Below the pieces are notes generated by a model that worked only from the letters and a program-made list of their open reading frames with translations, made no database searches and was not told the origin of the DNA. This document shows positions 1-64,000 of a stretch of 64,000 bases of DNA, one piece after another; the first letter of the stretch is position 1; every line of letters begins with the position of its first letter. Origin of the DNA: Halostella pelagica (GTDB taxonomy: Archaea > Halobacteriota > Halobacteria > Halobacteriales > Natronoarchaeaceae); contig CP040678.1 of assembly GCA_005954745.1 (NCBI GenBank), positions 2,170,001-2,234,000 on the forward strand. Reading direction: 5' to 3'. The translations under genes were made by a program, and so were the position numbers.

Positions 1-743
1 ATTTCCTCTCTGATCTTTTCATTATCTTTAGTAACATCTTCTACAGACCCCAAATCCCCATCCTCATAACATATAAATACGGGGTGTAGGATTGGGTATT
101 GTCCTGGATCACTAACAAGAACCTCAGCCAAATAATCGAACTGCTCTGGCTCAAGGTTGTTAGTAAGATTCTTAGGAGCGACATTTAGTTCTTGAGTGAG
201 ATACGTTTTCGACTGCTCCTCATGAAACTCTGAAATGCTGCTTACAGCTTCCCGAATCCCGTCTGTGATATTCCCATAAACTTTGGCTTCACCGATGCCG
301 ATACATTCCTCATCTTTGAATTCTCCGAAGAAAAGGTTGTCACACCCATAAACCTCGTGACTGTAGCTTTGCTTATTCGATATTTTGTGTGATATCATCG
401 GTATATCAAGGAACCCATCCGTAAGAAGAAATAGTAAGAATTCTCCAAGCGTCCCATCTTGGCGAAATTGCTTACCAATCCCAGCCATTTCTTGAGCTTT
501 TATACTTGGAGACTTGCCGCTTTTTCGCAGACGTTCAACCTCTTTTTTAGAGAATACATAGTAGGCAAATCGATTCCGCAAGAATTTGCCTAACCCATCG
601 AATGCGAATCCGGCTGGCTGTACCTGTACACAGTAATTTGTTAGGTGAATATTATCAACCTCATCAGTGTCAACTTCATAGACATATTCTCCGAGAGAAT
701 CCTGGTCAATTACTGTAGCTTTGGACCAGTCGAATCCGCCCAT
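1..743 (-). CDS. hamA: HamA-like (DUF1837) Hachiman defence nuclease, 3' end cut by window
   Basis: I translated this leftward reading frame by hand; it is open from an ATG at 743 to the window edge (247 codons seen). It resembles the DUF1837/HamA family, the effector of the Hachiman anti-phage system: a GEFLLFLLLT-type segment near residue 100, a VYGCDNLFFGEF segment near 131-142 and IGIGEAKVYGNI near 149-160, with candidate PD-(D/E)xK residues E101, D135, E152 and K154. In known systems HamA works with the helicase HamB, whose gene normally follows; here that gene would lie left of base 1. The frame stays open upstream to a stop at 822, but no other ATG or GTG occurs. A TATA-like stretch near 766-776 suits a leaderless start. 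Base composition is clearly more AT-rich than the chromosome, which suggests transfer. Confidence 0.72.
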   Translation of the reverse strand, partial: MGGFDWSKATVIDQDSLGEYVYEVDTDEVDNIHLTNYCVQVQPAGFAFDGLGKFLRNRFAYYVFSKKEVERLRKSGKSPSIKAQEMAGIGKQFRQDGTLGEFLLFLLTDGFLDIPMISHKISNKQSYSHEVYGCDNLFFGEFKDEECIGIGEAKVYGNITDGIREAVSSISEFHEEQSKTYLTQELNVAPKNLTNNLEPEQFDYLAEVLVSDPGQYPILHPVFICYEDGDLGSVEDVTKDNEKIREE

Positions 744-837
744 GTATCTGTCACTCTGTGCTATGGAATTACTTAATCCTTTATGATAGTTGAAAAGTAG
801 CAGTGATAATTCGATTTCAGTTTATCGAGGGTGCAAG

Positions 838-1548
838 TCACACTGGTTGTGTTTCCTCTACTGCATCCGCTAAATCATCAAGAAACTCCGAGTTGTACTC
901 CTCCTCGGTGTGGTTCACATTCCACAGCCCGGATTTTTGGATTTTCTTGCTCCGGCTATGGTAACCGAGCCAATCATCTGAGCGAGCGTCAACGGCCTCT
1001 CGCTGGTAGTTACTGAGGAGCGCAATCGTGTTTCGTTCGATGTAGGCCCGTTCACTCTCGGCGCTTGGCTCGTCGTCAACGTTCAACCAGAGGAACGGCA
1101 GGTCCCGAAGATAGTCGCTTACTCCCCGCTCCATCTCGAGTTCATCAAGTCGGCGTTCCCGCTTCGCGCTTGAGCCCTTGCCCCAATGAGGATACTCACC
1201 ATTCAGGGAATCACGCTCAACGAACGCTTCGCCGACTCGTTTCCGGAAGACGGAGCCTCGGTGGTTCCCGCCGCCTTCGTAGGTTCCCCGCTTTGCTCCG
1301 CGATGTGTTCTGAGTCGGTCCCAGAGCGAGGTACTGCTTCCCTCGGAGACTGCGTGAGTCCCGATGCGAGTAATCCGAAGCTGGTCGCCGGCGTCGCGGT
1401 GTTCGCCTGATGCAAAGAAGAAGTAGACGCCTCTGTCGGGCCAGTCCATATAGCCGGTACAGTCCTTGAGCTTCTGTTTCCCGCCGACGGTCTGCTCTAA
1501 CTCGTCAAGGAGTTCATAGAGTCGGGTAATATCCTCACGTCGTGCCAT
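838..1548 (-). CDS. GIY-YIG-like nuclease domain protein
   Basis: This 236-aa protein carries, at about residues 40-90, a GVYFFF strand, a RITRIGTHAV strand and LWDRLRTHRG, the order seen in a GIY-YIG-type family found in archaea and bacteria (first motif GVY, second IGTH). A NHRGSVFRKRVG segment near 95-106 supports the same family. The C-terminal half (SDDWLGYHSRS, SGLWNVNHTEEEY) looks like a conserved recognition part; I do not know its role. It lies just upstream of, and in the same direction as, the HamA-like gene, about 95 bases apart, so they may be co-transcribed. Whether it takes part in defence is inference. The start is the first ATG, with a CATATGC TATA-like box about 22 bases upstream. 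Confidence 0.6.
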   Translation of the reverse strand: MARREDITRLYELLDELEQTVGGKQKLKDCTGYMDWPDRGVYFFFASGEHRDAGDQLRITRIGTHAVSEGSSTSLWDRLRTHRGAKRGTYEGGGNHRGSVFRKRVGEAFVERDSLNGEYPHWGKGSSAKRERRLDELEMERGVSDYLRDLPFLWLNVDDEPSAESERAYIERNTIALLSNYQREAVDARSDDWLGYHSRSKKIQKSGLWNVNHTEEEYNSEFLDDLADAVEETQPV

Positions 1549-1631
1549 CGTTGTTGCTTAGCATATGATTCTCAGGTACGTCCACAAAGAGTTTCGTTCT
1601 CTGAGTAGTCATTCAGAATAAGAATACACAA

Positions 1632-2354
1632 ATGGGATTGGATGTGCTCATTATCTCACCTTGTTCAGGAACGAAGCGATTTGATGCTGTTATTGGTCCC
1701 GAAGAGATAGACTCGCGGGAGCGGACAGAGTTACTGACCGAGCATCCTAATTCAGTCGCTTCGGCGGCTGAGATGTACACGGGACGCGAGCACGAGCATA
1801 TCGAATCAGCTGTACAAGAGCTTTCGGAGTTCGCTAATGTGGATTGGCGTATCATCTCTGCCGGGTTTGGTGTCCTCTCTGCTGGAACAGAGATTCCGTC
1901 CTATGAATGTACATTCAGCGAGATTGAGCAGGTTCGTCAACGGGCAGAACGGATGAACCTCGACGTAGATACGATGACCAACAACGAGTTAGTAGCGGCT
2001 GTTGGCCGGGAGAAGAATATCCCTCAGGACCTCCGGCAAATCCTTGCCAAAGGCTACGACTTGGTCTTCGTCGCATTGGGGACGAAGTATCTAATTGCTG
2101 CTCAGGAGGCGTTGACATCGTTGCCCAAAGAGACGACTGCATTCGCATTCGCGTCCAAGGGGAGCAAGGAGTTCATCGGGGATTGCTATTGGATTCCTGC
2201 AACCGAGTCTGAGCGGAGCCAACTCGTGACAACGTGGCTTGAACTACGAGGGAGAGAATTGCTCACTTTAGCCGAGAATATCGAGAGTCAGCAGCACCTC
2301 GAACAGATACGAGAGAATCCCAAAAGCGCACGAGAACTAAGCACTCCGAATTAA
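1632..2354 (+). CDS. YaaA/DUF6884-like protein
   Basis: This 240-aa protein has the landmarks of the DUF6884/YaaA-like superfamily: an N-terminal strand with a Cys-Ser-Gly-Thr-Lys turn (IISPCSGTKR, residues 7-16), a helix with AAEMYTGREH (about 44-53), WRIISAGFGVLSAGTEIPSY (about 74-93) and a later FVALGTKY strand. Family members are linked to nucleobase or DNA-damage functions, but the reaction of this subgroup is not established, so I give none. It is divergent from the GIY-YIG gene, with 83 bases between the two starts. A TATA-like AGAATAAGAA about 20 bases before the ATG suggests leaderless transcription. No signal peptide or membrane segment is visible. Confidence 0.5.
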   Translation: MGLDVLIISPCSGTKRFDAVIGPEEIDSRERTELLTEHPNSVASAAEMYTGREHEHIESAVQELSEFANVDWRIISAGFGVLSAGTEIPSYECTFSEIEQVRQRAERMNLDVDTMTNNELVAAVGREKNIPQDLRQILAKGYDLVFVALGTKYLIAAQEALTSLPKETTAFAFASKGSKEFIGDCYWIPATESERSQLVTTWLELRGRELLTLAENIESQQHLEQIRENPKSARELSTPN

Positions 2355-2379
2355 TTGATATCGGACCAGAACACAATCA

Positions 2380-2547
2380 CTATCTCTCTTCCTTGTACGT
2401 CATCGTACTCTGGGTTGAATTCTTTCGGAAGCTGAGGTGGATTCTCCCCGCATCTTTGGCGGTGAGTGGCGCGACTATCGCATTCAAAATATCGTCTACC
2501 CATTCTTCCTGATTACCAGAGTCCACGGACAGCCCACCTGGACTCAT
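2380..2547 (-). CDS. 55-aa protein coupled to upstream membrane protein gene
   Basis: This short frame begins with an ATG that overlaps the stop of the preceding membrane-protein gene (ATGA overlap at 2544-2547), which implies translational coupling. The product starts MSPGGLSVDSGNQEEW, has a helical middle (WVDDILNAIVAPLT) and a basic end (TYKEER). I do not recognise a family. The overlap is the best sign that it is a real gene and a partner of its neighbour. Confidence 0.45.
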   Translation of the reverse strand: MSPGGLSVDSGNQEEWVDDILNAIVAPLTAKDAGRIHLSFRKNSTQSTMTYKEER

Positions 2548-3230
2548 AGTGACGCGATGAGCTGAAGCGTGAAGCCTCCCATCAGAACAAAAGCACCCTG
2601 TGTTCTAATCCAAGTTAGGTGGCGCTCCAGTCTCTCAATCTCCTCGCCAAGCCATTGATAGAATAGAGTTTGTTGAGCAACCCAATCGTAATCTTCACCG
2701 CCGAATACTGCTTCCTCTAAGGAATACTCATCAGGGTCCATGTTCTGAGTTCGTTCTATTGGTGTTTCTGCCTCTTCTGTAGATTTGTACAGGACAAGTA
2801 TCCCTTTCTCTGAACTACGTCCCTGTCCTGGCGGAAAAACTCTCTTCACATAGACTTCCTGGGATTGGTCTCGGAGGTTCTCTCCCCAGTAGGACTCAGT
2901 GAGTTTTTCAAGCACTTCAAAAAGTTCAGTTGAATCGTCATTACGGGTCGCATGTCCAACTTGGAATAGCTGGTTTCGAACTTCTCTTAATTTGTTTGGT
3001 GTAGTTAGATACTGTCGGACAGCTAGGTCAGGAAGTGCAAGAAGGAGAGCACCAATGATATCGATAGTTAATCCGACAGCGATGACTGTTGGTTTATCGA
3101 TTCTGTCTTGGCTGAAAGCAAGAACTATGCCTAGAAAAAAGATAGCGAACGGGAACAAGAGATAGTTCAGAAGTGGAACGTCCTCAAACAAGGGCTTACG
3201 CTGTTCCTCAATAGGGAGGCTCGTCGACAT
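2544..3230 (-). CDS. Hypothetical three-helix membrane protein
   Basis: This 228-aa protein has two hydrophobic segments near the N-terminus (about residues 23-44 and 50-68), a charged soluble central region of about 120 residues and a short hydrophobic C-terminus (FVLMGGFTLQLIASL). The central part has VKRVFPPGQGRSSEKGILVLY, which could be a small mixed fold presented in the cytoplasm. I do not recognise the family. It is translationally coupled to a 55-aa protein. The low GC matches the other genes at this end of the window and suggests accessory, possibly defence-related DNA; that is inference from position only. Confidence 0.55.
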   Translation of the reverse strand: MSTSLPIEEQRKPLFEDVPLLNYLLFPFAIFFLGIVLAFSQDRIDKPTVIAVGLTIDIIGALLLALPDLAVRQYLTTPNKLREVRNQLFQVGHATRNDDSTELFEVLEKLTESYWGENLRDQSQEVYVKRVFPPGQGRSSEKGILVLYKSTEEAETPIERTQNMDPDEYSLEEAVFGGEDYDWVAQQTLFYQWLGEEIERLERHLTWIRTQGAFVLMGGFTLQLIASL

Positions 3231-3250
3231 AATCAGAGTCTCGATACTCT

Positions 3251-3260
3251 GGATATATTA
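3251..3260 (-). promoter_or_regulatory. TATA box for membrane-protein gene
   Basis: The minus strand reads TAATATATCC, centred about 26 bases before the ATG at 3230, the usual distance for a leaderless haloarchaeal transcript. Confidence 0.5.
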
Positions 3261-3328
3261 GATATGCTAAACAGCTCCACTTTCGAGCGTGGGTCAGAGA
3301 TTTACACGCGGCTTTTGTTTGGTAGAGT

Positions 3329-3445
3329 ATGTCCTACGGAAATCGTTCAGTTTGGCGTGAGTGCCCTGAGTGCGGTGAAAAGCAGAAAGTGAAGGCAGGT
3401 CAGTGGGCTACCTGCCGAAATTGTGACGAGAGTTTTCACGCATAA
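3329..3445 (+). CDS. 38-aa zinc-ribbon protein
   Basis: This short frame encodes a protein with two CxxC pairs: CPECGE near residues 12-17 and CRNCDE near 29-34, separated by a basic KQKVKAGQWAT stretch. That spacing is a minimal zinc ribbon, likely a nucleic-acid or protein binding module. Haloarchaeal genomes carry many such micro-proteins with no assigned job. It is transcribed away from the membrane-protein gene at 2544-3230, about 100 bases away. Confidence 0.5.
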   Translation: MSYGNRSVWRECPECGEKQKVKAGQWATCRNCDESFHA

Positions 3446-3492
3446 TAGAAGCCATTGAAGTAGTCGAACAGCACCGAGTCAATGCCCGAAAT

Positions 3493-4074
3493 CTATTCTT
3501 GCCTGAATTCACTCAGTCGAGACCTATGGGCGTCTATCTCCTGCTGAGTGAGTTTCAGAAGCGTTTTCGAGAACAGGTGTCGCCCCGTTTCCCAATCATC
3601 CATTTCCTCTAGAAACGAGAATTCGCTTCCGTCTACTGTGTCTCCGACATGGGTGTTAAACTCAGAGACTGCTTCTTCCATGAACTCTCGTGCGTCACTG
3701 GGATTATCCGCATCGAATGCCTCGATGTTTTCTGCTTGAGAGTATAATTTCCCAGAAAGAGACTCCACTTCTCTGACCGCCGCGATACTGACTCCGCTTG
3801 GAGCTCGGCCTGCAATTCTGGCGAGTTCGTCTGAGACTGCTTCGTGTTCTTCCGCTACCTGTTTGAAACCAATATCAGATGAGGTCAGTTGCTTTTGACA
3901 ATAGTGTTTGAGTCGGCTCAGTTCTTCGTTTAACTCTCGATGCCATTGGTTCGCCTCTTGCTTTTCGTCTTTCGTGGATTGACTCCTCACTCGATATTCC
4001 GATACGAGAAAGCTGACAGCAAGACTCACACCTCCACTAAGAAGCAACGTTTCGGAAGTAGCCATGGAATCCAA
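3493..4074 (-). CDS. Membrane-anchored coiled-coil protein, unknown
   Basis: This 193-aa protein begins with one hydrophobic segment (about residues 9-26, LLLSGGVSLAVSFLV), followed by charged helical sequence rich in E, K and Q (KDEKQEANQWHRELNEELSRLKHYCQ) that looks like a coiled coil. The rest is predicted helical with no known motif. The start could be the ATG at 4074 or the one three codons later at 4065. Function unknown. It is isolated, with a small zinc-ribbon gene to its left. Confidence 0.5.
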   Translation of the reverse strand: MDSMATSETLLLSGGVSLAVSFLVSEYRVRSQSTKDEKQEANQWHRELNEELSRLKHYCQKQLTSSDIGFKQVAEEHEAVSDELARIAGRAPSGVSIAAVREVESLSGKLYSQAENIEAFDADNPSDAREFMEEAVSEFNTHVGDTVDGSEFSFLEEMDDWETGRHLFSKTLLKLTQQEIDAHRSRLSEFRQE

Positions 4075-4432
4075 TTGAGATAGAATCCAAATAAATATGG
4101 GAGTGAATCAAGTGAGGATTCCGCTACAGAGGTCGCATCTCTTCGCTGTCTATCGGTTTGAGTGTGAACTAATTTTATATAAATACCTTCTTAAGTCGGT
4201 AATAATTACTGGTTCGAGTGCCGAGGCCAGCTTTCTGTCCATCCAACTTCGAGTTAGTGTGGACGAACGCAGAGAATCACGTCTGCCACGTTCTGAAAAA
4301 GTAGCCAGAGCGAACAGCGTTCACTTCGAGATGTCGTATCCGCTCGGTAGTTTCGTCCACGAAACCTCCTGACCAGTCGGGAAATTTATACTTTATCAGC
4401 TCTCCCGGCATAGACAGAGTGGAACGTAACCA
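4075..4432. other. Intergenic region with dispersed repeat copy
   Basis: There are 358 bases without a convincing gene. An AT-rich stretch (TTTATATAAATACC, about 4173-4186) could hold a promoter, and a copy of the dispersed repeat lies at about 4213-4292. A 91-codon frame here has unconvincing composition and I do not accept it. Confidence 0.5.
4213..4292 (+). repeat. Dispersed repeat, copy 1 (degenerate)
   Basis: The stretch starting GAGTGCCGAGGCCAG is followed by TTTCT.TCCAT, ACGAACG, GAATC and TCTGC at the same spacing as in the copy at 6621-6707. The similarity spans about 80 bases with scattered mismatches. Confidence 0.6.
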
Positions 4433-4741
4433 ATGACTGCGCTCACAGATTCAGACGCTGGGGAGACGGAACGGAAAGTTGCACTCATCACCGATGCTTC
4501 GTCGGGTATCGGGAGATCGACGGCTGAGGCACTCGTTCGGAAGGGAGTTCGTGTCGCACTCGCCGCTAGACGGAGCGACGAGCTCCAGGAACTCGAGGAC
4601 CGTATTGAGTCCGAGGGTGGTACTGCACTCGTCGCTGAGACTGACGTCACCGACGAGGACCACGTACAGGAGACCATAGACCAGATAGAGGACGGATTCG
4701 GCCGCTACGTGGTCCGTCTTGGAGAACCAGTGGCGGAGTAA
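4433..4741 (+). pseudogene. Truncated short-chain dehydrogenase/reductase
   Basis: The frame encodes 102 aa that match only the N-terminal third of an SDR: a Rossmann motif ALITDASSGIG (residues 17-27, with Asp where family members usually have Gly) and the cofactor region ALAARRSDEL, then VAETDVTDEDHV. SDR enzymes are about 250 aa and need the Ser-Tyr-Lys catalytic residues, which are missing. The expected FGRLDVLVNNAG is replaced by FGRYVVRLGEPVAE and a stop. I read this as a decayed remnant, consistent with the repeat copies on both sides. Confidence 0.7.
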
Positions 4742-4772
4742 ATATCTCGAGACGCTCGGTAAATGTACCCAC

Positions 4773-4795
4773 TGTGAGTCGTGAATGCTGGGGGC
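4773..4795 (+). repeat. Dispersed repeat, copy 4 (short, degenerate)
   Basis: GTGAGTCGTGAATGCTGGGG matches the core GTGAGTCGTGAGTGCCGAGG of the copies at 6621 and 7760 with three differences. It lies just downstream of the SDR remnant. Confidence 0.45.
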
Positions 4796-4862
4796 TCTCC
4801 ACCCACATCCGTTCGAGCGCCCTGCGGTACTTATTTATCAGATGATTTCTATCAGCGAGTGT

Positions 4863-5354
4863 ATGGACGTTCGGAACCTGGCCACGGCGCTCATCTTCTT
4901 GCTTTTCGGGCTCGGAGTTCTCGGCGGCGTCGTCTACTCCGAATATCCGAAGTACGAACAGCGGACACAGAGCGTCGCTGTCGATGCGGAAGTCCAGTCG
5001 TCGGAATTTTCTAGCTATGCTGGCGGGCCAGATTCAGCGGACCAGGAGTCTCATTCCGTCACCGTCGTGTACACGTACACGTACGAGGGCCAGAAGTACG
5101 AGAGCGACAGCGTCTTCCCCGGCGGCACGAACGCGGTCTCGTCGGGGAGCAGGGCCGAGGAGGTCGCGGGGAACTACGCCGCTGGCGACCGGATTACGGC
5201 CTACGTCCTTCCGGGCGAGCCCGAGCAGTCGTATCTGCTGGAGAAGGGGCACAACTACTGGAACTATCTGTTCGTCCTCGTCGGCGCGCTCATGGCCTTC
5301 GCCGGACTGCGGCATATGGTTCGGACGATTCGTGGTAATACACTGGATGTGTAA
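4863..5354 (+). CDS. DUF3592-like two-helix membrane protein
   Basis: The start at 4863 (MDVRNLATALIFLLFG) puts a membrane segment right at the N-terminus. A second one lies near the C-terminus (YLFVLVGALMAFAGLRHM). Between them is a soluble beta-rich region with HSVTVVYTYTYEGQKYESD, PGG, DRITAYVLPGEPEQSYL, the pattern of DUF3592 proteins, whose function is unknown. Upstream in-frame ATGs exist at 4785 and 4842 but would add a hydrophilic leader, so I prefer 4863. The product is 163 aa. Confidence 0.65.
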   Translation: MDVRNLATALIFLLFGLGVLGGVVYSEYPKYEQRTQSVAVDAEVQSSEFSSYAGGPDSADQESHSVTVVYTYTYEGQKYESDSVFPGGTNAVSSGSRAEEVAGNYAAGDRITAYVLPGEPEQSYLLEKGHNYWNYLFVLVGALMAFAGLRHMVRTIRGNTLDV

Positions 5355-5487
5355 TCCGGGCCGGTGCTGTCAGTGCGCCGCGCTGCAGTCTGGGACGAGT
5401 ATCGATTTTTAGTTCCCGGACAGGTCGACTGTTCGACCTCTACCCAATACTGAAGTTTCGGAGTGAAAATATAAAGATTGGATACAA

Positions 5488-6312
5488 ATGGGGTTCAATA
5501 AATTCGTTTACGATCTGTTAGAGTGGCTCTGGATAGTCGTCTCTGGATTCGTCTTACTCGCTATTTACACTGGGAACGCAGAGCCGTACGTCGCTGCGTC
5601 CCAGCTTCCCGGGGGGGACGCAACGCTCCCGAATATGTACATGTTCGGGACGATTGCGCTGGTGAGTCTCGGACCCCCACTCCTTGCGAAATTGCGCAGC
5701 CGGGGTAAGTGGTCGCAGATACAGGACGAGACGTCGCTCACCCTGGAGGATGGCGTGTTCTCGGGCTCGATACACGGGCGACCGGTGCGTGCCCGCACGG
5801 AGCGACGGAAGGTCGGTGGCGACTCCAGAAGCTCGAACTACGCTACCTTCACCATCGTCGAAGCAGACCTGGAAGCGCCGACCGCCGAGAGCATGATATT
5901 TAGTGTCAAGAGCTCAGACGGTGGGTTGGCGGAGTTCGGTGAGAACATCCCCACGGAGACTACGGTCGTCGACGACGAGTTCGTGGTACTGGGCGAGCCG
6001 TCAGACACGCTCGCCAGCGAGATTCTCACGGCGCGAACCAGAGACGCGCTTCGGGCCGCCGAGGATGACAGCGTGAGCATCGGTGCTGCGGAGGAACATA
6101 TGGCGGACCACATGCCCGATATGTCGGACTCGATCGTCGGGGGGCTGTTCAAGGGGAAGTTCGAGGATGAGTTCAGCAAGCAGTTCGGCGGGACGCCGAC
6201 GACAGTGGCTATGAACACGAAGGGGCGGCTCGGTGACCCGGACGAACTGGACCGGCGAGCGGAAGCCGTCGCCGCCGTTGCGGACGCCTTCGAGGACGCC
6301 AGGGGTGCCTGA
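5488..6312 (+). CDS. Hypothetical membrane protein with soluble C-terminal region
   Basis: This 274-aa protein has two N-terminal membrane helices (about residues 12-30 and 50-67), then a long soluble part with beta-rich sequence (GVFSGSIHGRPVRART, ATFTIVEADLEAP) and an acidic C-terminus. No catalytic motif is seen. It has the layout of haloarchaeal DUF-type membrane proteins of unknown function. It follows the DUF3592-like gene at about 130 bases, and its first ATG is preceded by an AT-rich stretch (AAAATATAAAG at 5466-5476) that could be the promoter. Confidence 0.5.
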   Translation: MGFNKFVYDLLEWLWIVVSGFVLLAIYTGNAEPYVAASQLPGGDATLPNMYMFGTIALVSLGPPLLAKLRSRGKWSQIQDETSLTLEDGVFSGSIHGRPVRARTERRKVGGDSRSSNYATFTIVEADLEAPTAESMIFSVKSSDGGLAEFGENIPTETTVVDDEFVVLGEPSDTLASEILTARTRDALRAAEDDSVSIGAAEEHMADHMPDMSDSIVGGLFKGKFEDEFSKQFGGTPTTVAMNTKGRLGDPDELDRRAEAVAAVADAFEDARGA

Positions 6313-6620
6313 ACCCCTCGGTGTCGCCACACTGCGTGACTCAGCATCCCTCGATGCCCATCGACTCCCCGAAGCGACCCTCTGTCAGTGGGCGGCGGCT
6401 GGTCCTGCGCCGCGCCGGCGTCGAGCGCGCCGTTGACCAGAACCATCTGGCTAAGCGCCTGCGCATTGCTCGATAAAGATGGGACGGTAGCACTCGTGTG
6501 AGCACTCCAGCGTGAGACGAGCCTCTTTGTGAGCGAGGCGGTGATGGAACACGGCGTCCAGATGCTGGACGAACGGTAACGGAACAAGCGGGCCCGATAG
6601 CCGCTCTAAACACAGTCACT

Positions 6621-6707
6621 ATGGATAGATTGTGAGTCGTGAGTGCCGAGGCCAGTTCTCTATCCATACAGTTGCGACGATACGTGCACGAACGTCAGGG
6701 AATCGCA
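6621..6707 (+). repeat. Dispersed repeat, copy 2
   Basis: The first 33 bases, ending GAGTCGTGAGTGCCGAGGCC, match the copy at 7760 with one internal mismatch plus the first base. The later part (GAGTGCCGAGGCCAG ... ACGAACG ... GAATC ... TCTGC) matches copy 1. It lies upstream of the heliorhodopsin gene. Confidence 0.7.
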
Positions 6708-6794
6708 TCTGCTATCTTCCGAGAGGGGACAGTTATTAATTGAGTTCGGGTAGAGTGACTTCTGGTTCGACGACAGTCGTGACTATCCACAGGC

Positions 6795-6801
6795 GTATAT
6801 T
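6795..6801 (+). promoter_or_regulatory. TATA box of heliorhodopsin gene
   Basis: GTATATT is centred 25 bases before the ATG at 6823, implying a leaderless mRNA. Confidence 0.55.
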
Positions 6802-6822
6802 CCATGCTGTTCTAATTCCCTT

Positions 6823-7632
6823 ATGTCTACGCCGAGCACAACAGTTACTGGAGCGGTCCAGCAACCCTCTGCGCGGGACACCCGACTCCGGTTGTGGAAC
6901 GCCGTCATGGCTGTTCTCCACTTTCTGCAGGGGCTGGCGATGGTTCTGCTTGCCGACCGGGTCCTGTGGCCGGTCACGCGCACGAGATACGGATTCGACC
7001 CCCAGACGCAGACTATCTTCCCGGAGACAGTCTCGTTCATCGATGCGAACCTCCCACTACTCGTGGCAGGGTTCCTGTTCATCTCCGCGGTGGCGCACAC
7101 TGCCATTGCGACCGTGCTGTACGACCGGTACGTCAAGTATCTCGACAGGGGAATGAATCCCTACCGCTGGTACGAGTACTCCGTGAGCGCCTCATTGATG
7201 ATCGTCGTGATCGCAATGCTGGCCGGCGTCTGGGACCTCGGGACGCTCGCTGCGCTGTTCGGACTCATCGCGGTGATGAATCTCGCTGGACTCCTGATGG
7301 AACAACGCAACGAGTCGACCGACGACACCGACTGGACGCCCTACTGGGTGGGGACACTCGCCGGTCTCGTGCCCTGGGTCGTCATCGCGATCACGTTCGT
7401 CGGCACCGTGACGGCCAGCGGCAGCGAGTTTCCGGAGTTCGTGATCTACATCTACGTCTCGATTTTCATCTTCTTCAATCTCTTTGCGCTGAACATGGCA
7501 CTACAGTATCTGGAAGTCTCCCGTTGGACGAATTACCTCTTCGGAGAGAAGGTCTACATCCTGCTGAGTCTGGTTGCCAAGTCCGCCCTCGCGTGGCAGG
7601 TGTACTTCGGTACGCTGAATTCCCCGATCTGA
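6823..7632 (+). CDS. Heliorhodopsin
   Basis: This 269-aa protein is a seven-helix retinal protein of the heliorhodopsin class. The helix-7 signature LVAKSALAWQVYFGTL holds the Schiff-base lysine K253, and helix 3 has WYEYSVSASLMI with the counter-ion glutamate E118. Other family marks are NMALQYL, the GEKVYI turn before helix 7 and the PW pair in helix 5. Heliorhodopsins bind all-trans retinal, face the opposite way in the membrane from other rhodopsins, have slow photocycles and mostly do not pump ions; their job is unsettled. The gene stands alone in its direction and is bracketed by two near-identical repeat copies (6621 and 7760). A DoxX-like gene lies convergent downstream. No retinal biosynthesis gene is in the window. 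Confidence 0.9.
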   Translation: MSTPSTTVTGAVQQPSARDTRLRLWNAVMAVLHFLQGLAMVLLADRVLWPVTRTRYGFDPQTQTIFPETVSFIDANLPLLVAGFLFISAVAHTAIATVLYDRYVKYLDRGMNPYRWYEYSVSASLMIVVIAMLAGVWDLGTLAALFGLIAVMNLAGLLMEQRNESTDDTDWTPYWVGTLAGLVPWVVIAITFVGTVTASGSEFPEFVIYIYVSIFIFFNLFALNMALQYLEVSRWTNYLFGEKVYILLSLVAKSALAWQVYFGTLNSPI

Positions 7633-7759
7633 GTGTCGAAAGCGCGGGTCGCCGGGGGTGCCACTCGGCCGAACAAGTCTCAGCGTCTGCTGTCAATCAA
7701 GTCTCCAGAGCCATGCAGTCTCCGACTGGACGGGCTGGAGGACCTAACCAGAGACCCCC

Positions 7760-7794
7760 GTGGATAGATGGTGAGTCGTGAGTGCCGAGGCCGA
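7760..7794 (+). repeat. Dispersed repeat, copy 3
   Basis: It carries the same 32-base core as copy 2 (TGGATAGAT.GTGAGTCGTG, AGTGCCGAGGCC) and lies between the heliorhodopsin stop and the 3' end of the DoxX-like gene. It diverges after GAGGCC. Confidence 0.7.
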
Positions 7795-7836
7795 CTTTCA
7801 GTTTCTGGCGAAAGGAGATACTTCGAATGGCCTCGG

Positions 7837-8301
7837 TCACCCCGACTGGTCGTCCAGGCCGGCCAGTGCGATCGCCGTACCGAGTAGCGCGACATTTTTC
7901 AGAAAGTGGATCTGCTGTTGTTGCTTCTCCCGCGGATCATCGAGATTCCAGAAGTCGTGCATTACGGGCGTCACGCTCACGAAAAAGGCAGCGATGAACC
8001 CTGCGGCGAGTTTCGGAACGCGTCCCAGCACCGTCGCCACGGACCCCACGAGGAGAAACGAAGTCGTCATCGGGACCGACAGGTCGGCCATCGGCGTGCC
8101 TTTCGAGTTCGCGTACTCGATCCGCTCGTCGAGGTTCTGAACGTTGTCGAAGGCCATGACCCCGAGAACGACCCCGTACACTGCGCGCCCGAGGGAGAAC
8201 AGGGATGCGTTGGTTACTGTCGATTCCGTTCCGGCGGTCGTCTCCGCTTCGGTATTGATTGTCAAGCGTTCCGTCTCTGAGTGTTCGGTTTTCCCCACCA
8301 C
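7837..8301 (-). CDS. DoxX-family membrane protein
   Basis: This 154-aa protein has a hydrophilic N-terminal 30 residues, then four hydrophobic segments. The pattern LGRAVYGVVLGVMAF, the ANSKGTPMADL loop, LGRVPKLAAGFIAAFF, MHDFWNLDDPREKQQQ and FLKNVALLGTAIAL is that of the DoxX/YphA family of small four-helix membrane proteins. Family roles are poorly defined; some are tied to thiosulfate-quinone oxidation or oxidative stress. It is convergent with the heliorhodopsin gene. An ATG further inside could also serve, but nothing in the sequence decides it. Confidence 0.7.
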   Translation of the reverse strand: MVGKTEHSETERLTINTEAETTAGTESTVTNASLFSLGRAVYGVVLGVMAFDNVQNLDERIEYANSKGTPMADLSVPMTTSFLLVGSVATVLGRVPKLAAGFIAAFFVSVTPVMHDFWNLDDPREKQQQQIHFLKNVALLGTAIALAGLDDQSG

Positions 8302-8396
8302 ACTCGGCCAACGGATAGCAGACCCTTAGCTCTATGTTGGCGTCGTCGATCCGGGATCAGCGACAGGCGGAGACGACTCGACTGAGACGGGTCGTG

Positions 8397-9017
8397 CTAC
8401 TGCTCCGAACGGAACGCCCGAAGCATGTCTCGCTTGCCCGGCTCGCTGTTGACCTGCTCGAAACCGCGTTCGGTGAAGATGCGTTCCCAGTTCCGGTAGT
8501 AAAGCGGCACGTCGTCGTTGACGTAGTTCACTTCGGGGTCGCCCTGCGGTCGGTCCGTCGCGCCGCCTTCGTTTTCGACGGTGATGAGTAGCGAGTCCGT
8601 GATACGGGCGAGGTCATCGAACACCCACGCGGTGTCGGGATGGAGGTGTTGCAGGGTCTCGACCGAATAGACGACGTCGAACTGACCGTCATCGAAATCG
8701 GTGACGGCGTCCTCTATGGCGTCGACACGGAACGTTCCGTCGGCAGCCAGGCCCGGATACATCTCGTCCATCACCTCGAAGGCGTCCGGGTTGATGTCGA
8801 TGCCGTACAGGTCTTCGAACCCGTTCTCGTGGAGGTGGGCGAGATGCCGACCCGAACTGCAGCCGAGTTCCAGAACCGCGGCGTCGCGAGCCACGGACGA
8901 GTCGAGAACCTCGTGGATCCACTCGCTCGACTCGTTCGGTCCGTAGTGGGCGTAATAGTCCGGCGAGTACTCCCCCTGCTGGTCTTCCCAGAGTCGACGG
9001 ACCTCGGTAGAATCCAT
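8397..9017 (-). CDS. Class I SAM-dependent methyltransferase
   Basis: This 206-aa protein has the Rossmann SAM-binding signature: motif I VLELGCSSGRHLAHL (about residues 48-62), motif II acidic loop LYGIDINPDAFEVM (about 69-82), then FDVVYSVETLQHL (about 112-124) as motif IV. The fold is complete and the length is typical for a small-molecule or protein methyltransferase. The substrate cannot be read from the sequence. A single-gene unit between the DoxX-like gene and aIF-1A. Confidence 0.8.
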   Translation of the reverse strand: MDSTEVRRLWEDQQGEYSPDYYAHYGPNESSEWIHEVLDSSVARDAAVLELGCSSGRHLAHLHENGFEDLYGIDINPDAFEVMDEMYPGLAADGTFRVDAIEDAVTDFDDGQFDVVYSVETLQHLHPDTAWVFDDLARITDSLLITVENEGGATDRPQGDPEVNYVNDDVPLYYRNWERIFTERGFEQVNSEPGKRDMLRAFRSEQ

Positions 9018-9198
9018 TGGCTAGCCGTAGTACATCACGCGTGAAACGTGCTTGGAATCAGTCAGGGGACGACTGACGCCGCGTGGAGCGGGACTTCCCG
9101 TTCGGTAGCGTCGCTCTGCAGTCGGGGTCAAACGAGTACAGCGGAACTGACGCGTTGCTCGCGGTTCGCGTTACGAAGAACAGTACGCTATCGCAGAA

Positions 9199-9483
9199 TC
9201 AGTCGATGTGACCTTCGCGGCGGAGCTGGTCCGCGTCCTGGCCGGAGTAGCGCCACTCGATGTTGGCTTTCTCGTCCTGCCAGTCCCACGGTTCGACGAG
9301 TACGACGTCGTCCTCGTTGATCCACGTTCGGTATTTCATTCGGCCGGGGATCCGGCCCATCCGGTTCTTGCCGTCCTCACACCGAACGCGGACGTGGTTG
9401 CCACCGTTGTGTTCGGTGACGACCGCGAACAGTTCGTCGTCGTCGGGCATCCGCAGGTTCCGCCGCTCTGAATTTTCACTCAC
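9199..9483 (-). CDS. eif1a: Translation initiation factor aIF-1A
   Basis: This 94-aa protein matches archaeal IF-1A over its whole length: the OB-fold core [22 protein letters not shown], then [25 protein letters not shown] and a short C-terminal tail with [19 protein letters not shown]. It binds the 30S A-site region and stabilises the initiator tRNA complex. The start fits a TATA box 27 bases upstream, so the message is leaderless. Confidence 0.95.
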
Positions 9484-9506
9484 TACCGAAGATAGGTTCT
9501 CCTCAC

Positions 9507-9514
9507 GTATAAGT
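9507..9514 (-). promoter_or_regulatory. TATA box of aIF-1A gene
   Basis: The minus strand reads ACTTATAC, centred about 27 bases before the ATG at 9483. Confidence 0.6.
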
Positions 9515-9774
9515 CATTGGAGAGTGACGATATCATTTACCACACCCGGCGGAGTCGGCTGAGCAAAGAATGCATCCGTCGAGAACCGACCAGTGACGGT
9601 AGTTCGCGCCTCAACCGTTTAGTCAGTACCATCCACGCCCCAGTTCCGTTTCATAATTCCATAGCCGCTGCGCACTGTCACCCCCGAAGGAGCGGTACTG
9701 AAACCTCTCGCACCCGGGCGAAGAGGGCACACGAGCGCGTCAAACGTATGTGATCCAAACCACTAGAAGGTGCC

Positions 9775-10398
9775 ATGTCTGACGATCCTTCGACAGAACC
9801 CGTCACCGCAGATCGACCCGACAGTCCGATCCGCGTCACCGGAACCGACCACATCACGCTCATCGGGAGCAACGAGGAGGAGACGATAGAGTTCTACCGC
9901 GACGTTCTCGGGATGCCGCTCGTACTCCGGCAACCGAACCTCGACGACCCGGACTCGACGCACCTGTTTTTCGACACCGGCGACGGCCGCATCATCACCT
10001 TCTTCGTCCGCGACGACCGGCAGTCGAACCCGCAGCCGCACCGCCACCGCGCCGGGTCGGTCCATCACCTCTCGTTCAGCATCGACCCCGAGCGCTTCGG
10101 CGAGGTCAAGCAGGCACTGAACGATGTGGGCCGCGGCTACAACGAGTTCGACCGCGGCATCTTCCACTCGCTGTACACGCAGGACCACAACGGCATGGTG
10201 ATCGAACTGTCGACCGACAAGTACGACATCCCGAACGACCGCCGCGGCGAGGTGCTGGCGACCGCCCAGCGACTCCGCGTCGAGGACGGGTCGGACTTCG
10301 CCGAGGAGGAACATCTCGCGGCCGCGCTGGACGAACTCGGCATCGACAGCGACCCTGTCGAACTCCCCGACGCGCCGACCGGGTCGGGGGTGGAGTAA
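9775..10398 (+). CDS. VOC (glyoxalase/dioxygenase) family protein
   Basis: This 207-aa protein has a vicinal-oxygen-chelate fold with paired beta-alpha-beta-beta-beta modules. The first module has TGTDHITLIGSNEEETIEFYRDVLGMPLV (about residues 21-49) with the first metal histidine. The later SVHHLSFSI (about 92-100) starts the second module, and HNGMVIELSTD (about 141-151) supplies the final glutamate. This His/His/Glu pattern supports a metal-dependent enzyme such as a ring-cleaving dioxygenase or glyoxalase-like isomerase; the substrate is unknown. The next gene downstream is an FAH-family hydrolase, a common partner in aromatic or hydroxy-acid catabolism, but the 240-base gap argues against one operon. 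Confidence 0.75.
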   Translation: MSDDPSTEPVTADRPDSPIRVTGTDHITLIGSNEEETIEFYRDVLGMPLVLRQPNLDDPDSTHLFFDTGDGRIITFFVRDDRQSNPQPHRHRAGSVHHLSFSIDPERFGEVKQALNDVGRGYNEFDRGIFHSLYTQDHNGMVIELSTDKYDIPNDRRGEVLATAQRLRVEDGSDFAEEEHLAAALDELGIDSDPVELPDAPTGSGVE

Positions 10399-10456
10399 GT
10401 CCCCCGGCGCGTCGAATTCAACCCGAACAAAGCGCGATATCGAACGATTCCCGTTC

Positions 10457-10491
10457 CGAACGGTTCATCTCGAACGGTTCATCTCGAACGG
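10457..10491 (+). repeat. Short tandem repeat, 14-base unit
   Basis: The unit CGAACGGTTCATCT occurs twice in a row, followed by the first seven bases of a third copy, between the VOC and FAH-family genes. No gene overlaps it. Confidence 0.8.
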
Positions 10492-10638
10492 CGGATACCT
10501 CCCCGAGATCGTCGAATGGGTCAACGAGCGCAGTGATTAGCGGTCGTTCGAGACGGGTGAGCGGTCGCACCGCAGCGGACGGGCGATAGCGTCCGTCGAC
10601 CGAAAACCATTGCCGTTCGTCGCCCTACTCTCGTCGTG

Positions 10639-11463
10639 ATGCGACTCGCACGGATCCGGACTGACGACGGCGTGCTGACTGGCGAGTACGAGGACGGGAC
10701 GGTCCACACCGACGGCGAGAGCTACGTCGTCGGCGACGCCGTCGAACGCGGCTCAACGGACGCTCGTTCGCCGGCGTCTCGCGGAGGTTCCGCCGGAACG
10801 AGTTCCCGCGACCGCTCGGTCGCTGACACGCCCGAATCCGACGCGGCCGAACTGCTCGCTCCCTGTGACCCGACTGCGGTGTACTGCGTCGGTCGCAACT
10901 ACGCCGCGACGCTGGACCAGATGGACTACGAGCGCCCGGAGCAACCGGACTGGTTCATCAAGCCGCCGGCGTCAGTGCATCCGCCGGGCAACCCGGTCGC
11001 GTACCCGTCGTGGACCGGCGAACTGACCTACGCCGGCGAACTCGCCGCGGTCATCGACCGGGAGTGTACGGACCTGGATCCCGGTAATGTAGACGATGTC
11101 GTCCGCGGATACACGATACTGAACGACCTCGACGCGCTGGACCAGCCCGGACGGACCGCCCGGAAGGCGTTCGACGGGTCCGGACCTCTCGGCCCGTGGA
11201 TCGAGACGGATGTCGACCCGTCGGGCCTCGATATGACGACCCGCGTCGGCGGCGAGTTGCGTCAGGAGGCAAACACCGAACTGATGCTGTTCCCGCCGCG
11301 GGAGACGATAGCGTTCCTCTCCGAGCGGTACACGCTTCGGCCCGGTGACGTGGTCGCGTTCGGCAGTCCGGCCAACCCCGGCCTGGTCGAACCCGGCGAC
11401 GACGTCGAGATCTGGTACGAGGGGATCGGAACGCTTCGAAACGCCGTCGTCGGGGGCGAGTAG
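10639..11463 (+). CDS. Fumarylacetoacetate hydrolase (FAH) family protein
   Basis: This protein of about 274 aa has the FAH C-terminal fold: an N-terminal beta segment, then YCVGRNYAATLDQM (about 82-95), DWFIKPPASVHPPG and LTYAGELAAVIDR (about 131-143), where glutamates bind a divalent metal, GYTILNDLDALD, and RPGDVVAFGSPANPGLVEPGD near the end. Family enzymes cleave or isomerise beta-diketo or 2-oxo acids in aromatic and sugar-acid breakdown. A Ser/Gly-rich stretch around 45-70 is an insertion typical of haloarchaeal homologues. Start at ATG 10639; a GTG directly before it is also possible. Confidence 0.8.
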   Translation: MRLARIRTDDGVLTGEYEDGTVHTDGESYVVGDAVERGSTDARSPASRGGSAGTSSRDRSVADTPESDAAELLAPCDPTAVYCVGRNYAATLDQMDYERPEQPDWFIKPPASVHPPGNPVAYPSWTGELTYAGELAAVIDRECTDLDPGNVDDVVRGYTILNDLDALDQPGRTARKAFDGSGPLGPWIETDVDPSGLDMTTRVGGELRQEANTELMLFPPRETIAFLSERYTLRPGDVVAFGSPANPGLVEPGDDVEIWYEGIGTLRNAVVGGE

Positions 11464-11639
11464 AGCTGTACAGAGGTGTCAGTGCGCGGGTAGAACGGGA
11501 CGCTACTCTACCGGTGCAGTCATCGCAGAAGAGATGAGACGCGAACCGTTCGCGGTCGCCTCATAGGACTGACGTAAATCAATTCGGTAGTTCGCCGACA
11601 CGGGGTCGGCGAATACCGGAAGCAGTTACAACGGCCCTC

Positions 11640-13934
11640 TTAATCGTCGCTTTCGCTCGGGACCCGACGGGGGTATCCGTCCTCGTCGGGACTTTCGGCG
11701 GGCGTATCCGCCTCGCGCTGGTTGCGGAGTTTCGCTACCACGTCGTAGCCGAAGATCAGCGTTCCGATGATTATCAGCGTGTCACCCGGCAGTCGGGCCC
11801 AGAACAGCCACTGGATGATGTCCTGGTTGTAGAACGCCAGGCCGCGCGCGGTCGCGTAGTTCTCGACGAACGCGGTTTCGAGCTGCAGGAAGCCGACGGG
11901 CAGGACCGACACGAACACCATCAGGGCGAGGCCGACGTTCCACGCCCAGAACGCCCAGCGCAGCCGACGGCCGCTCCAGTCGGCCGTCGATATCTGGAGC
12001 ATGTAGATCGCCATGCCCAGAGCGAGGAAGCCGAACGCGCCGAACATGGCGGCGTGTGCGTGCCCGACGGTGAGGTACGTACCGTGTTCGTAGTAGTTTA
12101 TCAGCGGGAGGTTGATGAAGAACCCGAGGACGCCCGCGCCAACGAAGTTCCAGACGCCGCTCGCGATGATGAACATGAACGGGAGCTTGTACGGGAACTC
12201 CTTCCCGCTCGCGTCGAACGTCCGATACTGGCCGAGCGCCTCGTAGAGGATGAACACCAACGGGATCAGTTCCAGCGTCGAAAACGCGCTGCCGATGGGA
12301 ACCCACATGTCCGGCATGCCGACCCACCAGTAGTGGTGTGAGACGCCGATGACGCCGGTCCCCATGACGAGGAGCGATTCGACCAGGACGGCTTTCTCGG
12401 CGGAGCGGTACGAGAGCAGGTTCATCGACACCAGCGTGAACGCGACGACGGCGACGATGAAGAACTCGAACGCACCCTCGACCCACATGTGGACGACCCA
12501 CCAGCGCCAGAACTCGGTGACAGCGATGTTGGTCGTCGGCGTGAAGAGGAACCCGGCGGTGAACAGGAGCCCGATCGATCCGCCTGCGTAGAGGATCATG
12601 TGGGCGAGTCCGTACCTGGATTCCTCCACGAGGAGGGGCTTGAGTGCTCGCGCGACCAGAACCGCCCAGAGGGCGAACCCGACGAGCAGGCCGGCCTGCC
12701 AGAACTTCCCGATCTCGAGGTACTCCAGTCCCTCGTTTCCGAATATCCACCAGAGGTCGCCGCCGATGTACCCGTTCGCACCGAGCCAGACGCCTGCCAG
12801 TCCGCCGACGGCGACGACAAGCAGCGCGCCCAGGAGTCCGCGGACGTAGGTCTGCTGGCGTTTCGGCTCGTAGCGGGTCACCAGCGCCGGCAGGAACAGC
12901 CCTGCGGCGATCCACAGCGTCGCGATCCAGAGGATCGCAAGATCGAGGTGCCACGTCTTGGCCATCGAGAACGGCAGCACCTCGACGATGTTCACGCCGA
13001 AGAGCGTTGTCACGCCGAAGAAGGCGTCCCGTTCGACGTAGTAGTGCGCGAGGAGTCCGCCGAGAGCGACCTGTCCGACGAACAACAGCGCGGCCACGGG
13101 GATGAACTTCACCGCGGTCTGCTGGCTCGGGTACAGGTCGAACTCGCCGGGGGACGGAACGTCGAACCCCTCAGTGTCCGGTTCGGGAAGTTCGATCGAC
13201 TTGTAGAGCCAGACGCCGAATCCCGCACCGGCGACGAGAAGTACCATCGATATCACGCTCCACGTCATCGCGGCCCCGATCGGGTTGTTCCCCGAGAGCG
13301 GCGCATAGGGCCAGTCGTTCGTGTACGTGTGCGTACTTTCCGGACGATCCGTATGCGCCGCCCAGGCGGTCCAGAGAGCGAAGTCAGCGAACTGCGACGC
13401 CTCCTCCTCGGAGTCGATCATGCCCGCCGGCACGCCGCGTTCCGAATCGCCCTCGTGGTACCGCTCGACGTAGTCCTGGCGCACCGCCTCGTGGGCGTAC
13501 GCTTCCGCCTCGGAGTACGGTATCGCGTTCTCCGACGGCTGGTCGTTGCCGAGGTCTTCCGTGACGCGCTCGTCGACGGCCGCGCGCTCACCCGCTTCGA
13601 GGTCGTCGTACGCCGTTCCGTACCGCTGGTCGGCGTAGTACTCCTGCATGTACTGGGTCTTCAACTCCAGGGCATCTGCCGTGTAGTCGACGCCGTAGTA
13701 AGCGCCGTTACCCAGGATCGACCCGTGGTTCATCAGCCCGTACTGCTGGAAGGCTGCCTTTCCGTCCTGAATATCCGCCGTGGTGGCGACCGTCTCACCG
13801 TCCGGTCCGTGAATCCGGTCCGGCATCGGTGGCGCCTCTTCGTAGGCGAACCACGCACCTGCGCCCATCACTGCGAGGTTGAACACGAAGACCACCACGA
13901 GGATCTTCGCGAGTGTCTGTCTCTGAACTCTCAT
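11640..13934 (-). CDS. norB: Quinol-dependent nitric oxide reductase (qNOR), NorB type
   Basis: The product is about 764 aa, the size of single-subunit qNOR: an N-terminal helix, a long extracellular domain with no CxxCH motif (about residues 35-230), then about 13 membrane helices of the haem-copper oxidase fold. Histidine ligand motifs are visible: KTWHLDLAILWIA, HMWVEGAFEFF, GVSHHYWWVG and VGHAHAAMFGAFG. The enzyme reduces NO to N2O with electrons from the quinone pool, in denitrification or NO detoxification. No nitrite reductase or NorC is nearby, which favours detoxification (inference). The ATG at 13934 is preferred over a GTG nine codons upstream, because the TATA box lies about 31 bases before it. 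Confidence 0.9.
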   Translation of the reverse strand: MRVQRQTLAKILVVVFVFNLAVMGAGAWFAYEEAPPMPDRIHGPDGETVATTADIQDGKAAFQQYGLMNHGSILGNGAYYGVDYTADALELKTQYMQEYYADQRYGTAYDDLEAGERAAVDERVTEDLGNDQPSENAIPYSEAEAYAHEAVRQDYVERYHEGDSERGVPAGMIDSEEEASQFADFALWTAWAAHTDRPESTHTYTNDWPYAPLSGNNPIGAAMTWSVISMVLLVAGAGFGVWLYKSIELPEPDTEGFDVPSPGEFDLYPSQQTAVKFIPVAALLFVGQVALGGLLAHYYVERDAFFGVTTLFGVNIVEVLPFSMAKTWHLDLAILWIATLWIAAGLFLPALVTRYEPKRQQTYVRGLLGALLVVAVGGLAGVWLGANGYIGGDLWWIFGNEGLEYLEIGKFWQAGLLVGFALWAVLVARALKPLLVEESRYGLAHMILYAGGSIGLLFTAGFLFTPTTNIAVTEFWRWWVVHMWVEGAFEFFIVAVVAFTLVSMNLLSYRSAEKAVLVESLLVMGTGVIGVSHHYWWVGMPDMWVPIGSAFSTLELIPLVFILYEALGQYRTFDASGKEFPYKLPFMFIIASGVWNFVGAGVLGFFINLPLINYYEHGTYLTVGHAHAAMFGAFGFLALGMAIYMLQISTADWSGRRLRWAFWAWNVGLALMVFVSVLPVGFLQLETAFVENYATARGLAFYNQDIIQWLFWARLPGDTLIIIGTLIFGYDVVAKLRNQREADTPAESPDEDGYPRRVPSESDD

Positions 13935-13960
13935 CGGTAGTTGGATGTACAGTATCGACA

Positions 13961-13970
13961 CAAAATAGGT
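13961..13970 (-). promoter_or_regulatory. TATA box of norB
   Basis: The minus strand reads ACCTATTTTG, about 31 bases before the ATG at 13934. It supports that start. Confidence 0.45.
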
Positions 13971-14101
13971 GACAGACGATTCTCGACAACTGGGAAGGGA
14001 ACGAGCGTTCTCAGTACCTCGTTTCGCCGGCGCGGTGTTGCTGCTCGCGGAGGCACGAGCGAACGCTACAGCGTCCTAATCGGGATAACTCGAAGGAGAA
14101 G

Positions 14102-14172
14102 TGCGCTGGCCGAGATTTGAACTCGGGTTGTGACCATGGCAAGGTCACGTGATACCACTACACTACCAGCGC
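14102..14172 (-). tRNA. tRNA-Gly (anticodon GCC)
   Basis: The minus strand folds into a complete tRNA. The acceptor stem GCGCTGG pairs with CCAGCGC (14103-14109) and the discriminator is A at 14102. The anticodon stem TGACC/GGTCA closes loop TTGCCAT, giving anticodon GCC for glycine. The T arm is CCGAG-TTCAAAT-CTCGG. No intron and no encoded CCA. Confidence 0.95.
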
Positions 14173-14330
14173 CCGTTGCATTTGCTTCTAATTCTCGGAT
14201 GTCGTATAAGGCTTCCGGATCTGGACACCTTCGACCCGGCGAACCACGGTATGGAGACACATACGCAAACCGTCGTGAAACCCTACTGAAACCCGTGTGA
14301 ACGGCCCACAGGACAGATTCGATCCGCTAT

Positions 14331-14338
14331 CCTTTTAC
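14331..14338 (+). promoter_or_regulatory. Likely promoter of the S10/spc operon
   Basis: CCTTTTAC in an AT-richer patch, 57-64 bases before the ATG at 14395, would place the transcription start near 14362 and leave a leader of about 33 bases. It is the best TATA candidate before the first gene of the operon. Confidence 0.4.
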
Positions 14339-14394
14339 GACCCGGACGGAAAACATCGGCACAGTCTAGTGGCGAGGCGTCGAAGCGTCACGGC

Positions 14395-15300
14395 ATGACC
14401 GTCAGCGTACTCGTGCCGTCGTCTCTCGTCCGGGAAGCCGAAGACAAACGCGAGGCAACTCGCAAGATCGGTTACGTCGCCCGCGCGGCGACGGTGTTCC
14501 GGGCGGACCGCCTGACCGTCTTCCCCGATTCGGAGGGGGAGCGCAGGTGGGGCGGCGGGTTCGTCGAAACCGTACTTCGGTACGCCGCAACGCCGCCGTA
14601 CCTCCGAAAGGAGGCGTGGGGCAAGCGGGACGAACTGGAGTTCGCGGGCGTACTGCCGCCGCTCCGCGCCGCGTCGCAGACCGGCTCCGGATCCGACGAT
14701 TCGGGGTCGTTAAGACAGGGAATCGTGACCGAGGTCGGACCTGAAGGGCGCGTACGGGTCAATTGCGGAATGCAACACCCAATTTCGCTCGTCGTCCCTC
14801 CCGAAACGGAGGTCGACGAGGGGGAGCGCGTTACCGTCAGGATCTCTTCGAGAGAGCCGGTCCGTGCGAAGATCGTCGACACCCCCCTTCCGGGGCTGTC
14901 GGTCGACCGCGCGGACCTTTCGGCAGCGCTCGGCCGTGAGGACGCCGGTGTCCGGATCGCAACGTCGCGCCACGGTGAACCGCTCACCGCTGGCCGACTC
15001 GGACAACTGGCCGGTCGCATCGAGGGCGACGGAATGACCGTCGCCTTCGGTGCGCCCGAGAGAGGGCTGCCGGCGATGATCGAGGGCGTGACCGCGGAGG
15101 CGGTCAGGTCCTCCCGGACTCCCGACGAGGGAGCCGTTGAGACCGAACCGGCGGACGGGACCGACTCGTCCGCGGTCGAACCAGGCGTACCCGGCCGGTT
15201 CGACCTCTGGCTCAACGCGATTCCGAATCAGGGCAGCGAGGTCGTGCGAACGGAAGAAGCAATGTTCGCCGCCCTCGGCTGCCTCACACTCACAGAGTGA
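14395..15300 (+). CDS. SPOUT RNA methylase (DUF171), first gene of the S10 operon
   Basis: This 301-aa protein opens with VSVLVPSSLVREAEDKREATRKIGYVARAATVFRADRLTV and later has RYAATPPYLRKEAW, landmarks of the DUF171/C9orf114-type SPOUT methylases (putative RNA uridine-N3 methyltransferase in eukaryotes). An OB-like insertion sits in the middle (GIVTEVGPEGRVRVNCG), and the C-terminus has NAIPNQGSEVVRTEEAMFAAL, the knot region that binds SAM. Haloarchaea are known to carry this reading frame directly upstream of L3. Seven bases separate it from rpl3, so it is in the operon. An rRNA or tRNA target is likely but not shown. Confidence 0.8.
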   Translation: MTVSVLVPSSLVREAEDKREATRKIGYVARAATVFRADRLTVFPDSEGERRWGGGFVETVLRYAATPPYLRKEAWGKRDELEFAGVLPPLRAASQTGSGSDDSGSLRQGIVTEVGPEGRVRVNCGMQHPISLVVPPETEVDEGERVTVRISSREPVRAKIVDTPLPGLSVDRADLSAALGREDAGVRIATSRHGEPLTAGRLGQLAGRIEGDGMTVAFGAPERGLPAMIEGVTAEAVRSSRTPDEGAVETEPADGTDSSAVEPGVPGRFDLWLNAIPNQGSEVVRTEEAMFAALGCLTLTE

Positions 15301-15307
15301 GACAACA

Positions 15308-16324
15308 ATGCCACAACCAAGCAGACCACGCAAAGGCTCGCTGGGGTTCGGTCCGCGGAAGCGCGCGGAGAGTGAAGTTCCGCGCTTCAATTCGTGGCCG
15401 GACGATGACGGACAGCCAGCGCTCCAGGGTTTCGCCGGCTACAAGGCAGGCATGACCCACGTGGTGATGATCAACGACGAGTCAGACTCCCCCCGCGAAG
15501 GGATGGAGGAGACCGTCCCAGTCACCATCGTGGAGACGCCGCCGATGCGCGCCGTCGCCCTGCGAGCGTACGAAGACACCGCGTACGGAAAGAAACCGAT
15601 AACGGAAGTCTGGACCGACGAGTTCCACGACGAACTCGACCGCGTCCTGGACGTTCCCGAGGAGTACAACGCTGACGCCGCGGAGGACGAACTCCGCGAC
15701 GCTATCGAGGCCGGTGACGTCGCCGACATCCGCGTCATCACCCACACCGTACCGGACGACGTACAGAGCGTTCCGAAGAAAAAGCCCGACGTGATGGAGA
15801 CGCGCGTCGGCGGCGGTTCCATCGAGGACCGCGCCGATTTCGCCCTCGACATCGTGGCCGACGGCGGCGCACACGAGATGAACGACGTGTTCCGCGCCGG
15901 CGAGTACACGGACGTCAGCGGCATCACGAAAGGGAAAGGTACCCAGGGCCCCGTCAAGCGATGGGGCGTCCAGAAGCGGAAAGGGAAACACGCCCGTCAG
16001 GGCTGGCGGCGCCGGATCGGTAACCTCGGCCCGTGGAACCCCTCCCGCGTTCGCTCGACGGTCCCGCAGCAGGGCCAGACTGGCTACCACCAGCGTACGG
16101 AACTGAACAAGCGCCTCATCGACATCGGTGACGGCGACGACGCGTCGGTCGACGGCGGCTTCGTCAACTACGGCGAAGTCGACGGCCCGTACGCGCTCGT
16201 GAAAGGCTCGGTCCCCGGTCCGGAGCAGCGTCTCGTACGCCTCCGACCGGCCGTCCGACCGAACGACCAACCGCGCCTCGATCCCGAGGTGCGCTACGTC
16301 TCTACCGAATCGAATCAGGGGTAA
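15308..16324 (+). CDS. rpl3: 50S ribosomal protein L3
   Basis: The 338-aa product is full length for archaeal uL3: N-terminal MPQPSRPRKGSLGFGPRKRA, then GFAGYKAGMTHV, and the conserved loop GITKGKGTQGPVKRWGVQ, which reaches the peptidyl transferase centre. The tail is RPAVRPNDQP. The start is the first ATG after the SPOUT gene, preceded by GAGTGAGACAACA. It is joined to rpl4 by a 3-base gap. Confidence 0.97.
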   Translation: MPQPSRPRKGSLGFGPRKRAESEVPRFNSWPDDDGQPALQGFAGYKAGMTHVVMINDESDSPREGMEETVPVTIVETPPMRAVALRAYEDTAYGKKPITEVWTDEFHDELDRVLDVPEEYNADAAEDELRDAIEAGDVADIRVITHTVPDDVQSVPKKKPDVMETRVGGGSIEDRADFALDIVADGGAHEMNDVFRAGEYTDVSGITKGKGTQGPVKRWGVQKRKGKHARQGWRRRIGNLGPWNPSRVRSTVPQQGQTGYHQRTELNKRLIDIGDGDDASVDGGFVNYGEVDGPYALVKGSVPGPEQRLVRLRPAVRPNDQPRLDPEVRYVSTESNQG

Positions 16325-16327
16325 ACA

Positions 16328-17080
16328 ATGCAAGCAACAATCCGTAACCTGGACGGCGAGGACGACGGCACGCTCGACCTCCCCGAGGTGTTCGAGTCGG
16401 CTTACCGACCGGACCTCATCAAGCGAGCCGTGCTCGCCGCCCAGGCCAACCGAAAACAGGACTACGGCGCGGACGAGTACGCCGGCATGCGAACGCCCGC
16501 CGAGTCGCAAGGGAGCGGCCGCGGCATGGCCCACGTCCCGCGCGAGAACGGACAGGGGCGACGCGTGCCCCAGACCGTGGGCGGCCGCCCGGCCCACCCG
16601 CCGAAGTCCGAGAAGGATCGCTCGCTAGATATCAACGACAAGGAACGGAAACAGGCAGTCCGCAGCGCCATCGCGGCGACGGCGGACGAAGACGTCGTGG
16701 CCGAGCGAGGCCACGAGTTCGACGACGACCTCGACCTGCCGCTCGTCGTGAGCGACTCGTTCGAGGAACTTGTCAAGACCCAGGCGGTCGTCGACACGCT
16801 CGAATCCCTCGGCGTTCACGAGGACATCGAACGCGCCGACGAGGGCCGTTCGGTCCGTTCCGGTCGCGGGAAGACCCGCGGCCGCAAGTACCAGACGCCG
16901 CGGTCGATCCTCTTTGTCACGTCCAACGAGGCCGGCCCGTCGAAGGCCGCGCGTAACCTCGCTGGCGCTGACGTCGCGACGGCGGCCGAGGTCAACGCGG
17001 AAGACCTCGCCCCCGGCGCGGAAGGCGGTCGACTAACGGTGTTCACCGAGAGCGCCGTCGAGGAGGTGGCCTCCCGATGA
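16328..17080 (+). CDS. rpl4: 50S ribosomal protein L4
   Basis: The 250-aa archaeal uL4 has the N-terminal MQATIRNLDGEDDGTLDLPEVF and the long internal loop (about residues 45-95, RTPAESQGSGRGMAHVPRENGQGRRVPQ) that lines the exit tunnel; GKTRGRKYQTPRSILFV follows. It overlaps rpl23 by four bases (ATGA), implying coupled translation. Confidence 0.97.
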   Translation: MQATIRNLDGEDDGTLDLPEVFESAYRPDLIKRAVLAAQANRKQDYGADEYAGMRTPAESQGSGRGMAHVPRENGQGRRVPQTVGGRPAHPPKSEKDRSLDINDKERKQAVRSAIAATADEDVVAERGHEFDDDLDLPLVVSDSFEELVKTQAVVDTLESLGVHEDIERADEGRSVRSGRGKTRGRKYQTPRSILFVTSNEAGPSKAARNLAGADVATAAEVNAEDLAPGAEGGRLTVFTESAVEEVASR

Positions 17081-17334
17081 CGGGAGACATCATCGTCCAC
17101 CCGCTGGTCACCGAGAAGGCGATGAACCAGATGGACTTCGACAACAAGCTCCAGTTCATCGTCGACCTGGACGCCGCCAAGCCGGAGATAAAGGAGGCCG
17201 TTCAGGAACAGTTCGACATCAACGTCGAGAAAGTCAACACCCAAGTCACGATGAACGGGAGAAAGAAAGCGACCGTCCGACTCGCCGAAGAGGACGACGC
17301 GCAGGAAGTCGCCTCCCGTATCGGGGTGTTCTAA
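17077..17334 (+). CDS. rpl23: 50S ribosomal protein L23
   Basis: The 85-aa uL23 has VHPLVTEKAMNQMDFDNKLQFIVD at the N-terminus and the C-terminal TMNGRKKATVRLAEED, and is complete for the archaeal form. It sits at the tunnel exit, where signal recognition particle docks. Its ATG overlaps the rpl4 stop; rpl2 follows after two bases. Confidence 0.97.
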   Translation: MTGDIIVHPLVTEKAMNQMDFDNKLQFIVDLDAAKPEIKEAVQEQFDINVEKVNTQVTMNGRKKATVRLAEEDDAQEVASRIGVF

Positions 17335-17336
17335 CA

Positions 17337-18059
17337 ATGGGACGGAGAATTCAAGGACAGCGACGCGGTCGCGGTGGCTCGACGTTCCGAGCCCCGTCGC
17401 ATCGCTACAAGGCGGACCTGACGCACAAAAAAGCCGAAGACAGCGACGTGATTTCCGGCACGGTCGTCGACATCGAGCACGACCCGGCCCGGAGCGCACC
17501 CGTCGCTGCCGTCGAGTTCGAGGACGGCGACCGACGCCTCATCCTCGTCGCCGAGGGGATCGGCGTCGGTGAGGAGATCCAGATCGGCGTTTCGGCCGAG
17601 ATCAAGCCGGGCAACACGCTCCCGCTCGCCGAGATCCCGGAAGGGGTTCCGGTCAGCAACATCGAGCGCCAGCCCGGAGACGGCGGCAAGTTCGCCCGCG
17701 CCAGCGGGACGAGCGGCGACCTCATCACCCACGACCGCGACGCCGCGGTCGTCCAGTTGCCGAGCGGCGAGGTCAAACGGCTCGACCCCGAATGCCGGGC
17801 GACCGTCGGCGTCGTCGCCGGCGGCGGCCGCACCGAGAAGCCCCACGTCAAAGCGGGGAACAAGTACCACAAGATGAAAGCCCGCGGCACGAAGTGGCCC
17901 AACGTTCGTGGCGTCGCCATGAACGCCGTCGACCACCCGTTCGGTGGCGGTGGCCGCCAGCACCCGGGCAAACCGAAGAGCATCTCCCGCAACGCCCCGC
18001 CGGGCCGCAAGGTCGGCGACATCTCGTCCCGGCGCACGGGACGCGGAGGTGACAACTGA
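17337..18059 (+). CDS. rpl2: 50S ribosomal protein L2
   Basis: The 240-aa uL2 is full length, with [24 protein letters not shown] at the start and the peptidyl-transferase-centre loop [20 protein letters not shown] near 200-219. The C-terminus RGGDN is encoded by GCGGAGGTGACAAC, which doubles as the Shine-Dalgarno for rps19, whose ATG overlaps the stop. Confidence 0.97.
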
Positions 18060-18484
18060 TGTCTGATTCCGAATACCGAACCGGCCGTGAAGGTGAGTTC
18101 ACCTACCGCGGTCACACGTTGGACGAACTGCAGGACATGAGCCTGGAGGAAGTCGCGGAACTGCTCCCCGCTCGACAGCGGCGAACCATCAAACGCGGCC
18201 TCACCGTGCAGGAGGAGAAACTCCGCGAGGAAGCGCAGACGAAAGGCGACGAGGAGTCGGCGAACGACCCCATCCGCACGCACCTTCGCGACATGCCGGT
18301 GCTGCCGGAGTTCGTCGGGAAGACCTTCGCCGTCCACAACGGCCAGGGCTTCGAGCGCGTGCAGGTCGAACCCGAGATGATCGGCCACTACCTCGGCGAG
18401 TTCCAGCTGACGCGGACCTCCGTCGAACACGGTCAGGCCGGTATCGGCGCGACACGCTCCTCGAAGTTCGTGCCGCTGAAGTGA
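18059..18484 (+). CDS. rps19: 30S ribosomal protein S19
   Basis: The 141-aa uS19 has the archaeal N-terminal extension ([34 protein letters not shown]) and the family core [39 protein letters not shown]. It lies in the 30S head. Its ATG overlaps the rpl2 stop, with a GGAGGTGA 11 bases upstream. Confidence 0.97.
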
Positions 18485-18491
18485 TACAATC

Positions 18492-18956
18492 ATGGGAATC
18501 AACTACAGCGTCGACGCGGACCCGGACGAGACGGCGAAAGCAATGCTCCGGGAGCGTCACATGAGTCACAAGCACAGCAAGGCGATCGCCCGAGCTATCA
18601 AGGGCAAGACCGCCGCCGAGGCCGAGGAGTTCCTCCAGGCGGTCGTCGACGGCGACCAGTCGGTCCCGTTCAAACAGCACAACTCCGGTGTCGGTCACCG
18701 GTCGGATATCGACGGCTGGGACGCGGGTCGCTACCCGGAGAAAGCCAGCGGCGAGTTCCTCGACCTCATCGAGAACGCCGTCGCCAACGCGGACCATCAG
18801 GGGTTCGACGGCGAGGAGATGGTCATCGAGCACGTCGCTGCCCACAAGGTCGGCGAGTCCCAGGGACGCAAGCCCCGAGCGATGGGCCGGGCGTCTGCGT
18901 GGAACACGCCGGAGGTCGACGTCGAACTGATCCTGGCGGAGGAGGGTGACGAATAA
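18492..18956 (+). CDS. rpl22: 50S ribosomal protein L22
   Basis: The 154-aa uL22 has the archaeal form with the ASAWNTPEVDVELILAEEGDE C-terminus; the tunnel-lining hairpin is in the KVGESQGRKPRAMGRAS region. The final codons contain GGAGGGTGA, which serves as the ribosome binding site for rps3; the two genes share one base. Confidence 0.96.
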   Translation: MGINYSVDADPDETAKAMLRERHMSHKHSKAIARAIKGKTAAEAEEFLQAVVDGDQSVPFKQHNSGVGHRSDIDGWDAGRYPEKASGEFLDLIENAVANADHQGFDGEEMVIEHVAAHKVGESQGRKPRAMGRASAWNTPEVDVELILAEEGDE

Positions 18957-19912
18957 TGGCAGACGAACACCAGTTCATCGAAGACGGCCTGCAGCGCTCC
19001 CAGATAGACGAGTTCTTCGCGGACGAACTCGGTCGCGCCGGCTACGGCGGGATGGACGTCGCACACACGCCGATGGGTACGCAGATCGTCCTCAAGGCCG
19101 AGAAGCCGGGGATGGTCATCGGCAAGGGCGGCGAGAACATCCGGAAGATCACCACGGCACTCGAGGACCGATTCAACCTCGAAGACCCGCAGATCGACGT
19201 TCAGGAGGTCGACGAACCCGACCTGAACGCCCGGATCGTCGCCGACCGCCTGGCGAACGCGCTCGAACGCGGCTGGTACTTCCGGAAAGCCGGCCACACC
19301 ACGCTCGAACGCATCATGGATGCCGGCGCACTGGGTGCCGAGATCGTCCTCTCGGGCAAAGTGACCGGCGCGCGCTCGCGCGTTGAGAAGTTCAACGACG
19401 GGTACATCAAGCACAACGGTGAGCCCGCCGAGACGATCGTCGACCACGGTCAGGGCGTCGCGGTCATGAAACTCGGCACTATCGGCGTGGACGTCAAGAT
19501 CATCCCGCCGGAGGCTCAGCTCCCCGACGACTTCCGCATCGAGGAGGACGCCGACATCGAAGACCTCGTTCCCGAAGACATCGAGGCCGACGAGGGCGTC
19601 GAAGCCCTGCTCGACGAGCCCGAGGAGGGCGAGGTCGCGGAGGACCTCGGCGAGGCCGAGGCCGAAACCGACGAGACCGCCGAGCCCGACGAAGAAGTCG
19701 TCGAGGAGGAGGTCATCGAGGAGGCTGCGGAGGCCCCGACCGAGGAGTTCGAGGACGAAGACGTCGAGGTCCCTGGTGGCGAGGAAGAAGACATCGCCGA
19801 GGAGCTCGAAGAACTCGACGAGGAAGTCGAGGAGGAGGCCGACGAGCTGATGGACGAGATGGACGACGCGGAAGCGGAGTCCGACGACGAAGACGAGGGA
19901 GGTGACGCCTGA
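18956..19912 (+). CDS. rps3: 30S ribosomal protein S3 with long acidic tail
   Basis: The 318-aa uS3 has an N-terminal KH domain with the [11 protein letters not shown] loop (about residues 57-67), then the S3 C-terminal domain ending near [12 protein letters not shown]. After about residue 200 comes a tail of over 100 residues made almost only of E, D, A and V. Such tails occur in haloarchaeal S3 and suit high salt. The end EGGDA is encoded by GAGGGAGGTGACGCC, which is the Shine-Dalgarno for rpl29. Confidence 0.97.
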
Positions 19913-20127
19913 TGGCTATCCTCTACACCGAAGAGATCCGCGAGATGACACCCGCCGAGCGTGCCAGCGAGCTTGAGGAACTCGAAACCGAGCTTCTCAA
20001 CGCGAAGGCCGTGCAGGCAGCGGGTGGTGCGCCGGAAGACCCCGGTCGCATCAGCGAGCTCCGGAAGACGATCGCTCGCATCAAGACGATCCAGCACGAA
20101 GAAGACGACGACACGGACGCAGAATAA
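19912..20127 (+). CDS. rpl29: 50S ribosomal protein L29
   Basis: The 71-aa uL29 is a two-helix hairpin: [26 protein letters not shown] and [21 protein letters not shown]. It is adjacent to L23 at the tunnel exit. Its ATG shares one base with the S3 stop, and its own stop shares one base with the next ATG. Confidence 0.96.
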
Positions 20128-20543
20128 TGGCACTGACACCAGAGACGCTCCCACGACACGAACTCAACGGCCTCCTCGTGGAGGTCGTCGACGCCGCGAA
20201 CCCCGACCTCGTCGGGATAGCGGGGCGTGTCGTGATCGAGACGACGCAGACGCTGCATATCGAGAGTCGCGACAACGGGGCGTCTCAGGTGCGACAGGTG
20301 CCGAAACAGGACTCGACGTTCGAGTTCACGCTTACAGATGAAGCCGCCGCGTCCGAGAGGACTGCGGGGACTGCGTCGGAACCGGGTCGTCCCGACGAGG
20401 ACGACGAACGTGCCGAGGGGCACGCAGACGGTGCCAACGGGCACTCCGGCAACGACGCGGCCCACGTTACGGTGGATGGAGCACGACTGCTCTCACAACC
20501 CGCCCGACGAAGCGAGAACACAGGAGATTCATTATGGCGATAG
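20127..20543 (+). CDS. rnp1: RNase P protein component 1 (Rpp29)
   Basis: This 138-aa protein matches archaeal Rpp29, the RNase P subunit always found in this place of the operon. [39 protein letters not shown] opens the Sm-like barrel, [11 protein letters not shown] continues it and [16 protein letters not shown] closes it. Between them (about residues 72-112) is an insert rich in E, D, G and H, likely a disordered loop. It helps the RNA subunit cleave tRNA 5' leaders. It overlaps rps17 by ten bases. Confidence 0.92.
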
Positions 20544-20887
20544 GACTGAATGTACCGGAACCGGAGGAAACCTGCTCCGACGAGAACTGTCCGTTCCACG
20601 GAACCCTTTCCGTGCGCGGCCAGATCCTCGAGGGAGAGGTAGCCTCCACCGACATGGACAAGACCGTGATCGTCGAACGAGAGTACGACGTCACAGTGCC
20701 GAAGTACGACCGTTTCATGAAGCGACGGTCGCGCGTTCCGGCCCACGCACCCGAGTGCCTGGGTCTGGAAGTAGGCGACACGGTCCGTATAGCAGAGACA
20801 CGACCACTTTCGAAGACGAAGAGTCACGTCGTCGTCGAGGAGATCCCAGCGGAAGCCGGAGCTGCCGGCGAGGGAGGTGACGACTGA
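20534..20887 (+). CDS. rps17: 30S ribosomal protein S17
   Basis: The 117-aa archaeal uS17 has an N-terminal extension with two cysteines ([13 protein letters not shown]) and the OB fold [41 protein letters not shown]. The end GEGGDD comes from GAGGGAGGTGACGAC, the binding site for rpl14; the genes share one base. The ATG at 20534 lies inside the end of rnp1. Confidence 0.97.
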
Positions 20888-21285
20888 TGGAAGCGCTCAA
20901 GGCTGACGTGACGCAGGGACTGGAGAAAGGTTCCCTGCTGACCTGTGCCGACAACACGGGTGCGCGCGAGGTGAAAGTCACCAGCGTGTCGGGGTACTCC
21001 GGCGCGAAGAACCGCCACCCGAAAGCCGGCATCGGCGACAAGATTACGGTTTCAGTCACCAAGGGGACGCCCGAGATGCGTCGCCAGGTGCTCGAGGCCG
21101 TCATTGTTCGTCAGCGCAAGGCGATCCGTCGACCCGACGGCACCCGCGTGAAGTTCGCGGACAACGCGGCCGTCATCATCGACGAGAACGAGGAGCCGCG
21201 CGGGACCGAGATCAAAGGCCCCATCGCGCGGGAAGTCGCAGAGCGATTCGGAAGTATCGCGAGCACGGCGACGATGATAGTATGA
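20887..21285 (+). CDS. rpl14: 50S ribosomal protein L14
   Basis: The 132-aa uL14 has the signature [20 protein letters not shown] and later [35 protein letters not shown]. It makes an intersubunit bridge. It overlaps rpl24 by four bases (ATGA). Confidence 0.98.
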
Positions 21286-21638
21286 CACGACAACCACGCA
21301 AACAGCGAAACCAGAGCGCGGAAGCGTCGCTCCACGAGCGACACAAGCAGGTCCACGCGACGCTGTCGTCCGACCTCCGCGAGGAGTACGACACCCGGCG
21401 CGTTCGCGTGAACGAAGGCGACACCGTCGAGGTCATGCGCGGCGACTTCGCAGGCGAAGACGGCGAAGTCGTCAACGTCGACCTCAAGGACGCCGCCGTT
21501 CACGTCGAGGACGTCACTCAGGAGAAAGCCGACGGCGAGGAAGTGCCGCGGCCGCTCGACGCGAGCAACCTCCGCGTGACGGACCTGAACCTGGACGACG
21601 AGCGCCGAGAGGCGCGTCTGGAAGGTGATAGCGAATGA
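21282..21638 (+). CDS. rpl24: 50S ribosomal protein L24
   Basis: The 118-aa archaeal uL24 has [29 protein letters not shown] and the KOW motif in [23 protein letters not shown]. It overlaps rps4e by four bases. Confidence 0.97.
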
Positions 21639-22351
21639 CGAAACACCAGAAACGACTGTCAGTTCCGAAGTCCTGGCCGGTCGAACGCAAGACGGAGACG
21701 TTCACGACGGCGGCCGGCGCAGGCCCGCACGGCAAGGACGGCGTACCGCTCGTCATCCTTCTGCGGGACGTGCTCGGCTACGTCGACTCGAAGAAGGAAG
21801 CACGCTACGCCCTGAACCAGGACGCAGTTCTGGTCAACGGCGACGCCGTCTCCGACGAGAGTCGACCGATCGGGATGTTCGACATCCTGGCCTTTACCGA
21901 GCGCGAAGAGTTTTACCGCGTCTTCCCCGACGAGGGCGGTCGGCTCTCGCTGACCCCCGTCGACGAGGAAGCCGCCGGCAGCAAACTGAGCAAGATCGAG
22001 GACAAGCAGCAGGTCCCCGGCGGGGAGACGCAGGTGAACCTCCACGACGGACAGAACCTGAGCATAGACGCCAGCGAGTACAGCGGCGGCGACTCGATCG
22101 TCGTCGACAACGACACCAACGAGGTCGTCGCTCACTTCCCGTACGAGGAAGGGGCGCTCGTGACGGCCGTTCGCGGTCAGCACGCCGGCGATATCGGCGA
22201 GATCGCGGAGATTCAGGTCACGCCCGGCAGCGGTTCGAACAACGTTGTCGTCGAAATGGACGACGGCTCCTTCGAGACGATCGAGGAGTACGTCGTCGTC
22301 ATCGACGAGAACTTCACGGGCGACGACTCGGACGGAGGTGACGCAGAATGA
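21635..22351 (+). CDS. rps4e: 30S ribosomal protein S4e
   Basis: The 238-aa eS4 is an archaeal/eukaryotic protein absent from bacteria. [23 protein letters not shown] starts it, then an S4-like RNA-binding region ([32 protein letters not shown]) and a KOW region near the end ([22 protein letters not shown]). The last codons hold GGAGGTGA for rpl5 translation, giving the GGDAE end. Overlap with rpl5 is four bases. Confidence 0.97.
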
Positions 22352-22875
22352 GCGAGGCAGACGACGCCGAGTTCCACGAGATGCGTCGCCCCCAGACCGA
22401 GAAGGTCGTCGTCCACATGGGCGTCGGCGAGGGCGGTCGAGAACTCGCCAAGGCAGAGGAGATCCTCGAAGAAGTCACCGGCCAGCAGAGCGTTCGAACC
22501 CAGGCGAAGGCGACGAACGCCGACTTCAACATCCGGAAGGGCGACCCCATCGGCGCGAAGGTCACCCTTCGCGGCGAGGACGCCGACGAGTTCCTGGAGA
22601 AGTCGCTGCCGCTCGCGGACGTCTCCGCGTCGCAGTTCGACGACACCGGTAACTTCAGTTTCGGCGTCGAGGAACACACTGAGTTCCCGAGTCAGGAGTA
22701 CGACCCGAGCGTCGGGATCTACGGGCTGGACGTCACTGTCAACCTGGTGCGTCCGGGCTACCGCGTCTCCAAGCGCGACAAGGCCACCCGCTCGATCCCG
22801 TCGAGCCACCGCCTCGACGAAGGCGATGCAGTCGCCTTCGTGGAGTCGGAGTTCAACGTGGAGATCGACCAATGA
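22348..22875 (+). CDS. rpl5: 50S ribosomal protein L5
   Basis: The 175-aa uL5 has [36 protein letters not shown] at the N-terminus and [24 protein letters not shown] further on. It binds 5S rRNA. It overlaps rps14 by four bases. Confidence 0.97.
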
Positions 22876-23054
22876 GTGAAAGTGAGAACGAAGCCGACGC
22901 TACGGGCGAGCACGCCACAAAGCGCACCGAGCAGATGGAGCAGTGCCAGCGCTGCGGGCGCAAGCAGGGCCTCGTCGGCAAGTACGACATCTGGCTGTGT
23001 CGACAGTGCTTCCGCGAAGTTGCCCGGAGCATGGGCTTCAACAAGTACCGATAA
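22872..23054 (+). CDS. rps14: 30S ribosomal protein S14 (zinc type)
   Basis: The 60-aa uS14 has the zinc ribbon [22 protein letters not shown] (about 25-46; the two CxxC pairs bind zinc) and the end [14 protein letters not shown]. The first 20 residues are an acidic extension. It starts inside the end of rpl5. Confidence 0.97.
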
Positions 23055-23056
23055 CA

Positions 23057-23449
23057 ATGGCAGGAAACGATCCATTCAGTAGCGCGCTTTCGGGGCTTAA
23101 CAACGCCGAGAGCGTGGGACATCTGACATACGAGGTAGAACCCGCCTCGAACGAGATCGGCAATGTACTCGAGGTCCTGTACGACCGCGGGTACGTCGAC
23201 GGCTTCGAGTTCGTCGAAGACGGCAAAGCCGGTAAGTTCGAGGTCGAATTGAAAGGCGCCATAAACGACTGTGGCCCCGTCAAGCCCCGCTACTCCGCGG
23301 GCGCGGACGAGTTCGAGAAGTGGGAGAAGCGGTTCCTCCCCGCCCGCGACTACGGTGCGCTCATCGTGACGACGAGTCACGGCGTAATGAGCCACTACGA
23401 GGCCCGCGACCAGGGCATCGGCGGCCAGGTCATCGCATACGTCTACTAA
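23057..23449 (+). CDS. rps8: 30S ribosomal protein S8
   Basis: The 130-aa uS8 starts at ATG 23057 ([18 protein letters not shown]), two bases after the S14 stop. It has the C-terminal [32 protein letters not shown], the central-domain rRNA binder. A longer in-frame extension upstream lies inside rps14 and is discarded. Confidence 0.97.
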
Positions 23450-23451
23450 CA

Positions 23452-23985
23452 ATGCCGCGAACAGAACTACAGATCCCGGACGAGGTAAGCGCCGAGGTAG
23501 ACCACCTCGACATTACCGTCGAGGGACCCGAAGGTAGTATCACGCGACGCCTCTGGTACCCCGACGTGTCGGTCTCGGTCGACGGCGACACCGTCGTCAT
23601 CGAGAGCGACGAGGACGACGCCCAGACCATGTCGACGCTCGGCACGTTCGAGAGCCACGTCGAGAACATGTTCCACGGCGTCACCGAGGGGTGGGAGTAC
23701 AAGATGGAAGTCTTCTACTCTCACTTCCCGATGCAGGTCAACGTCGAGAACAACGAGGTCGTCATCGAGAACTTCCTCGGCGAGAAAGCGCCTCGGCGAA
23801 CGCCGGTCCACGGCGACACCGAGGTCGAAGTGAACGACGAGGAACTCGTGCTCCGCGGCCCCGACATCGAAGACGTCGGTCAGACCGCCGCGGACATCGA
23901 ACAGACCACGCGCGTCACGGACAAGGACGCCCGCGTCTTCCAGGACGGCGTGTACATCACCGAGAAGCCGACAGGAGGTGCCTGA
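23452..23985 (+). CDS. rpl6: 50S ribosomal protein L6
   Basis: The 177-aa uL6 starts at ATG 23452 (MPRTELQIPDEVSAEVDHLD). The archaeal duplicated fold is seen with VEGPEGSITRRLWYPDVSVSV and VENNEVVIENFLGEKAPR. The end TGGA comes from ACAGGAGGTGCC, the binding site for rpl32e, whose ATG is three bases past the stop. Confidence 0.96.
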   Translation: MPRTELQIPDEVSAEVDHLDITVEGPEGSITRRLWYPDVSVSVDGDTVVIESDEDDAQTMSTLGTFESHVENMFHGVTEGWEYKMEVFYSHFPMQVNVENNEVVIENFLGEKAPRRTPVHGDTEVEVNDEELVLRGPDIEDVGQTAADIEQTTRVTDKDARVFQDGVYITEKPTGGA

Positions 23986-23988
23986 TAG

Positions 23989-24699
23989 ATGGCAGACGAA
24001 GAACCAGAGGAACTCGAAGACATCAGCGGCGTCGGCGCGAGCAAGGCTGACGCCCTCCGAGACGCCGGCTTCGATTCGGTCGAAGACGTGAAAGGCGCGA
24101 GCCAGGACGAACTGGCTCAGGCGGACGGCGTGGGTAACGCGCTCGCCGCCCGTATCAAGGCCGACGTCGGCGACCTCGAAGTCACCGAGGAGACCGAGGC
24201 GGAGATAGAAGACGAGACCGAGGAAGAGGCGGAAGCCGAAGAGGAGGTCGAAACCGAACTCCAGCCTCGCGGTCTCGCAGAGAAGAAACCGGACCTGAGC
24301 GAGGAAGAAGAACGGCTGCTTACCGAGCGCAAGCGCGTCGGTAAGCCGAAGTTCAACCGCCAGGACCACCACAAGAAAAAGCGCGTGTCCACGTCGTGGC
24401 GACGCCCCCGCGGTACGCTCTCCAAGCAGCGCCGCGGCATCAAAGGCAAGGGCGACACCGTCCAGGCCGGCTTCCGAACGCCGACCGAGGTGCGCGGCAA
24501 GCACCCCAGCGGCTTCGAAGAGGTACACGTTCACAACGTCGACGACCTCGAGGGCGTCGACGGCGACCGCGAGGCGGTCCGCATCGCCTCGAAGGTCGGT
24601 GCTCGCAAGCGCGAGCGGATCGAAGAACAGGCCGAAGACCAGGACATCCGCGTACTCAATCCGACGTACGTGGAAGTCGAGGTGACAGACGATGAGTGA
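23989..24699 (+). CDS. rpl32e: 50S ribosomal protein L32e with N-terminal helix-hairpin-helix domain
   Basis: The 236-aa product is a fusion. Residues 8-65 form a helix-hairpin-helix domain ([26 protein letters not shown]), then comes an acidic linker (about 68-90), then the L32e core ([24 protein letters not shown] ... [23 protein letters not shown]). The HhH extension is known for haloarchaeal L32e. It overlaps rpl19e by eight bases. Confidence 0.96.
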
Positions 24700-25141
24700 C
24701 CTATCCGCACAGAAGCGACTCGCGTCCGACGTGCTGGATGTCGGGAAGAACCGCGTCTGGTTCGACCCCGAGGCCCAGGGCGACATCGCGGAGGCGATCA
24801 CCCGCGAAGACATCCGCGAGCTCGTAGACCAGGGAACGATTCAGGCAGAGGAAAAGCAGGGCAATTCGCGGGGTCGCGCACGCGAGCGCCAGAAGAAGCG
24901 CTCGTACGGCCACCAGAAGGGCCCCGGTTCCCGGAAGGGGACCGCCGGCGCTCGACAGGACCCCAAAGACGACTGGCAGGAACGGATTCGCGCACAGCGT
25001 GCTAAACTGAAGGAACTCCGCGCCGAGGGCGAGATCACGTCCTCGCAGTACCGAGACCTCTACAACAAGTCTCGCGGCGGCGAGTTCCGGAGCGTTCAGC
25101 GCCTGTTGAACTACATTGACGACCACTACGGAGACCAATAA
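24692..25141 (+). CDS. rpl19e: 50S ribosomal protein L19e
   Basis: The 149-aa eL19 has [41 protein letters not shown] and the basic helix [25 protein letters not shown] that penetrates 23S rRNA. Archaeal/eukaryotic only. It shares one base with rpl18. Confidence 0.97.
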
Positions 25142-25692
25142 TGGCGACAGGACCACGATACAAGGTGCCGATGCGGCGCCGCCGTGAGGTCCGGACAGAT
25201 TACCATCAGAGGTTGCGCCTGCTGAAATCCGGGAAACCCCGGCTTGTCGCTCGCAAGAGCAACAAGCACACTACGGCGCAGCTGGTGAGCCCCGGCCCCG
25301 ACGGCGACGAAACGATCGCGAGCGCACACTCCAGCGACCTGGCGGAACACGGTTGGGAGGCTCCCACGGGGAACCTGCCCGCCGCGTACCTGACCGGGTT
25401 TCTCGCTGGCAAGCGCGCGTTAGACGCGGATGTCGAGGAAGCAGTTCTCGACATCGGCCTCAACACGGCGACACCCGGAAACAAGGTGTTCGCCATTCAG
25501 GAAGGTGCGATAGACGCTGGCCTCGAGATCCCTCACAGCGATGACGTGCTCGCTGACTGGTCGCGTAACCGCGGCGAACACATCGCCGAGTACGCCGAAC
25601 AGCTCGACGAGCCGCTGTACAGCGGGGACTTCGACGCCACCGAACTGCCGGAGCACTTCGACGAAGTGCGCGAAACACTCCAAGAGCTATGA
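25141..25692 (+). CDS. rpl18: 50S ribosomal protein L18
   Basis: The 183-aa archaeal uL18, a 5S rRNA binder, has [37 protein letters not shown] and [31 protein letters not shown]. It overlaps rps5 by four bases. Confidence 0.97.
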
Positions 25693-26339
25693 GCGGCGAT
25701 AACTACAACGATAGCGGCTGGGAACCCGTCACCCGGCTCGGAAAGCAAGTACAGGAGGGCGAGATCACGACGATGCAGGACGCCCTCAACTCCGGTCTCC
25801 CGCTGAAGGAGCCGGAAGTCACCGACCAGCTCCTGCCGGGGTTGGAAGACGAAGTGCTGGACATCAACATGGTCCAGCGAATGACTGACTCCGGACGGCG
25901 CGTGAAGTTCCGCTGTGTCGTCGCCATCGGCAACCGCGACGGGTTCGTCGGGTACGCCGAGGGTCGCGACGACCAGGTCGGTGCCGCCATCCAGAAGGCG
26001 ATCGGTATCGCCAAGCTGAACATCATCAACGTCTCCCGCGGCTGCGGGTCCTGGGAGTGTGGCTGCGGCCGTCCGCACACGGTTGCGCTACGCGCCACGG
26101 GCAAGGCCGGCAGCGTCGAGGTCGAGCTCCGGCCCGCCCCGCGCGGTCTGGGTCTCGCCGGCGGTGAGACGGTCCGTAACGTGCTGGAACTGGCCGGGAT
26201 CGAGGACGCCTGGACACGCAGCTCCGGGAACACGCGCACCACGGTCAACTTCGCGAAGGCGACGTTCAACGCGCTTCGCAACACGGCCGAGGCGCGCGTC
26301 CCGCAACACGCCTTCGAGCAGCGAGAGGTGATCGAATAA
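25689..26339 (+). CDS. rps5: 30S ribosomal protein S5
   Basis: The 216-aa uS5 has the dsRBD-like half ([44 protein letters not shown]) and the C-terminal half ([47 protein letters not shown]). A cluster of cysteines ([12 protein letters not shown]) fits the archaeal type. It shares one base with rpl30. Confidence 0.97.
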
Positions 26340-26803
26340 TGAAGGCGGTCGTTCAGGTCCGCGGCGAAGTCGACATGAACAACGACATCCAGGACACCCT
26401 GGAGATGCTCAACATCCACGCGGTGAACCACTGCGCTCTGGTGCCGGAAACCCCCACGTACGAGGGGATGGTGACGAAGGTCAACGACTACGTCGCTCAC
26501 GGGCAGCCGAGTCAGGAGTCCGTCGAGACGCTGCTGCGTACCCGAGCGGAACCGCTCGAAGGGGACGCCGACGTCGACGACGAGTGGATCGACGAGCACA
26601 CCGAGTACGATGACATCACCGCTCTCGCGACCGCTCTCGTCGACGAGGAGACGACCCTCCGAGACGAAGGCCTCGCGCCGGTGCTTCGCCTGCACGCCCC
26701 GCGGAAGGGCCACGAGGGCGTCAAGAAGCCGACCGCGGAGGGCGGCCAACTCGGGAAACACACGACCGAGGAGATAGACGACCTCCTCACATCGATGCGA
26801 TAA
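26339..26803 (+). CDS. rpl30: 50S ribosomal protein L30
   Basis: The 154-aa archaeal uL30 has the core VQVRGEVDMNNDIQDTLEMLNIHAVNHCALVPETPTYEGM and the C-terminal RLHAPRKGHEGVKKP. It is longer than the 60-aa bacterial form, as is usual in archaea. rpl15 starts two bases on. Confidence 0.96.
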   Translation: MKAVVQVRGEVDMNNDIQDTLEMLNIHAVNHCALVPETPTYEGMVTKVNDYVAHGQPSQESVETLLRTRAEPLEGDADVDDEWIDEHTEYDDITALATALVDEETTLRDEGLAPVLRLHAPRKGHEGVKKPTAEGGQLGKHTTEEIDDLLTSMR

Positions 26804-26805
26804 CA

Positions 26806-27303
26806 ATGACCAGTAAGAAACGACGCCAGCGCGGCTCTCGAACGCACAGCGGCGGTAGTCACAAGAACCGCCGCGGCGCCGGCCATCGGGGCGGGCGCGG
26901 GCGCGCAGGCCGCGACAAGCACGAGTTCCACAACTACGAACCGCTCGGCAAACACGGCTTCAAACGGCCGCAGTCCGTTCAGGAGGAGGTCCTGACTATC
27001 GACGTCCAGAAACTCGACGAGGACGCCGTCGTCTACGCGGCGGACGACCTCGCCGAGGAGACCGACGGCGGCTACGAACTCGACGTACGCGACATCGTCG
27101 AGGACGGGTACGAGGCCGACGCGGTGAAGGTACTCGGTAACGGACAGGTCCGCAACGAACTGACGGTCGTCGCCGACGCGTTCTCCGCGAGCGCTCGCGC
27201 GCTCGTCGAGGAAGCGGGCGGCGAGGCCGTTCTCAGCGACCGCGCCGAAACGGCCGACGACGAACCAGAAGACGTATCCCAAGCCGACGAAGACGGAGAG
27301 TAA
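26806..27303 (+). CDS. rpl15: 50S ribosomal protein L15
   Basis: The 165-aa uL15 has the Gly/Arg-rich N-terminus SKKRRQRGSRTHSGGSHKNRRGAGHRGGRGRAGR, then FHNYEPLGKHGFKRP, and a KVLGNGQVRNELTVVADAFSASARALVEEAGG C-terminal domain. Complete. secY follows after three bases. Confidence 0.97.
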   Translation: MTSKKRRQRGSRTHSGGSHKNRRGAGHRGGRGRAGRDKHEFHNYEPLGKHGFKRPQSVQEEVLTIDVQKLDEDAVVYAADDLAEETDGGYELDVRDIVEDGYEADAVKVLGNGQVRNELTVVADAFSASARALVEEAGGEAVLSDRAETADDEPEDVSQADEDGE

Positions 27304-27306
27304 GAC

Positions 27307-28743
27307 ATGGGATGGAAGGAGGCTGCCGAACCGGTCCTTACCCGCATGCCCTCTGTGGAGCGACCGGAAGGGCACGTACCGTTCAAACGGAAACTAGGCT
27401 GGACCGCGGGCGTACTGGTGCTGTATTTCTTCTTAACGAACGTACAGCTGTACGGTCTCGCGACCGGCGGTGGCGGTGACATCTATCAACAGTTCCGGTC
27501 GATCCTGGCCGGGTCGCAGGGGTCGGTCCTGCAAGTCGGTATCGGACCGATCGTCACTGCGAGCATCGTCTTGCAGTTGCTCGGCGGTGCGAATCTGCTC
27601 GGACTAGACACCGACGACCCGCGCGACCAGATCCTGTATCAGGGTCTCCAGAAGGTGCTGGTCCTCGTCATGACGGTCCTCACCGCCGCGCCGATGGTGT
27701 TCACCGGCGGCTTCTTGCCCGCGGGAACGATCAATCTCGGCGGTACGTCGCTCGGACCGGGTGCCGTCCAGTGGGTCATATTCGGCCAGATCATCGTCGG
27801 CGGTATCCTCATCCTGTTCATGGACGAGATCATCTCGAAGTGGGGCGTCGGCAGCGGGATCGGCCTGTTCATCATCGCCGGCGTGAGCCAGCGACTGATG
27901 GGCGGTCTCATCGGCTCGAACGGCCTGCTGATGAGCTGGTACGATATCGCCGTCGGCGAGACCGCAATCGGTCCCATCGCCGGTCAGGGTCTGTACGCGC
28001 TGATCCTCGGCGAGGGCCAACTGCTCGCGCTGCTGACGACGTTGCTCATCTTCGCAATCGTCGTGTACGCGGAAAGCGTCCGGGTCGAGATACCCCTGAG
28101 CCACGCTCGCGTGAAAGGCGCACGTGGTCGCTTCCCCGTCAAGCTCATCTACGCGAGCGTCCTGCCGATGATCCTCGTCCGCGCGCTGCAGGCGAACCTG
28201 CAGTTCCTCGGACAGATCCTCCAGAGTACGATGGAGATGCCATCGTGGCTGGGTGTGTACGCCGACGGCCAGCCGGTCGGCGGCCTGTTCTACTACATTG
28301 CACCGATCCAGCGACCGGAAGACTGGATGTGGTGGTCCGGAGTCACACAGGAAACCTGGCAGGTGCTCATCCGCATCGGCATCGACCTGACGTTCATGAT
28401 CGTCGGCGGAGCGATATTCGCCATCTTCTGGGTCGAGACGACCGACATGGGCCCCGAAGCCACGGCGAAGCAGATCCAGAACTCCGGGATGCAGATCCCC
28501 GGATTCCGACAGAACATCGGCGTCATCGAGAAGGTGATGGAGCGGTACATTCCGCAGGTCACCGTCATCGGCGGCGCTCTCGTCGGACTGCTCGCGGTCA
28601 TGGCGAACATGCTCGGCACCATCGGCGGCGTCTCCGGTACCGGGTTGCTGCTGACGGTCTCTATCACGTACAAGTTGTACGAGGAGATCGCAGAAGAGCA
28701 ACTCATGGAGATGCACCCGATGATGCGCCAGATGTTCGGGTAA
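27307..28743 (+). CDS. secY: Preprotein translocase subunit SecY
   Basis: The 478-aa SecY/Sec61-alpha has about ten membrane helices, the early MPSVERPEGHVPFKRKLGWT segment, TVLTAAPMVFTGGFLPAG, DEIISKWGVGSGIGLFI, and AKQIQNSGMQIPGFRQNIGVIEKVMERYIPQVTVIGG. It forms the protein-conducting channel for the ribosomes this operon builds. The last seven codons and part of the stop are repeated exactly at 30303-30325, and the stop here (TAA at 28741-28743) is followed by foreign sequence: an element has inserted at the 3' end and rebuilt the gene. The pre-insertion stop was most likely TAG, as beyond the right repeat. Confidence 0.97.
   Translation: MGWKEAAEPVLTRMPSVERPEGHVPFKRKLGWTAGVLVLYFFLTNVQLYGLATGGGGDIYQQFRSILAGSQGSVLQVGIGPIVTASIVLQLLGGANLLGLDTDDPRDQILYQGLQKVLVLVMTVLTAAPMVFTGGFLPAGTINLGGTSLGPGAVQWVIFGQIIVGGILILFMDEIISKWGVGSGIGLFIIAGVSQRLMGGLIGSNGLLMSWYDIAVGETAIGPIAGQGLYALILGEGQLLALLTTLLIFAIVVYAESVRVEIPLSHARVKGARGRFPVKLIYASVLPMILVRALQANLQFLGQILQSTMEMPSWLGVYADGQPVGGLFYYIAPIQRPEDWMWWSGVTQETWQVLIRIGIDLTFMIVGGAIFAIFWVETTDMGPEATAKQIQNSGMQIPGFRQNIGVIEKVMERYIPQVTVIGGALVGLLAVMANMLGTIGGVSGTGLLLTVSITYKLYEEIAEEQLMEMHPMMRQMFG
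28720..28742 (+). repeat. Left attachment-like direct repeat (attL) in secY 3' end
   Basis: 23 bases beginning ATGATGCGCCAGATG and ending TCGGGTA, covering the last seven sense codons of secY and the first two bases of its stop. The identical 23-mer occurs at 30303-30325. The flanking bases differ on both sides. Confidence 0.9.
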
Positions 28744-28745
28744 TT

Positions 28746-28766
28746 GGGGACACGCGCTGTGTCCCC
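28746..28766 (+). terminator. Hairpin after secY
   Basis: GGGGACAC and GTGTCCCC form a perfect 8-bp stem around GCGCT, followed by CGGTCTTTATTTC. It probably ends secY transcripts at the left edge of the inserted element. Confidence 0.65.
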
Positions 28767-28800
28767 GGTCTTTATTTCATAGTTCCGCGTAGCCGTTGCT

Positions 28801-29012
28801 ATGCCTGACGGCTCTCACAACAAAGTCAAACTCAACGTCCGAGTCACTCCTGAAAAGAAAAAGGAGTGGCAGGACGCACTCGACGACGGTCAAACCTATC
28901 GTCACTCGTCCGAACGGCGATAGACAAAGAGACCAATATGGAGTACATTCCGCGCGAGACAATTGAGGATTTTGACGCTGAAGTCGAAGTGGATTTGAGC
29001 GGCACTGTCTAG
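28801..29012 (+). pseudogene. Frameshifted, truncated ribbon-helix-helix protein
   Basis: Frame one gives MPDGSHNKVKLNVRVTPEKKKEWQDALDDG and then loses its sense. The frame one base back, from about 28890, continues with SNLSSLVRTAIDKETNMEYI and an acidic segment, which is the expected tail of a haloarchaeal RHH DNA-binding protein. The switch lies between about 28888 and 28896. The second frame then runs into the terminal repeat of the IS element and stops at 29010-29012. So the gene has a frameshift and an IS-truncated C-terminus. RHH proteins of this sort are often repressors on plasmids and viruses. Confidence 0.65.
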
Positions 29013-29742
29013 TTGGGGGTTGAGAAGTGAGCAGGCCGTAGCGAGAGGTGTTCATGACACTCGCAGACCTGCTCAGAGAAACGTTAGAAACGGACAGTCA
29101 AGATGTTTGGGAGAACGAGCGCACCCCGACACCCGTCAGGCGATTTGGGGTGCGTCTCCATGCGGCGGGGCTGTCGGTCAGGGAGACGGTTGCGATCTTA
29201 GACCTGCTGGGTGTCGATCGCTCTCACGGTGCGGTCTGGAACTGGGTTCATACACTGTCTGAAGCCCAGAGCGACCCGCCGACGGCGCAGCCGTCGCGGG
29301 TCGCGGTCGACGAGAAACAAATCACTGTTGACGGAGAAAAGAAATGGCTCTACGCCGCTATCGACGCAGAATCGAAGCTGTTACTCGAAGTTGACGTGTT
29401 CAGCCGCCGCGGGACCGACCCCGCGGCGGCGTTCCTGCACCGACTCACCGAAAAACACGATATCGCCGACACAGAGTTTCTCGTTGATGCTGGTGGCTAT
29501 CTGACTTCCCTCGTCCGTCACGAATTGAGCGGTCAACTCGACTACCAGATCCGGAACCACATCGGAAAATGGTTCCAGACTGTCACCATGCGAATTGACC
29601 GCTTTCACTCCTTCTGGAGGGGCAGTCAATCTAGCGCGAAACAGTGGTTACGACGCTTCAGACACCACTACAACCACGAAAGGCCGAACCAAGCACTCGA
29701 CGGACGAACGCCAGCTGAGGAAGTTCAGAACTAGACAGTGCC
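29001..29742 (+). mobile_element. IS6-family insertion sequence
   Basis: A 742-base element with 14-bp perfect terminal inverted repeats: GGCACTGTCTAGTT at 29001-29014 and its complement at 29729-29742. It carries one DDE transposase. The 8 bases outside the ends (ATTTGAGC left, CGGGCTAA right) do not match, so the usual 8-bp target duplication is missing. Confidence 0.9.
29054..29734 (+). CDS. IS6-family transposase
   Basis: About 226 aa from ATG 29054 (a GTG two codons upstream is possible). The N-terminal region has RRFGVRLHAAGLSVRETVAILDLLGVDRSHGAVWNW, the helix-turn-helix part of the family. The DDE residues are the Asp in VAVDEKQI, the Asp in FLVDAGGYL and the Glu in HYNHERPNQALDG. The frame is intact from end to end, so the copy may be active. 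IS6 elements transpose replicatively and can delete neighbouring DNA. Confidence 0.92.
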   Translation: MTLADLLRETLETDSQDVWENERTPTPVRRFGVRLHAAGLSVRETVAILDLLGVDRSHGAVWNWVHTLSEAQSDPPTAQPSRVAVDEKQITVDGEKKWLYAAIDAESKLLLEVDVFSRRGTDPAAAFLHRLTEKHDIADTEFLVDAGGYLTSLVRHELSGQLDYQIRNHIGKWFQTVTMRIDRFHSFWRGSQSSAKQWLRRFRHHYNHERPNQALDGRTPAEEVQN

Positions 29743-29800
29743 CGGGCTAAACAGCTATTCTCCTCCTTATAGGGGTTTCAGTATGACGGCGGAACAGTCG

Positions 29801-30181
29801 TTATAGTTCGTTGTACCTCTGTTCAACGGCCAGCACGTCGTCGAGGAATTGTCCTGTCTGGTCCTCCCCTACATACACATTGTGAATACACAGAGAACGA
29901 ATCGTCGCCTCACTTCGATCATAGGCCTCCGCTGTTTGAGTCAGTGCTCTATCTAACCTGCTCTCCTCTTTAGACCGGTATGCTTCTCCCTCATCGTCGC
30001 GTTTCACGGGTGTCCCTTCCAAATCAACGAAGCGCCGACAAACAGAAACGCGATATCTCGATCCATTCTTATCATCCGTAAGCGGCGGAAAAATCTCGCT
30101 ACAGAGCATCTGGAGCTTCTCGTCGTCAGTCAACTCCGATTCTTGTGACTGTATCTTACTCAAGAGGCTCGAAATATCCAT
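29801..30181 (-). CDS. Unknown 126-aa protein of the secY element
   Basis: The product begins MDISSLLSKIQSQESELTDDEKLQMLCSEIFPPL and has a soluble, mostly helical look with several charged stretches (GEAYRSKEESRLDRALTQTAEAYDRSEATIRSL). No membrane segment and no motif I can name. It is the only intact non-transposase gene of the inserted element and runs towards the IS. AT-richer than the ribosomal genes. Function unknown. Confidence 0.5.
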   Translation of the reverse strand: MDISSLLSKIQSQESELTDDEKLQMLCSEIFPPLTDDKNGSRYRVSVCRRFVDLEGTPVKRDDEGEAYRSKEESRLDRALTQTAEAYDRSEATIRSLCIHNVYVGEDQTGQFLDDVLAVEQRYNEL

Positions 30182-30302
30182 GCGGAATGCCAGGTGCTTC
30201 TAAGTAATATACCAAATGGTTGTTTTGACCGATGCGTGATTCGTCGATAGATAGCGCATACAATAGTTCTCTTTGGGTCCCTAACGTGTGCCCGTTAAAT
30301 CT

Positions 30303-30325
30303 ATGATGCGCCAGATGTTCGGGTA
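30303..30325 (+). repeat. Right attachment-like direct repeat (attR)
   Basis: Perfect copy of 28720-28742 (the last secY codons), followed by G, which restores a TAG stop, and then the old downstream sequence. Confidence 0.9.
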
Positions 30326-30399
30326 GAACGGACCCCGGCCCGTTCGGAGTTGGTCGACGGGCATTTCCGCCCGACCACGGCGTTTCGTTTTTTCTTTCA
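30326..30399 (+). terminator. Probable ancestral terminator of the S10/spc-secY operon
   Basis: GAACGG (30326-30331) pairs with CCGTTC (30340-30345). A second stem pairs 30352-30354 and 30358-30362 with 30369-30376. Then GTTTCGTTTTTTCTTTC follows at about 30383-30399. The position right after the second copy of the secY end suggests this is where the operon ended before insertion. Confidence 0.6.
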
Positions 30400-30928
30400 C
30401 GAGACGAGTCGTATCGTTCACGGTGACTGGCGAGTCTCACTGTTAGTTTCGCGTTTCTCCGCGTCACGGGCGAACTGCCGGCTCTCGTCGAGACAGTCTC
30501 CCTCGGCACGAACACCGAGTATCCCGTACTGAGGTCGGATAGCTCTGACCCGGTTCCGACACCGAACGGAACGGTGTGGCTGTGTGAAGACGACAGTCAC
30601 GACGTTCTGTTTCTGTAGCTTTGCTCTCTCCACCACACACACTCAGGACACCGACGCCCACGACCGGGTAAGCGACTGCGAGTACCGCGGTCCGGTCGAA
30701 CCCTCGGTGACCCATTCGAATCGGTCGAACTGGGGACCGTCACTGATGACGTACTCGAGGGCCTGCGGATTCAGATCCGGAAGAGTGGGCAACGTTCACG
30801 CTCCACGTTGCGTGCAAGTAACAGTATGTTCTACCCCGTTCTGACCGCACCTTGCTGCTCCTGGCGCTCGCTCGGGACTCGAACAGTCCGGACGTTACGG
30901 CTCGGTAGAAAAGGGATCGACTCGGCCG
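30400..30928. other. Gene-free stretch between secY element and regulator
   Basis: About 530 bases with only short frames of unconvincing composition on both strands. I see no tRNA, repeat or conserved protein here. It may be gene debris. Confidence 0.5.
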
Positions 30929-33874
30929 CTACCTCGACTTCGCCTCGAACAGTTGGCGGTACAGTTTCCGCTGTGCGGCGCGCAGGTGGTTGTTGAACGT
31001 CGGTTGGGTGATGTCCATGCTCGCTGCTATCTCGCTGCCGGTTCTGGTCCGGGGGTTCTCGAAGTAGCCGCTGAAATACGCCGTCTGTATCGTCTCTAAC
31101 TGACGCGCTGTGAGTTCGTCGGTCAGCGTGGCGTGGAACTCGGTCTGAGTTCGTTCCGGCCGTTCACGGGTTCGCTTGGCGGTGACTTCCGCGGCCGGGC
31201 ATTCGGCTTTGAACGCAGAGACGAACTCGCGGATCTCGGCGTCGGCGGCGACGTGCAACGAGACTATCGCGTCGTCGTCCGTCACCTGAAACTCATTGAT
31301 CCGGCCGCCGTGTGCCAGAACGGTATCGACCAGGCTTTCCGAAGTCAGTTCTGCCTCGAACAGACAGATCTGTTTCCCGTCCTCAGTTCGGTCCGAAAGG
31401 AGTTTGAGCCCGTCGACGGGCAAACTGGAGACGTAGTCCCGAACGACGCCGGGGGAGACGCCGCAGGTAGTGAAAAAACCGCGTACTCTGCCGTTTGCCT
31501 GCGGAACAGCGTATTCGTAGGCGAACTCACAGCCGGTTTCGTCCACCAGTTCGACGATACCGTTGTCGGTGTCCGAGAGGGAGAACTTCAGCTCCGTCAC
31601 CTCGTTACTGACAAGCGCCTTCTTGCTCTCGACGGCGTTGATAGCGTACGCGATGGTGTCGCTCAACTCGTCGAGGACGGTCCATTCGAGGTCGTCGAAG
31701 ACGCCTGCCTGGTCGGCGTAGAGGGTGAGAACGCCGAACAGCGTCTCTTCATGGACCAGCGGTAAGGAGATGACGGCGTGAAAGCCGCGACTGAGCGCCG
31801 CCCGTCGCCACGGCTCGAACGGCGGGTCTTCGAGTATCTTGTTTACGATCTGGGGCGTCCCTGTTCTGGCTGCCCGGACTGACGGGGGGCCACCGTCGGT
31901 AGAACCACCGGCGTCTATGTGAACTGCATCGAGATAGCCGTTCTTCGCGCCGGCAGAAGCGTTCGGCGTTAGCTCGCCGGTCACCGGGTCGTGTTTTCCG
32001 AACCACGCGAGTTCGTACGGACCGGCGTCCGTCAGTTCGCGACAGACGACGTCGACGATCTCGGCACGCCCCGACGCGCTGACGAGCGCCTGGTCGATCC
32101 GCCGGATGGTCCTATTGATCCGTCGAAGCCGTTCGAGCGATCCGTTCTGTTCTTCGAGGCGGTTCTCGCGCTCGTGCAACTGCTGTTCGCGGTTGGCTCT
32201 GTCCAGCGCCGCGTTGACGTTGCCTGCGACGGTTTCGACGAATTCGAGGTTGGCCTGGCCGAACCCGCCGTTCCCGGTCGAACCGGCGAGTAACACGCCG
32301 TGAGTACCAAGCGGAAGGGCGACGACTTCCGTGACCCGTGGGTGGAGTACCTCGTCGGTCTTGCGGAGTGGGTCCAGCGTTTGCTTTCGCTTGTTCTCGG
32401 CGAACGCCTGCCAACCGATCCCTTGCCCCGTGTCGAACGCGGACGTCGCCCGAACCAGATCCGCTGCGTGGTCGGTCGACGCTTCGGGCTCCAGCGATCC
32501 GTCCGCGGGATCGTACAGCGCGACGCTCGCGACGGTAAGATCGAGGTGATCGCTTGCAGCGTCGATGACGTAGTCGCTTACCTCCGCGGCCGTCTCGGCG
32601 TTCATCAACTCCTGTGTTAGGTCGTTGAGCGCCGCCAGCCGGTCCTCCCGCTGTGTCCGTTCGAGTTCGTTGCTCAGCCATTGGCCCATGAATTCGAGGA
32701 ACGTGTACTCATCGTCGGTGAACGTCCCGCTGTGTGAGTCTTTGGAGGCAAAACACAGCGTTCCGTACGTGTCCTTTCCAGCAGTGACGGTGGTTCCCAG
32801 ATACGCGTCGAGTTCGTACTTCTCGTACGCAGGGTCTCCTTTCCATCCCTGGGACGGCGCGTCCGTCACGCCGAGGGGATCACTCGAACCGAGTAGGCGG
32901 TGACAGTAGGTGTCTTCCAGAGTCGCTACTGACCCCGGCTGGATCTCGTCGTGGGATCCGACAACGTCGACTACTTCGAACGTCTCGTCGTCGACCCGCG
33001 CGAAGAACCCGATGTCGAGGCCGAACCGCTCGCGCCCCACCTCCAGCAGTGCAGTCATTTTCTCATCGAACGAGAGGTCCGGGTCGGACATCGCATCGTA
33101 CAGGGTTCGGAGGGACCGCTCGCGAGCCTGGAGCGTGGTCCGCGCCTCGGTGCGGTCACCGAGCGTCCGCATCATCTGATCGACCTCGCGATCCGGCCGT
33201 TCCGGGCCGAAGAACTCCTCGGGCGGCGTGTAATAGAAGTTCTGGCAGACCATCCCGTCGTAGATCAGATGTGGGTGGGATTTGACGATGTCGCGAATGA
33301 TCTCTGCCGGGAACCGCTTTCGATTGTACTGACACAGCGCAATGCAGTTCTCGTCGGGAATGAGTCGGTTGAGTTTCCCCTCGTACTCGATCAGGTCGTC
33401 CATTTCGGGATCGTCGCCCAAGATCCACGTCATCTCGCCGGTGATCCGAAGCGCTTCGTACTCCTCCTGGGCCGCATCGATAGTCTCCGAGAGGAACTCG
33501 ATCATCTCGTCCGGGTCGAACGACCCATCCCGGAGATAGGTATCTTGCTTCGAATGGATCGTCAGCGCCCCGGATTCCAGCGCGGCGTCGACGTCGACGC
33601 CGCCCTCCCGTAACGCGGTCATCACGTCCTCTTTCGAGTTCTCGTCGACGATGTACAGGCACCGCTCGTCGCGTTCGAGCCCCTGGCGCGTAAACGGCAC
33701 CGCGGCCGCGAACTGCTCCGTTTGGTTCTCGTAGATGAGCGCCAGATGGTCGTTGGACTCGTGTCCATCGAGTTCCTCGACGGGCCCGCGGAACTCAGAA
33801 CTCGACTGAAGGGCTCGCAGACCGCTTTCGAGACTCAGTACGTCAGTACGATCGGCATTCTTTGAAGTTAGCAT
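30929..33874 (-). CDS. MEDS-GAF-GAF-GAF-HTH_10 (bat-type) transcription regulator
   Basis: This 981-aa regulator has, in order: a MEDS sensory domain (about residues 35-230, HLALIYENQTEQFAAAVPFTRQGLERDERCLYIVDE), GAF-like domains at about 255-420 (YDAMSDPDLSFDEKMTALLEVGRERFGLDIGFFARV), 425-580 and 600-760, then a bacterio-opsin-activator-type region and a C-terminal HTH_10 (LTARQLETIQTAYFSGYFENPRTRTGSEIAASMDITQPTFNNHLRAAQRKL). MEDS domains bind small ligands in DcmR and related proteins; GAF domains may sense light, redox or ligands. No kinase domain, so it is a one-component sensor-regulator. Targets unknown; it stands alone. Confidence 0.85.
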   Translation of the reverse strand: MLTSKNADRTDVLSLESGLRALQSSSEFRGPVEELDGHESNDHLALIYENQTEQFAAAVPFTRQGLERDERCLYIVDENSKEDVMTALREGGVDVDAALESGALTIHSKQDTYLRDGSFDPDEMIEFLSETIDAAQEEYEALRITGEMTWILGDDPEMDDLIEYEGKLNRLIPDENCIALCQYNRKRFPAEIIRDIVKSHPHLIYDGMVCQNFYYTPPEEFFGPERPDREVDQMMRTLGDRTEARTTLQARERSLRTLYDAMSDPDLSFDEKMTALLEVGRERFGLDIGFFARVDDETFEVVDVVGSHDEIQPGSVATLEDTYCHRLLGSSDPLGVTDAPSQGWKGDPAYEKYELDAYLGTTVTAGKDTYGTLCFASKDSHSGTFTDDEYTFLEFMGQWLSNELERTQREDRLAALNDLTQELMNAETAAEVSDYVIDAASDHLDLTVASVALYDPADGSLEPEASTDHAADLVRATSAFDTGQGIGWQAFAENKRKQTLDPLRKTDEVLHPRVTEVVALPLGTHGVLLAGSTGNGGFGQANLEFVETVAGNVNAALDRANREQQLHERENRLEEQNGSLERLRRINRTIRRIDQALVSASGRAEIVDVVCRELTDAGPYELAWFGKHDPVTGELTPNASAGAKNGYLDAVHIDAGGSTDGGPPSVRAARTGTPQIVNKILEDPPFEPWRRAALSRGFHAVISLPLVHEETLFGVLTLYADQAGVFDDLEWTVLDELSDTIAYAINAVESKKALVSNEVTELKFSLSDTDNGIVELVDETGCEFAYEYAVPQANGRVRGFFTTCGVSPGVVRDYVSSLPVDGLKLLSDRTEDGKQICLFEAELTSESLVDTVLAHGGRINEFQVTDDDAIVSLHVAADAEIREFVSAFKAECPAAEVTAKRTRERPERTQTEFHATLTDELTARQLETIQTAYFSGYFENPRTRTGSEIAASMDITQPTFNNHLRAAQRKLYRQLFEAKSR

Positions 33875-34308
33875 GGTGTAGAGTGGTCGAAATCAGCACG
33901 TCCTCGCCGCAGGTCGGACCGGGTCGTCGAAGGACCAACGTCACCCGTTCACTGCGGGGGTTTTCAGTGTGCGGACAGATGACTCGATGAACGGCACGGA
34001 GCAGTGAATTGGATCCGACATCTAGTTTTGTTGTCCGGTTCGGTCCGCACACGGGAAACGGGTTACTACCTTCGTTCAGTAGATGGGGAAATGAGCTATT
34101 AGGGGATAAACGCAGCGCCAACTGTCGAATAGAGACGATCTTACGGTCGAATAGCTACTCGAAAGATGAGGCGTCAGATCGGGTCACCTATATCTATATC
34201 GACATTTCAAACCGAGGAGAAAGCGGCCTCCCGCCGGTGACGAACACGAGGGATCGCCGCTGACGGAGAGTAGTAGAGTTATTACGATGGGTGGTCACGG
34301 TCAGATAG
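33875..34308. other. Divergent intergenic region
   Basis: 434 bases between the large regulator and the Dam-type gene, with AT-rich patches (CTATATCTATATCGAC about 34189-34204) and the Dam promoter at its right end. No gene seen. Confidence 0.5.
34278..34285 (+). promoter_or_regulatory. TATA box of Dam-type gene
   Basis: GTTATTAC is centred about 27 bases before the ATG at 34309, again fitting a leaderless message. Confidence 0.5.
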
Positions 34309-35172
34309 ATGGTCGAACCTGTCCTGAAGTGGGCGGGCGGCAAACGCCAACTTCTCTCGGAGATAACCGCTCGCTTCCCGGTCGCTCCCGACCGTTACCA
34401 CGAACCCTTCGTCGGCGGCGGCGCGGTGTTTTTCCACGTCGAACCCGACGGCGGGACGATCAACGACATCAACGAACGACTGGTCAACTTCTACCGGGTC
34501 ATCCGCGAGTCGCCGGACGCGCTCGTCGCGGAGAACCGGACGCACGAACACTCGGACGACTACTACTACGATGCCCGCGACGAGTTCAACGAACTTCACG
34601 GGGTCGCCGAGAAAACCGAGACACAGTCCGTTCGCGAGGCGAGTCTCCTCCTCTATTTGAACCGGACCTGCTTCAACGGCCTCTACCGCGAGAACGCCGA
34701 TGGGGAGTTCAACGTCCCAGTCGGCCGGTACGCGAATCCGAACTGGGTGCAGGCGGAGCGTATTCGTGCAGCGAGCGAGACGCTAGACGGCGTGACGATC
34801 AACAACGACGACTTCGAGTACGTGCTGACGGAAGCGACTGCGGGAGATCTCGTCTACTTCGATCCGCCCTATCAGCCGGTTTCGACCACCGCGAACTTCA
34901 ACGACTATCACGCCGACGGGTTCGACAAGGACGACCAGCGCCGCCTCCGCGACCTGGCCGCGGCGCTCGACGACGAGGGCGTCCACGTCGTCGTCTCGAA
35001 CTCCCCGCCGGTTGCGGACCTGTACGAGGACCTGCCGTCGTTCGAAGTGGACGTGGTCGATGCGACCCGGGCGATAAACAGCGACGGCGACGAGCGCGGC
35101 GAGGTAGCGGAAGTTCTCATCACGAACGTACCTCAGGCAAACCGACGGCGCACCACGCTGTCGGAGTTCTAA
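34309..35172 (+). CDS. dam: Dam-family DNA adenine N6-methyltransferase (D12 class)
   Basis: This 287-aa protein has all landmarks of Dam/D12-class enzymes: KWAGGKRQLL at 7-16 and EPFVGGGAVF at 32-41 (SAM binding), LNRTCFNGLYR at 118-128, and the catalytic DPPY at 185-188. The target is likely a short site such as GATC, but sequence alone cannot prove it. No restriction enzyme lies next to it, so it looks like an orphan methylase, perhaps for regulation or replication control. The N-terminus is complete. Confidence 0.88.
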   Translation: MVEPVLKWAGGKRQLLSEITARFPVAPDRYHEPFVGGGAVFFHVEPDGGTINDINERLVNFYRVIRESPDALVAENRTHEHSDDYYYDARDEFNELHGVAEKTETQSVREASLLLYLNRTCFNGLYRENADGEFNVPVGRYANPNWVQAERIRAASETLDGVTINNDDFEYVLTEATAGDLVYFDPPYQPVSTTANFNDYHADGFDKDDQRRLRDLAAALDDEGVHVVVSNSPPVADLYEDLPSFEVDVVDATRAINSDGDERGEVAEVLITNVPQANRRRTTLSEF

Positions 35173-35310
35173 CCCGCGGCGTCCGAGTCGCGACACCCGT
35201 GACGACAGCGCGATGATCTCTCTGCCGTTCGAGGTAGACCACTGGACCGCCTTTCGGAGTCGGCTCCCGGTCGGACGCCGCGTCAAAAAAGTCCGCTCAG
35301 CCGTCGTCGG

Positions 35311-35499
35311 CTACAACAGCAGCGTGACTATCGCCAGGATGATGAAGACGACGATGAAGATCCGGGCGATCTCCATGCTGATCCCGGCGACACCCCGCGA
35401 TCCGACGACGGCGGCGATGATGGCGAGGACGAAGAACACGATGGCCCACTGCAGGAACTGGCCGCTGAACTGCAGCGGAACCGTGAGCGCGCCACTCAT
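35311..35499 (-). CDS. DUF1328-type small membrane protein
   Basis: The product is about 62 aa, starting at MSGALTVPLQFSGQFLQWAI. It has two hydrophobic segments (FLQWAIVFFVLAIIAAVVG and IARIFIVVFIILAIVTLLL) joined by SRGVAGISME, the layout of the DUF1328/YtjA family. These proteins are of unknown function and are often induced by stress. Upstream in-frame Mets exist, but the ATG at 35499 fits the family start. Confidence 0.7.
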   Translation of the reverse strand: MSGALTVPLQFSGQFLQWAIVFFVLAIIAAVVGSRGVAGISMEIARIFIVVFIILAIVTLLL

Positions 35500-35701
35500 C
35501 GGGCCACCCCTCCCGTAACGCATGCAACTGTGAGCATACACCCGTGTTACCAGAGAAGCGTCCTTTGTTATGGCCGTCTTAGCCGGAGAAATCCCGGATT
35601 AGGCGTTCAGCCGAACAGCCGTTTGCGTGGGGAAGAGCGCGTACGTAGTTTCCGAGTCGCCTTCGTCTCTGCCGGACACGAACGATAGCCTGTCGGTGGG
35701 T

Positions 35702-36085
35702 TCATATCTCCACCACCCAGGCGCGGTACTCCTCGGAGAGGTCGAACGCGTCGACGAAGGCTCGGTCGACGAACTGCGCGATGCGGTTGGCGTCGCCGCG
35801 CCCGACGATCCGAACGTTCGTGCCGTCCGCCTCCTCGGGCCGGGTGACTTCGTCGATCGTGAATGAAGGGAACTCGCCGAGGATATCCTTCAGTCGGTCC
35901 AGTTCGTCGTCGGTGCAGTCCGTATTGATCCGGTCCTGACTCACCTGGACCCACGGCGCGAGGTCGTCGGGATCGGTCTCCGCCTCTATCGTGAGGAAGG
36001 CGCTGTCTCGCTCGCGGTGTGCGGTGATCGCGTCCGCGAACAGTTTCCGGCGCTCGGCTGGCGTCGCGGCGTCGAACACGGTCAT
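35702..36085 (-). CDS. Conserved haloarchaeal protein, unknown
   Basis: The 127-aa acidic protein starts MTVFDAATPAERRKLFADAITAHRERDSAFLTIEAE and ends VDRAFVDAFDLSEEYRAWVVEI. It looks like a small alpha/beta domain conserved in haloarchaea next to adk. No catalytic motif or membrane segment. I chose the ATG at 36085 because the longer frame upstream would cross the promoter of adk. Confidence 0.6.
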   Translation of the reverse strand: MTVFDAATPAERRKLFADAITAHRERDSAFLTIEAETDPDDLAPWVQVSQDRINTDCTDDELDRLKDILGEFPSFTIDEVTRPEEADGTNVRIVGRGDANRIAQFVDRAFVDAFDLSEEYRAWVVEI

Positions 36086-36158
36086 GCGTGACCGTACGAG
36101 GGGCGGGGACGAAAAACGCCCGGCGTCTCGACGGCAGCCGATGTCGGAATCCTTCAAA

Positions 36159-36166
36159 CATTTACC
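36159..36166 (+). promoter_or_regulatory. TATA box of adk
   Basis: CATTTACC is centred about 26 bases before the adk ATG; leaderless type. Confidence 0.5.
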
Positions 36167-36187
36167 GTGGGAGAGTGAAGTCGGACC

Positions 36188-36835
36188 ATGAGCAACCCGA
36201 ACATCCTGATCCTCGGTGCGCCGGGGGCTGGCAAGGGGACGCAGAGTAGCAACATCGTAGAGGAGTTCGGCGTCGAACACGTCACCACCGGCGACGCCCT
36301 CCGCGCGAACAAGGACATGGACATCAGCCACCTGGACACGGAGTACGACACGCCGCGCGCGTACATGGACGCCGGCGAACTCGTCCCCGACGAGGTCGTC
36401 AACGAGATCGTCAAGACCGCACTCGACGAGGCCGACGGCTACGTGCTCGACGGGTATCCGCGGAACCTCGCGCAAGCCGAGTACCTAGACGAGATCACCG
36501 ACCTCGACGTAGTGTTGTATCTGGACGTCGATAAGGACGAACTCGTTGATCGGCTCACGGGCCGGCGCGTCTGCGACGAGTGCGGCGCGAACTACCACGT
36601 CGAGTTCAACCCGCCGGAGGAAGAGGGCGTCTGCGACGAGTGCGGCGGCGAGTTGATCCAGCGCGACGACGACACCGAGGAGACCGTCCGCGAGCGAATC
36701 AACGTGTACGAGGAGAACACGGAGCCGGTTATCGAGCATTTCGAGGAGGAAGGCGAACTCGCTCGGATCGACGGCGAGCAGACGCCTGACGAGGTGTGGT
36801 CCGACGTTCGCGATACGGTCGAATCCGAGGCGTAG
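36188..36835 (+). CDS. adk: Adenylate kinase
   Basis: This 215-aa enzyme interconverts ATP, AMP and ADP. The P-loop GAPGAGKGT is near residues 8-16, the AMP-binding part TTGDALR near 35-41, and [13 protein letters not shown] near 83-95. The LID (about 120-160) carries two pairs of cysteines ([17 protein letters not shown]), so it likely binds zinc. This is the long bacterial-type Adk, which haloarchaea carry in the spc cluster. Confidence 0.95.
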
Positions 36836-36956
36836 TGGAGACGGTTGGGTTCGTCGTTCGGAACGTAAACGGCGGTGTCTCCCGCCCGATCTGATCCACT
36901 GTTCTCGCGGGCGCAAGGTAAAAGGTTGATTACAGACCGACTCTTAGACTCCGACA

Positions 36957-37874
36957 ATGGCACGGACAGCGGAGAAAGTAGAGTCCCTCATCGAGGAGGA
37001 CGTGACGATGGCCGACGCCATCGCGGCGGTTCGCCGCGAGACGAAGGCCAACGGGGGCGAGGTCGAGTGGGGCGACGTTCGCGGCGACCTCACGAGCGGC
37101 CAGTGGGGCCGCCTCATCGAGAAGGGAATACTCGTCAGCGGCGACGAGGGGTTCGAACTCGCCAACCCCGGGGCCGTCGACGAAGTACTCGACGAGGACG
37201 GAACGGTCACCACAACGGTCGACACCGATGTGGGTTCGGAGACGAGCGACGGCTCGGACTCCGACTCTAGCTGGTCCAAGTACGACAAACTGGCCGGCGT
37301 CGCCGCACTCGGCATGATGGTCGGGTACTACTACTCGCCGGTTCGCGACGCGGTCGGGGGAGCTATCGACGTGTTGCTCTCGCCGTTGACCCAGACGATG
37401 CCGTTCTACGCGGTCATCCTCTCGATAGCGATGCTCACCGGCCTGTACTCGACGCTGTTGCAGTCGAACCTGATGAACATGGAAAAGATGTCCGAGTATC
37501 AGGAACAGATGCAGGCGATCAAGGAGAAACAGCAGGCCGCGAAAGAACGCGGCGACGACGAGGCTCTGGAGAAGATCCGTGAAGAGCAGATGGACGCCAT
37601 GGGCGACCAGATGGGAATGATGAAAGAGCAGTTCCGTCCGATGGTGTGGATCTTCCTGCTCACCATTCCTTTCTTCCTGTGGATGTACTTCAAGATCAGC
37701 GACCCGGCTATCGGCGACGCGACTATCGTCATGCCGATGCACGGCGAGGTGAGCTGGAAGGAAGGCGTCGTCGGTCCCATGCAGGCGTGGATCGTCTGGT
37801 ATTTCCTCTGCTCTATGGGGTTCACCCAGCTGATCCGGAAATCGCTGAACCTGCAGACGACACCCTCGACCTGA
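36957..37874 (+). CDS. DUF106 membrane protein (Oxa1/EMC3-like insertase)
   Basis: This 305-aa protein has a soluble N-terminal 90 residues that look like a winged-helix (VRRETKANGGEVEWGDVRGDLTSGQWGRLIEKGILV), then a DUF106 core with three membrane helices and a coiled-coil hairpin (MEKMSEYQEQMQAIKEKQQAAKERGDDEALEKIREEQMDAMG) between the first and second. DUF106 proteins belong to the Oxa1/YidC/Get1/EMC3 superfamily and insert membrane proteins. Archaeal DUF106 genes commonly sit beside adk and cmk after secY, as here. Confidence 0.88.
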   Translation: MARTAEKVESLIEEDVTMADAIAAVRRETKANGGEVEWGDVRGDLTSGQWGRLIEKGILVSGDEGFELANPGAVDEVLDEDGTVTTTVDTDVGSETSDGSDSDSSWSKYDKLAGVAALGMMVGYYYSPVRDAVGGAIDVLLSPLTQTMPFYAVILSIAMLTGLYSTLLQSNLMNMEKMSEYQEQMQAIKEKQQAAKERGDDEALEKIREEQMDAMGDQMGMMKEQFRPMVWIFLLTIPFFLWMYFKISDPAIGDATIVMPMHGEVSWKEGVVGPMQAWIVWYFLCSMGFTQLIRKSLNLQTTPST

Positions 37875-37904
37875 ACTCGCTCGGCGGAGCCGAGTTCACA
37901 ATCC

Positions 37905-37912
37905 CTTTTACT
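37905..37912 (+). promoter_or_regulatory. TATA box of cmk-truB
   Basis: CTTTTACT is centred about 25 bases before the cmk ATG. Confidence 0.5.
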
Positions 37913-37932
37913 ACCTACCGCGGACATAGGGT

Positions 37933-38511
37933 ATGTTACTAACCGTCTCCGGCCCTCCCGGGAGCGGAAAGAGTACGAACGCCGAGCGACTCGCCGACGA
38001 GTTCGACCTCGAACACGTAAGCGGCGGCGACATCTTCCGGTCGCTGGCCGACGAACGCGACCTCTCGCTGGCCGAGTTCAACGAACTCGCGGAGGAGGAC
38101 GACCAGATCGACCGCGACCTCGACCGCCGCCTGCGCGAAATCGCCGTCGACCGGGACGGCGTCGTGCTCGAATCGCGGCTGTCGGGCTGGCTGGCCGGCG
38201 ACGAGGCCGATCTCCGATTCTGGCTCGACGCGCCGCTTTCCGTCCGCGCCGACCGCATCGCCGACCGCGAGGACAAGTCCGCCGACCGCGCACGTGAGGA
38301 AACCGAGACGCGCGAGGAGAGCGAGGCCCAGCGCTACCGGGAGTATTACGGTATCGACATCGCGGACCTCTCGATCTACGACGTCTCGCTGAACACCGCT
38401 CGATGGGACGAGGACCAGGCGTTTCGGATCCTCTCCGACGCGGTCGACGCGTACGAACCGGACGGCGACGAGGGCAAGTACCCGGTCACCGGCGTCACGT
38501 ACGATTTCTGA
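37933..38511 (+). CDS. cmk: Cytidylate kinase
   Basis: This 192-aa archaeal-type CMP kinase has the P-loop GPPGSGKST at 6-14, [30 protein letters not shown] for the nucleotide monophosphate site, and the C-terminal half [27 protein letters not shown]. It makes CDP from CMP. The stop overlaps the truB start (TGATG). Confidence 0.94.
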
Positions 38512-39410
38512 TGACGCTTCGTCCGCCACCCGACGACCGGACGCCCGCCGAACTGCTCGAGTTCGGCGTCGTCAACCTCGATAAACCGCCGGGACCGTCG
38601 GCACACCAGGTCAGCGCCTGGGTCCGCGACATGGTCGCCGACCGGGTAGGCGAGGACGTCGTCGACAAGGCCGCCCACGCGGGAACGCTCGACCCGAAAG
38701 TGACTGGCTGTCTACCGACGCTGCTCGGCGACGCAACCCGCCTCGCGCAGGTCTTTCTCGAAGGGGCGAAAGAGTACGTCGCCGTGCTCGAAGTCCACGA
38801 CGCGGTGCCGGCCGACGTCGAGGCCGTCGCCGCCGAGTTCGAGGGGCCGCTGTACCAGAAACCGCCGCGCAAGAGCGCAGTCGTGCGGGACCTGCGCGTC
38901 CGCGAGGTGTACGACATCGAGGTGCTGGAGGCGACAGACCGCCAGGCGCTCCTGCGCGTGCGCTGTGAGAGCGGCACGTACGTCCGCAAACTCTGTCACG
39001 ACCTGGGGCTGGCGCTCGGGACCGGCGCGCACATGGGTCATCTCCGCCGGACGGCGACGGATCCGTTCGATGACACGGGTCTCTCGACGCTACACGACCT
39101 GGCAGACGGTCTCGCGTTCTGGGCGGACAACGGCGACGAGGGGCTTCTCCGGGACGTGGTCGAACCGGCCGAGCGCGCCCTTGCGCATCTGCCGAGCGTC
39201 ACTATCGCACCCAGCGCGGCCGAGGAGGTGGCAAACGGCGCGCAGGTGTACGCGCCCGGCGTCATCGACGCCGACGACGCCGCACGCGAGGACGGGACGC
39301 TCGTCACCTGCTACCTCCCGAACGGAAGCGCCGTCTGTCTCGGTCGGGCGGTCGGCGAGTTCGATGCCGACGAGGGGATCGCCGTCGAACTGGAGCGCGT
39401 TCTGGTTTAG
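38511..39410 (+). CDS. truB: tRNA/rRNA pseudouridine synthase TruB/Cbf5
   Basis: The 299-aa protein is archaeal Cbf5: a TruB catalytic domain with NLDKPPGPSAHQVSAWVRD and the catalytic HAGTLDPKVTG (Asp61), then RVRCESGTYVRKLCHDLG, and a C-terminal PUA domain (SVTIAPSAAEEVANGAQVYAPGVID). It is the core of H/ACA ribonucleoproteins and also modifies tRNA U55. The start overlaps the cmk stop. Confidence 0.95.
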   Translation: MTLRPPPDDRTPAELLEFGVVNLDKPPGPSAHQVSAWVRDMVADRVGEDVVDKAAHAGTLDPKVTGCLPTLLGDATRLAQVFLEGAKEYVAVLEVHDAVPADVEAVAAEFEGPLYQKPPRKSAVVRDLRVREVYDIEVLEATDRQALLRVRCESGTYVRKLCHDLGLALGTGAHMGHLRRTATDPFDDTGLSTLHDLADGLAFWADNGDEGLLRDVVEPAERALAHLPSVTIAPSAAEEVANGAQVYAPGVIDADDAAREDGTLVTCYLPNGSAVCLGRAVGEFDADEGIAVELERVLV

Positions 39411-39548
39411 CTGAACACGTTGGTACTCGTGTGACGGAAACATGGCCGTCACCGACCGCTTCACGACGGAACCGTCGTCGGCAGACAACGAAAAGTGCGC
39501 TGGGCATCCTGTCATTTTATGATGTAGAAAGCGTCCGGAATTAATAGC

Positions 39549-41123
39549 ATGGCAGAGAAAACTCCGGAAGGGGCTTACTCAAAAGATGAATTGGTGGAGG
39601 ACGCCAGGCATCTCGTCGAGACGTTAGAGGATACCCACCCTGACCCGTACACCGGTCACGGGGGCAGAGTCACCTTTCACCGCCGTCTGGAGGAGTTGAT
39701 CCGGGAGGTTCCAGATGAGGGCGAATCGATCGCAGAGTTCTACCCCAGGGTCGCGGAGATCGCCGCACGCGTTCGTGACGGGCATACAAGCATCTTCACA
39801 CCCACACTGCCGGATAACGGCGTACCCGGACAACTCCCGGTAGGGTTCCGAGTTATCGGAAGCGAATTTTACATTGACGAGGTGTTTGACGATTCCTGCG
39901 AGGATCTACTCGGTAGCAGGCTACTCACCGTAGAAGGCGTCCCGGTAGCAAAGTTAGTTGACCGAACCGCACGACTTCAAGGCGCGGACAACGCCTTCCA
40001 CGACCGGACCAACTTCACGCGAATACTCCGGAAAGTTACCCCGTTGCGATATCTGTTAGATAGAGCAGTTACCACACCGACGCTAACGGTCGAAACACCT
40101 GGCGGTACGACAACCGAGCAGGAGCTCGCCTCCGTCGAAACCGATGACTCGGAAGAACCGGTCGCTGAGTTAGAGACGGCTGTTGAACTACCCGAAACAG
40201 GCGGTGAGCCAGCCTATCGGTTCCTCGGTACGGAGGGATCTACGGCGCTACTCGTCCTCCCTGATATGTTCTCGTATCGGGAGGCTCACGAATTACTCCG
40301 CGGGGCCGGATATGAGCGCGGTGAAGCACTCGCTCGGGACGCGTATGCCGACACCGTTGGAGACGATCCCCCCGAGTCGTACGGCGAAGTCGTGGAGGCA
40401 CTGCCGTCAGCGGTGGACGTGCTGACCGATCTCGTCGAAGCGATGGCGGAGAAAGCGACAGAGCGACTCGTTATCGATACCCGCGATAACAACGGGGGGA
40501 ACTCGCTTCTTTCGCACGCGCTCACCTACGTTCTCTACGGCTGGGATGGCATCGAGAAAGGTGGTGAGAACCATCTTCAGGTTCCGAAGGACTCAGCGCT
40601 GTATCGCGATCAGTACGGCGATGACGGACCGGTCGGTGAAACCGACAATCCTGCCGGGTTCGACTTCGAGTCATACTTCGAGCGGACTGATTCGGAGCAG
40701 CGGCTCGCTCGCCTCCGTGAGTGGCTTACGGGCAGTTCGACCTTTGCCGCCGAACTGGACAGCGGGGAGTACGAAGCGTTCTACCGACCGAACTCCATCG
40801 TCGTGGTTACGTCCGCTACGACGTATTCTTCGGGCGTCGAGCCGGCGTTTACCCTCTCGAGACTCGGCGCGACCGTAGTGGGAGTACCTCCATCGCAGGC
40901 ACCCAACGTACCACGAGACCTGCTCAGGGATGAACTTCCGAATACGGGGCTGGAGGTCAAAACGTCGTTTCGCCACGTTGAGTCCCGACCGGAAGAGGAT
41001 GGGAGGGTGTTCCAGCCGGATATTGAACTCACGCCCGAACGGTTCGAGGCGATGGGCCGGTCCGCTAACGCGGGTGTTCGGCTTGCCTGCACTGCCGGCG
41101 AGGATACGGAGGAGAATGACTGA
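39549..41123 (+). CDS. S41-family (tail-specific protease-like) protein
   Basis: This 524-aa protein has an N-terminal helical region with HLVETLEDTHPDPYTGHGG (about 17-35), a PDZ-like central part (LLGSRLLTVEGVPVAKLVDRTA) and a C-terminal S41 core with ERLVIDTRDNNGGNS and VVVTSATTYSSGVEPAFTLSRLGATVVG, which contain the expected Gly-Gly and Ser positions. No signal peptide is seen, so it seems cytoplasmic, unlike most tail-specific proteases. GC is lower than in the neighbours. A TATA-like ATTTTATG is near 39514. Substrate unknown; lipoprotein-like or signalling peptides are possible. Confidence 0.65.
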   Translation: MAEKTPEGAYSKDELVEDARHLVETLEDTHPDPYTGHGGRVTFHRRLEELIREVPDEGESIAEFYPRVAEIAARVRDGHTSIFTPTLPDNGVPGQLPVGFRVIGSEFYIDEVFDDSCEDLLGSRLLTVEGVPVAKLVDRTARLQGADNAFHDRTNFTRILRKVTPLRYLLDRAVTTPTLTVETPGGTTTEQELASVETDDSEEPVAELETAVELPETGGEPAYRFLGTEGSTALLVLPDMFSYREAHELLRGAGYERGEALARDAYADTVGDDPPESYGEVVEALPSAVDVLTDLVEAMAEKATERLVIDTRDNNGGNSLLSHALTYVLYGWDGIEKGGENHLQVPKDSALYRDQYGDDGPVGETDNPAGFDFESYFERTDSEQRLARLREWLTGSSTFAAELDSGEYEAFYRPNSIVVVTSATTYSSGVEPAFTLSRLGATVVGVPPSQAPNVPRDLLRDELPNTGLEVKTSFRHVESRPEEDGRVFQPDIELTPERFEAMGRSANAGVRLACTAGEDTEEND

Positions 41124-41227
41124 AAAATCAGCATTTTAGCCCAGCCGGGCGTTCGCATGGCAACGTCCGGACGGTCGGTTGATATGTGAACTCTGCATTT
41201 CATTAGCGTCCCGACCGATTCACGGGT

Positions 41228-42034
41228 ATGTCGATCGCTACCAACGGTGACGTCGACATCTATTACGAGGTCGACGGCCCGGCCGACGCCGAGACGGTGG
41301 TCCTCGTGGAGGGACTGGGCTACGGCCGGTGGATGTGGCAGTGGCAGCGCGAGGCCCTCGCCGAGCGGTACGAGACGATAGTGTGGGATAACCGCGGGAC
41401 CGGAGACTCCGACGCGCCGGACGGGCCGTACACGGTCGCGGAGATGGCGAGCGACCTAGAGGCCGTCCTAGACGACCGCGGAACCGAGAGCGCGCACGTC
41501 GTCGGCGCGAGCATGGGCGGGATGATCGCCCAACGGTACGCTCTTGACCACGACCGGGCGGCGACGCTCTCCCTGCTCTGTACGAGTCCGGGCGGCGACG
41601 AGGCCGTGGAGGCGTCAGAGGCGGTGCAGCGGCGGATGGTCGCCGAACCGGAGGGGTACGACGAACGGGAGGTGATCCGTCACCGAATGGCACCAGCGAT
41701 GACCGACGAGTTCCGCGAGGCGAACGACGACCTGCTGGAGCGGATCGTCGACTGGCGACTGGCGGGCGACGCCGTCGAGGCCGCGCGCGAGGCGCAACTC
41801 GCCGCGGTCGGAGCGTTCGACGTAAGCGACCGGCTGGAGGAGATCGAGATCCCGGCGCTGGTCGCACACGGCACCGCTGACCGAGTCGTTCCGTTCGAGA
41901 ACGGCGAACTGCTCGCCGACGGCCTCCCGAACGCCCGCTTCGAACCGTTCGAGGGCGGGCCGCACCTCTTTTTCATCGAGCAGTCGGAGGCCGTCAACGA
42001 GACGCTTCTCGGGTTCCTGGACAGCCACGTATGA
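41228..42034 (+). CDS. Alpha/beta hydrolase
   Basis: This 268-aa protein has the alpha/beta-hydrolase fold: oxyanion strand VVLVEGLGYG, IVWDNRGTGDSD, nucleophile elbow GASMGG with Ser95, the acid in VAHGTADRVVPFE (about 211-223) and His in GGPHLFFIEQ near the end. Such enzymes cleave esters, lactones or enol-lactones. It overlaps the following CoA ligase by four bases, so they act in one pathway. First gene of the acyl-processing cluster. Confidence 0.85.
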   Translation: MSIATNGDVDIYYEVDGPADAETVVLVEGLGYGRWMWQWQREALAERYETIVWDNRGTGDSDAPDGPYTVAEMASDLEAVLDDRGTESAHVVGASMGGMIAQRYALDHDRAATLSLLCTSPGGDEAVEASEAVQRRMVAEPEGYDEREVIRHRMAPAMTDEFREANDDLLERIVDWRLAGDAVEAAREAQLAAVGAFDVSDRLEEIEIPALVAHGTADRVVPFENGELLADGLPNARFEPFEGGPHLFFIEQSEAVNETLLGFLDSHV

Positions 42035-43683
42035 CGGTCCACGACCACGGCGAGCGACCGTACGATTGGGTCGGGGCCTGGAGCGAGCGAAGGGCCGCGC
42101 TGTCGCCGGACGCTGTCGGTCTGACGGATGCGACGACCGGCGAGTCGTACACGTACGCCGACCTCGACGCGCGGGCCAATCGGACCGCCAGACTGCTCGG
42201 CGAACACGGCGTCGGGAAGGGCGACCGCGTCGCCGTCGTCTCCCGGAACCGCGCGGAGCTCGTCGACCTCTTTTTCGCCGGGGGGAAGACCGGGTCGGTG
42301 CTCGCGCCGCTCTCGCACCGCCTCGCACCGGCCGAGATGGACGAGTTACTCGACAGGGTCGACCCGCACCTCCTCGTCGTGGAAGAACCGTTCCTCGGGC
42401 CGGTCCGCGAGGCGGTCGACGGCGAAGTGCCGTGCGATCTGGTAGTGTTGTCGGCGGGTGACGACACAGTTACCACTGATGAACCGGCAGAAGCCGGGGC
42501 CGCAGACGAGATCGCGGACCCGCTAACCGCAGACGCCCCGGCCTACGCCGACGCGCTTCCGACGGACGACACGCCGGTCGACGGCCCGGAGTTGGGGTTA
42601 GACGACCCCTGCATGTTTCTCCACACCGGCGGGTCGACGGGAACGCCGAAGGAGACGGTGTTGACCCACGGAACCGTCGCCTGGAACTCGTTTAACACCA
42701 TCACGGCGTGGGGACTTCGACCCGACGACGTGACGCCGATGGTGTTTCCCATGTTCCACACAGGGGGCTGGAACGTGCTGACGATACCGCTTTTCCACCT
42801 CGGCGGAACCGTGGTCATCTGTCGGGACGTCGACCCCGAAACCGTCCTCACGATGATCGAGGGCGAGGGGGCGACGCTGTTTGTCGCCGTGCCAGCGGTG
42901 TTGCGCATGATGGCCGAACACGACGACTGGGACGCGACTGACCTCTCGTCGCTCCGGTTCGTCAAGAGCGGCGGCGGTCCCTGTCGCGACGCGACGATCC
43001 GGGCCTGGCGCGACCGGGGCGTCGACCTCTCGCAGGGGTACGGCCTCACCGAATGTGGTCCGAACAACTTCACCATGCCGGACGGATGGCCCGAGGGGAA
43101 GACGGGGACCATCGGCAAGCCCGTGATGCACACGGACGTCCGAATCGTCGACGAGAGGGGCGAACCGGTCGATGACGGAGCGATCGGGGAACTCGAACTC
43201 GCCGGACCGCACGCGGCCGACCGGTACTGGCGCGACGAGTCGGAGTCCCGGGCGACGTTCGGAGAACGGGCGAGCGACGGCGACGACGCCTTCGGCTGGG
43301 TGTCGACCGGCGACCTCGCGCGGGTCGACGAGGACGGGTACTACAGCATCGAGGGGCGGAAGAAGAACATGTTCACCAGCGGCGGGGAGAACATCTATCC
43401 GCCGGAAGTCGAGGACGCCGTGGCGGACCACCCGGACGTCGAGGAAGTGGTCGTCATCGGCGTCCCGGACGACGTATGGGGTGCAGTCGGGAAAGCGGTA
43501 ATTCAGGGGGAGACGACGCTGTCGGTCGAGAGCCTCCGGGAGTTCCTCGACGGCCGCCTGGCGGGGTTCAAACACCCACGCCACGTCGCGTTCGTCGACG
43601 AGATGCCGACCAGCGGCCCGGAGAAGATAGACCGAACGGCGGTCGAGAACCGGTTCGGCGGTACTACCACCAAAGATAATTGA
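42031..43683 (+). CDS. Acyl-CoA synthetase (AMP-forming)
   Basis: This 550-aa ligase has all ANL-family cores: LHTGGSTGTPKETVLTHG (P-loop, about 191-208), QGYGLTECGPNNF (about 336-348), STGDLARVDEDGYYSIEGRKKNMFTSGGENIYPPEVE (hinge Asp and A8 region) and GPEKIDRT with the catalytic lysine near the C-terminus. It activates a carboxylic acid to its CoA ester. The substrate (fatty, branched or aromatic acid) is not readable. The 4-base overlap with the hydrolase suggests linked steps. Confidence 0.9.
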   Translation: MTVHDHGERPYDWVGAWSERRAALSPDAVGLTDATTGESYTYADLDARANRTARLLGEHGVGKGDRVAVVSRNRAELVDLFFAGGKTGSVLAPLSHRLAPAEMDELLDRVDPHLLVVEEPFLGPVREAVDGEVPCDLVVLSAGDDTVTTDEPAEAGAADEIADPLTADAPAYADALPTDDTPVDGPELGLDDPCMFLHTGGSTGTPKETVLTHGTVAWNSFNTITAWGLRPDDVTPMVFPMFHTGGWNVLTIPLFHLGGTVVICRDVDPETVLTMIEGEGATLFVAVPAVLRMMAEHDDWDATDLSSLRFVKSGGGPCRDATIRAWRDRGVDLSQGYGLTECGPNNFTMPDGWPEGKTGTIGKPVMHTDVRIVDERGEPVDDGAIGELELAGPHAADRYWRDESESRATFGERASDGDDAFGWVSTGDLARVDEDGYYSIEGRKKNMFTSGGENIYPPEVEDAVADHPDVEEVVVIGVPDDVWGAVGKAVIQGETTLSVESLREFLDGRLAGFKHPRHVAFVDEMPTSGPEKIDRTAVENRFGGTTTKDN

Positions 43684-43706
43684 GGTCTCGTTTGGTACAT
43701 CATAGT

Positions 43707-44411
43707 ATGATCGACGTTGGCATGGACATGGAACAGTACGACTGTCCGTTCATCGATACGACGGACGACTACGAGGTCGCGTTTACGGCTGTCCACTGGC
43801 AGTTCGACGGTGTCTCGAAGCAACTCGAGACGCGTCTCGCCGTCGACGGCGAGAACCGCGAGGAGTTAGAACAGGGGTTGACCGCGCTTCGGAACCACGA
43901 GAACATGCGGGAGTGCTCGCTGTTCTCCAAGCGCGAGGACAACGCCGTGATCCGAACGGTCATCGACCAGACGAACGCGATGAAAGTGATCCGCGAGAAC
44001 GGCGGCTACATCACCGGGCCGTTCCGCATCGAGGACGGGAGCGAACTCTGGGAAGTCGGGTTCGACGACGACAGGGTCGCCGACGACACGCTCGCCGACC
44101 TCGAACGGAACAACGAGTTCACGGTCGAATCCCGGGAATCGTTCGAATCCGAAGAGCTGTTCGACCTCCTCGACAACGCCGAACCCGCGCTTTCGATGCT
44201 GGACGGGTGTCGTGACCTCTCGGCCGTCGAGCGGGAGACGCTGCTGACGGCGGTACGGGAGGGTTACTACGAGGACCCCCGCGCCGTGACGCTCCAGAAC
44301 CTGGCCGACGAGTTCGGCGTGAGCGACACGGCCATCTCGAAGAACCTCCGCCGCGGCGAGCGAAAAGTCGTCCGGAGCGTCGCGAGAGCGCTCACGGAGT
44401 TAGAGTCGTGA
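43707..44411 (+). CDS. HTH_10 (bat-type) transcription regulator
   Basis: About 234 aa starting at ATG 43707; ATGs at 43722 and 43728 are alternatives. The N-terminal part is the bacterio-opsin-activator-like sensory domain. The C-terminal HTH_10 is SAVERETLLTAVREGYYEDPRAVTLQNLADEFGVSDTAISKNLRRGERKVV. Its place inside the acyl-CoA cluster suggests it controls the cluster. Confidence 0.8.
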   Translation: MIDVGMDMEQYDCPFIDTTDDYEVAFTAVHWQFDGVSKQLETRLAVDGENREELEQGLTALRNHENMRECSLFSKREDNAVIRTVIDQTNAMKVIRENGGYITGPFRIEDGSELWEVGFDDDRVADDTLADLERNNEFTVESRESFESEELFDLLDNAEPALSMLDGCRDLSAVERETLLTAVREGYYEDPRAVTLQNLADEFGVSDTAISKNLRRGERKVVRSVARALTELES

Positions 44412-44438
44412 TGGGGCGGTTCGAACAGTACCCTGCTC

Positions 44439-44446
44439 TCTTATCG
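44439..44446 (+). promoter_or_regulatory. TATA box of thiolase operon
   Basis: TCTTATCG is centred about 27 bases before the thiolase ATG at 44470; leaderless type. Confidence 0.5.
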
Positions 44447-44469
44447 ACCTCCAGTTCCTGTGTGTGACC

Positions 44470-45675
44470 ATGACTGATGCAAACGTAGTGGGCGTCGGCA
44501 TGACGGCGTTCGGCGTCCACGGATCGACTCTTCCCGACCTGTTCGCCGAGGCCGCACTTCCCGCGCTCGACGACGCCGGTGCGACGGCCGACGACGTAGA
44601 CGCGTTCTACCTCGGCAATGCGATGGGCGGGCAGATAGAGGGTGAAAGCCACCTCGCGCCGACGCTCGCGTCTCATATCGGTCTCGCCGGGGTTCCCTGC
44701 CAGCGGTACGAGGACGCCTGCGCGACATCGTCGAACGCGTTCAAAAACGCCGTGCGCGCGGTCGAAGCGGGCCAGCACGACGTAGTTCTGGTCGGCGGCG
44801 TCGAGCGGTGCTCGCCGGAGACGGGCAAGGAGACGGACGCGATGACGCGGATCTTTGCCAGCGCCGCACACGGGGCGTACGAACGGCCGACCGGCCTCAC
44901 GTTCCCCGGCGTGTTCGCCCTGTTGACGAAGCGGCACATGCACGAGTACGGAACGACGCCCGAGCAACTCGCGGCGGTGGCCGTGAAGAACCACCGTCAC
45001 GGGAGTCTGAACCCGCGAGCGCATTTCGGCTCGGAGACGACCGTCGACGAGGTGCTCTCGGGCCCCGTCGTCGCCGACCCGTTCCGCCTGCACGACTGCT
45101 GTCCGTTCTCCGACGGCGCTGCCGCCGCCGTCGTCGCGAGCGCCGACGCCGCCGAGACGCTCAGCGGCGACCCCGTGCGCGTCGCAGGCGTCGGGCACGC
45201 GACAGACATCGTTCCGATCGCGGACAAGGCCCACCCCTCTGCGACGCAGGCCGCACGCGACGCCGCGGGGCAGGCGTACGAGGCGGCGGGCGTCGGACCG
45301 GACGACGTAGATGTCGTGGAACTCCACGACTGCTTTACCGGCGCGGAAGTGCTAGCGACGGAGGCGCTCGGCCTCGTCGAAGACGGCGAGGGCGGGCCGG
45401 CCGCTGCGGCGGGGCGCACGTCGCTGGGCGGCGAGATCCCGGTCAACCCGAGCGGCGGCCTGAAAGCGAAGGGCCATCCCATCGGTGCGACCGGAGTCGC
45501 ACAGGTCGTCGAACTGACCGAGCAGTTGCGCGGCGACGCCGACAGTCGACAGGTCGAGGCGGCCGACGTCGGCCTGGCACACAACCTCGGCGGCGACGCG
45601 GCGACGACGATAGTCAGCGTTCTGGAGAGCGTCCCGCGGCGCGACTCCGACCAGCGCGGGGAGGTGGCACGATGA
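44470..45675 (+). CDS. Thiolase (acetyl-CoA acetyltransferase, SCP2-like)
   Basis: This 401-aa thiolase has the active Cys84 in EDACATSSNAF, VVELHDCFTGAEVLATE and the C-terminal GGLKAKGHPIGATGVAQV with the catalytic His. It belongs to the SCP2-thiolase-like group that in archaea works with a DUF35 protein. It overlaps the DUF35 gene by four bases, as is typical. It could cleave 3-oxoacyl-CoA during breakdown of the imported acid, or condense acyl-CoAs. Confidence 0.9.
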   Translation: MTDANVVGVGMTAFGVHGSTLPDLFAEAALPALDDAGATADDVDAFYLGNAMGGQIEGESHLAPTLASHIGLAGVPCQRYEDACATSSNAFKNAVRAVEAGQHDVVLVGGVERCSPETGKETDAMTRIFASAAHGAYERPTGLTFPGVFALLTKRHMHEYGTTPEQLAAVAVKNHRHGSLNPRAHFGSETTVDEVLSGPVVADPFRLHDCCPFSDGAAAAVVASADAAETLSGDPVRVAGVGHATDIVPIADKAHPSATQAARDAAGQAYEAAGVGPDDVDVVELHDCFTGAEVLATEALGLVEDGEGGPAAAAGRTSLGGEIPVNPSGGLKAKGHPIGATGVAQVVELTEQLRGDADSRQVEAADVGLAHNLGGDAATTIVSVLESVPRRDSDQRGEVAR

Positions 45676-46052
45676 GCGAGAGCCTCGACGCCTACCGGTC
45701 CGACGGTCGGCTCACGACAAACGGCTGGCGTGCGGCGCTCGAAGACGGCGTTTTGCTCGGCCAGGCCTGTGCGGACTGCGAACACGTCACCGCCGCGCCG
45801 AAGGCGGCCTGCGCTCGGTGCGGGTCGCGTGACCTCTCGACGGTCCAACTCCCCGAGGAAGGCACGGTGTACTCGGTCAGCAGGATCGAGGTGGCTCCCG
45901 CCGGGTTCGACGCGCCGTACCACGTCGGTCTGGTTACGCTCGGCGACGCACGGCTGACGGCACGGCTGTCTGACGCTGCCGAAATCGGCGACAGTGTGTC
46001 GTTCCAGAATGCGGTGACGACCCCCGAAGGACCGGCACCGCGTTTCGGCTGA
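45672..46052 (+). CDS. DUF35 (zinc ribbon + OB fold) thiolase partner
   Basis: This 126-aa protein has a zinc ribbon CADCEHVTAAPKAACARCG (about 34-52) and an OB-fold with GTVYSVSRIEVAPAGFDAPYHVGLVTLGD. DUF35 proteins bind thiolases, for example next to HMG-CoA synthase, and help channel acyl-CoA. Coupled to the thiolase gene by overlap. Confidence 0.88.
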   Translation: MSESLDAYRSDGRLTTNGWRAALEDGVLLGQACADCEHVTAAPKAACARCGSRDLSTVQLPEEGTVYSVSRIEVAPAGFDAPYHVGLVTLGDARLTARLSDAAEIGDSVSFQNAVTTPEGPAPRFG

Positions 46053-46181
46053 TGGTGGTATATGGCCCACCGAATGACCGTTTTCGGACCGGCTCTGACC
46101 GCGGAGAGCCGTTACCGGATCGGCCGGGTTTGTATATCAACACCGGTGACTTTGCGGGTTTAGTACGTGGATTGGTACACG

Positions 46182-47521
46182 ATGACACACACGACTCGAC
46201 GGTCGTTACTCAAAAGCGCAGGTGCGATAGGTCTCGCCAGCGCCGCAGGATGTCTCTCGGAGGACGGCGGCGGCGACGGCGGATCGCTTCGCATCGGCAT
46301 CATGCAACCGCTTACGACTTCAGTCGATTACTACGGTCAGCAGAGCCTGTGGGGGTTCCTCTCGGGGTTGGCGTACAAACACGACCAGGACCCGCTGTCG
46401 GTCGATTCTCCCACCGAGGAGACTATCGAGGGCGACCAGTACGACTACGAACTCCTGATCGAGGACTCGGAGTTCGATGCCGACCAGGCACAGTCGCCAC
46501 TGACTTCGTCGAGAACCGCGACGTAGACATCCTGTTCGGAACGGCCTCGTCAGGGTCGGCCAGACGGGTGATCGAGACGGTGGTGAGTAACACGGACACG
46601 CCCTTCGTCGCCGGCCCGGCGGCCGCCGCCGACATCACGTCCGACAGCCAGTACTGCCACGAGCGCGTGTTCCGGGCGAGCGAGAACACCGCGATGGACG
46701 CCCGGAGCGGCGGCCGGTACGTCGCGAACGAAACCGACGTCGAACGCGTGTTCATCATGGCCGCCGACTACAGCTTCGGACGTGCGGTCGCTCAGAACTA
46801 TCGGACCGTTCTGGAGGGCGAGGGCATCGAGATAGTCGGCGAGGAGTTCGTTCCCCAGGGCTACTCCGAGTTCGAGGGGTTCTACGAAAACGCCGTCGAG
46901 GCCGGCGCAGACGCCGTCATCGGCGGGTTCACGGTACAGACGCTTCCGCAGTTCCTCAGCACTGGCCTTTCCGGCGATTACGGGCTGCGCATGTTCGGCG
47001 GCTTCGCGACGCTCATCTCGAACCAGGCGCTCGGCGGCGTTGCCCAGCGCGTGTTCGGCGAGGACTTCACCGCCGAGGACCTTCGAGACGCGGAACTCGG
47101 CCCGTTCACGACACGCTACCACTGGAACCAGTACGACAACGACATCAACAGCGACTTCGTCGACATGTACACCGGAGCGTACGATATCGTTCCGGACCTT
47201 TTCACCTCCGGGACGTTCACCGCAGCCTCGTCGATCGTCCAGGCCGTCGAGGAGAGCGGGTCGACCGACGCCGACGACGTCGTCGACGCGCTCACCGGGA
47301 TGACCGTCGAAGACACGCCGAAAGGACAGGGCGGGTACACGTATCAGGAGTACAACAACCAGGCCAGGTCCGCGATGACCATCTCGAACCCGGTACCGAC
47401 GACGGACGAGTGGGCGGGCAACTGGGACGCACCGGTAATGCCCAGTCCCCCCGTCACCGAGATATCGGCGGACGACGCGACTATTCCACAGAACGCAAGC
47501 GGGATGAACTGCGACCTGTGA
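46182..47521 (+). pseudogene. Branched-chain amino-acid-type ABC substrate-binding protein, frameshifted
   Basis: The N-terminal part starts MTHTTRRSLLKSAGAIGLASAAGC: a twin-arginine signal with a lipobox cysteine. SLRIGIMQPLTTSVDYYGQQSLWGFLSGLAY opens the periplasmic-binding fold. The frame ends in a premature TAG at 46524. The downstream part continues in another frame from about 46496 (TDFVENRDVDILFG) to 47521. One missing base in the CAGTCGCC stretch near 46491-46498 explains both pieces. Either a recent mutation or a sequencing error; the rest of the transporter is intact. The stop overlaps the livG start. Confidence 0.85.
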
Positions 47522-48330
47522 TGATCCGGACGACAGGACTGACCAAACGGTTCGGCGGTCTCACAGCGGTCGACGGGGTCGATTTCGAACTCGGGCAGAA
47601 CGAACTCTGTTCGCTCATCGGTCCGAACGGTGCCGGGAAGACGACGTTTTTCAACCTGCTCACGGGCACGCTCGCCCCGACGGCCGGCCGCGTCGAATAC
47701 CGCGAGAACGACTGGGTCGACGTGACCGACGACGGTCCCCACGAGACGGCGCTGCGCGGGATCCACCGCTCGTACCAGATCACGAACGTCTTTCCGACGG
47801 CGACGGCGCTGGAGAACGTTCGCGTCGCCGCGCAGGCACACGGCGGCAACGACGCCTGGAAGCTATGGCGCAACGTGTCCGCGTTCGGCGAGTACGAACG
47901 GGAGGCCCGCGAGATACTGGACCGGGTCGGACTCGGCGACGAAACGGACACGGTCGCATCGACGCTGTCTCACGGACAGAAGCGACATCTCGAAGTGGCC
48001 GTCGCGCTCGCCGGCGACCCTGACGTTCTCCTGCTCGACGAACCGACAGCGGGCGTCTCAAGCGACGCCATCGACCAACTGGTCGAACTGATACGGAACG
48101 TCGCCGAAGACCACTCGGTCCTGCTCGTCGAGCACAACATGGACGTGGTGATGGACGTCAGCGACCGCGTGGCCGTCCTCCACCGGGGCGAACTCATCGC
48201 GGACGACGACCCGGTCGCGGTCCGCGAGAACCCGGACGTACAGCGGGCGTATCTCGGTGGGTACGAGGCCGACGGGGACGGGTCGAACGCGGGCGGGAAC
48301 GACACGGGTACAGGGGGTGAACCCGCGTGA
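47521..48330 (+). CDS. livG: ABC transporter ATP-binding protein, LivG type
   Basis: This 269-aa ATPase has Walker A GPNGAGKTT, the LivG-type insertion after it, the signature LSHGQKRHLEVA and Walker B VLLLDEPTAGVS. The ATG overlaps the TGA of the binding protein gene. LivG/LivF pairs drive uptake of branched-chain amino acids, and homologues take up other small carboxylates such as aromatic acids or urea. Confidence 0.92.
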   Translation: MIRTTGLTKRFGGLTAVDGVDFELGQNELCSLIGPNGAGKTTFFNLLTGTLAPTAGRVEYRENDWVDVTDDGPHETALRGIHRSYQITNVFPTATALENVRVAAQAHGGNDAWKLWRNVSAFGEYEREAREILDRVGLGDETDTVASTLSHGQKRHLEVAVALAGDPDVLLLDEPTAGVSSDAIDQLVELIRNVAEDHSVLLVEHNMDVVMDVSDRVAVLHRGELIADDDPVAVRENPDVQRAYLGGYEADGDGSNAGGNDTGTGGEPA

Positions 48331-49037
48331 GCGGCGATCCCCCCGCGCTCGAACTCGACGGCGTCCACAGCTACTACGGCGAGAGCCACGTCCTTCGCGG
48401 CGTGGACCTCTCCGTCGAAACCGGCGAGAACGTCGCTCTCGTGGGTCGGAACGGTGTCGGGAAGACGACGACGCTCCGGTCGATTTTGGGGCTGACGCCG
48501 CCCCGCGAGGGGACGGTTCGGATCGACGGCGAGGACGTCACCGGCGAACCCACTCACGAGATCGCGCGACGCGGCGTCGGGTGGGTGCCCGAGGAGCGTC
48601 GGATGTTCAAGCACCTCTCCGTGGAGGAAAACCTCCGGGTCGCGACGCCGCCCGGATCCGACGTGTCCAAACGAGTTCAGGAAGCGCTCGACGCGTTCCC
48701 GGCGCTGCGCGACCACGTCGACAGGGAAGCCGGCGACCTGAGCGGCGGCCAGCAACAGATGGTCGCCATCGCCCGCGTACTGGTCGGCGACAACGACCTG
48801 TTGCTCGTCGACGAACCAAGCGAGGGTCTCGCACCGCTCATCGTCGAGGAGGTCGTCGACGCCCTGGGGACGCTGGCCGAGGACGTGACGTTGCTACTCG
48901 TCGAGCAGAACTTCCCGATGGCGATGGATCTCACCGACCGGTTCTACCTGCTCGACCAGGGGAAGGTGGTGGAAACGGGCGACTCAAACGCCGCCTCGCG
49001 TGACGACGAAACCATCCGGAGGTATCTCTCGGCATGA
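48327..49037 (+). CDS. livF: ABC transporter ATP-binding protein, LivF type
   Basis: This 236-aa ATPase has Walker A GRNGVGKTT, RRMFKHLSVEENLRV, signature LSGGQQQMVAIARVL, Walker B LLLVDEPSEGLAP and the LivF-type end VVETGDSN. Four-base overlaps with livG and livH. Confidence 0.92.
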   Translation: MSGDPPALELDGVHSYYGESHVLRGVDLSVETGENVALVGRNGVGKTTTLRSILGLTPPREGTVRIDGEDVTGEPTHEIARRGVGWVPEERRMFKHLSVEENLRVATPPGSDVSKRVQEALDAFPALRDHVDREAGDLSGGQQQMVAIARVLVGDNDLLLVDEPSEGLAPLIVEEVVDALGTLAEDVTLLLVEQNFPMAMDLTDRFYLLDQGKVVETGDSNAASRDDETIRRYLSA

Positions 49038-50044
49038 CCGACGCCGCCGTCCTCTCCGTCGTCGACGTTCTCGTCGACCTGCTGGAACCGACGACGCTGG
49101 TCCGGATACTACTCGACGCGCTGTCGAAGTCGGCGCTGTACGTGCTCATCGCGAGCGGCCTCTCGCTCATCTTCGGCCTGATGGGCGTGTTGAACTTCGC
49201 GCACGGGTCGCTGACGATGCTCGGCGCGTATCTCGGCGGCGCAGTGATGGTCGCACTCGTCTCGGGTAGCACCAGTGAACCGGTCCAGTTACTGCTGTTT
49301 TTCGTCGCTATCGCCGCGACGTTCGCCGCGCTGACGCTGCTCGGCGGCGCGGTCGAGATGACGCTTATACGCCCGATATACGACCGCGAGCCGCTGTTTC
49401 AGATCCTGCTGACGTTCGGGCTGGTGCTGGTGCTCGACGAACTCGCGCGCATCGCCGTCGAACTGTACGGACTCCAGCCGCGGAGCGACTGGCAGGCCGC
49501 GCTGGGGACGGCTCCGGGCTTTCTCTCGTCTCGTTACACCGTCGCGGGCGTCACGACGCGGGGGCTCTACCTGTTCGAGGTGTTGATCGGCGCGCTGGTC
49601 GTCGCCGCCATCTGGGCGTTCCTCACCCGGACGCGGTACGGCCTGTACATCCGCTCGGGGAGCGAGGACTCGGAGATGACCCGCGCGCTGGGTATCGACG
49701 TCCGGCGCACGTTCACCGTCGTGTTCGGCCTCGGATCCGGCCTGGCGGGGCTGGCCGGCGTCGTACTGATGTGGGACCCGCGCTTCGGCGCGAGCGTCCC
49801 GCTGTCGGTGGAGACGCTGCTCGTCGCGTTCGTCGTCGTCATCATCGGCGGGCTCGGATCGTTCCGCGGCACCGTGGTCGCCGCGGGAGTCGTCGGACTG
49901 ACCGACGCGCTCATGACCTGGCTGTTCATCAACCACGTCGACTTCGCCGGCCTCCCCGAGATGGTTACGTTCCTGGTGCTCGTCGCCGTGTTGATCGTTC
50001 GCCCGCAGGGACTCTACGGCATCGCGGAGGTGGGCGGCCATTAG
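49034..50044 (+). CDS. livH: ABC transporter permease, LivH type
   Basis: This 336-aa membrane protein has about eight helices with the family segment SGLSLIFGLMGVLNFAHGSLTMLGAY and FVVVIIGGLGSFRGTVVAAGVVGL. It pairs with the LivM-type permease that follows. Confidence 0.92.
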   Translation: MTDAAVLSVVDVLVDLLEPTTLVRILLDALSKSALYVLIASGLSLIFGLMGVLNFAHGSLTMLGAYLGGAVMVALVSGSTSEPVQLLLFFVAIAATFAALTLLGGAVEMTLIRPIYDREPLFQILLTFGLVLVLDELARIAVELYGLQPRSDWQAALGTAPGFLSSRYTVAGVTTRGLYLFEVLIGALVVAAIWAFLTRTRYGLYIRSGSEDSEMTRALGIDVRRTFTVVFGLGSGLAGLAGVVLMWDPRFGASVPLSVETLLVAFVVVIIGGLGSFRGTVVAAGVVGLTDALMTWLFINHVDFAGLPEMVTFLVLVAVLIVRPQGLYGIAEVGGH

Positions 50045-50084
50045 CGATCCGACCCAACCGGCTGACACGGCGGACTCGACCGAC

Positions 50085-51386
50085 GTGTCCGAGCCGACCG
50101 AAACGTCGGACGCCCCCGCGGTCACAGACCGGCGGGGAGCGTACGTGCGGCGAGTACTCGCCGACCACGCGGTACACGCCGCGGTCGTGGTAGCCTTCGC
50201 GCTGTATCCGATAGTGTACACCGTCCTGGGCCAGACGCCGCTCGGGTCCGAGTTCGAGGTCTTCCTGCCGCGAGTTCACGCGATGGTCGCCGTGCTGTAC
50301 ATCGGTCTGTTCGCGATGAGTTTCGACTTCATCAGCGGCTACACGGGCTATCTCTCCTTCGGCCACGCGCTGTTTTACGGGAGCGGCGCGTATCTGGTCG
50401 TCCTGACGGCGACAGACAAGGTGCCGCTGCTCGGGCCGGACACGCCGTTCATGCTGCTGATACTCGTCGCTGGTCTCGTCGCGGTCGCGCTGGCGCTCGC
50501 AGTCGGTGCCGTCTCCTTTCGTCTCTCCGGCGTCTACTTCGCGATGATCACGCTCGGCTTCGCGGAGGTAGCTCACGTGTTCATCAGGAACTGGGACCAC
50601 GTGGGGAGCAATCCGAGAGACGGCGCATCGATCGGTGCCGCCGGCGACGCGTTCGCAGTCGGCGTTCCCGGCATCGACGCGCTTCAGGTCGGCATCGGCC
50701 GCCTGGTCGGCGACGAGTTCGGCGACGTGTTCGGCATCGGCGTCGAGTTCGGGACGGCGGAGGTCTCCTACTACGCGATAGGCGCTGTCGTGTTGGTCTG
50801 TTATCTCCTCATGCAGCGGATCATCCACTCCCCGTTCGGGCGAGTGATGATCGCGATTCGGGAGAACGAAGAGCGCGCCCGGGCGGTCGGCTACGACGTG
50901 TTCCGGTTCAAACTCGCCGCGTTCGCGATCAGCGGCTTCTTCGCCGGGGTCGCCGGCGCGCTGTTTGCCGGTTACCGCCGGACCGTCGCACCGGGGAACA
51001 CGTTCGACCTCTTTTTCACCGCTGAGGCGCTACTGGCCGCCATCGTCGGTGGGTTCGGGACGCTCGCCGGGCCGCTGTTCGGGTATCTGTTCAACGCCTC
51101 AGTCGAGGGTGTCCTGTCCACGGAACCCCACGGAATCGCCCGATATCTCCGCGACGTTCTCTCCGAGTCGACGCTGTCGGCGGGCGCTGGCGGAGTCACC
51201 GTGGCCGATGTGATCAACGTCCTCGTCGACGGGCGGGCCGACCTCTATCTCGGCATCGTGTTCATCCTGTTCGTGTTGTACGTCCCCCGCGGGATCCTCG
51301 GGACGCTTCGCGACCGCCTCGGCGGCCACGTCGCTGACCGACTTCCCGAGCGAGTGCGTTCGCGCTTCCGGGGGCGAAACGAGTGA
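50085..51386 (+). CDS. livM: ABC transporter permease, LivM type
   Basis: About 433 aa from GTG 50085 (MSEPTETSDAP). It has the family segment SFDFISGYTGYLSFGHALFYGSGAYLVVL and GRVMIAIRENEERARAVGYDVFRFKLAAFAISGFFAGVAGALFAGY, and FGTLAGPLFGYLF. The frame is open further upstream, overlapping the livH end, but without ATG or GTG; the GTG is the best choice. A four-base overlap joins it to the KAS III-like gene. Confidence 0.9.
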   Translation: MSEPTETSDAPAVTDRRGAYVRRVLADHAVHAAVVVAFALYPIVYTVLGQTPLGSEFEVFLPRVHAMVAVLYIGLFAMSFDFISGYTGYLSFGHALFYGSGAYLVVLTATDKVPLLGPDTPFMLLILVAGLVAVALALAVGAVSFRLSGVYFAMITLGFAEVAHVFIRNWDHVGSNPRDGASIGAAGDAFAVGVPGIDALQVGIGRLVGDEFGDVFGIGVEFGTAEVSYYAIGAVVLVCYLLMQRIIHSPFGRVMIAIRENEERARAVGYDVFRFKLAAFAISGFFAGVAGALFAGYRRTVAPGNTFDLFFTAEALLAAIVGGFGTLAGPLFGYLFNASVEGVLSTEPHGIARYLRDVLSESTLSAGAGGVTVADVINVLVDGRADLYLGIVFILFVLYVPRGILGTLRDRLGGHVADRLPERVRSRFRGRNE

Positions 51387-52402
51387 CGGTCGCGCTGACC
51401 GGCTACGGCCGCTACCTCCCGGACGACCGCCTCACCGGTGCCGAGATCGCGGACCAGAGCGGCATTCCCGAGTCGGTCGTCGTCGAGAAGATGGGCGTCC
51501 GGGAAAAGCGCGTCTGCCCGCCCGACGACGACCATCCGTCGGACATGTGCGTCGCCGCCGCCGAGGACGCACTCGCGGACGCGGCACTGGACCCCGCCGA
51601 CGTCGACCTCGTGCTGTATCACGGGAGCGAATTCAAAGACTACGTCGTCTGGAGCGCCGCCGCGGATATCGCCGACCGGGTCGGTGCAGACGACGCGTAC
51701 GCGACGGAGAGCTACACGCTCTGTGCCGGCGCTCCGATCGCCATCCGACAGGTCCGCTCGCAGTTGATCACGGGCGACATCGACACGGCCCTGCTCGTCG
51801 CCGCCAACCGCGAGGAGGACCTCGTCGAGTACGAGAACGAAGACGCGTCGTTCATGTTCAACTTCGGGAGCGGCGCGTCCGCGATGGTACTCGAACGCTG
51901 TGCCGGCGACCGCGCCCGGGCACAGGTCCACGAGAGCGCGGCAATCACGGACGGGTCGTTCTCCCGAGACGTGGTGATGCCCGCCGGCGGTACCCGGCAC
52001 CCTCCGAGCGGGGAGACGGTGGCCGCCGGCATGCACTCGCTCGATGTGACCGACCCCGAGGGGATGAAAGAGCGTCTCGCACCCGTCTCGCTCGCGAACT
52101 TCGTCGACGTGACTGCCGAGGCGCTGAAGCGGTCGGGGTTCGCCCGCGACGACATCGGTTTCGTCGCACTCACCCACATGAAACGCTCGTTTCACGACCG
52201 GTTCTTCGAGGAACTCGGCCTGAACCCGAACTCTGACGGCTACTACCTGAGCGAGTACGGCCACGTCCAGAGCGTCGATCAGGTGCTCGCACTCGACGAG
52301 GGGGTGGCCGCCGGACGCGTCGATCCGGGCGACATCGTCTGTTTCGTCGGCGCAGGCACGGGGTACACCTGGGCCGCGACCGTCCTCCGATGGCGCGGAT
52401 GA
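51383..52402 (+). CDS. 3-oxoacyl-ACP synthase III-like (KAS III) enzyme
   Basis: This 339-aa KAS III-fold protein starts at GTG 51383 (VALTGYGRYLPDDRL). The active Cys114 is in SYTLCAGAPIAIRQ and a catalytic His is in VALTHMKRSFHDRF. Where FabH has an Asn, this protein has a Gly-His (EYGHVQSVDQVL), closer to HMG-CoA-synthase-like or other thiolase-fold members. It may condense or hydrolyse acyl-CoA made from the imported acid. Last gene of the cluster, directly before tRNA-Pro. Confidence 0.8.
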   Translation: MTVALTGYGRYLPDDRLTGAEIADQSGIPESVVVEKMGVREKRVCPPDDDHPSDMCVAAAEDALADAALDPADVDLVLYHGSEFKDYVVWSAAADIADRVGADDAYATESYTLCAGAPIAIRQVRSQLITGDIDTALLVAANREEDLVEYENEDASFMFNFGSGASAMVLERCAGDRARAQVHESAAITDGSFSRDVVMPAGGTRHPPSGETVAAGMHSLDVTDPEGMKERLAPVSLANFVDVTAEALKRSGFARDDIGFVALTHMKRSFHDRFFEELGLNPNSDGYYLSEYGHVQSVDQVLALDEGVAAGRVDPGDIVCFVGAGTGYTWAATVLRWRG

Positions 52403-52443
52403 AACGAAGCGCTTAATTGTCGTACGCTCTTCGAATCGGGTAC

Positions 52444-52514
52444 GGGACCGTGGGGTAGTGGTATCCTCTGCGGATGGGGTCCGTTGGACCCGTGTTCGAA
52501 TCACGGCGGTCCCA
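52444..52514 (+). tRNA. tRNA-Pro (anticodon GGG), target of provirus
   Basis: The acceptor stem GGGACCG pairs with CGGTCCC at 52507-52513 and the discriminator is A at 52514. The anticodon loop ATGGGGT gives GGG (proline). The T arm is CCGTG-TTCGAAT-CACGG. The D arm GGGG...CCTC is also formed. One mismatch (U-U) closes the anticodon stem. Provirus genes begin 80 bases downstream, so its 3' half is probably the attachment core. Confidence 0.93.
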
Positions 52515-52593
52515 CTCGAAATTATCTAACTTTCCATTCTCGACAGTCTCGACTCCGTGAGCCTGTCGAAAACCCCGTTCGGAGGTGGGGGTG

Positions 52594-52824
52594 ATGTCGG
52601 CGGAATTATTCACATGCTCCGTCGACCGGTCCGCGTGCGTTCACTGTGACGCCCACGTGTCGGACCAGTTCCGGCGCGTGTACGGCGACGGTGACGACCA
52701 CGCTCACCGCTGTCCCAGCTGCGATTCCTGGCGGCGACTGACTGAAGGGAGCGCGGCTGGCCTTGACGTTCCGACGCCCGACCCTGAGCAAGCCCTCGGC
52801 CGTCACGGGAGTGATCCTGCATGA
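52594..52824 (+). CDS. Small zinc-finger protein (DUF7563-like)
   Basis: The ATG at 52594 is chosen because GGAGGTG (52581-52587) sits seven bases upstream. The 76-aa product has two CxxC pairs: CVHCDAHVSDQFRRVYG and CPSCDSW, the layout of haloarchaeal virus-associated DUF7563 zinc ribbons (the residues between are typical: VSDQFRRVYGDGD). It is the first gene of the rightward early operon. Its stop overlaps the next ATG (ATGA). Confidence 0.65.
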   Translation: MSAELFTCSVDRSACVHCDAHVSDQFRRVYGDGDDHAHRCPSCDSWRRLTEGSAAGLDVPTPDPEQALGRHGSDPA

Positions 52825-52910
52825 CGTTCGTCCGTGCTTCCCGTCTCTACGATGTCGGTGACGGTGAGCGGCAGTCTGTTGAATGGGACTATCCCACGGA
52901 GGGCCGCTGA
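52821..52910 (+). CDS. 29-aa overlapped micro-protein
   Basis: This frame starts at an ATG that overlaps the previous stop and ends in TGATG with the next gene. The product MTFVRASRLYDVGDGERQSV continues EWDYPTEGR. Overlaps at both ends suggest it is translated, if only to couple its neighbours. Confidence 0.4.
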   Translation: MTFVRASRLYDVGDGERQSVEWDYPTEGR

Positions 52911-53122
52911 TGAACGGCCAGGCTCGCCTCACCGAGTTTGGAACGGAAACCGATATCGACCTGTCCGAACTCACCGAGGCCCAACGCCGTGCGTACGTCG
53001 CCGTCCGGCTGAACGGCGTCGGCGTTCGCGAACACGCGCGCCAGACTGAACGCGAACCCGGCACTGTCGGGAACCTGCTTCGTCGCGCCGAGAAGCGCCT
53101 CGACGGGGAGGGATCGGCGTGA
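52910..53122 (+). CDS. Sigma-70-region-4-like HTH protein
   Basis: The 70-aa product has LSELTEAQRRAYVAVRLNGVGVREHARQTEREPGTVGNLLRRAEKRL, a helix-turn-helix like region 4 of sigma factors, common as a small regulator in haloarchaeal viruses. ATG at 52910 shares a base with the upstream stop. Its stop overlaps the next gene's start. Confidence 0.65.
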   Translation: MNGQARLTEFGTETDIDLSELTEAQRRAYVAVRLNGVGVREHARQTEREPGTVGNLLRRAEKRLDGEGSA

Positions 53123-53592
53123 TGCTATCGTGGTGGTCCCTAACGACGCTCGGAAACTACGAGGTCCTGATAGGGATCGCGCTGGCATACGGCGTCGTCG
53201 TTCGGCAGTTCGATATCACGCCGTTGCTCCTTGTCATCGGAGCTATCGCACTCACGACGTGGCTGAAAGCGACGCTTGGGGTTCCGAGACCCCCAGGATC
53301 GGCCATTGGCGGGAACGCAATGCCGAGTGGTCACGCGCTCGTCTCGACGGTCTGCTACGGGACGCTGGCGGTCGTCGAGGACCGAGGACTCGGCCCCCGG
53401 ACGCTAGTCGCTAGCGGTCTCGTCGCGGCGATCGCCATGTCTCGCGTCGTCATCGGCGTCCACTACGTGGCGGACGTCGTGGTCGGAGTGACGATCGGTG
53501 TAGTCCTGGTCGTCGCTGGCGTCGCTGCTCGGCGTCGGTTAACCGCGGTCGACGCTCTGCCCATGGCCCACAACGCGGAGGGGTCGCCGTGA
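53122..53592 (+). CDS. PAP2-family membrane phosphatase
   Basis: The protein of about 156 aa has several membrane helices and the three PAP2 motifs: KATLGVPRPPGS, the PSGH in GGNAMPSGHALVS, and SRVVIGVHYVADVVVG with the catalytic His and Asp. The family removes phosphate from lipid phosphates or isoprenyl diphosphates. The start is ATG 53122 inside TGATG; a GTG one codon upstream is possible. It lies in the middle of a chain of overlapping virus genes. Confidence 0.75.
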   Translation: MLSWWSLTTLGNYEVLIGIALAYGVVVRQFDITPLLLVIGAIALTTWLKATLGVPRPPGSAIGGNAMPSGHALVSTVCYGTLAVVEDRGLGPRTLVASGLVAAIAMSRVVIGVHYVADVVVGVTIGVVLVVAGVAARRRLTAVDALPMAHNAEGSP

Positions 53593-53720
53593 GCCGCATC
53601 GTCGACGCCGTCGAGTGCGACCGGTGTGGGGCTTCTGTCGGAGTCCGCCGGTACGGACCCCGGCGTCTCTGTTCCGAGTGCGTTGACGAAGAACGGTCAG
53701 CACGGAAAGGGCCGCTATGA
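53589..53720 (+). CDS. 43-aa zinc-ribbon protein
   Basis: This short frame starts with GTG 53589, overlapping the PAP2 stop, and ends at TGA 53718-53720, overlapping the next ATG. The product has CDRCGASVGVRRYGPRRLCSEC: two CxxC pairs 14 residues apart, a zinc ribbon. Confidence 0.6.
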   Translation: MSRIVDAVECDRCGASVGVRRYGPRRLCSECVDEERSARKGPL

Positions 53721-55330
53721 CCCACGTCGCAACTGCACCCCACGAGTGCGAGGGAAATCTCGTCTACGTCCGCAACGGACTATCACCGTATTGGGCCGTG
53801 GGCGCGTTGCTGTTGGATGGTTTCGACGGTTACAGCGGAGAGATAGACGTCGAGGTCGGCGGCGAAGAGTGGACGGTGAACCTCAAGTACCAGAAGGGTG
53901 GTATCGCTCCGCGGCTGACCGACAACGTGGGCGGCGATCGCCTCTACGAGTACCGCATCGGCGCGTACGGTGACGGCGAGCGGAAGGCCAACTTCCTGAT
54001 ACAGCCGCGCTTCGAGAACATGCGCCACTACGAGAGCGGCGACGAGATCAGCAACCCCTTCGACAACGCCGATCCCGACGAAGCAGTGAACGTCAGTTTC
54101 GGCGGTTCAAATCTGGAACCCGAGGAGTACCGCGACCTACTCCCCGAGTTCGTCCAGGCGCTCGCCCAGGAAGGCGGGAAGTACGTGAATCCGGAGTACT
54201 TCGACGGCGAACCCCACCAGTTCAGCAACATCACGACGTACGAGCGATACGTTCGCGTCACCCGGAACATGGGCAAGAAACTGGTCGGTCGGACCGGTAT
54301 CATGCACCGGCTTCTGACCCTCTGTGCGACCGAACGCGGGAGCAAATTCGAGTACAAGGTCGACAACGAGGAGATCGTTGGGAAGAACCACCGGGCGATC
54401 ATCCCGAAGGCCGACGCGAAGCGACTCGTCGGGGAACACACTCTCGGAAAGCAGCTGAAGCACTACCATCCCAGGCACGTCCGCGACGGCGAGGAGAACG
54501 ACGATCCGCTGTACCATCCGAAGGTTGGCGTGTTGGTCAAGAAGTCGCTGAACGGCCACGCATTCCGCTGGAGCAACCGCGAGACGGTACGCCGGGAGAT
54601 CGATGAGACGTTGATTAACGCTCTGTCGTGGTCCGGTATACCGACGCAGCCGGACGCGACGACGTTCGTTTCCGACGACCATTTTTCGGTACGGGCGAGC
54701 GAGCGGGCCGTTCCGCTTTACGATGACCCCACGCCAGAGATGGAAGCCGAACAGGAATCGCTACTGGTAACGACGCTCCGGGACATGACCGATTCCGACG
54801 TTGAAGTTCTGGAGGCACTCGCCACAGAAGGCGGTGAAAAGCATCCGGCGGACCTCGCCACAGAGACAGATCACGGACTGAGTACGATCTACCGGGTGCT
54901 GCAACGTCTCGACGATGTGGTTCGGAACGATAACGCCAGCGTGAGCTTCGTCTCGAAGAAGGTCGAGCAGGAGATCGCGGCGATCGTCGAGAGTACCGAA
55001 TTCCAGATAGAGAACGCGGCCGACCGAGCAGCGAAGCTCTTGAACGTCGATGCGGGGCAGGCGGCGTCGAGCGCGTGGCAACAGTGGTTGAACAAGTACG
55101 CAGCCGATGTCGTCGAGGCGGCCAACGGCGAGAAGAAGATACGAATCGACACGATCCTCTCACGGTTGAAACGGACGCCGGAGCCGCGTCTGGAGGACAT
55201 TCTCTCTGACGCCCTGGAGGCGTGGCGGAAGGCCGGGCGCGACCCGGTGGAACTCCGTGAGATGGCTGTGCAGTGGCGCGACGCGAAGAAGAACTGGCAG
55301 GCGGGGAAAGTCAGCGCTGTCGTTGCGTGA
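53717..55330 (+). CDS. DUF7845-like large protein, putative replication function
   Basis: This 537-aa protein is of a type found in haloarchaeal proviruses and betapleolipoviruses; I recall it under the label DUF7845. Residues 1-310 are a mixed alpha/beta region (GLSPYWAVGALLLDGFDGYSGEIDVEVGG ... YYHPRHVRDG-like), 340-420 hold a winged-helix (DVEVLEALATEGGEKHPADLATETDHGLSTIYRVLQRLDDVV), and the end is helical. It is the largest gene of the early operon and a candidate for genome replication or its control, which is inference from place and size. It overlaps the zinc-ribbon gene by four bases. Confidence 0.55.
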   Translation: MTHVATAPHECEGNLVYVRNGLSPYWAVGALLLDGFDGYSGEIDVEVGGEEWTVNLKYQKGGIAPRLTDNVGGDRLYEYRIGAYGDGERKANFLIQPRFENMRHYESGDEISNPFDNADPDEAVNVSFGGSNLEPEEYRDLLPEFVQALAQEGGKYVNPEYFDGEPHQFSNITTYERYVRVTRNMGKKLVGRTGIMHRLLTLCATERGSKFEYKVDNEEIVGKNHRAIIPKADAKRLVGEHTLGKQLKHYHPRHVRDGEENDDPLYHPKVGVLVKKSLNGHAFRWSNRETVRREIDETLINALSWSGIPTQPDATTFVSDDHFSVRASERAVPLYDDPTPEMEAEQESLLVTTLRDMTDSDVEVLEALATEGGEKHPADLATETDHGLSTIYRVLQRLDDVVRNDNASVSFVSKKVEQEIAAIVESTEFQIENAADRAAKLLNVDAGQAASSAWQQWLNKYAADVVEAANGEKKIRIDTILSRLKRTPEPRLEDILSDALEAWRKAGRDPVELREMAVQWRDAKKNWQAGKVSAVVA

Positions 55331-55597
55331 CGACGGCGTAGTGGCAACGCTGTTCTACGGGCCGTTTCGTACAAGTCAGGTTGGGGTTTTCAGCTGATAG
55401 AGCGCAACTTTGGTTGTACTTCTGCGGGCGTCGACAGCGATCACGACGAGCGGCCGCACCGTCGTGGGTGGGGCTTGTCCCGCCGTGCGGGAGAGACCCC
55501 TTACGGAGTGTGCCTAAGGGCACGAGCGAAAAAAATTACCCCCCACCGCCCGCTACGTAGACTCCAGTTGATCCAGATGAAACAGTGGAAGCGGGGG
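55331..55597. other. Convergent intergenic region of the provirus
   Basis: 267 bases where the two virus transcription units meet. GTGCCTAAGGGCACG (about 55509-55523) is a small hairpin that could end one unit. No gene seen. Confidence 0.4.
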
Positions 55598-55972
55598 TTA
55601 GAACACGTCGCCAATCGCTATCTTCGCTTGCTTCGAATTTCGATGTGACCCACCGCCATGCCACCGGAGCAGCGGGAGATTCCCGGCGTCGACGGACTTC
55701 ATTTTGAGTACTTGGCATCCCCGCCCGCGAATTCGATAGACGGCAAACCCGTATCGTCCGCCGTTCTTCTGTAACTTCTCGTGATACTTCTTGTAGACCT
55801 TGAAATTGCCAGGATTGCCGTCTGCGTGCTTATGGGCCGTTGCCTTGAACTCCCACGGCACCCCGTTTCGTATCCCGTCGTGCCACGACGAGCGTTCAAG
55901 TTCGACGTTATACTTCTCGGCCAGTTTGTATTCACACGCCGTCCCGTACTTGTTCGATTTCTTACTCGGCAT
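55598..55972 (-). CDS. Holliday-junction-resolvase-like PD-(D/E)xK nuclease
   Basis: The protein of about 124 aa starts at ATG 55972 (MPSKKSNKYGTACEYKLAEKYNVELERSSWHDGI). It shows a nuclease core: an early Glu in CEYKLAEKY, WHDGIRNGVPWEFKATAHKH with a D-(x)n-ExK pattern, and NFKVYKKYHEKL. A TATA box is 23 bases upstream, giving leaderless expression; a GTG five codons upstream is less likely. It may resolve or nick virus DNA. Confidence 0.65.
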   Translation of the reverse strand: MPSKKSNKYGTACEYKLAEKYNVELERSSWHDGIRNGVPWEFKATAHKHADGNPGNFKVYKKYHEKLQKNGGRYGFAVYRIRGRGCQVLKMKSVDAGNLPLLRWHGGGSHRNSKQAKIAIGDVF

Positions 55973-55990
55973 GCGCACCTCGCGCACCGA

Positions 55991-55999
55991 TATATATAC
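55991..55999 (-). promoter_or_regulatory. TATA box of nuclease gene
   Basis: TATATATAC is centred about 23 bases before the ATG at 55972. Confidence 0.6.
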
Positions 56000-56092
56000 A
56001 CCTCCGCCGCTCGTTTGACGCTGGATGTCTCGCGTCGTATGGGCTACTAAAGGGGGGTTGGTTTGGGTTTACAGGTTTACATCCCTGCGCCG

Positions 56093-57262
56093 TCATGCAA
56101 TCACCTGTTCAACCGTGGAAACCCAGTCGCGCTTTTCGCCGCCTTCGTCGTAGTCATCTAACCAGTTATTGACGGTAGTATGGCTGTACGGGACGAACTC
56201 GGCGGTTTCGCGCGGAGACATTCCTTGCTCACGACAGGCAGTCATTGTCCACATGGAAACGCGCTTTATGTCCTCCTCGGCGACTGTCTCGCCGTCTTTC
56301 TCGTCACCGTTTGGCTCGGTCCAACTCCAATCTGCTTCGTCCTTCGTGTTGAAACTCCAGTCAGTCGGCGGGATGCCTTCGAGCGGTCGCGGGTCAACGT
56401 CAGTCAGGCTTCCGTTCGATACACGGTCGGCGATGATGGCCGATTTCTTCGAGGTTTTCTTGATGATAGTGCCAACGCGCCACAGCAGCGGATGGATCGA
56501 ACTCTCACCGTGTGCGATGTAGATGAGCATTCCGCCGTACTTGCGTATCTTGTACACGAGCGGCCCCATTTTCGTCCGGACCTTGTGGCCGTCCTGACCG
56601 GTCCCGCTCGCGTTCGTGCTGAACTCGTCGCCGATAAACAGTTTCTCTTGCTGGGTGTTCTCAACTGGGTCCCCGTCCTGCTGTACCCATTCTTCCAGTA
56701 GTGGATAGTGGGGAATCCAGCCGTCCTCGACGTTACCGTTGTCACGAACCCACGGGTCAAGTCGTCCGAGAGTTCGGATGTTGCTGGCGACAAGTAGATC
56801 GCCGTCAGTCCACCTATCGCGCAGTTGACCGAGCAATCCGGCGAAATCGGTCTTTCCGTCACCCATCTCGCCGAGCAACACGATAACCGGAGCGGGACCA
56901 GTCACGATATCCTCCAAGCGAGTAATGGCCTTTATCCCGGCAAGGTCCGCTTCCTGTGACGGGTCGCCGATATAGTGTTTCAGCGTCACTGTGTCGCCGT
57001 TTTCCATCGCGTTCCGCGCCGTCTCGCTGCCCTCGGCGCGGAGGATATTCCGGTTCTTCTGAACGGCGAGGTAGTCTTTCGCGGCTTTCCCTTCCCACTT
57101 CTCCGGGTCGTGATGGATTGCACGCATCGCCATCTGTCGGTCCACCTGTTCGTCCCTCACGAAACCGGAGTGCGGTAGCACCTCGTCCGGATCCCGTTTC
57201 TGGTTGCCGCTCTGAAACTCCCGAAAACCACCGACCGTGAAGTTGTCCTGTTCGTCACTCAT
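56093..57262 (-). CDS. VP8-like P-loop NTPase
   Basis: The 389-aa product starts at ATG 57262 (MSDEQDNFTVGGFREF), with GGAGGGAACG as a ribosome-binding site inside the end of the previous gene. Walker A GEMGDGKT is at about 131-138, LFIGDEFSTNASG is a likely Walker B/sensor, and the C-terminus has a helix-turn-helix (GMSPRETAEFVPYSHTTVNNWLDDY). Pleolipoviruses carry such a putative ATPase (VP8 in HRPV-1) after the spike genes. Its role in assembly is not proven. Confidence 0.75.
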   Translation of the reverse strand: MSDEQDNFTVGGFREFQSGNQKRDPDEVLPHSGFVRDEQVDRQMAMRAIHHDPEKWEGKAAKDYLAVQKNRNILRAEGSETARNAMENGDTVTLKHYIGDPSQEADLAGIKAITRLEDIVTGPAPVIVLLGEMGDGKTDFAGLLGQLRDRWTDGDLLVASNIRTLGRLDPWVRDNGNVEDGWIPHYPLLEEWVQQDGDPVENTQQEKLFIGDEFSTNASGTGQDGHKVRTKMGPLVYKIRKYGGMLIYIAHGESSIHPLLWRVGTIIKKTSKKSAIIADRVSNGSLTDVDPRPLEGIPPTDWSFNTKDEADWSWTEPNGDEKDGETVAEEDIKRVSMWTMTACREQGMSPRETAEFVPYSHTTVNNWLDDYDEGGEKRDWVSTVEQVIA

Positions 57263-58046
57263 CGTTCCCTCCGTCAGTTGCTGCGGTCGTCTGTGTGGTC
57301 GCAGGCATCCCGAGGTCGTGTTCCTCGGCATACTCCTCGGTGTACTCGGTCACGTCCTTTATCTCGCTTTGCTGCCGGTCCTCAGCGTCCTTCTTCGCTC
57401 CCTCGAATCGGTCGCGAACCGTGGTACGCGGGTTCATCAACCCGCGCTCGTCCGCCTCGGCTTCCTCGTTGATCACGTCGCTCTGTATCTCCAGTCCCAT
57501 CTTGGAGATACGGCCACGGAGCCGGTTCAGTTCCAGATATGCGTCTATCAAATCTCCGTGAATATCCTCGAACATCGTTTTGACCGTCACTAACTTGCTG
57601 TCGGCTAACTGGCTCATGTAGCAACCTCGAACAGTCAGTTCCTCCATGTCCTCGTGCCAGTCGAACTCCCGAACCTCAAAGCCGTCACCCTCGTTGACAA
57701 CGTACGGGCTCGGGCCGTTGACGGTCTTTTCGCTCCATATCTCCGGCGCGACCATGTACTTTTCGCGAATATCCTTTTCGCCGTTGATGTGGTGAACCTG
57801 TACTCTGTGCCGGTTGCGGAACCGACGCAACAAGAACACGAAGAACCCGAACAACGGAGGCCCGAACAGTAAGAAGGTCGCTGCGACGCCGCCGACCCAC
57901 GCCGGGATACCGGGAACGTCTGGGCGCGTCCAAAGGAGTATCAGCCCGATTGTGACCATCGTCCCGGCAACCAACAACTGCGCCTCTGCGATAATGAAAG
58001 TCAGACGATCCCAGACGCCTCCGAACGTTCCACTCGTTTCAGCCAT
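57255..58046 (-). CDS. Virus membrane protein
   Basis: This 263-aa protein has two membrane helices near the N-terminus (about 14-35 and 48-72), then a soluble domain (MVAPEIWSEKTVNGPSPYVVNEGDGFEVREFDWHEDMEELTV) and a helical, coiled-coil-like tail (RDRFEGAKKDAEDRQQSEIKDVTEYTEEYAEEH). The layout and place between spike and NTPase match a conserved pleolipovirus gene. The last codons hold the ribosome binding site for the NTPase. Confidence 0.6.
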   Translation of the reverse strand: MAETSGTFGGVWDRLTFIIAEAQLLVAGTMVTIGLILLWTRPDVPGIPAWVGGVAATFLLFGPPLFGFFVFLLRRFRNRHRVQVHHINGEKDIREKYMVAPEIWSEKTVNGPSPYVVNEGDGFEVREFDWHEDMEELTVRGCYMSQLADSKLVTVKTMFEDIHGDLIDAYLELNRLRGRISKMGLEIQSDVINEEAEADERGLMNPRTTVRDRFEGAKKDAEDRQQSEIKDVTEYTEEYAEEHDLGMPATTQTTAATDGGNDE

Positions 58047-58606
58047 TAGTCGGCCACCTCCACCCCGTTAGATTCCCTCCACACGACGAATCCGGCGGCT
58101 AGGAGCGAGAGAAAAACAGTTGACAGAACGCCCGTGAAGACGCCGCTCGTCCCGCCAAGCGTCGAGAGCGGATTGTTGTCTCCACGCTCCCCTGACTGGA
58201 TGATGACTTGCCGCTCCTCTTGGATTGATTTCGGCGTCGTCACCGATATCACAGCGACTCCCTCGAACTGTTGAGCGGGCACGCTCACCGTGTTCGATCC
58301 GGTGTAGAGTTGCGTCTGTTTGATGCCTGCCGAACGCATCCCCTCCCCCCGCGGCAGACTCTCTGCTCCGGTGAGGGTCGTCGGGATCTCCGCCTCCACC
58401 TGCAACACGAATTGCTGGCTGCTTGCGTCGTAGTGCCAGCTCGTGATCGTCGTCGTGGAATCGATCCGCATCGTGCGATTCGCGTTGTCCTGCTCGACGG
58501 CGGTCGTCTGGTTGGTCGTGTTCTCCTGTGCCTGGACCGGCACCGCGCCTATGCACATCGTCAGAGCCACCGCTGTTACCAGCAGCGCGGAAAAAATGCG
58601 TTTCAT
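58046..58606 (-). CDS. Secreted, C-terminally anchored virus protein
   Basis: The 186-aa product starts at ATG 58606 (MKRIFSALLVTAVALTMCIGAVPVQAQEN), a signal peptide with likely cleavage after VQA. A beta-rich exposed domain follows (TITSWHYDASSQQFVLQVEAEIP), then a C-terminal membrane helix (VFLSLLAAGFVVWRESNG). Two bases separate it from the spike stop; its own stop overlaps the next start (TAATG). Probably part of the virion surface. Confidence 0.6.
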   Translation of the reverse strand: MKRIFSALLVTAVALTMCIGAVPVQAQENTTNQTTAVEQDNANRTMRIDSTTTITSWHYDASSQQFVLQVEAEIPTTLTGAESLPRGEGMRSAGIKQTQLYTGSNTVSVPAQQFEGVAVISVTTPKSIQEERQVIIQSGERGDNNPLSTLGGTSGVFTGVLSTVFLSLLAAGFVVWRESNGVEVAD

Positions 58607-58608
58607 AG

Positions 58609-60228
58609 TTAATCTTGGAGCAGCAGCGCCGCGCCTCCCACGAGAGCGATGATCACGATCCCAGAGCCGACATTGAGACTGGCCCCTCCTTCCCACGGCC
58701 AGCTAAACCCACCACCGGAGGTCCCTCCTCCACCACCGTTGTCGACGTGATCCGATATCTGCTCTTGGTCCTTGATGGCCTGATCAACCACCCCCTGCAA
58801 ATCTGATTCATTTGACACCTGATAATCGGTGTCCTGAGTTTCAATAGTCTCCATTTCGACCCCGTCTTTCGAGACAGCTTTGTGAATTGAGAACGTCCCG
58901 TTGATGGTCCGCTGCTCGGCCTGCTCGTTGACGAACAAGACCGGCCCGGTGATGTTCTCCGAGTTGTAGGTTGTTCCGTTCGCCGCCCATCCGCCTTCCG
59001 GCGCATTTCGGGCGAATAGCATTCCGTTTTCCGGCCCAAAGGTCTTATTCCCGCCAGGTCCGGTATAAGAGACATTCATGAACCCGGTTTCGTTAAGGGC
59101 CGGGGCTTCAAGGCCTAACGCGGCCAGACTCGCCGTCACCTGACTGAATGAGGCGTTCTCACCGGTTCCTGAGACTGCGTACTCCTCCATCAGGGTGATC
59201 GTAGATAGCACCTCAGAGGAATTGATCGTCCCATTCTCTAACGCGGGCCATGTCTCTTGCACGAACAAAGACACGTCGTTCTGCGTGGCGTTCTCCTGTG
59301 CAGTTATATTCTCATAGACACCGTTAAATTGAGGATTCTTGATGTAGAAATAAGTTGGGTAACCCGTCTTCGGACTCTTGATTTGGGTGTTGCGATAATT
59401 AACCTGAACATTCATATACCCCCCACTTGTCGGGTCGTCGTTATCGTGGGCCTCGATGGTCCACGGACCCATATCCCCAGGATGAATGAGGATCGTCTCA
59501 TTCAGCACAGAGCTGTCTCCGTCTGGGTTTTGATAGACATTGAATTCCAAGGCCTGAACTTTCTGGATGGAGCCGTTTGCCAGCTCAATTTCAGTCGTGT
59601 TCAGACCAGAATACGATACATCTGGATTTGACGCATTGTAGTAATTTCCAGATGCATCGCCTGTGCGGAAGACACTTGATGAATGATTCAACTCATCAAT
59701 CCCCTGCTGCTCGGCCCGCTCAAAGGCATAATCATAAGCCGACACAGAAGTGTTCCATCTGTCAAGAATGTTGAGATGTTTGACAGAATAGTAGCCCCCA
59801 ACTTCCCTCTCAATCGCAAGCTGGGCCTCTCCCTGAGTCGATCCATTCTCGAACTGCTCTGCAATCGTCGTTTCTGCGATCATCCAGGCACGGCCGTCAA
59901 GATCCTCTCGATAATTTTCGACGACAGTGAGGTGATTCTCGTGTGCGGCATCCTGCGTTTCGAGATGGAGATAGAGATCGATCTGCGTCTCCAAATCGTG
60001 AGCTGACTCGTTGTACCCATCTTCAGCCGCCTCCGAGCAGTCTGCAAAAAACAAGTACTCATCGGCGTTCAATTCTTCATACAGGCAATCCGGATCATCC
60101 GCGGTCGTCGCGGTCACCTCGGTCGTCGCAGTCGCCTCGGTCGTCGCGGTTGCCGCGGCCGCCGGTCCCGCCAGCGACGAGACGAGCAGCAGCCCGACGA
60201 GCGCGAGCGCGACGATCCGCCGCCTCAT
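58609..60228 (-). CDS. VP4-like spike protein
   Basis: This 539-aa protein has a signal peptide (MRRRIVALALVGLLLVSSLAGPAAAA), a Thr/Ala-rich spacer, a long ectodomain and a C-terminal membrane helix (LNVGSGIVIIALVGGAALLLQD) preceded by a Gly-rich linker. Pleolipovirus spikes (VP4 of HRPV-1) have the same order and are the only large surface protein, used in receptor binding and fusion. The middle of the gene (about 59100-60000) is more AT-rich than the ends, as expected of a fast-changing receptor-binding part. Confidence 0.75.
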   Translation of the reverse strand: MRRRIVALALVGLLLVSSLAGPAAAATATTEATATTEVTATTADDPDCLYEELNADEYLFFADCSEAAEDGYNESAHDLETQIDLYLHLETQDAAHENHLTVVENYREDLDGRAWMIAETTIAEQFENGSTQGEAQLAIEREVGGYYSVKHLNILDRWNTSVSAYDYAFERAEQQGIDELNHSSSVFRTGDASGNYYNASNPDVSYSGLNTTEIELANGSIQKVQALEFNVYQNPDGDSSVLNETILIHPGDMGPWTIEAHDNDDPTSGGYMNVQVNYRNTQIKSPKTGYPTYFYIKNPQFNGVYENITAQENATQNDVSLFVQETWPALENGTINSSEVLSTITLMEEYAVSGTGENASFSQVTASLAALGLEAPALNETGFMNVSYTGPGGNKTFGPENGMLFARNAPEGGWAANGTTYNSENITGPVLFVNEQAEQRTINGTFSIHKAVSKDGVEMETIETQDTDYQVSNESDLQGVVDQAIKDQEQISDHVDNGGGGGTSGGGFSWPWEGGASLNVGSGIVIIALVGGAALLLQD

Positions 60229-60359
60229 CGTTCCCTCCGTCGAGTGTCATGGGCATGGGCCGCGAAACAGTCGAGAGCGGCCCGTCCGGTCGGATGCGGT
60301 TCCGCGCAGGTCGGACAGTGATGCACGTCGTCAACTCGTGATTGTGATCGTGATTCCAT
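60225..60359 (-). CDS. Small cysteine/histidine protein
   Basis: The 44-aa product has VHHCPTCAEPHPTGRAALDCFAAHAHD: a CxxC pair and later His and Cys residues that may bind zinc. Its ATG overlaps the VP3-like stop (a neighbouring ATG at 60362 is also possible) and its stop overlaps the spike start. Confidence 0.5.
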   Translation of the reverse strand: MESRSQSRVDDVHHCPTCAEPHPTGRAALDCFAAHAHDTRRRER

Positions 60360-60751
60360 CATTCGATGTAGGAAATGTAGACGGAGACGATTGCGACCAG
60401 CATCCACGCCGCGAAGGCAAGCAGGTCGGAGCTACCCACGAAGTTGCGGACTGCCGGGATCAACGAGAAAAGCGGAACAACCAGCACCCCCGCCCCGAGA
60501 ACGGTCATCTCCTCATCGGAATAGGACGTGAGCGGCTGGTCGTTGGTAACGAAAATCCACATGAAGGCCCCGACGGTCGCCAGCAGCGCCGCCGAGATTT
60601 TCGTCCCGCCAGAACTGAAGATCGCTTGGGAGAAGTCGAAGCCGCCGAAGATTTCGACGGCGAACGACCAGACGCCAAGTTCCATTCCGGCCGTGATTGG
60701 TATCAGCACGAGCGCCGCGATGTCGATTAGGTCGGTTTGGTCTCTTGCCAT
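60359..60751 (-). CDS. VP3-like internal membrane protein
   Basis: The 130-aa product has four membrane helices (about 8-28, 50-68, 80-100, 108-128) and an acidic DQTDLIDIA start, with NDQPLTSYSDEEM in the loop. It matches VP3 of pleolipoviruses, the major internal membrane protein, which precedes the spike gene. First gene of the leftward structural operon. Confidence 0.7.
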   Translation of the reverse strand: MARDQTDLIDIAALVLIPITAGMELGVWSFAVEIFGGFDFSQAIFSSGGTKISAALLATVGAFMWIFVTNDQPLTSYSDEEMTVLGAGVLVVPLFSLIPAVRNFVGSSDLLAFAAWMLVAIVSVYISYIE

Positions 60752-60870
60752 GCTGCGGCAATGCCGGCCACCCGCCCACTCGTTAAACTCCGGATTTTGG
60801 TACTCGCATGATCATGACGTGGCTACCGTCGGAACAATTAAGAGGTATAGGATGGCCCGCCTCAGTGCCG

Positions 60871-61095
60871 ATGTTCCGAAAACTCTGCAATCGGGAGGGA
60901 ACGCCCACCGTTTCGCTCGACAAGGACGATCTCCTACTCGACGGGATCGTACAAACTGACGGGACTGTCCCGGCCAATCAGGAGATGCACGTCCAGCGCG
61001 TCGCGGAAGGCGCGTACCTGGTCCGTGCCGTCGAGGAGGGAACCGTTCCCGAGGTCGCCGTTCGCGTCGACGACGAAGAGGAACTGGCGCTATGA
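60871..61095 (+). CDS. DUF8053-like small protein
   Basis: The 74-aa product starts at ATG 60871 (MFRKLCNREGTPTVSLDKDDLLLDGIVQTDGTVPANQEMHVQRVAEGAYLVRAVEEG). It looks like a swapped-hairpin (AbrB-like) DNA-binding protein, a family common in haloarchaeal viruses. An in-frame ATG at 60808 would lie in the promoter zone, so I reject it. It is coupled to the next gene by ATGA. Confidence 0.6.
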   Translation: MFRKLCNREGTPTVSLDKDDLLLDGIVQTDGTVPANQEMHVQRVAEGAYLVRAVEEGTVPEVAVRVDDEEELAL

Positions 61096-61343
61096 CCAGC
61101 GCCGTCGAACCCGGTCTTCGAAACCGACACCGTGGGGTAGCTTGTAGATGTATTACCGATCCGCGATCTATGCACCTTCGCCGCCGTGGGCGTGGGCCGC
61201 GGTGCATAGATTGCACCGACACGACCGTCCGAACCGTCCCGATCACGCCGCACCCCCGGAGCCAGTTTATATGGAACGAGCCAGTCAGTCACGCCAGTCC
61301 GACGCGAACGAACCCCCCGTGCATACTTTCGCGTGAGCCATGA
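61092..61343 (+). CDS. Probable zinc-finger protein bridging two virus genes
   Basis: The 83-codon frame starts in the previous stop (ATGA at 61092-61095) and ends in the next start (ATGA at 61340-61343), the pattern of the neighbouring virus genes. It contains CRCITDPRSMHLRRRGRG followed by PRCIDC, a CxC...CxxC zinc-finger-like motif. The C-terminal 40 residues are Pro-rich without a family. The finger-coding region is also an inverted repeat. Confidence 0.45.
   Translation: MTSAVEPGLRNRHRGVACRCITDPRSMHLRRRGRGPRCIDCTDTTVRTVPITPHPRSQFIWNEPVSHASPTRTNPPCILSREP
61166..61211. repeat. 11-bp inverted repeat
   Basis: ATCTATGCACC (61166-61176) and GGTGCATAGAT (61201-61211) are perfect complements 24 bases apart. 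The loop is GC-rich. Confidence 0.8.
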
Positions 61344-61597
61344 CCCGGCGAACGAGCCTCAAGATCACCGACGAACGCGAGCGACTGCTGGAGGAAGCGA
61401 GCGAGATCGTGGCGAGCGGTCCCGACGACGACCCGCCGATGAGCGACGTTCTTGACGCCGCACTGACGCACCTGGTGCAGAGTGAGGAGAACATCCAGGC
61501 GGCGCGTGAGGAGGTGAGTCCGGAGGTGATTCAGCGGTTCAACACCGACGTGGTGGGGTTGCGTTATCGGACGCGGGTCGAGAGTCGGTGGCGGTGA
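61340..61597 (+). CDS. Ribbon-helix-helix protein (DUF7386-like)
   Basis: The 85-aa product has RRTSLKITDERERLLEEASEIVASGPDDDPPMSDVLDAALTHLVQSEENIQAAREEVSPE and ends VVGLRYRTRVESRWR, the typical tail of this haloarchaeal RHH family. It is a likely DNA-binding regulator. Confidence 0.7.
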   Translation: MTRRTSLKITDERERLLEEASEIVASGPDDDPPMSDVLDAALTHLVQSEENIQAAREEVSPEVIQRFNTDVVGLRYRTRVESRWR

Positions 61598-61642
61598 AGT
61601 CCTTCAAGGCTCAACTTCTATAGCTTAATCAGCATCTCAAAT

Positions 61643-62182
61643 CTACTTGACAGCCGAACCGTATGCAGCACCCGCAGCGGAGACCGCGCTGGCAATTCCG
61701 ACGACTATCGAATTGACGATGACGCCGCCGAAGTCGACCCCTTCGACTTGCGCAATCAGGGTTGCTTCTTCGGTGAGTGCCGTCGAGGAGAGGAAGATCA
61801 CGAGCACAACGAAGACGAACGAGCCGAGGAACGTTGCAACTGCCCCGTAGATTACCGCCTGGTTGCTATCAGGAATTGAACTCCCCGCCCAGTAACCAGT
61901 GAGTCCACCGAGAATAGGTGCGAGGACGACAGAAATCAGGATTGTGAACATAGCAACCGTCGAATAGAACTGCTCGTTCAAGTCGCTCATTTGGCTGGTA
62001 GTCATTTCACCGGCAGAGGTGAGTTCAAACGGATAGGTTCCGAATTCGCTTAGCAGAATGATCACTAACCCAATCCCCAACCCCACGGTCGTGTAGAGGA
62101 GGACGGCGTTTTTCATGTACATCAGGTGCTTCGACGGGGACTGCTGGGTCTGGTTGGTCCGGTTTGCAGTATTTCGCGCCAT
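61643..62182 (-). CDS. Virus-borne membrane protein, unknown
   Basis: The product of about 179 aa starts at ATG 62182 (MARNTANRTNQTQQSPSK), with four hydrophobic segments (LLYTTVGLGIGLVIILLSEFG, MFTILISVVLAPILGGLTGYWAG, VIYGAVATFLGSFVFVVLVIFL, VIVNSIVVGIASAVSAAGAAYG). AT-richer than neighbours. It may be a cargo gene, such as a superinfection-exclusion or holin-like protein, but nothing proves that. Confidence 0.5.
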   Translation of the reverse strand: MARNTANRTNQTQQSPSKHLMYMKNAVLLYTTVGLGIGLVIILLSEFGTYPFELTSAGEMTTSQMSDLNEQFYSTVAMFTILISVVLAPILGGLTGYWAGSSIPDSNQAVIYGAVATFLGSFVFVVLVIFLSSTALTEEATLIAQVEGVDFGGVIVNSIVVGIASAVSAAGAAYGSAVK

Positions 62183-62268
62183 CAGTACTGGAGTCAAATA
62201 CAGAACACTTAGTTGTTTTGATGAATTGAACAAGTTGTTAGGAAAAACCGCCTAACTGCCGACTACAG

Positions 62269-62535
62269 TTAATCGTCCGATTGCTCTAAGTCGTCGGCGT
62301 CGAGGTTGCCGGAGAGGTACGCTCGGCCGCGGTCGGTGATGCGGTAATATCCTTCATCAACTCTGTTTACCAGCGACTCGTTACGAAGTATTCGGAGTCG
62401 CTTGTTCACGTAGTTCCGAGTGTAATCTGTGTTATAGGCGATTACGGCAGGAGAAAGAACCATACCGCTTGATTCGAGGGTTTCGAGGATACGGTCATCA
62501 CCTTGCGTCATCCACGATACCCTCGGTCTCCGCAT
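62269..62535 (-). CDS. phiH1-repressor-like winged-helix protein
   Basis: The 88-aa product starts MRRPRVSWMTQGDDRILETLESSGMVLSPAVIAYNTDYTRNYVNKRLRILRNESLVNRVDEGYYRITDRGRAYLSG: a MarR/phiH1-type winged helix of haloarchaeal viruses and proviruses. It is divergent from the integrase unit and probably keeps the provirus silent. Confidence 0.75.
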   Translation of the reverse strand: MRRPRVSWMTQGDDRILETLESSGMVLSPAVIAYNTDYTRNYVNKRLRILRNESLVNRVDEGYYRITDRGRAYLSGNLDADDLEQSDD

Positions 62536-62958
62536 GCGATTCGCGTTCTAATACAAACACCATAGTCGTGCCGAAAATGCAATCGTAGAAATCCATTTGG
62601 TTTCCCTCAGTCACACAAACAATGGACTAGATATAAGTATCCCGGATGTTTCGGGTCAGGTGACAGAGAATACGCTCGGGCCAGGTTGGTTCCGAAGGAA
62701 AGTCGAACCGGTGTACAGGCACCGGCCCGAGTGGGTTTCTGTCGATAACCCATGCGAAAACGCAGTCCGACCGGGAATAAATCCCCGGCACGACAGTATC
62801 AACCGTTTAGTTCCGCCCGTTCCCGAAGTTACGGATCGGGCGACATGACACGCCTCTCCTACGGTTCCGTAGGTATCAGTGGTCGAAACGTTCAGTTTCA
62901 CTTTCACACCGCGGATAAGGATTCGACCTTTTGTCGGGTGTTTCGTCAGTTCAGCCAG
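62536..62958. other. Control region between repressor and integrase unit
   Basis: 423 bases between two divergent units. An upstream in-frame extension of the zinc-finger gene exists (from 62752), but its sequence has no family match. This is the likely place for operators of the winged-helix protein. Confidence 0.4.
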
Positions 62959-63207
62959 ATGACTGGTAGAACGACTATACATTTACAGGATGAGTCGGAC
63001 CGGTGGAGGTGGGTGTGTCCCCGCGGGCACCGGTCGTGGGAACCGACAAACCACCACTTCTGGTGCCAGAAGTGCGCGCGACTCGACGGAGCCGACGGCG
63101 TGTTTCACGAACTGCGGAACAAGAAGACGGGGAATCTCGTCAAGCGTGATGATCTACTGTTGGAGACGCCGGTAGGCCAGTACGAGTCACGGGAGGGGTC
63201 GGCATGA
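62959..63207 (+). CDS. Zinc-ribbon protein paired with integrase
   Basis: The 82-aa product starts at ATG 62959 (MTGRTTIHLQDESDRWRWVCPRGHRSWEPTNHHFWCQKCARLDG). It has Cys-x2-Gly-His and CQKC as zinc ligands, and ends ETPVGQYESREGSA. This kind of protein sits directly before the integrase in many haloarchaeal proviruses. It shares ATGA with the integrase. Confidence 0.65.
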   Translation: MTGRTTIHLQDESDRWRWVCPRGHRSWEPTNHHFWCQKCARLDGADGVFHELRNKKTGNLVKRDDLLLETPVGQYESREGSA

Positions 63208-64000
63208 GTGACCTGGAGCCGATCGCCCCGGCGGAGGCGCTGGAGATGTGGATCGGCCGCTTGCAGTCCACGCGGGCGGACGAGACGCTTCAGAGCTATC
63301 GGTACCGGGTGCAGAAGTTTGTCGAGTGGTGCGATGAGGAGGGGATCGAGAACCTGAACGAGCTGACGAGCCGCGACATCTTCCGGTACGACTCGGCCCG
63401 GCGAAGCGAGGATCTGAACGTCTCGACGCTGAACAACCAGTTCGGGACGCTGAAGTTGTTCATCCAGTTCTGCGAGCGGATCGACGCGGTCGAGGAGAAC
63501 CTGCCGGAGAAGGTTGAAGTCCCGTCGGTGACGGTTTCAGAGCGTGTCAATGACGAACTGCTGACGGCGGAGCGCGCGGAGACGATCCGGGAGACGCTTC
63601 ACCGATACCAGCGGGCTTCGCGGCGTCAGGCTATCTTCGAGTTGATGTGGCATACGGGATGCCGTCTCGGCGGGCTCCGGTCGCTCGACATCAGTGATTG
63701 CTTCTTCGAACCGGAAGATCTGGAGCGGCTTCAGCACCGCGACGACATCGAGGAGGATGCGATCGAGAACGTGGATCTCCCGTTCGTGTACTTCCGGCAT
63801 CGGCCGACGACGCCACTAAAGAACAAGCGTGACGGGGAGCGACCGGTCGCGCTCGACGAGGAGGTGGCCGAACGGATTCAGGAGTACGTCGACGTGAACC
63901 GCGTCGCCGGGACGGACCAGAACAATCGCCGACCGTTGTTCACGACGGAGCGCGGCGACGGTCCGCGGGTGTCGAAGGCGGCCGTCCGGCGGGATATCTA
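63204..64000 (+). CDS. int: SNJ2-type tyrosine integrase, cut by window end
   Basis: The first 265 codons are seen. The N-terminal core-binding domain has ADETLQSYRYRVQKFVEWCDEEGIENLNELTSRDIFRY and SEDLNVSTLNNQFGTLKLFIQFCERID. The catalytic domain starts with LTAERAETIRETLHRYQ and has the first active-site arginine in HTGCRLGGLRSLDI; KNKRDGERPVALDEEV holds a likely lysine. The HxxR and Tyr are outside the window. It would recombine the virus with tRNA-Pro. Confidence 0.85.
   Translation, partial: MSDLEPIAPAEALEMWIGRLQSTRADETLQSYRYRVQKFVEWCDEEGIENLNELTSRDIFRYDSARRSEDLNVSTLNNQFGTLKLFIQFCERIDAVEENLPEKVEVPSVTVSERVNDELLTAERAETIRETLHRYQRASRRQAIFELMWHTGCRLGGLRSLDISDCFFEPEDLERLQHRDDIEEDAIENVDLPFVYFRHRPTTPLKNKRDGERPVALDEEVAERIQEYVDVNRVAGTDQNNRRPLFTTERGDGPRVSKAAVRRDI

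Follow-up and report, generated by a model that had tools for sequence, protein, structure and literature searches.

The last codons of secY, an essential and conserved gene, stand twice in the genome of Halostella pelagica, which raises the question of what the DNA between the two copies is and how it came to lie there. We analysed this locus within a 64,000-nt stretch of contig CP040678.1 (hereafter the window). The gene (27307–28743, + strand), delimited by its open reading frame and by comparing attL and attR across elements, encodes 478 aa and ends in MMRQMFG-TAA. The 23-mer ATGATGCGCCAGATGTTCGGGTA, which comprises codons MMRQMFG and the TA of this stop (28720–28742, + strand; attL), recurs as an exact direct copy at 30303–30325 (+ strand; attR), where it runs on into a TAG at 30324–30326. 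No further site in the 3.94-Mb genome matches it with three or fewer mismatches, excluding chance as the source of the pair. The exact recurrence had been reported in a first-pass annotation, and the uniqueness of the repeat in the genome bears it out. The sequence between the copies, leaving out the insertion sequence described below, has a GC content of 0.48–0.51, compared with 0.615 for the window. From the evidence that follows, we are highly confident that this insert is a decayed member, of a class we term type A, of a family of integrative elements that use the secY 3′ end as attB.

Genomes of the same genus display the empty site. In all four (G324, G127, G031 and G327), the secY tail is single-copy and its stop leads into DNA other than the window element, to which these genomes show no other match. 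The first-pass annotation had held that two copies of the 23-mer in relatives lacking the element would count against integration; none of the four shows this. Beyond the element, the genes on the adenylate kinase side are common to the window and two of the four genomes. The nearest of them, G327, ends its secY in GGGTAG, as does the second copy in the window, so the TAG at 30324–30326 is probably the original secY stop and the TAA probably came with the element. The 600 bp to the right of attR have no homologue in the four genomes, and we infer that this stretch is the ancestral downstream region of secY. A terminator-like structure had also been noted there next to the TAG; the TAG, a GC-rich stretch and a T run are present, but the sequence folds no better than shuffled controls (z 0.24).

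On the element side of attL lies an arm (28746–28766, + strand) reading GGGGACAC-gcgct-GTGTCCCC and then turning T-rich, which matches the G/C boxes of type-A elements. The hairpin that follows secY here folds better than shuffled sequence (z -3.45), and the arm may double as a replacement secY terminator. It is followed by the N-terminal fragment, ~67 codons, of a gene for an integrase partner (28801–29000, + strand). Its reading frame starts with MPDGSHNKVKLNVRVTPEKKKEWQDALDDGQ, resumes as NLSSLVRTAIDKETNMEYIPRETIEDFDAEVEVDLS after a one-base frameshift within a run of A, where a sequencing error is possible, and is truncated by an insertion sequence. By tblastn, the fragment matches the start of ~200-aa proteins (L137, L152, L009) that are encoded elsewhere between secY and a tyrosine integrase, with type-A partners as the best matches. 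The integrase gene expected behind the partner gene is absent from the window, in agreement with the earlier reading that none lies between the repeats.

The insertion sequence (29001–29742, + strand; 742 bp) ends in GGCACTGTCTAGTT and AACTAGACAGTGCC, has perfect 14-bp terminal inverted repeats and encodes a 228-aa transposase (29048–29734, + strand) of the IS6-type DDE family (NF033587, 170.8 bits against a cut-off of 125). No 8-bp target duplication surrounds it; the flanks (...GATTTGAGC / CGGGCTAA...) differ, which fits, and suggests, a deletion next to the insertion sequence. To its right, a 126-aa open reading frame (29801–30181, - strand) has no assigned function, with no match in Pfam, PHROG or NCBIfam and a weak single-sequence structure model. 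In the type-A host G097, a 79% identical homologue (C14:63949–64320) shares a contig with the occupied secY, which it follows at a distance of ~30 kb; attR of that genome is on another contig, and the homologue may lie away from the far end of the element. The insert closes with a second arm (30275–30302, + strand), GGGTCCC-taac-GTGTGCCC-gtt, aligned with the right arms of other type-A elements. Both window arms thus align with type-A arms, the left by eye (GGGGACAC/GTGTCCCC) and the right by motif; under the strict box motif given below, the left arm counts 0 and carries a relaxed form. The "small element" first described here is therefore a real insert between repeats but not a simple one, as 742 bp of it are a later IS6-family insertion.

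Together, the insert has a secY-tail repeat at both ends, an empty site in relatives, type-A arms and a partner-gene fragment behind secY; what it lacks of a full member is the integrase gene. The host genome contains 11 integrase-like loci by Pfam, none close to the integrases found at secY elsewhere (at best 22–31% identity over short stretches). Because the integrase is absent from the window and has no close homologue in the genome, we call the insert a remnant rather than a functional member. Most of the element body, integrase included, appears to be gone, and a deletion beside the IS6-type insertion sequence probably removed the integrase. What is left is a fossil that could move again only if a related integrase came in.

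The family itself emerged from a sample of 391 genomes of the class, in which a pattern search initially returned several genomes with two secY tails. Using the integrase L152 of G097 as query (E ≤ 1e-20), we identified similar integrases in 27 of the 391 genomes, adjoining a secY attL or attR in 23 of these 27; 345 genomes sampled across the phylum gave none outside the class. The check proposed at the outset, a search for a haloarchaeal secY with a second tail and an integrase nearby, thereby returned an integrase beside a secY att site in 23 of 391 genomes, with both att ends found in many of them. Where both att sites lie on one contig, the elements span 7.2 kb (G068), 11.2 kb (G232), 15.7 kb (G032), 20.5 kb (G384), 22.2 kb (G151, a size that depends on an attR with two mismatches), 50.2 kb (G359), 50.4 kb (G248), 78.3 kb (G029) and 93.4 kb (G073). 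Type A, the commonest (G097, G248, G060, G347, G008, G073, G219, G213, G373, G068), places partner and integrase directly behind secY and carries paired G/C boxes in its arms. Type B (G120, G032, G151, G188, G029, G114, G106) shares this layout with different arms, and in type C (G096, G320, G359, G368) the integrase sits at the far end and reads inward; two others (G384 and G232) fall outside these types.

Cargo includes MCM helicases (G032, G232), ParA with a KwaB-like protein (G097), DNA methylases (G232), and helicases, AAA proteins and DUF790 (G248). Among the matches listed for the G248 element, none belongs to a viral structural family. Neither the secY tail nor the type-A integrase had a match among viral contigs, so nothing there indicates a virus, and phage records yielded distant integrases only. 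The secY elements look like integrated plasmids or genomic islands.

Other members are decayed as well. In Halegenticoccus soli (L112, 11444–15143), a 3.7-kb insert between identical secY tails carries a type-A right arm and no integrase, and is another integrase-less remnant. In Halegenticoccus tardaugens (L111, 11447–16907), a 5.4-kb insert behind secY combines arms of type A with a partner gene reduced to its start, and is another decayed member. A DDE transposase insertion cuts the integrase of the 7.2-kb element of G068 (L137, 11921–13910), indicating that decay linked to insertion sequences recurs among secY elements. Genes related to the type-C integrase but broken by internal stops occur at G187:C4:459723–460025 (L300) and G373:C1:2026179–2026564.

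Differences between the attL and attR of single elements locate the crossover. In G032 and G151, the two sites diverge beginning with the base that follows ATGCGC (attL CAG versus attR GAG or AAC), placing the crossover to the left of these differences. Type C, G029 and G073 show their differences ahead of ATGCGC, placing it to the right, and H. tardaugens confines it to the GCGC side. Provided that one site is common to all types, the crossover would lie inside ATGCGC, which in the window corresponds to 28723–28728 in attL and 30306–30311 in attR (both + strand), intervals deduced from these polymorphic pairs of other elements. A crossover there makes the tail to its right element-borne in an occupied secY, so that the last codons and stop of the window secY would be supplied by the element. 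Tail changes are visible in G032 (MREMFGKE to MRQMFGKE) and G097 (MRQMFGSE to MRQMFGE), and one unusual tail, ATGCGTCAAATGTTTGGAGATTAA, is identical in G219, G213 and G373, which belong to three families.

We also compared the arms with shuffled sequence, counting GGGNNCC, GGNNCCC or GGGNCCC as a box; this motif was chosen after viewing the arms, and the comparison is descriptive. Nine type-A left arms contain 19 boxes (shuffles: mean 3.0, maximum 9) and eight right arms contain 12 (mean 1.9, maximum 6). A conserved RNA terminator was considered as a family feature of the left arm and rejected, as the strong fold of the window (z -3.45) is not seen in G008, G073 or G373. DNA-binding boxes appear to fit the type-A left arms better than an RNA terminator.

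An apparently free form is found on phalar01, a circular plasmid of 705,810 bp in the halophilic archaeon DL31 (CP002989.1). Positions 699115–699131 read ATGCGGCAGATGTTTGG with no secY upstream, encoding MMRQMFGND-stop, and continue with AAACGAGATTTTAATATCTC as in the attL of G232. The partner gene Halar_0712 begins 48 bp past this site and is followed by the integrase Halar_0711. This site reads as an unintegrated attP. The plasmid encodes two integrases related to the secY groups, at 33134–34195 (L306) and 697237–698415 (L153), with the attP-like site near the second only.

In a tree of 20 secY integrases and 12 others, a limited sampling of other integrases, the secY integrases fall nearly all together and apart from the rest (2 label changes versus 9.9 in shuffles). 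Monophyly in the strict sense is rejected (p-AU 0.002), as the phalar01 integrase encoded at 33 kb sits inside and a weak centre splits off type C plus G232. This phalar01 integrase is the sole intruder in the main part of the tree; the central forks are weak, and the tree is compatible with one or several origins. As for the partner, the AlphaFold model of the L062 protein is unusable (pLDDT 36), comparison with solved structures gave no match, and the NCBIfam match to YlcI/YnfO is sub-threshold (20.1 bits against a cut-off of 30). We dropped a ribbon-helix-helix label, which rested on a sequence pattern and that one match, and describe the protein only as DNA-binding-like.

These data are consistent with a model in which the element circle carries an attP in which copied terminal codons of secY, a stop and a G/C-box arm stand in succession, without secY itself. 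Within ATGCGC, the integrase would recombine this attP with the end of the chromosomal secY, probably with the aid of the DNA-binding-like partner, whose gene immediately precedes the integrase gene. The secY reading frame would be kept, with element codons, stop and downstream sequence as its new ending, and the original end would be displaced to the far side of the element. The window element would later have lost its integrase while its partner gene was frameshifted and cut; the IS6-family element would mark a deletion, which it may have caused, that began within the partner gene and reached almost to the far end. The original proposal, that site-specific integration rebuilt the end of secY, is well supported by the empty sites, the 23 integrase-bearing genomes, the many att pairs and the attP-like site of phalar01.

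The absence of an integrase had initially been put down to either loss or movement in trans. Its loss is the better supported of the two, given the partner-gene fragment, the missing integrase and the insertion sequence without target duplication at the break. If the small form were instead a mobile satellite moved by a related integrase of another element, its two identical cores, its intact pair of arms and the 3.7-kb integrase-less remnant of H. soli (L112) would find an explanation. We consider this highly improbable for the window: none of the 11 Pfam integrase matches of the genome is close, the element is present in one copy, a search of the class with the 126-aa protein returned no similar small form, and a frameshifted, truncated gene beside an insertion sequence resembles breakage. 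The broader proposition that an undescribed integrase clade uses the secY end as a standing docking site and so keeps changing the last codons of an essential translocon component, while short integrase-less forms like that of the window are mobilised in trans as satellites, seems very unlikely to us.

Could the insert instead join a type-A left end to an unrelated right piece through the insertion sequence, leaving the 126-aa gene foreign to the element? The insertion sequence does separate two parts without a target duplication, and homologues of the 126-aa protein also occur away from secY, one of them beside a tRNA-like stretch in G085 (L215). A type-A arm directly adjoins attR at the right end, however, and the 79% homologue lies downstream of an occupied secY in G097, making such a composite rather unlikely. 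An alternative without integration, in which ordinary recombination or slippage copied the secY tail, has a precedent in partial secY duplications such as that of G105, where a 1081-bp 3′ fragment recurs 7.1 kb downstream. Yet the window repeat is merely 23 bp long and coincides with the site of 23 integrase-bearing elements, it is flanked on both sides by type-A arms and accompanied by the start of a partner gene, and the family-wide pattern already contradicts this explanation, to which we give practically no weight. The G105 duplication (L138, 442–1522 and 7580–8660 on the secY strand, 94% identical) is itself unexplained, and no secY-type integrase was found by it.

A decayed type-A element at secY belongs to a known kind, 3′-end integration that restores a gene; what appears undescribed is the secY site, together with the integrase group and how widely it is spread. 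In the open-access literature we found no paper that describes haloarchaeal integration at secY, nor does the text of PMC8371274 mention secY, which agrees with the first-pass annotation, to which no described haloarchaeal element with this site was known. One of the closest known systems is thaumarchaeal NitEve-E2 (PMC6563490), which enters the 3′ end of a protein gene at a short att and replaces the last bases and stop with the frame restored; secY elements likewise supply the gene ending and keep the frame. The thaumarchaeal targets, in a different phylum, include a Zn-finger gene, ef-2 (by casposons) and others, not secY, and no dedicated one-site family is described among them, unlike the secY elements. 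Bacterial dusA- and trmE-specific integrases and islands (PMC4482086, PMC8409611) pair one integrase clade with one housekeeping protein gene across diverse elements; the likeness to secY elements lies in this one-gene clade, whereas dusA, an unrelated bacterial gene, is there entered at its 5′ end and secY at its 3′ end.

The SNJ2-type module of haloarchaeal pleolipoviruses (PMC8371274, PMC13107129) combines a tyrosine integrase with one or more DNA-binding partners just upstream in the same direction, and its excision re-forms attP. SNJ2 targets a tRNA and has two partners, whereas secY elements target secY, with a single larger partner, and do not use the tRNA target of the SNJ2 integrase family; the secY element scanned (G248) shows no viral structural genes, unlike the pleolipoviral context of that module. 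Archaeal att sites in protein genes are also cited in PMC8371274 for Halorubrum virus BJ1 and Msmi-Pro1, with target genes, as given there, other than secY. An essential conserved gene is a recurrent docking site in haloarchaea, in ~6% of sampled species, and some lineage-specific changes of the SecY tail are explained as element-borne. Phalar01 suggests that secY elements have a free form, the clade offers sets of integrase, attP and attB for haloarchaeal integration vectors, and the secY end can serve as a marker for elements that searches based on tRNA genes miss.

Several further observations were made along the way. In G085 (L215), a 74% homologue of the window's 126-aa protein is encoded at 1498–1880, beside the tRNA-like stretch (about 1990–2065), so elements at other sites may carry the gene too. 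In Natronorubrum bangense, secY is present on both the chromosome (L082) and the 828-kb plasmid unnamed1 (L081). Elsewhere in the window (52444–64000), several genes that match PHROG families strongly (3288, 1979, 3526, 2231) lie behind tRNA-Pro (52444–52515), as does a tyrosine integrase that starts at 63204 and runs off the window end. This region looks like a second, independent provirus, which we take to be perhaps of pleolipovirus type.
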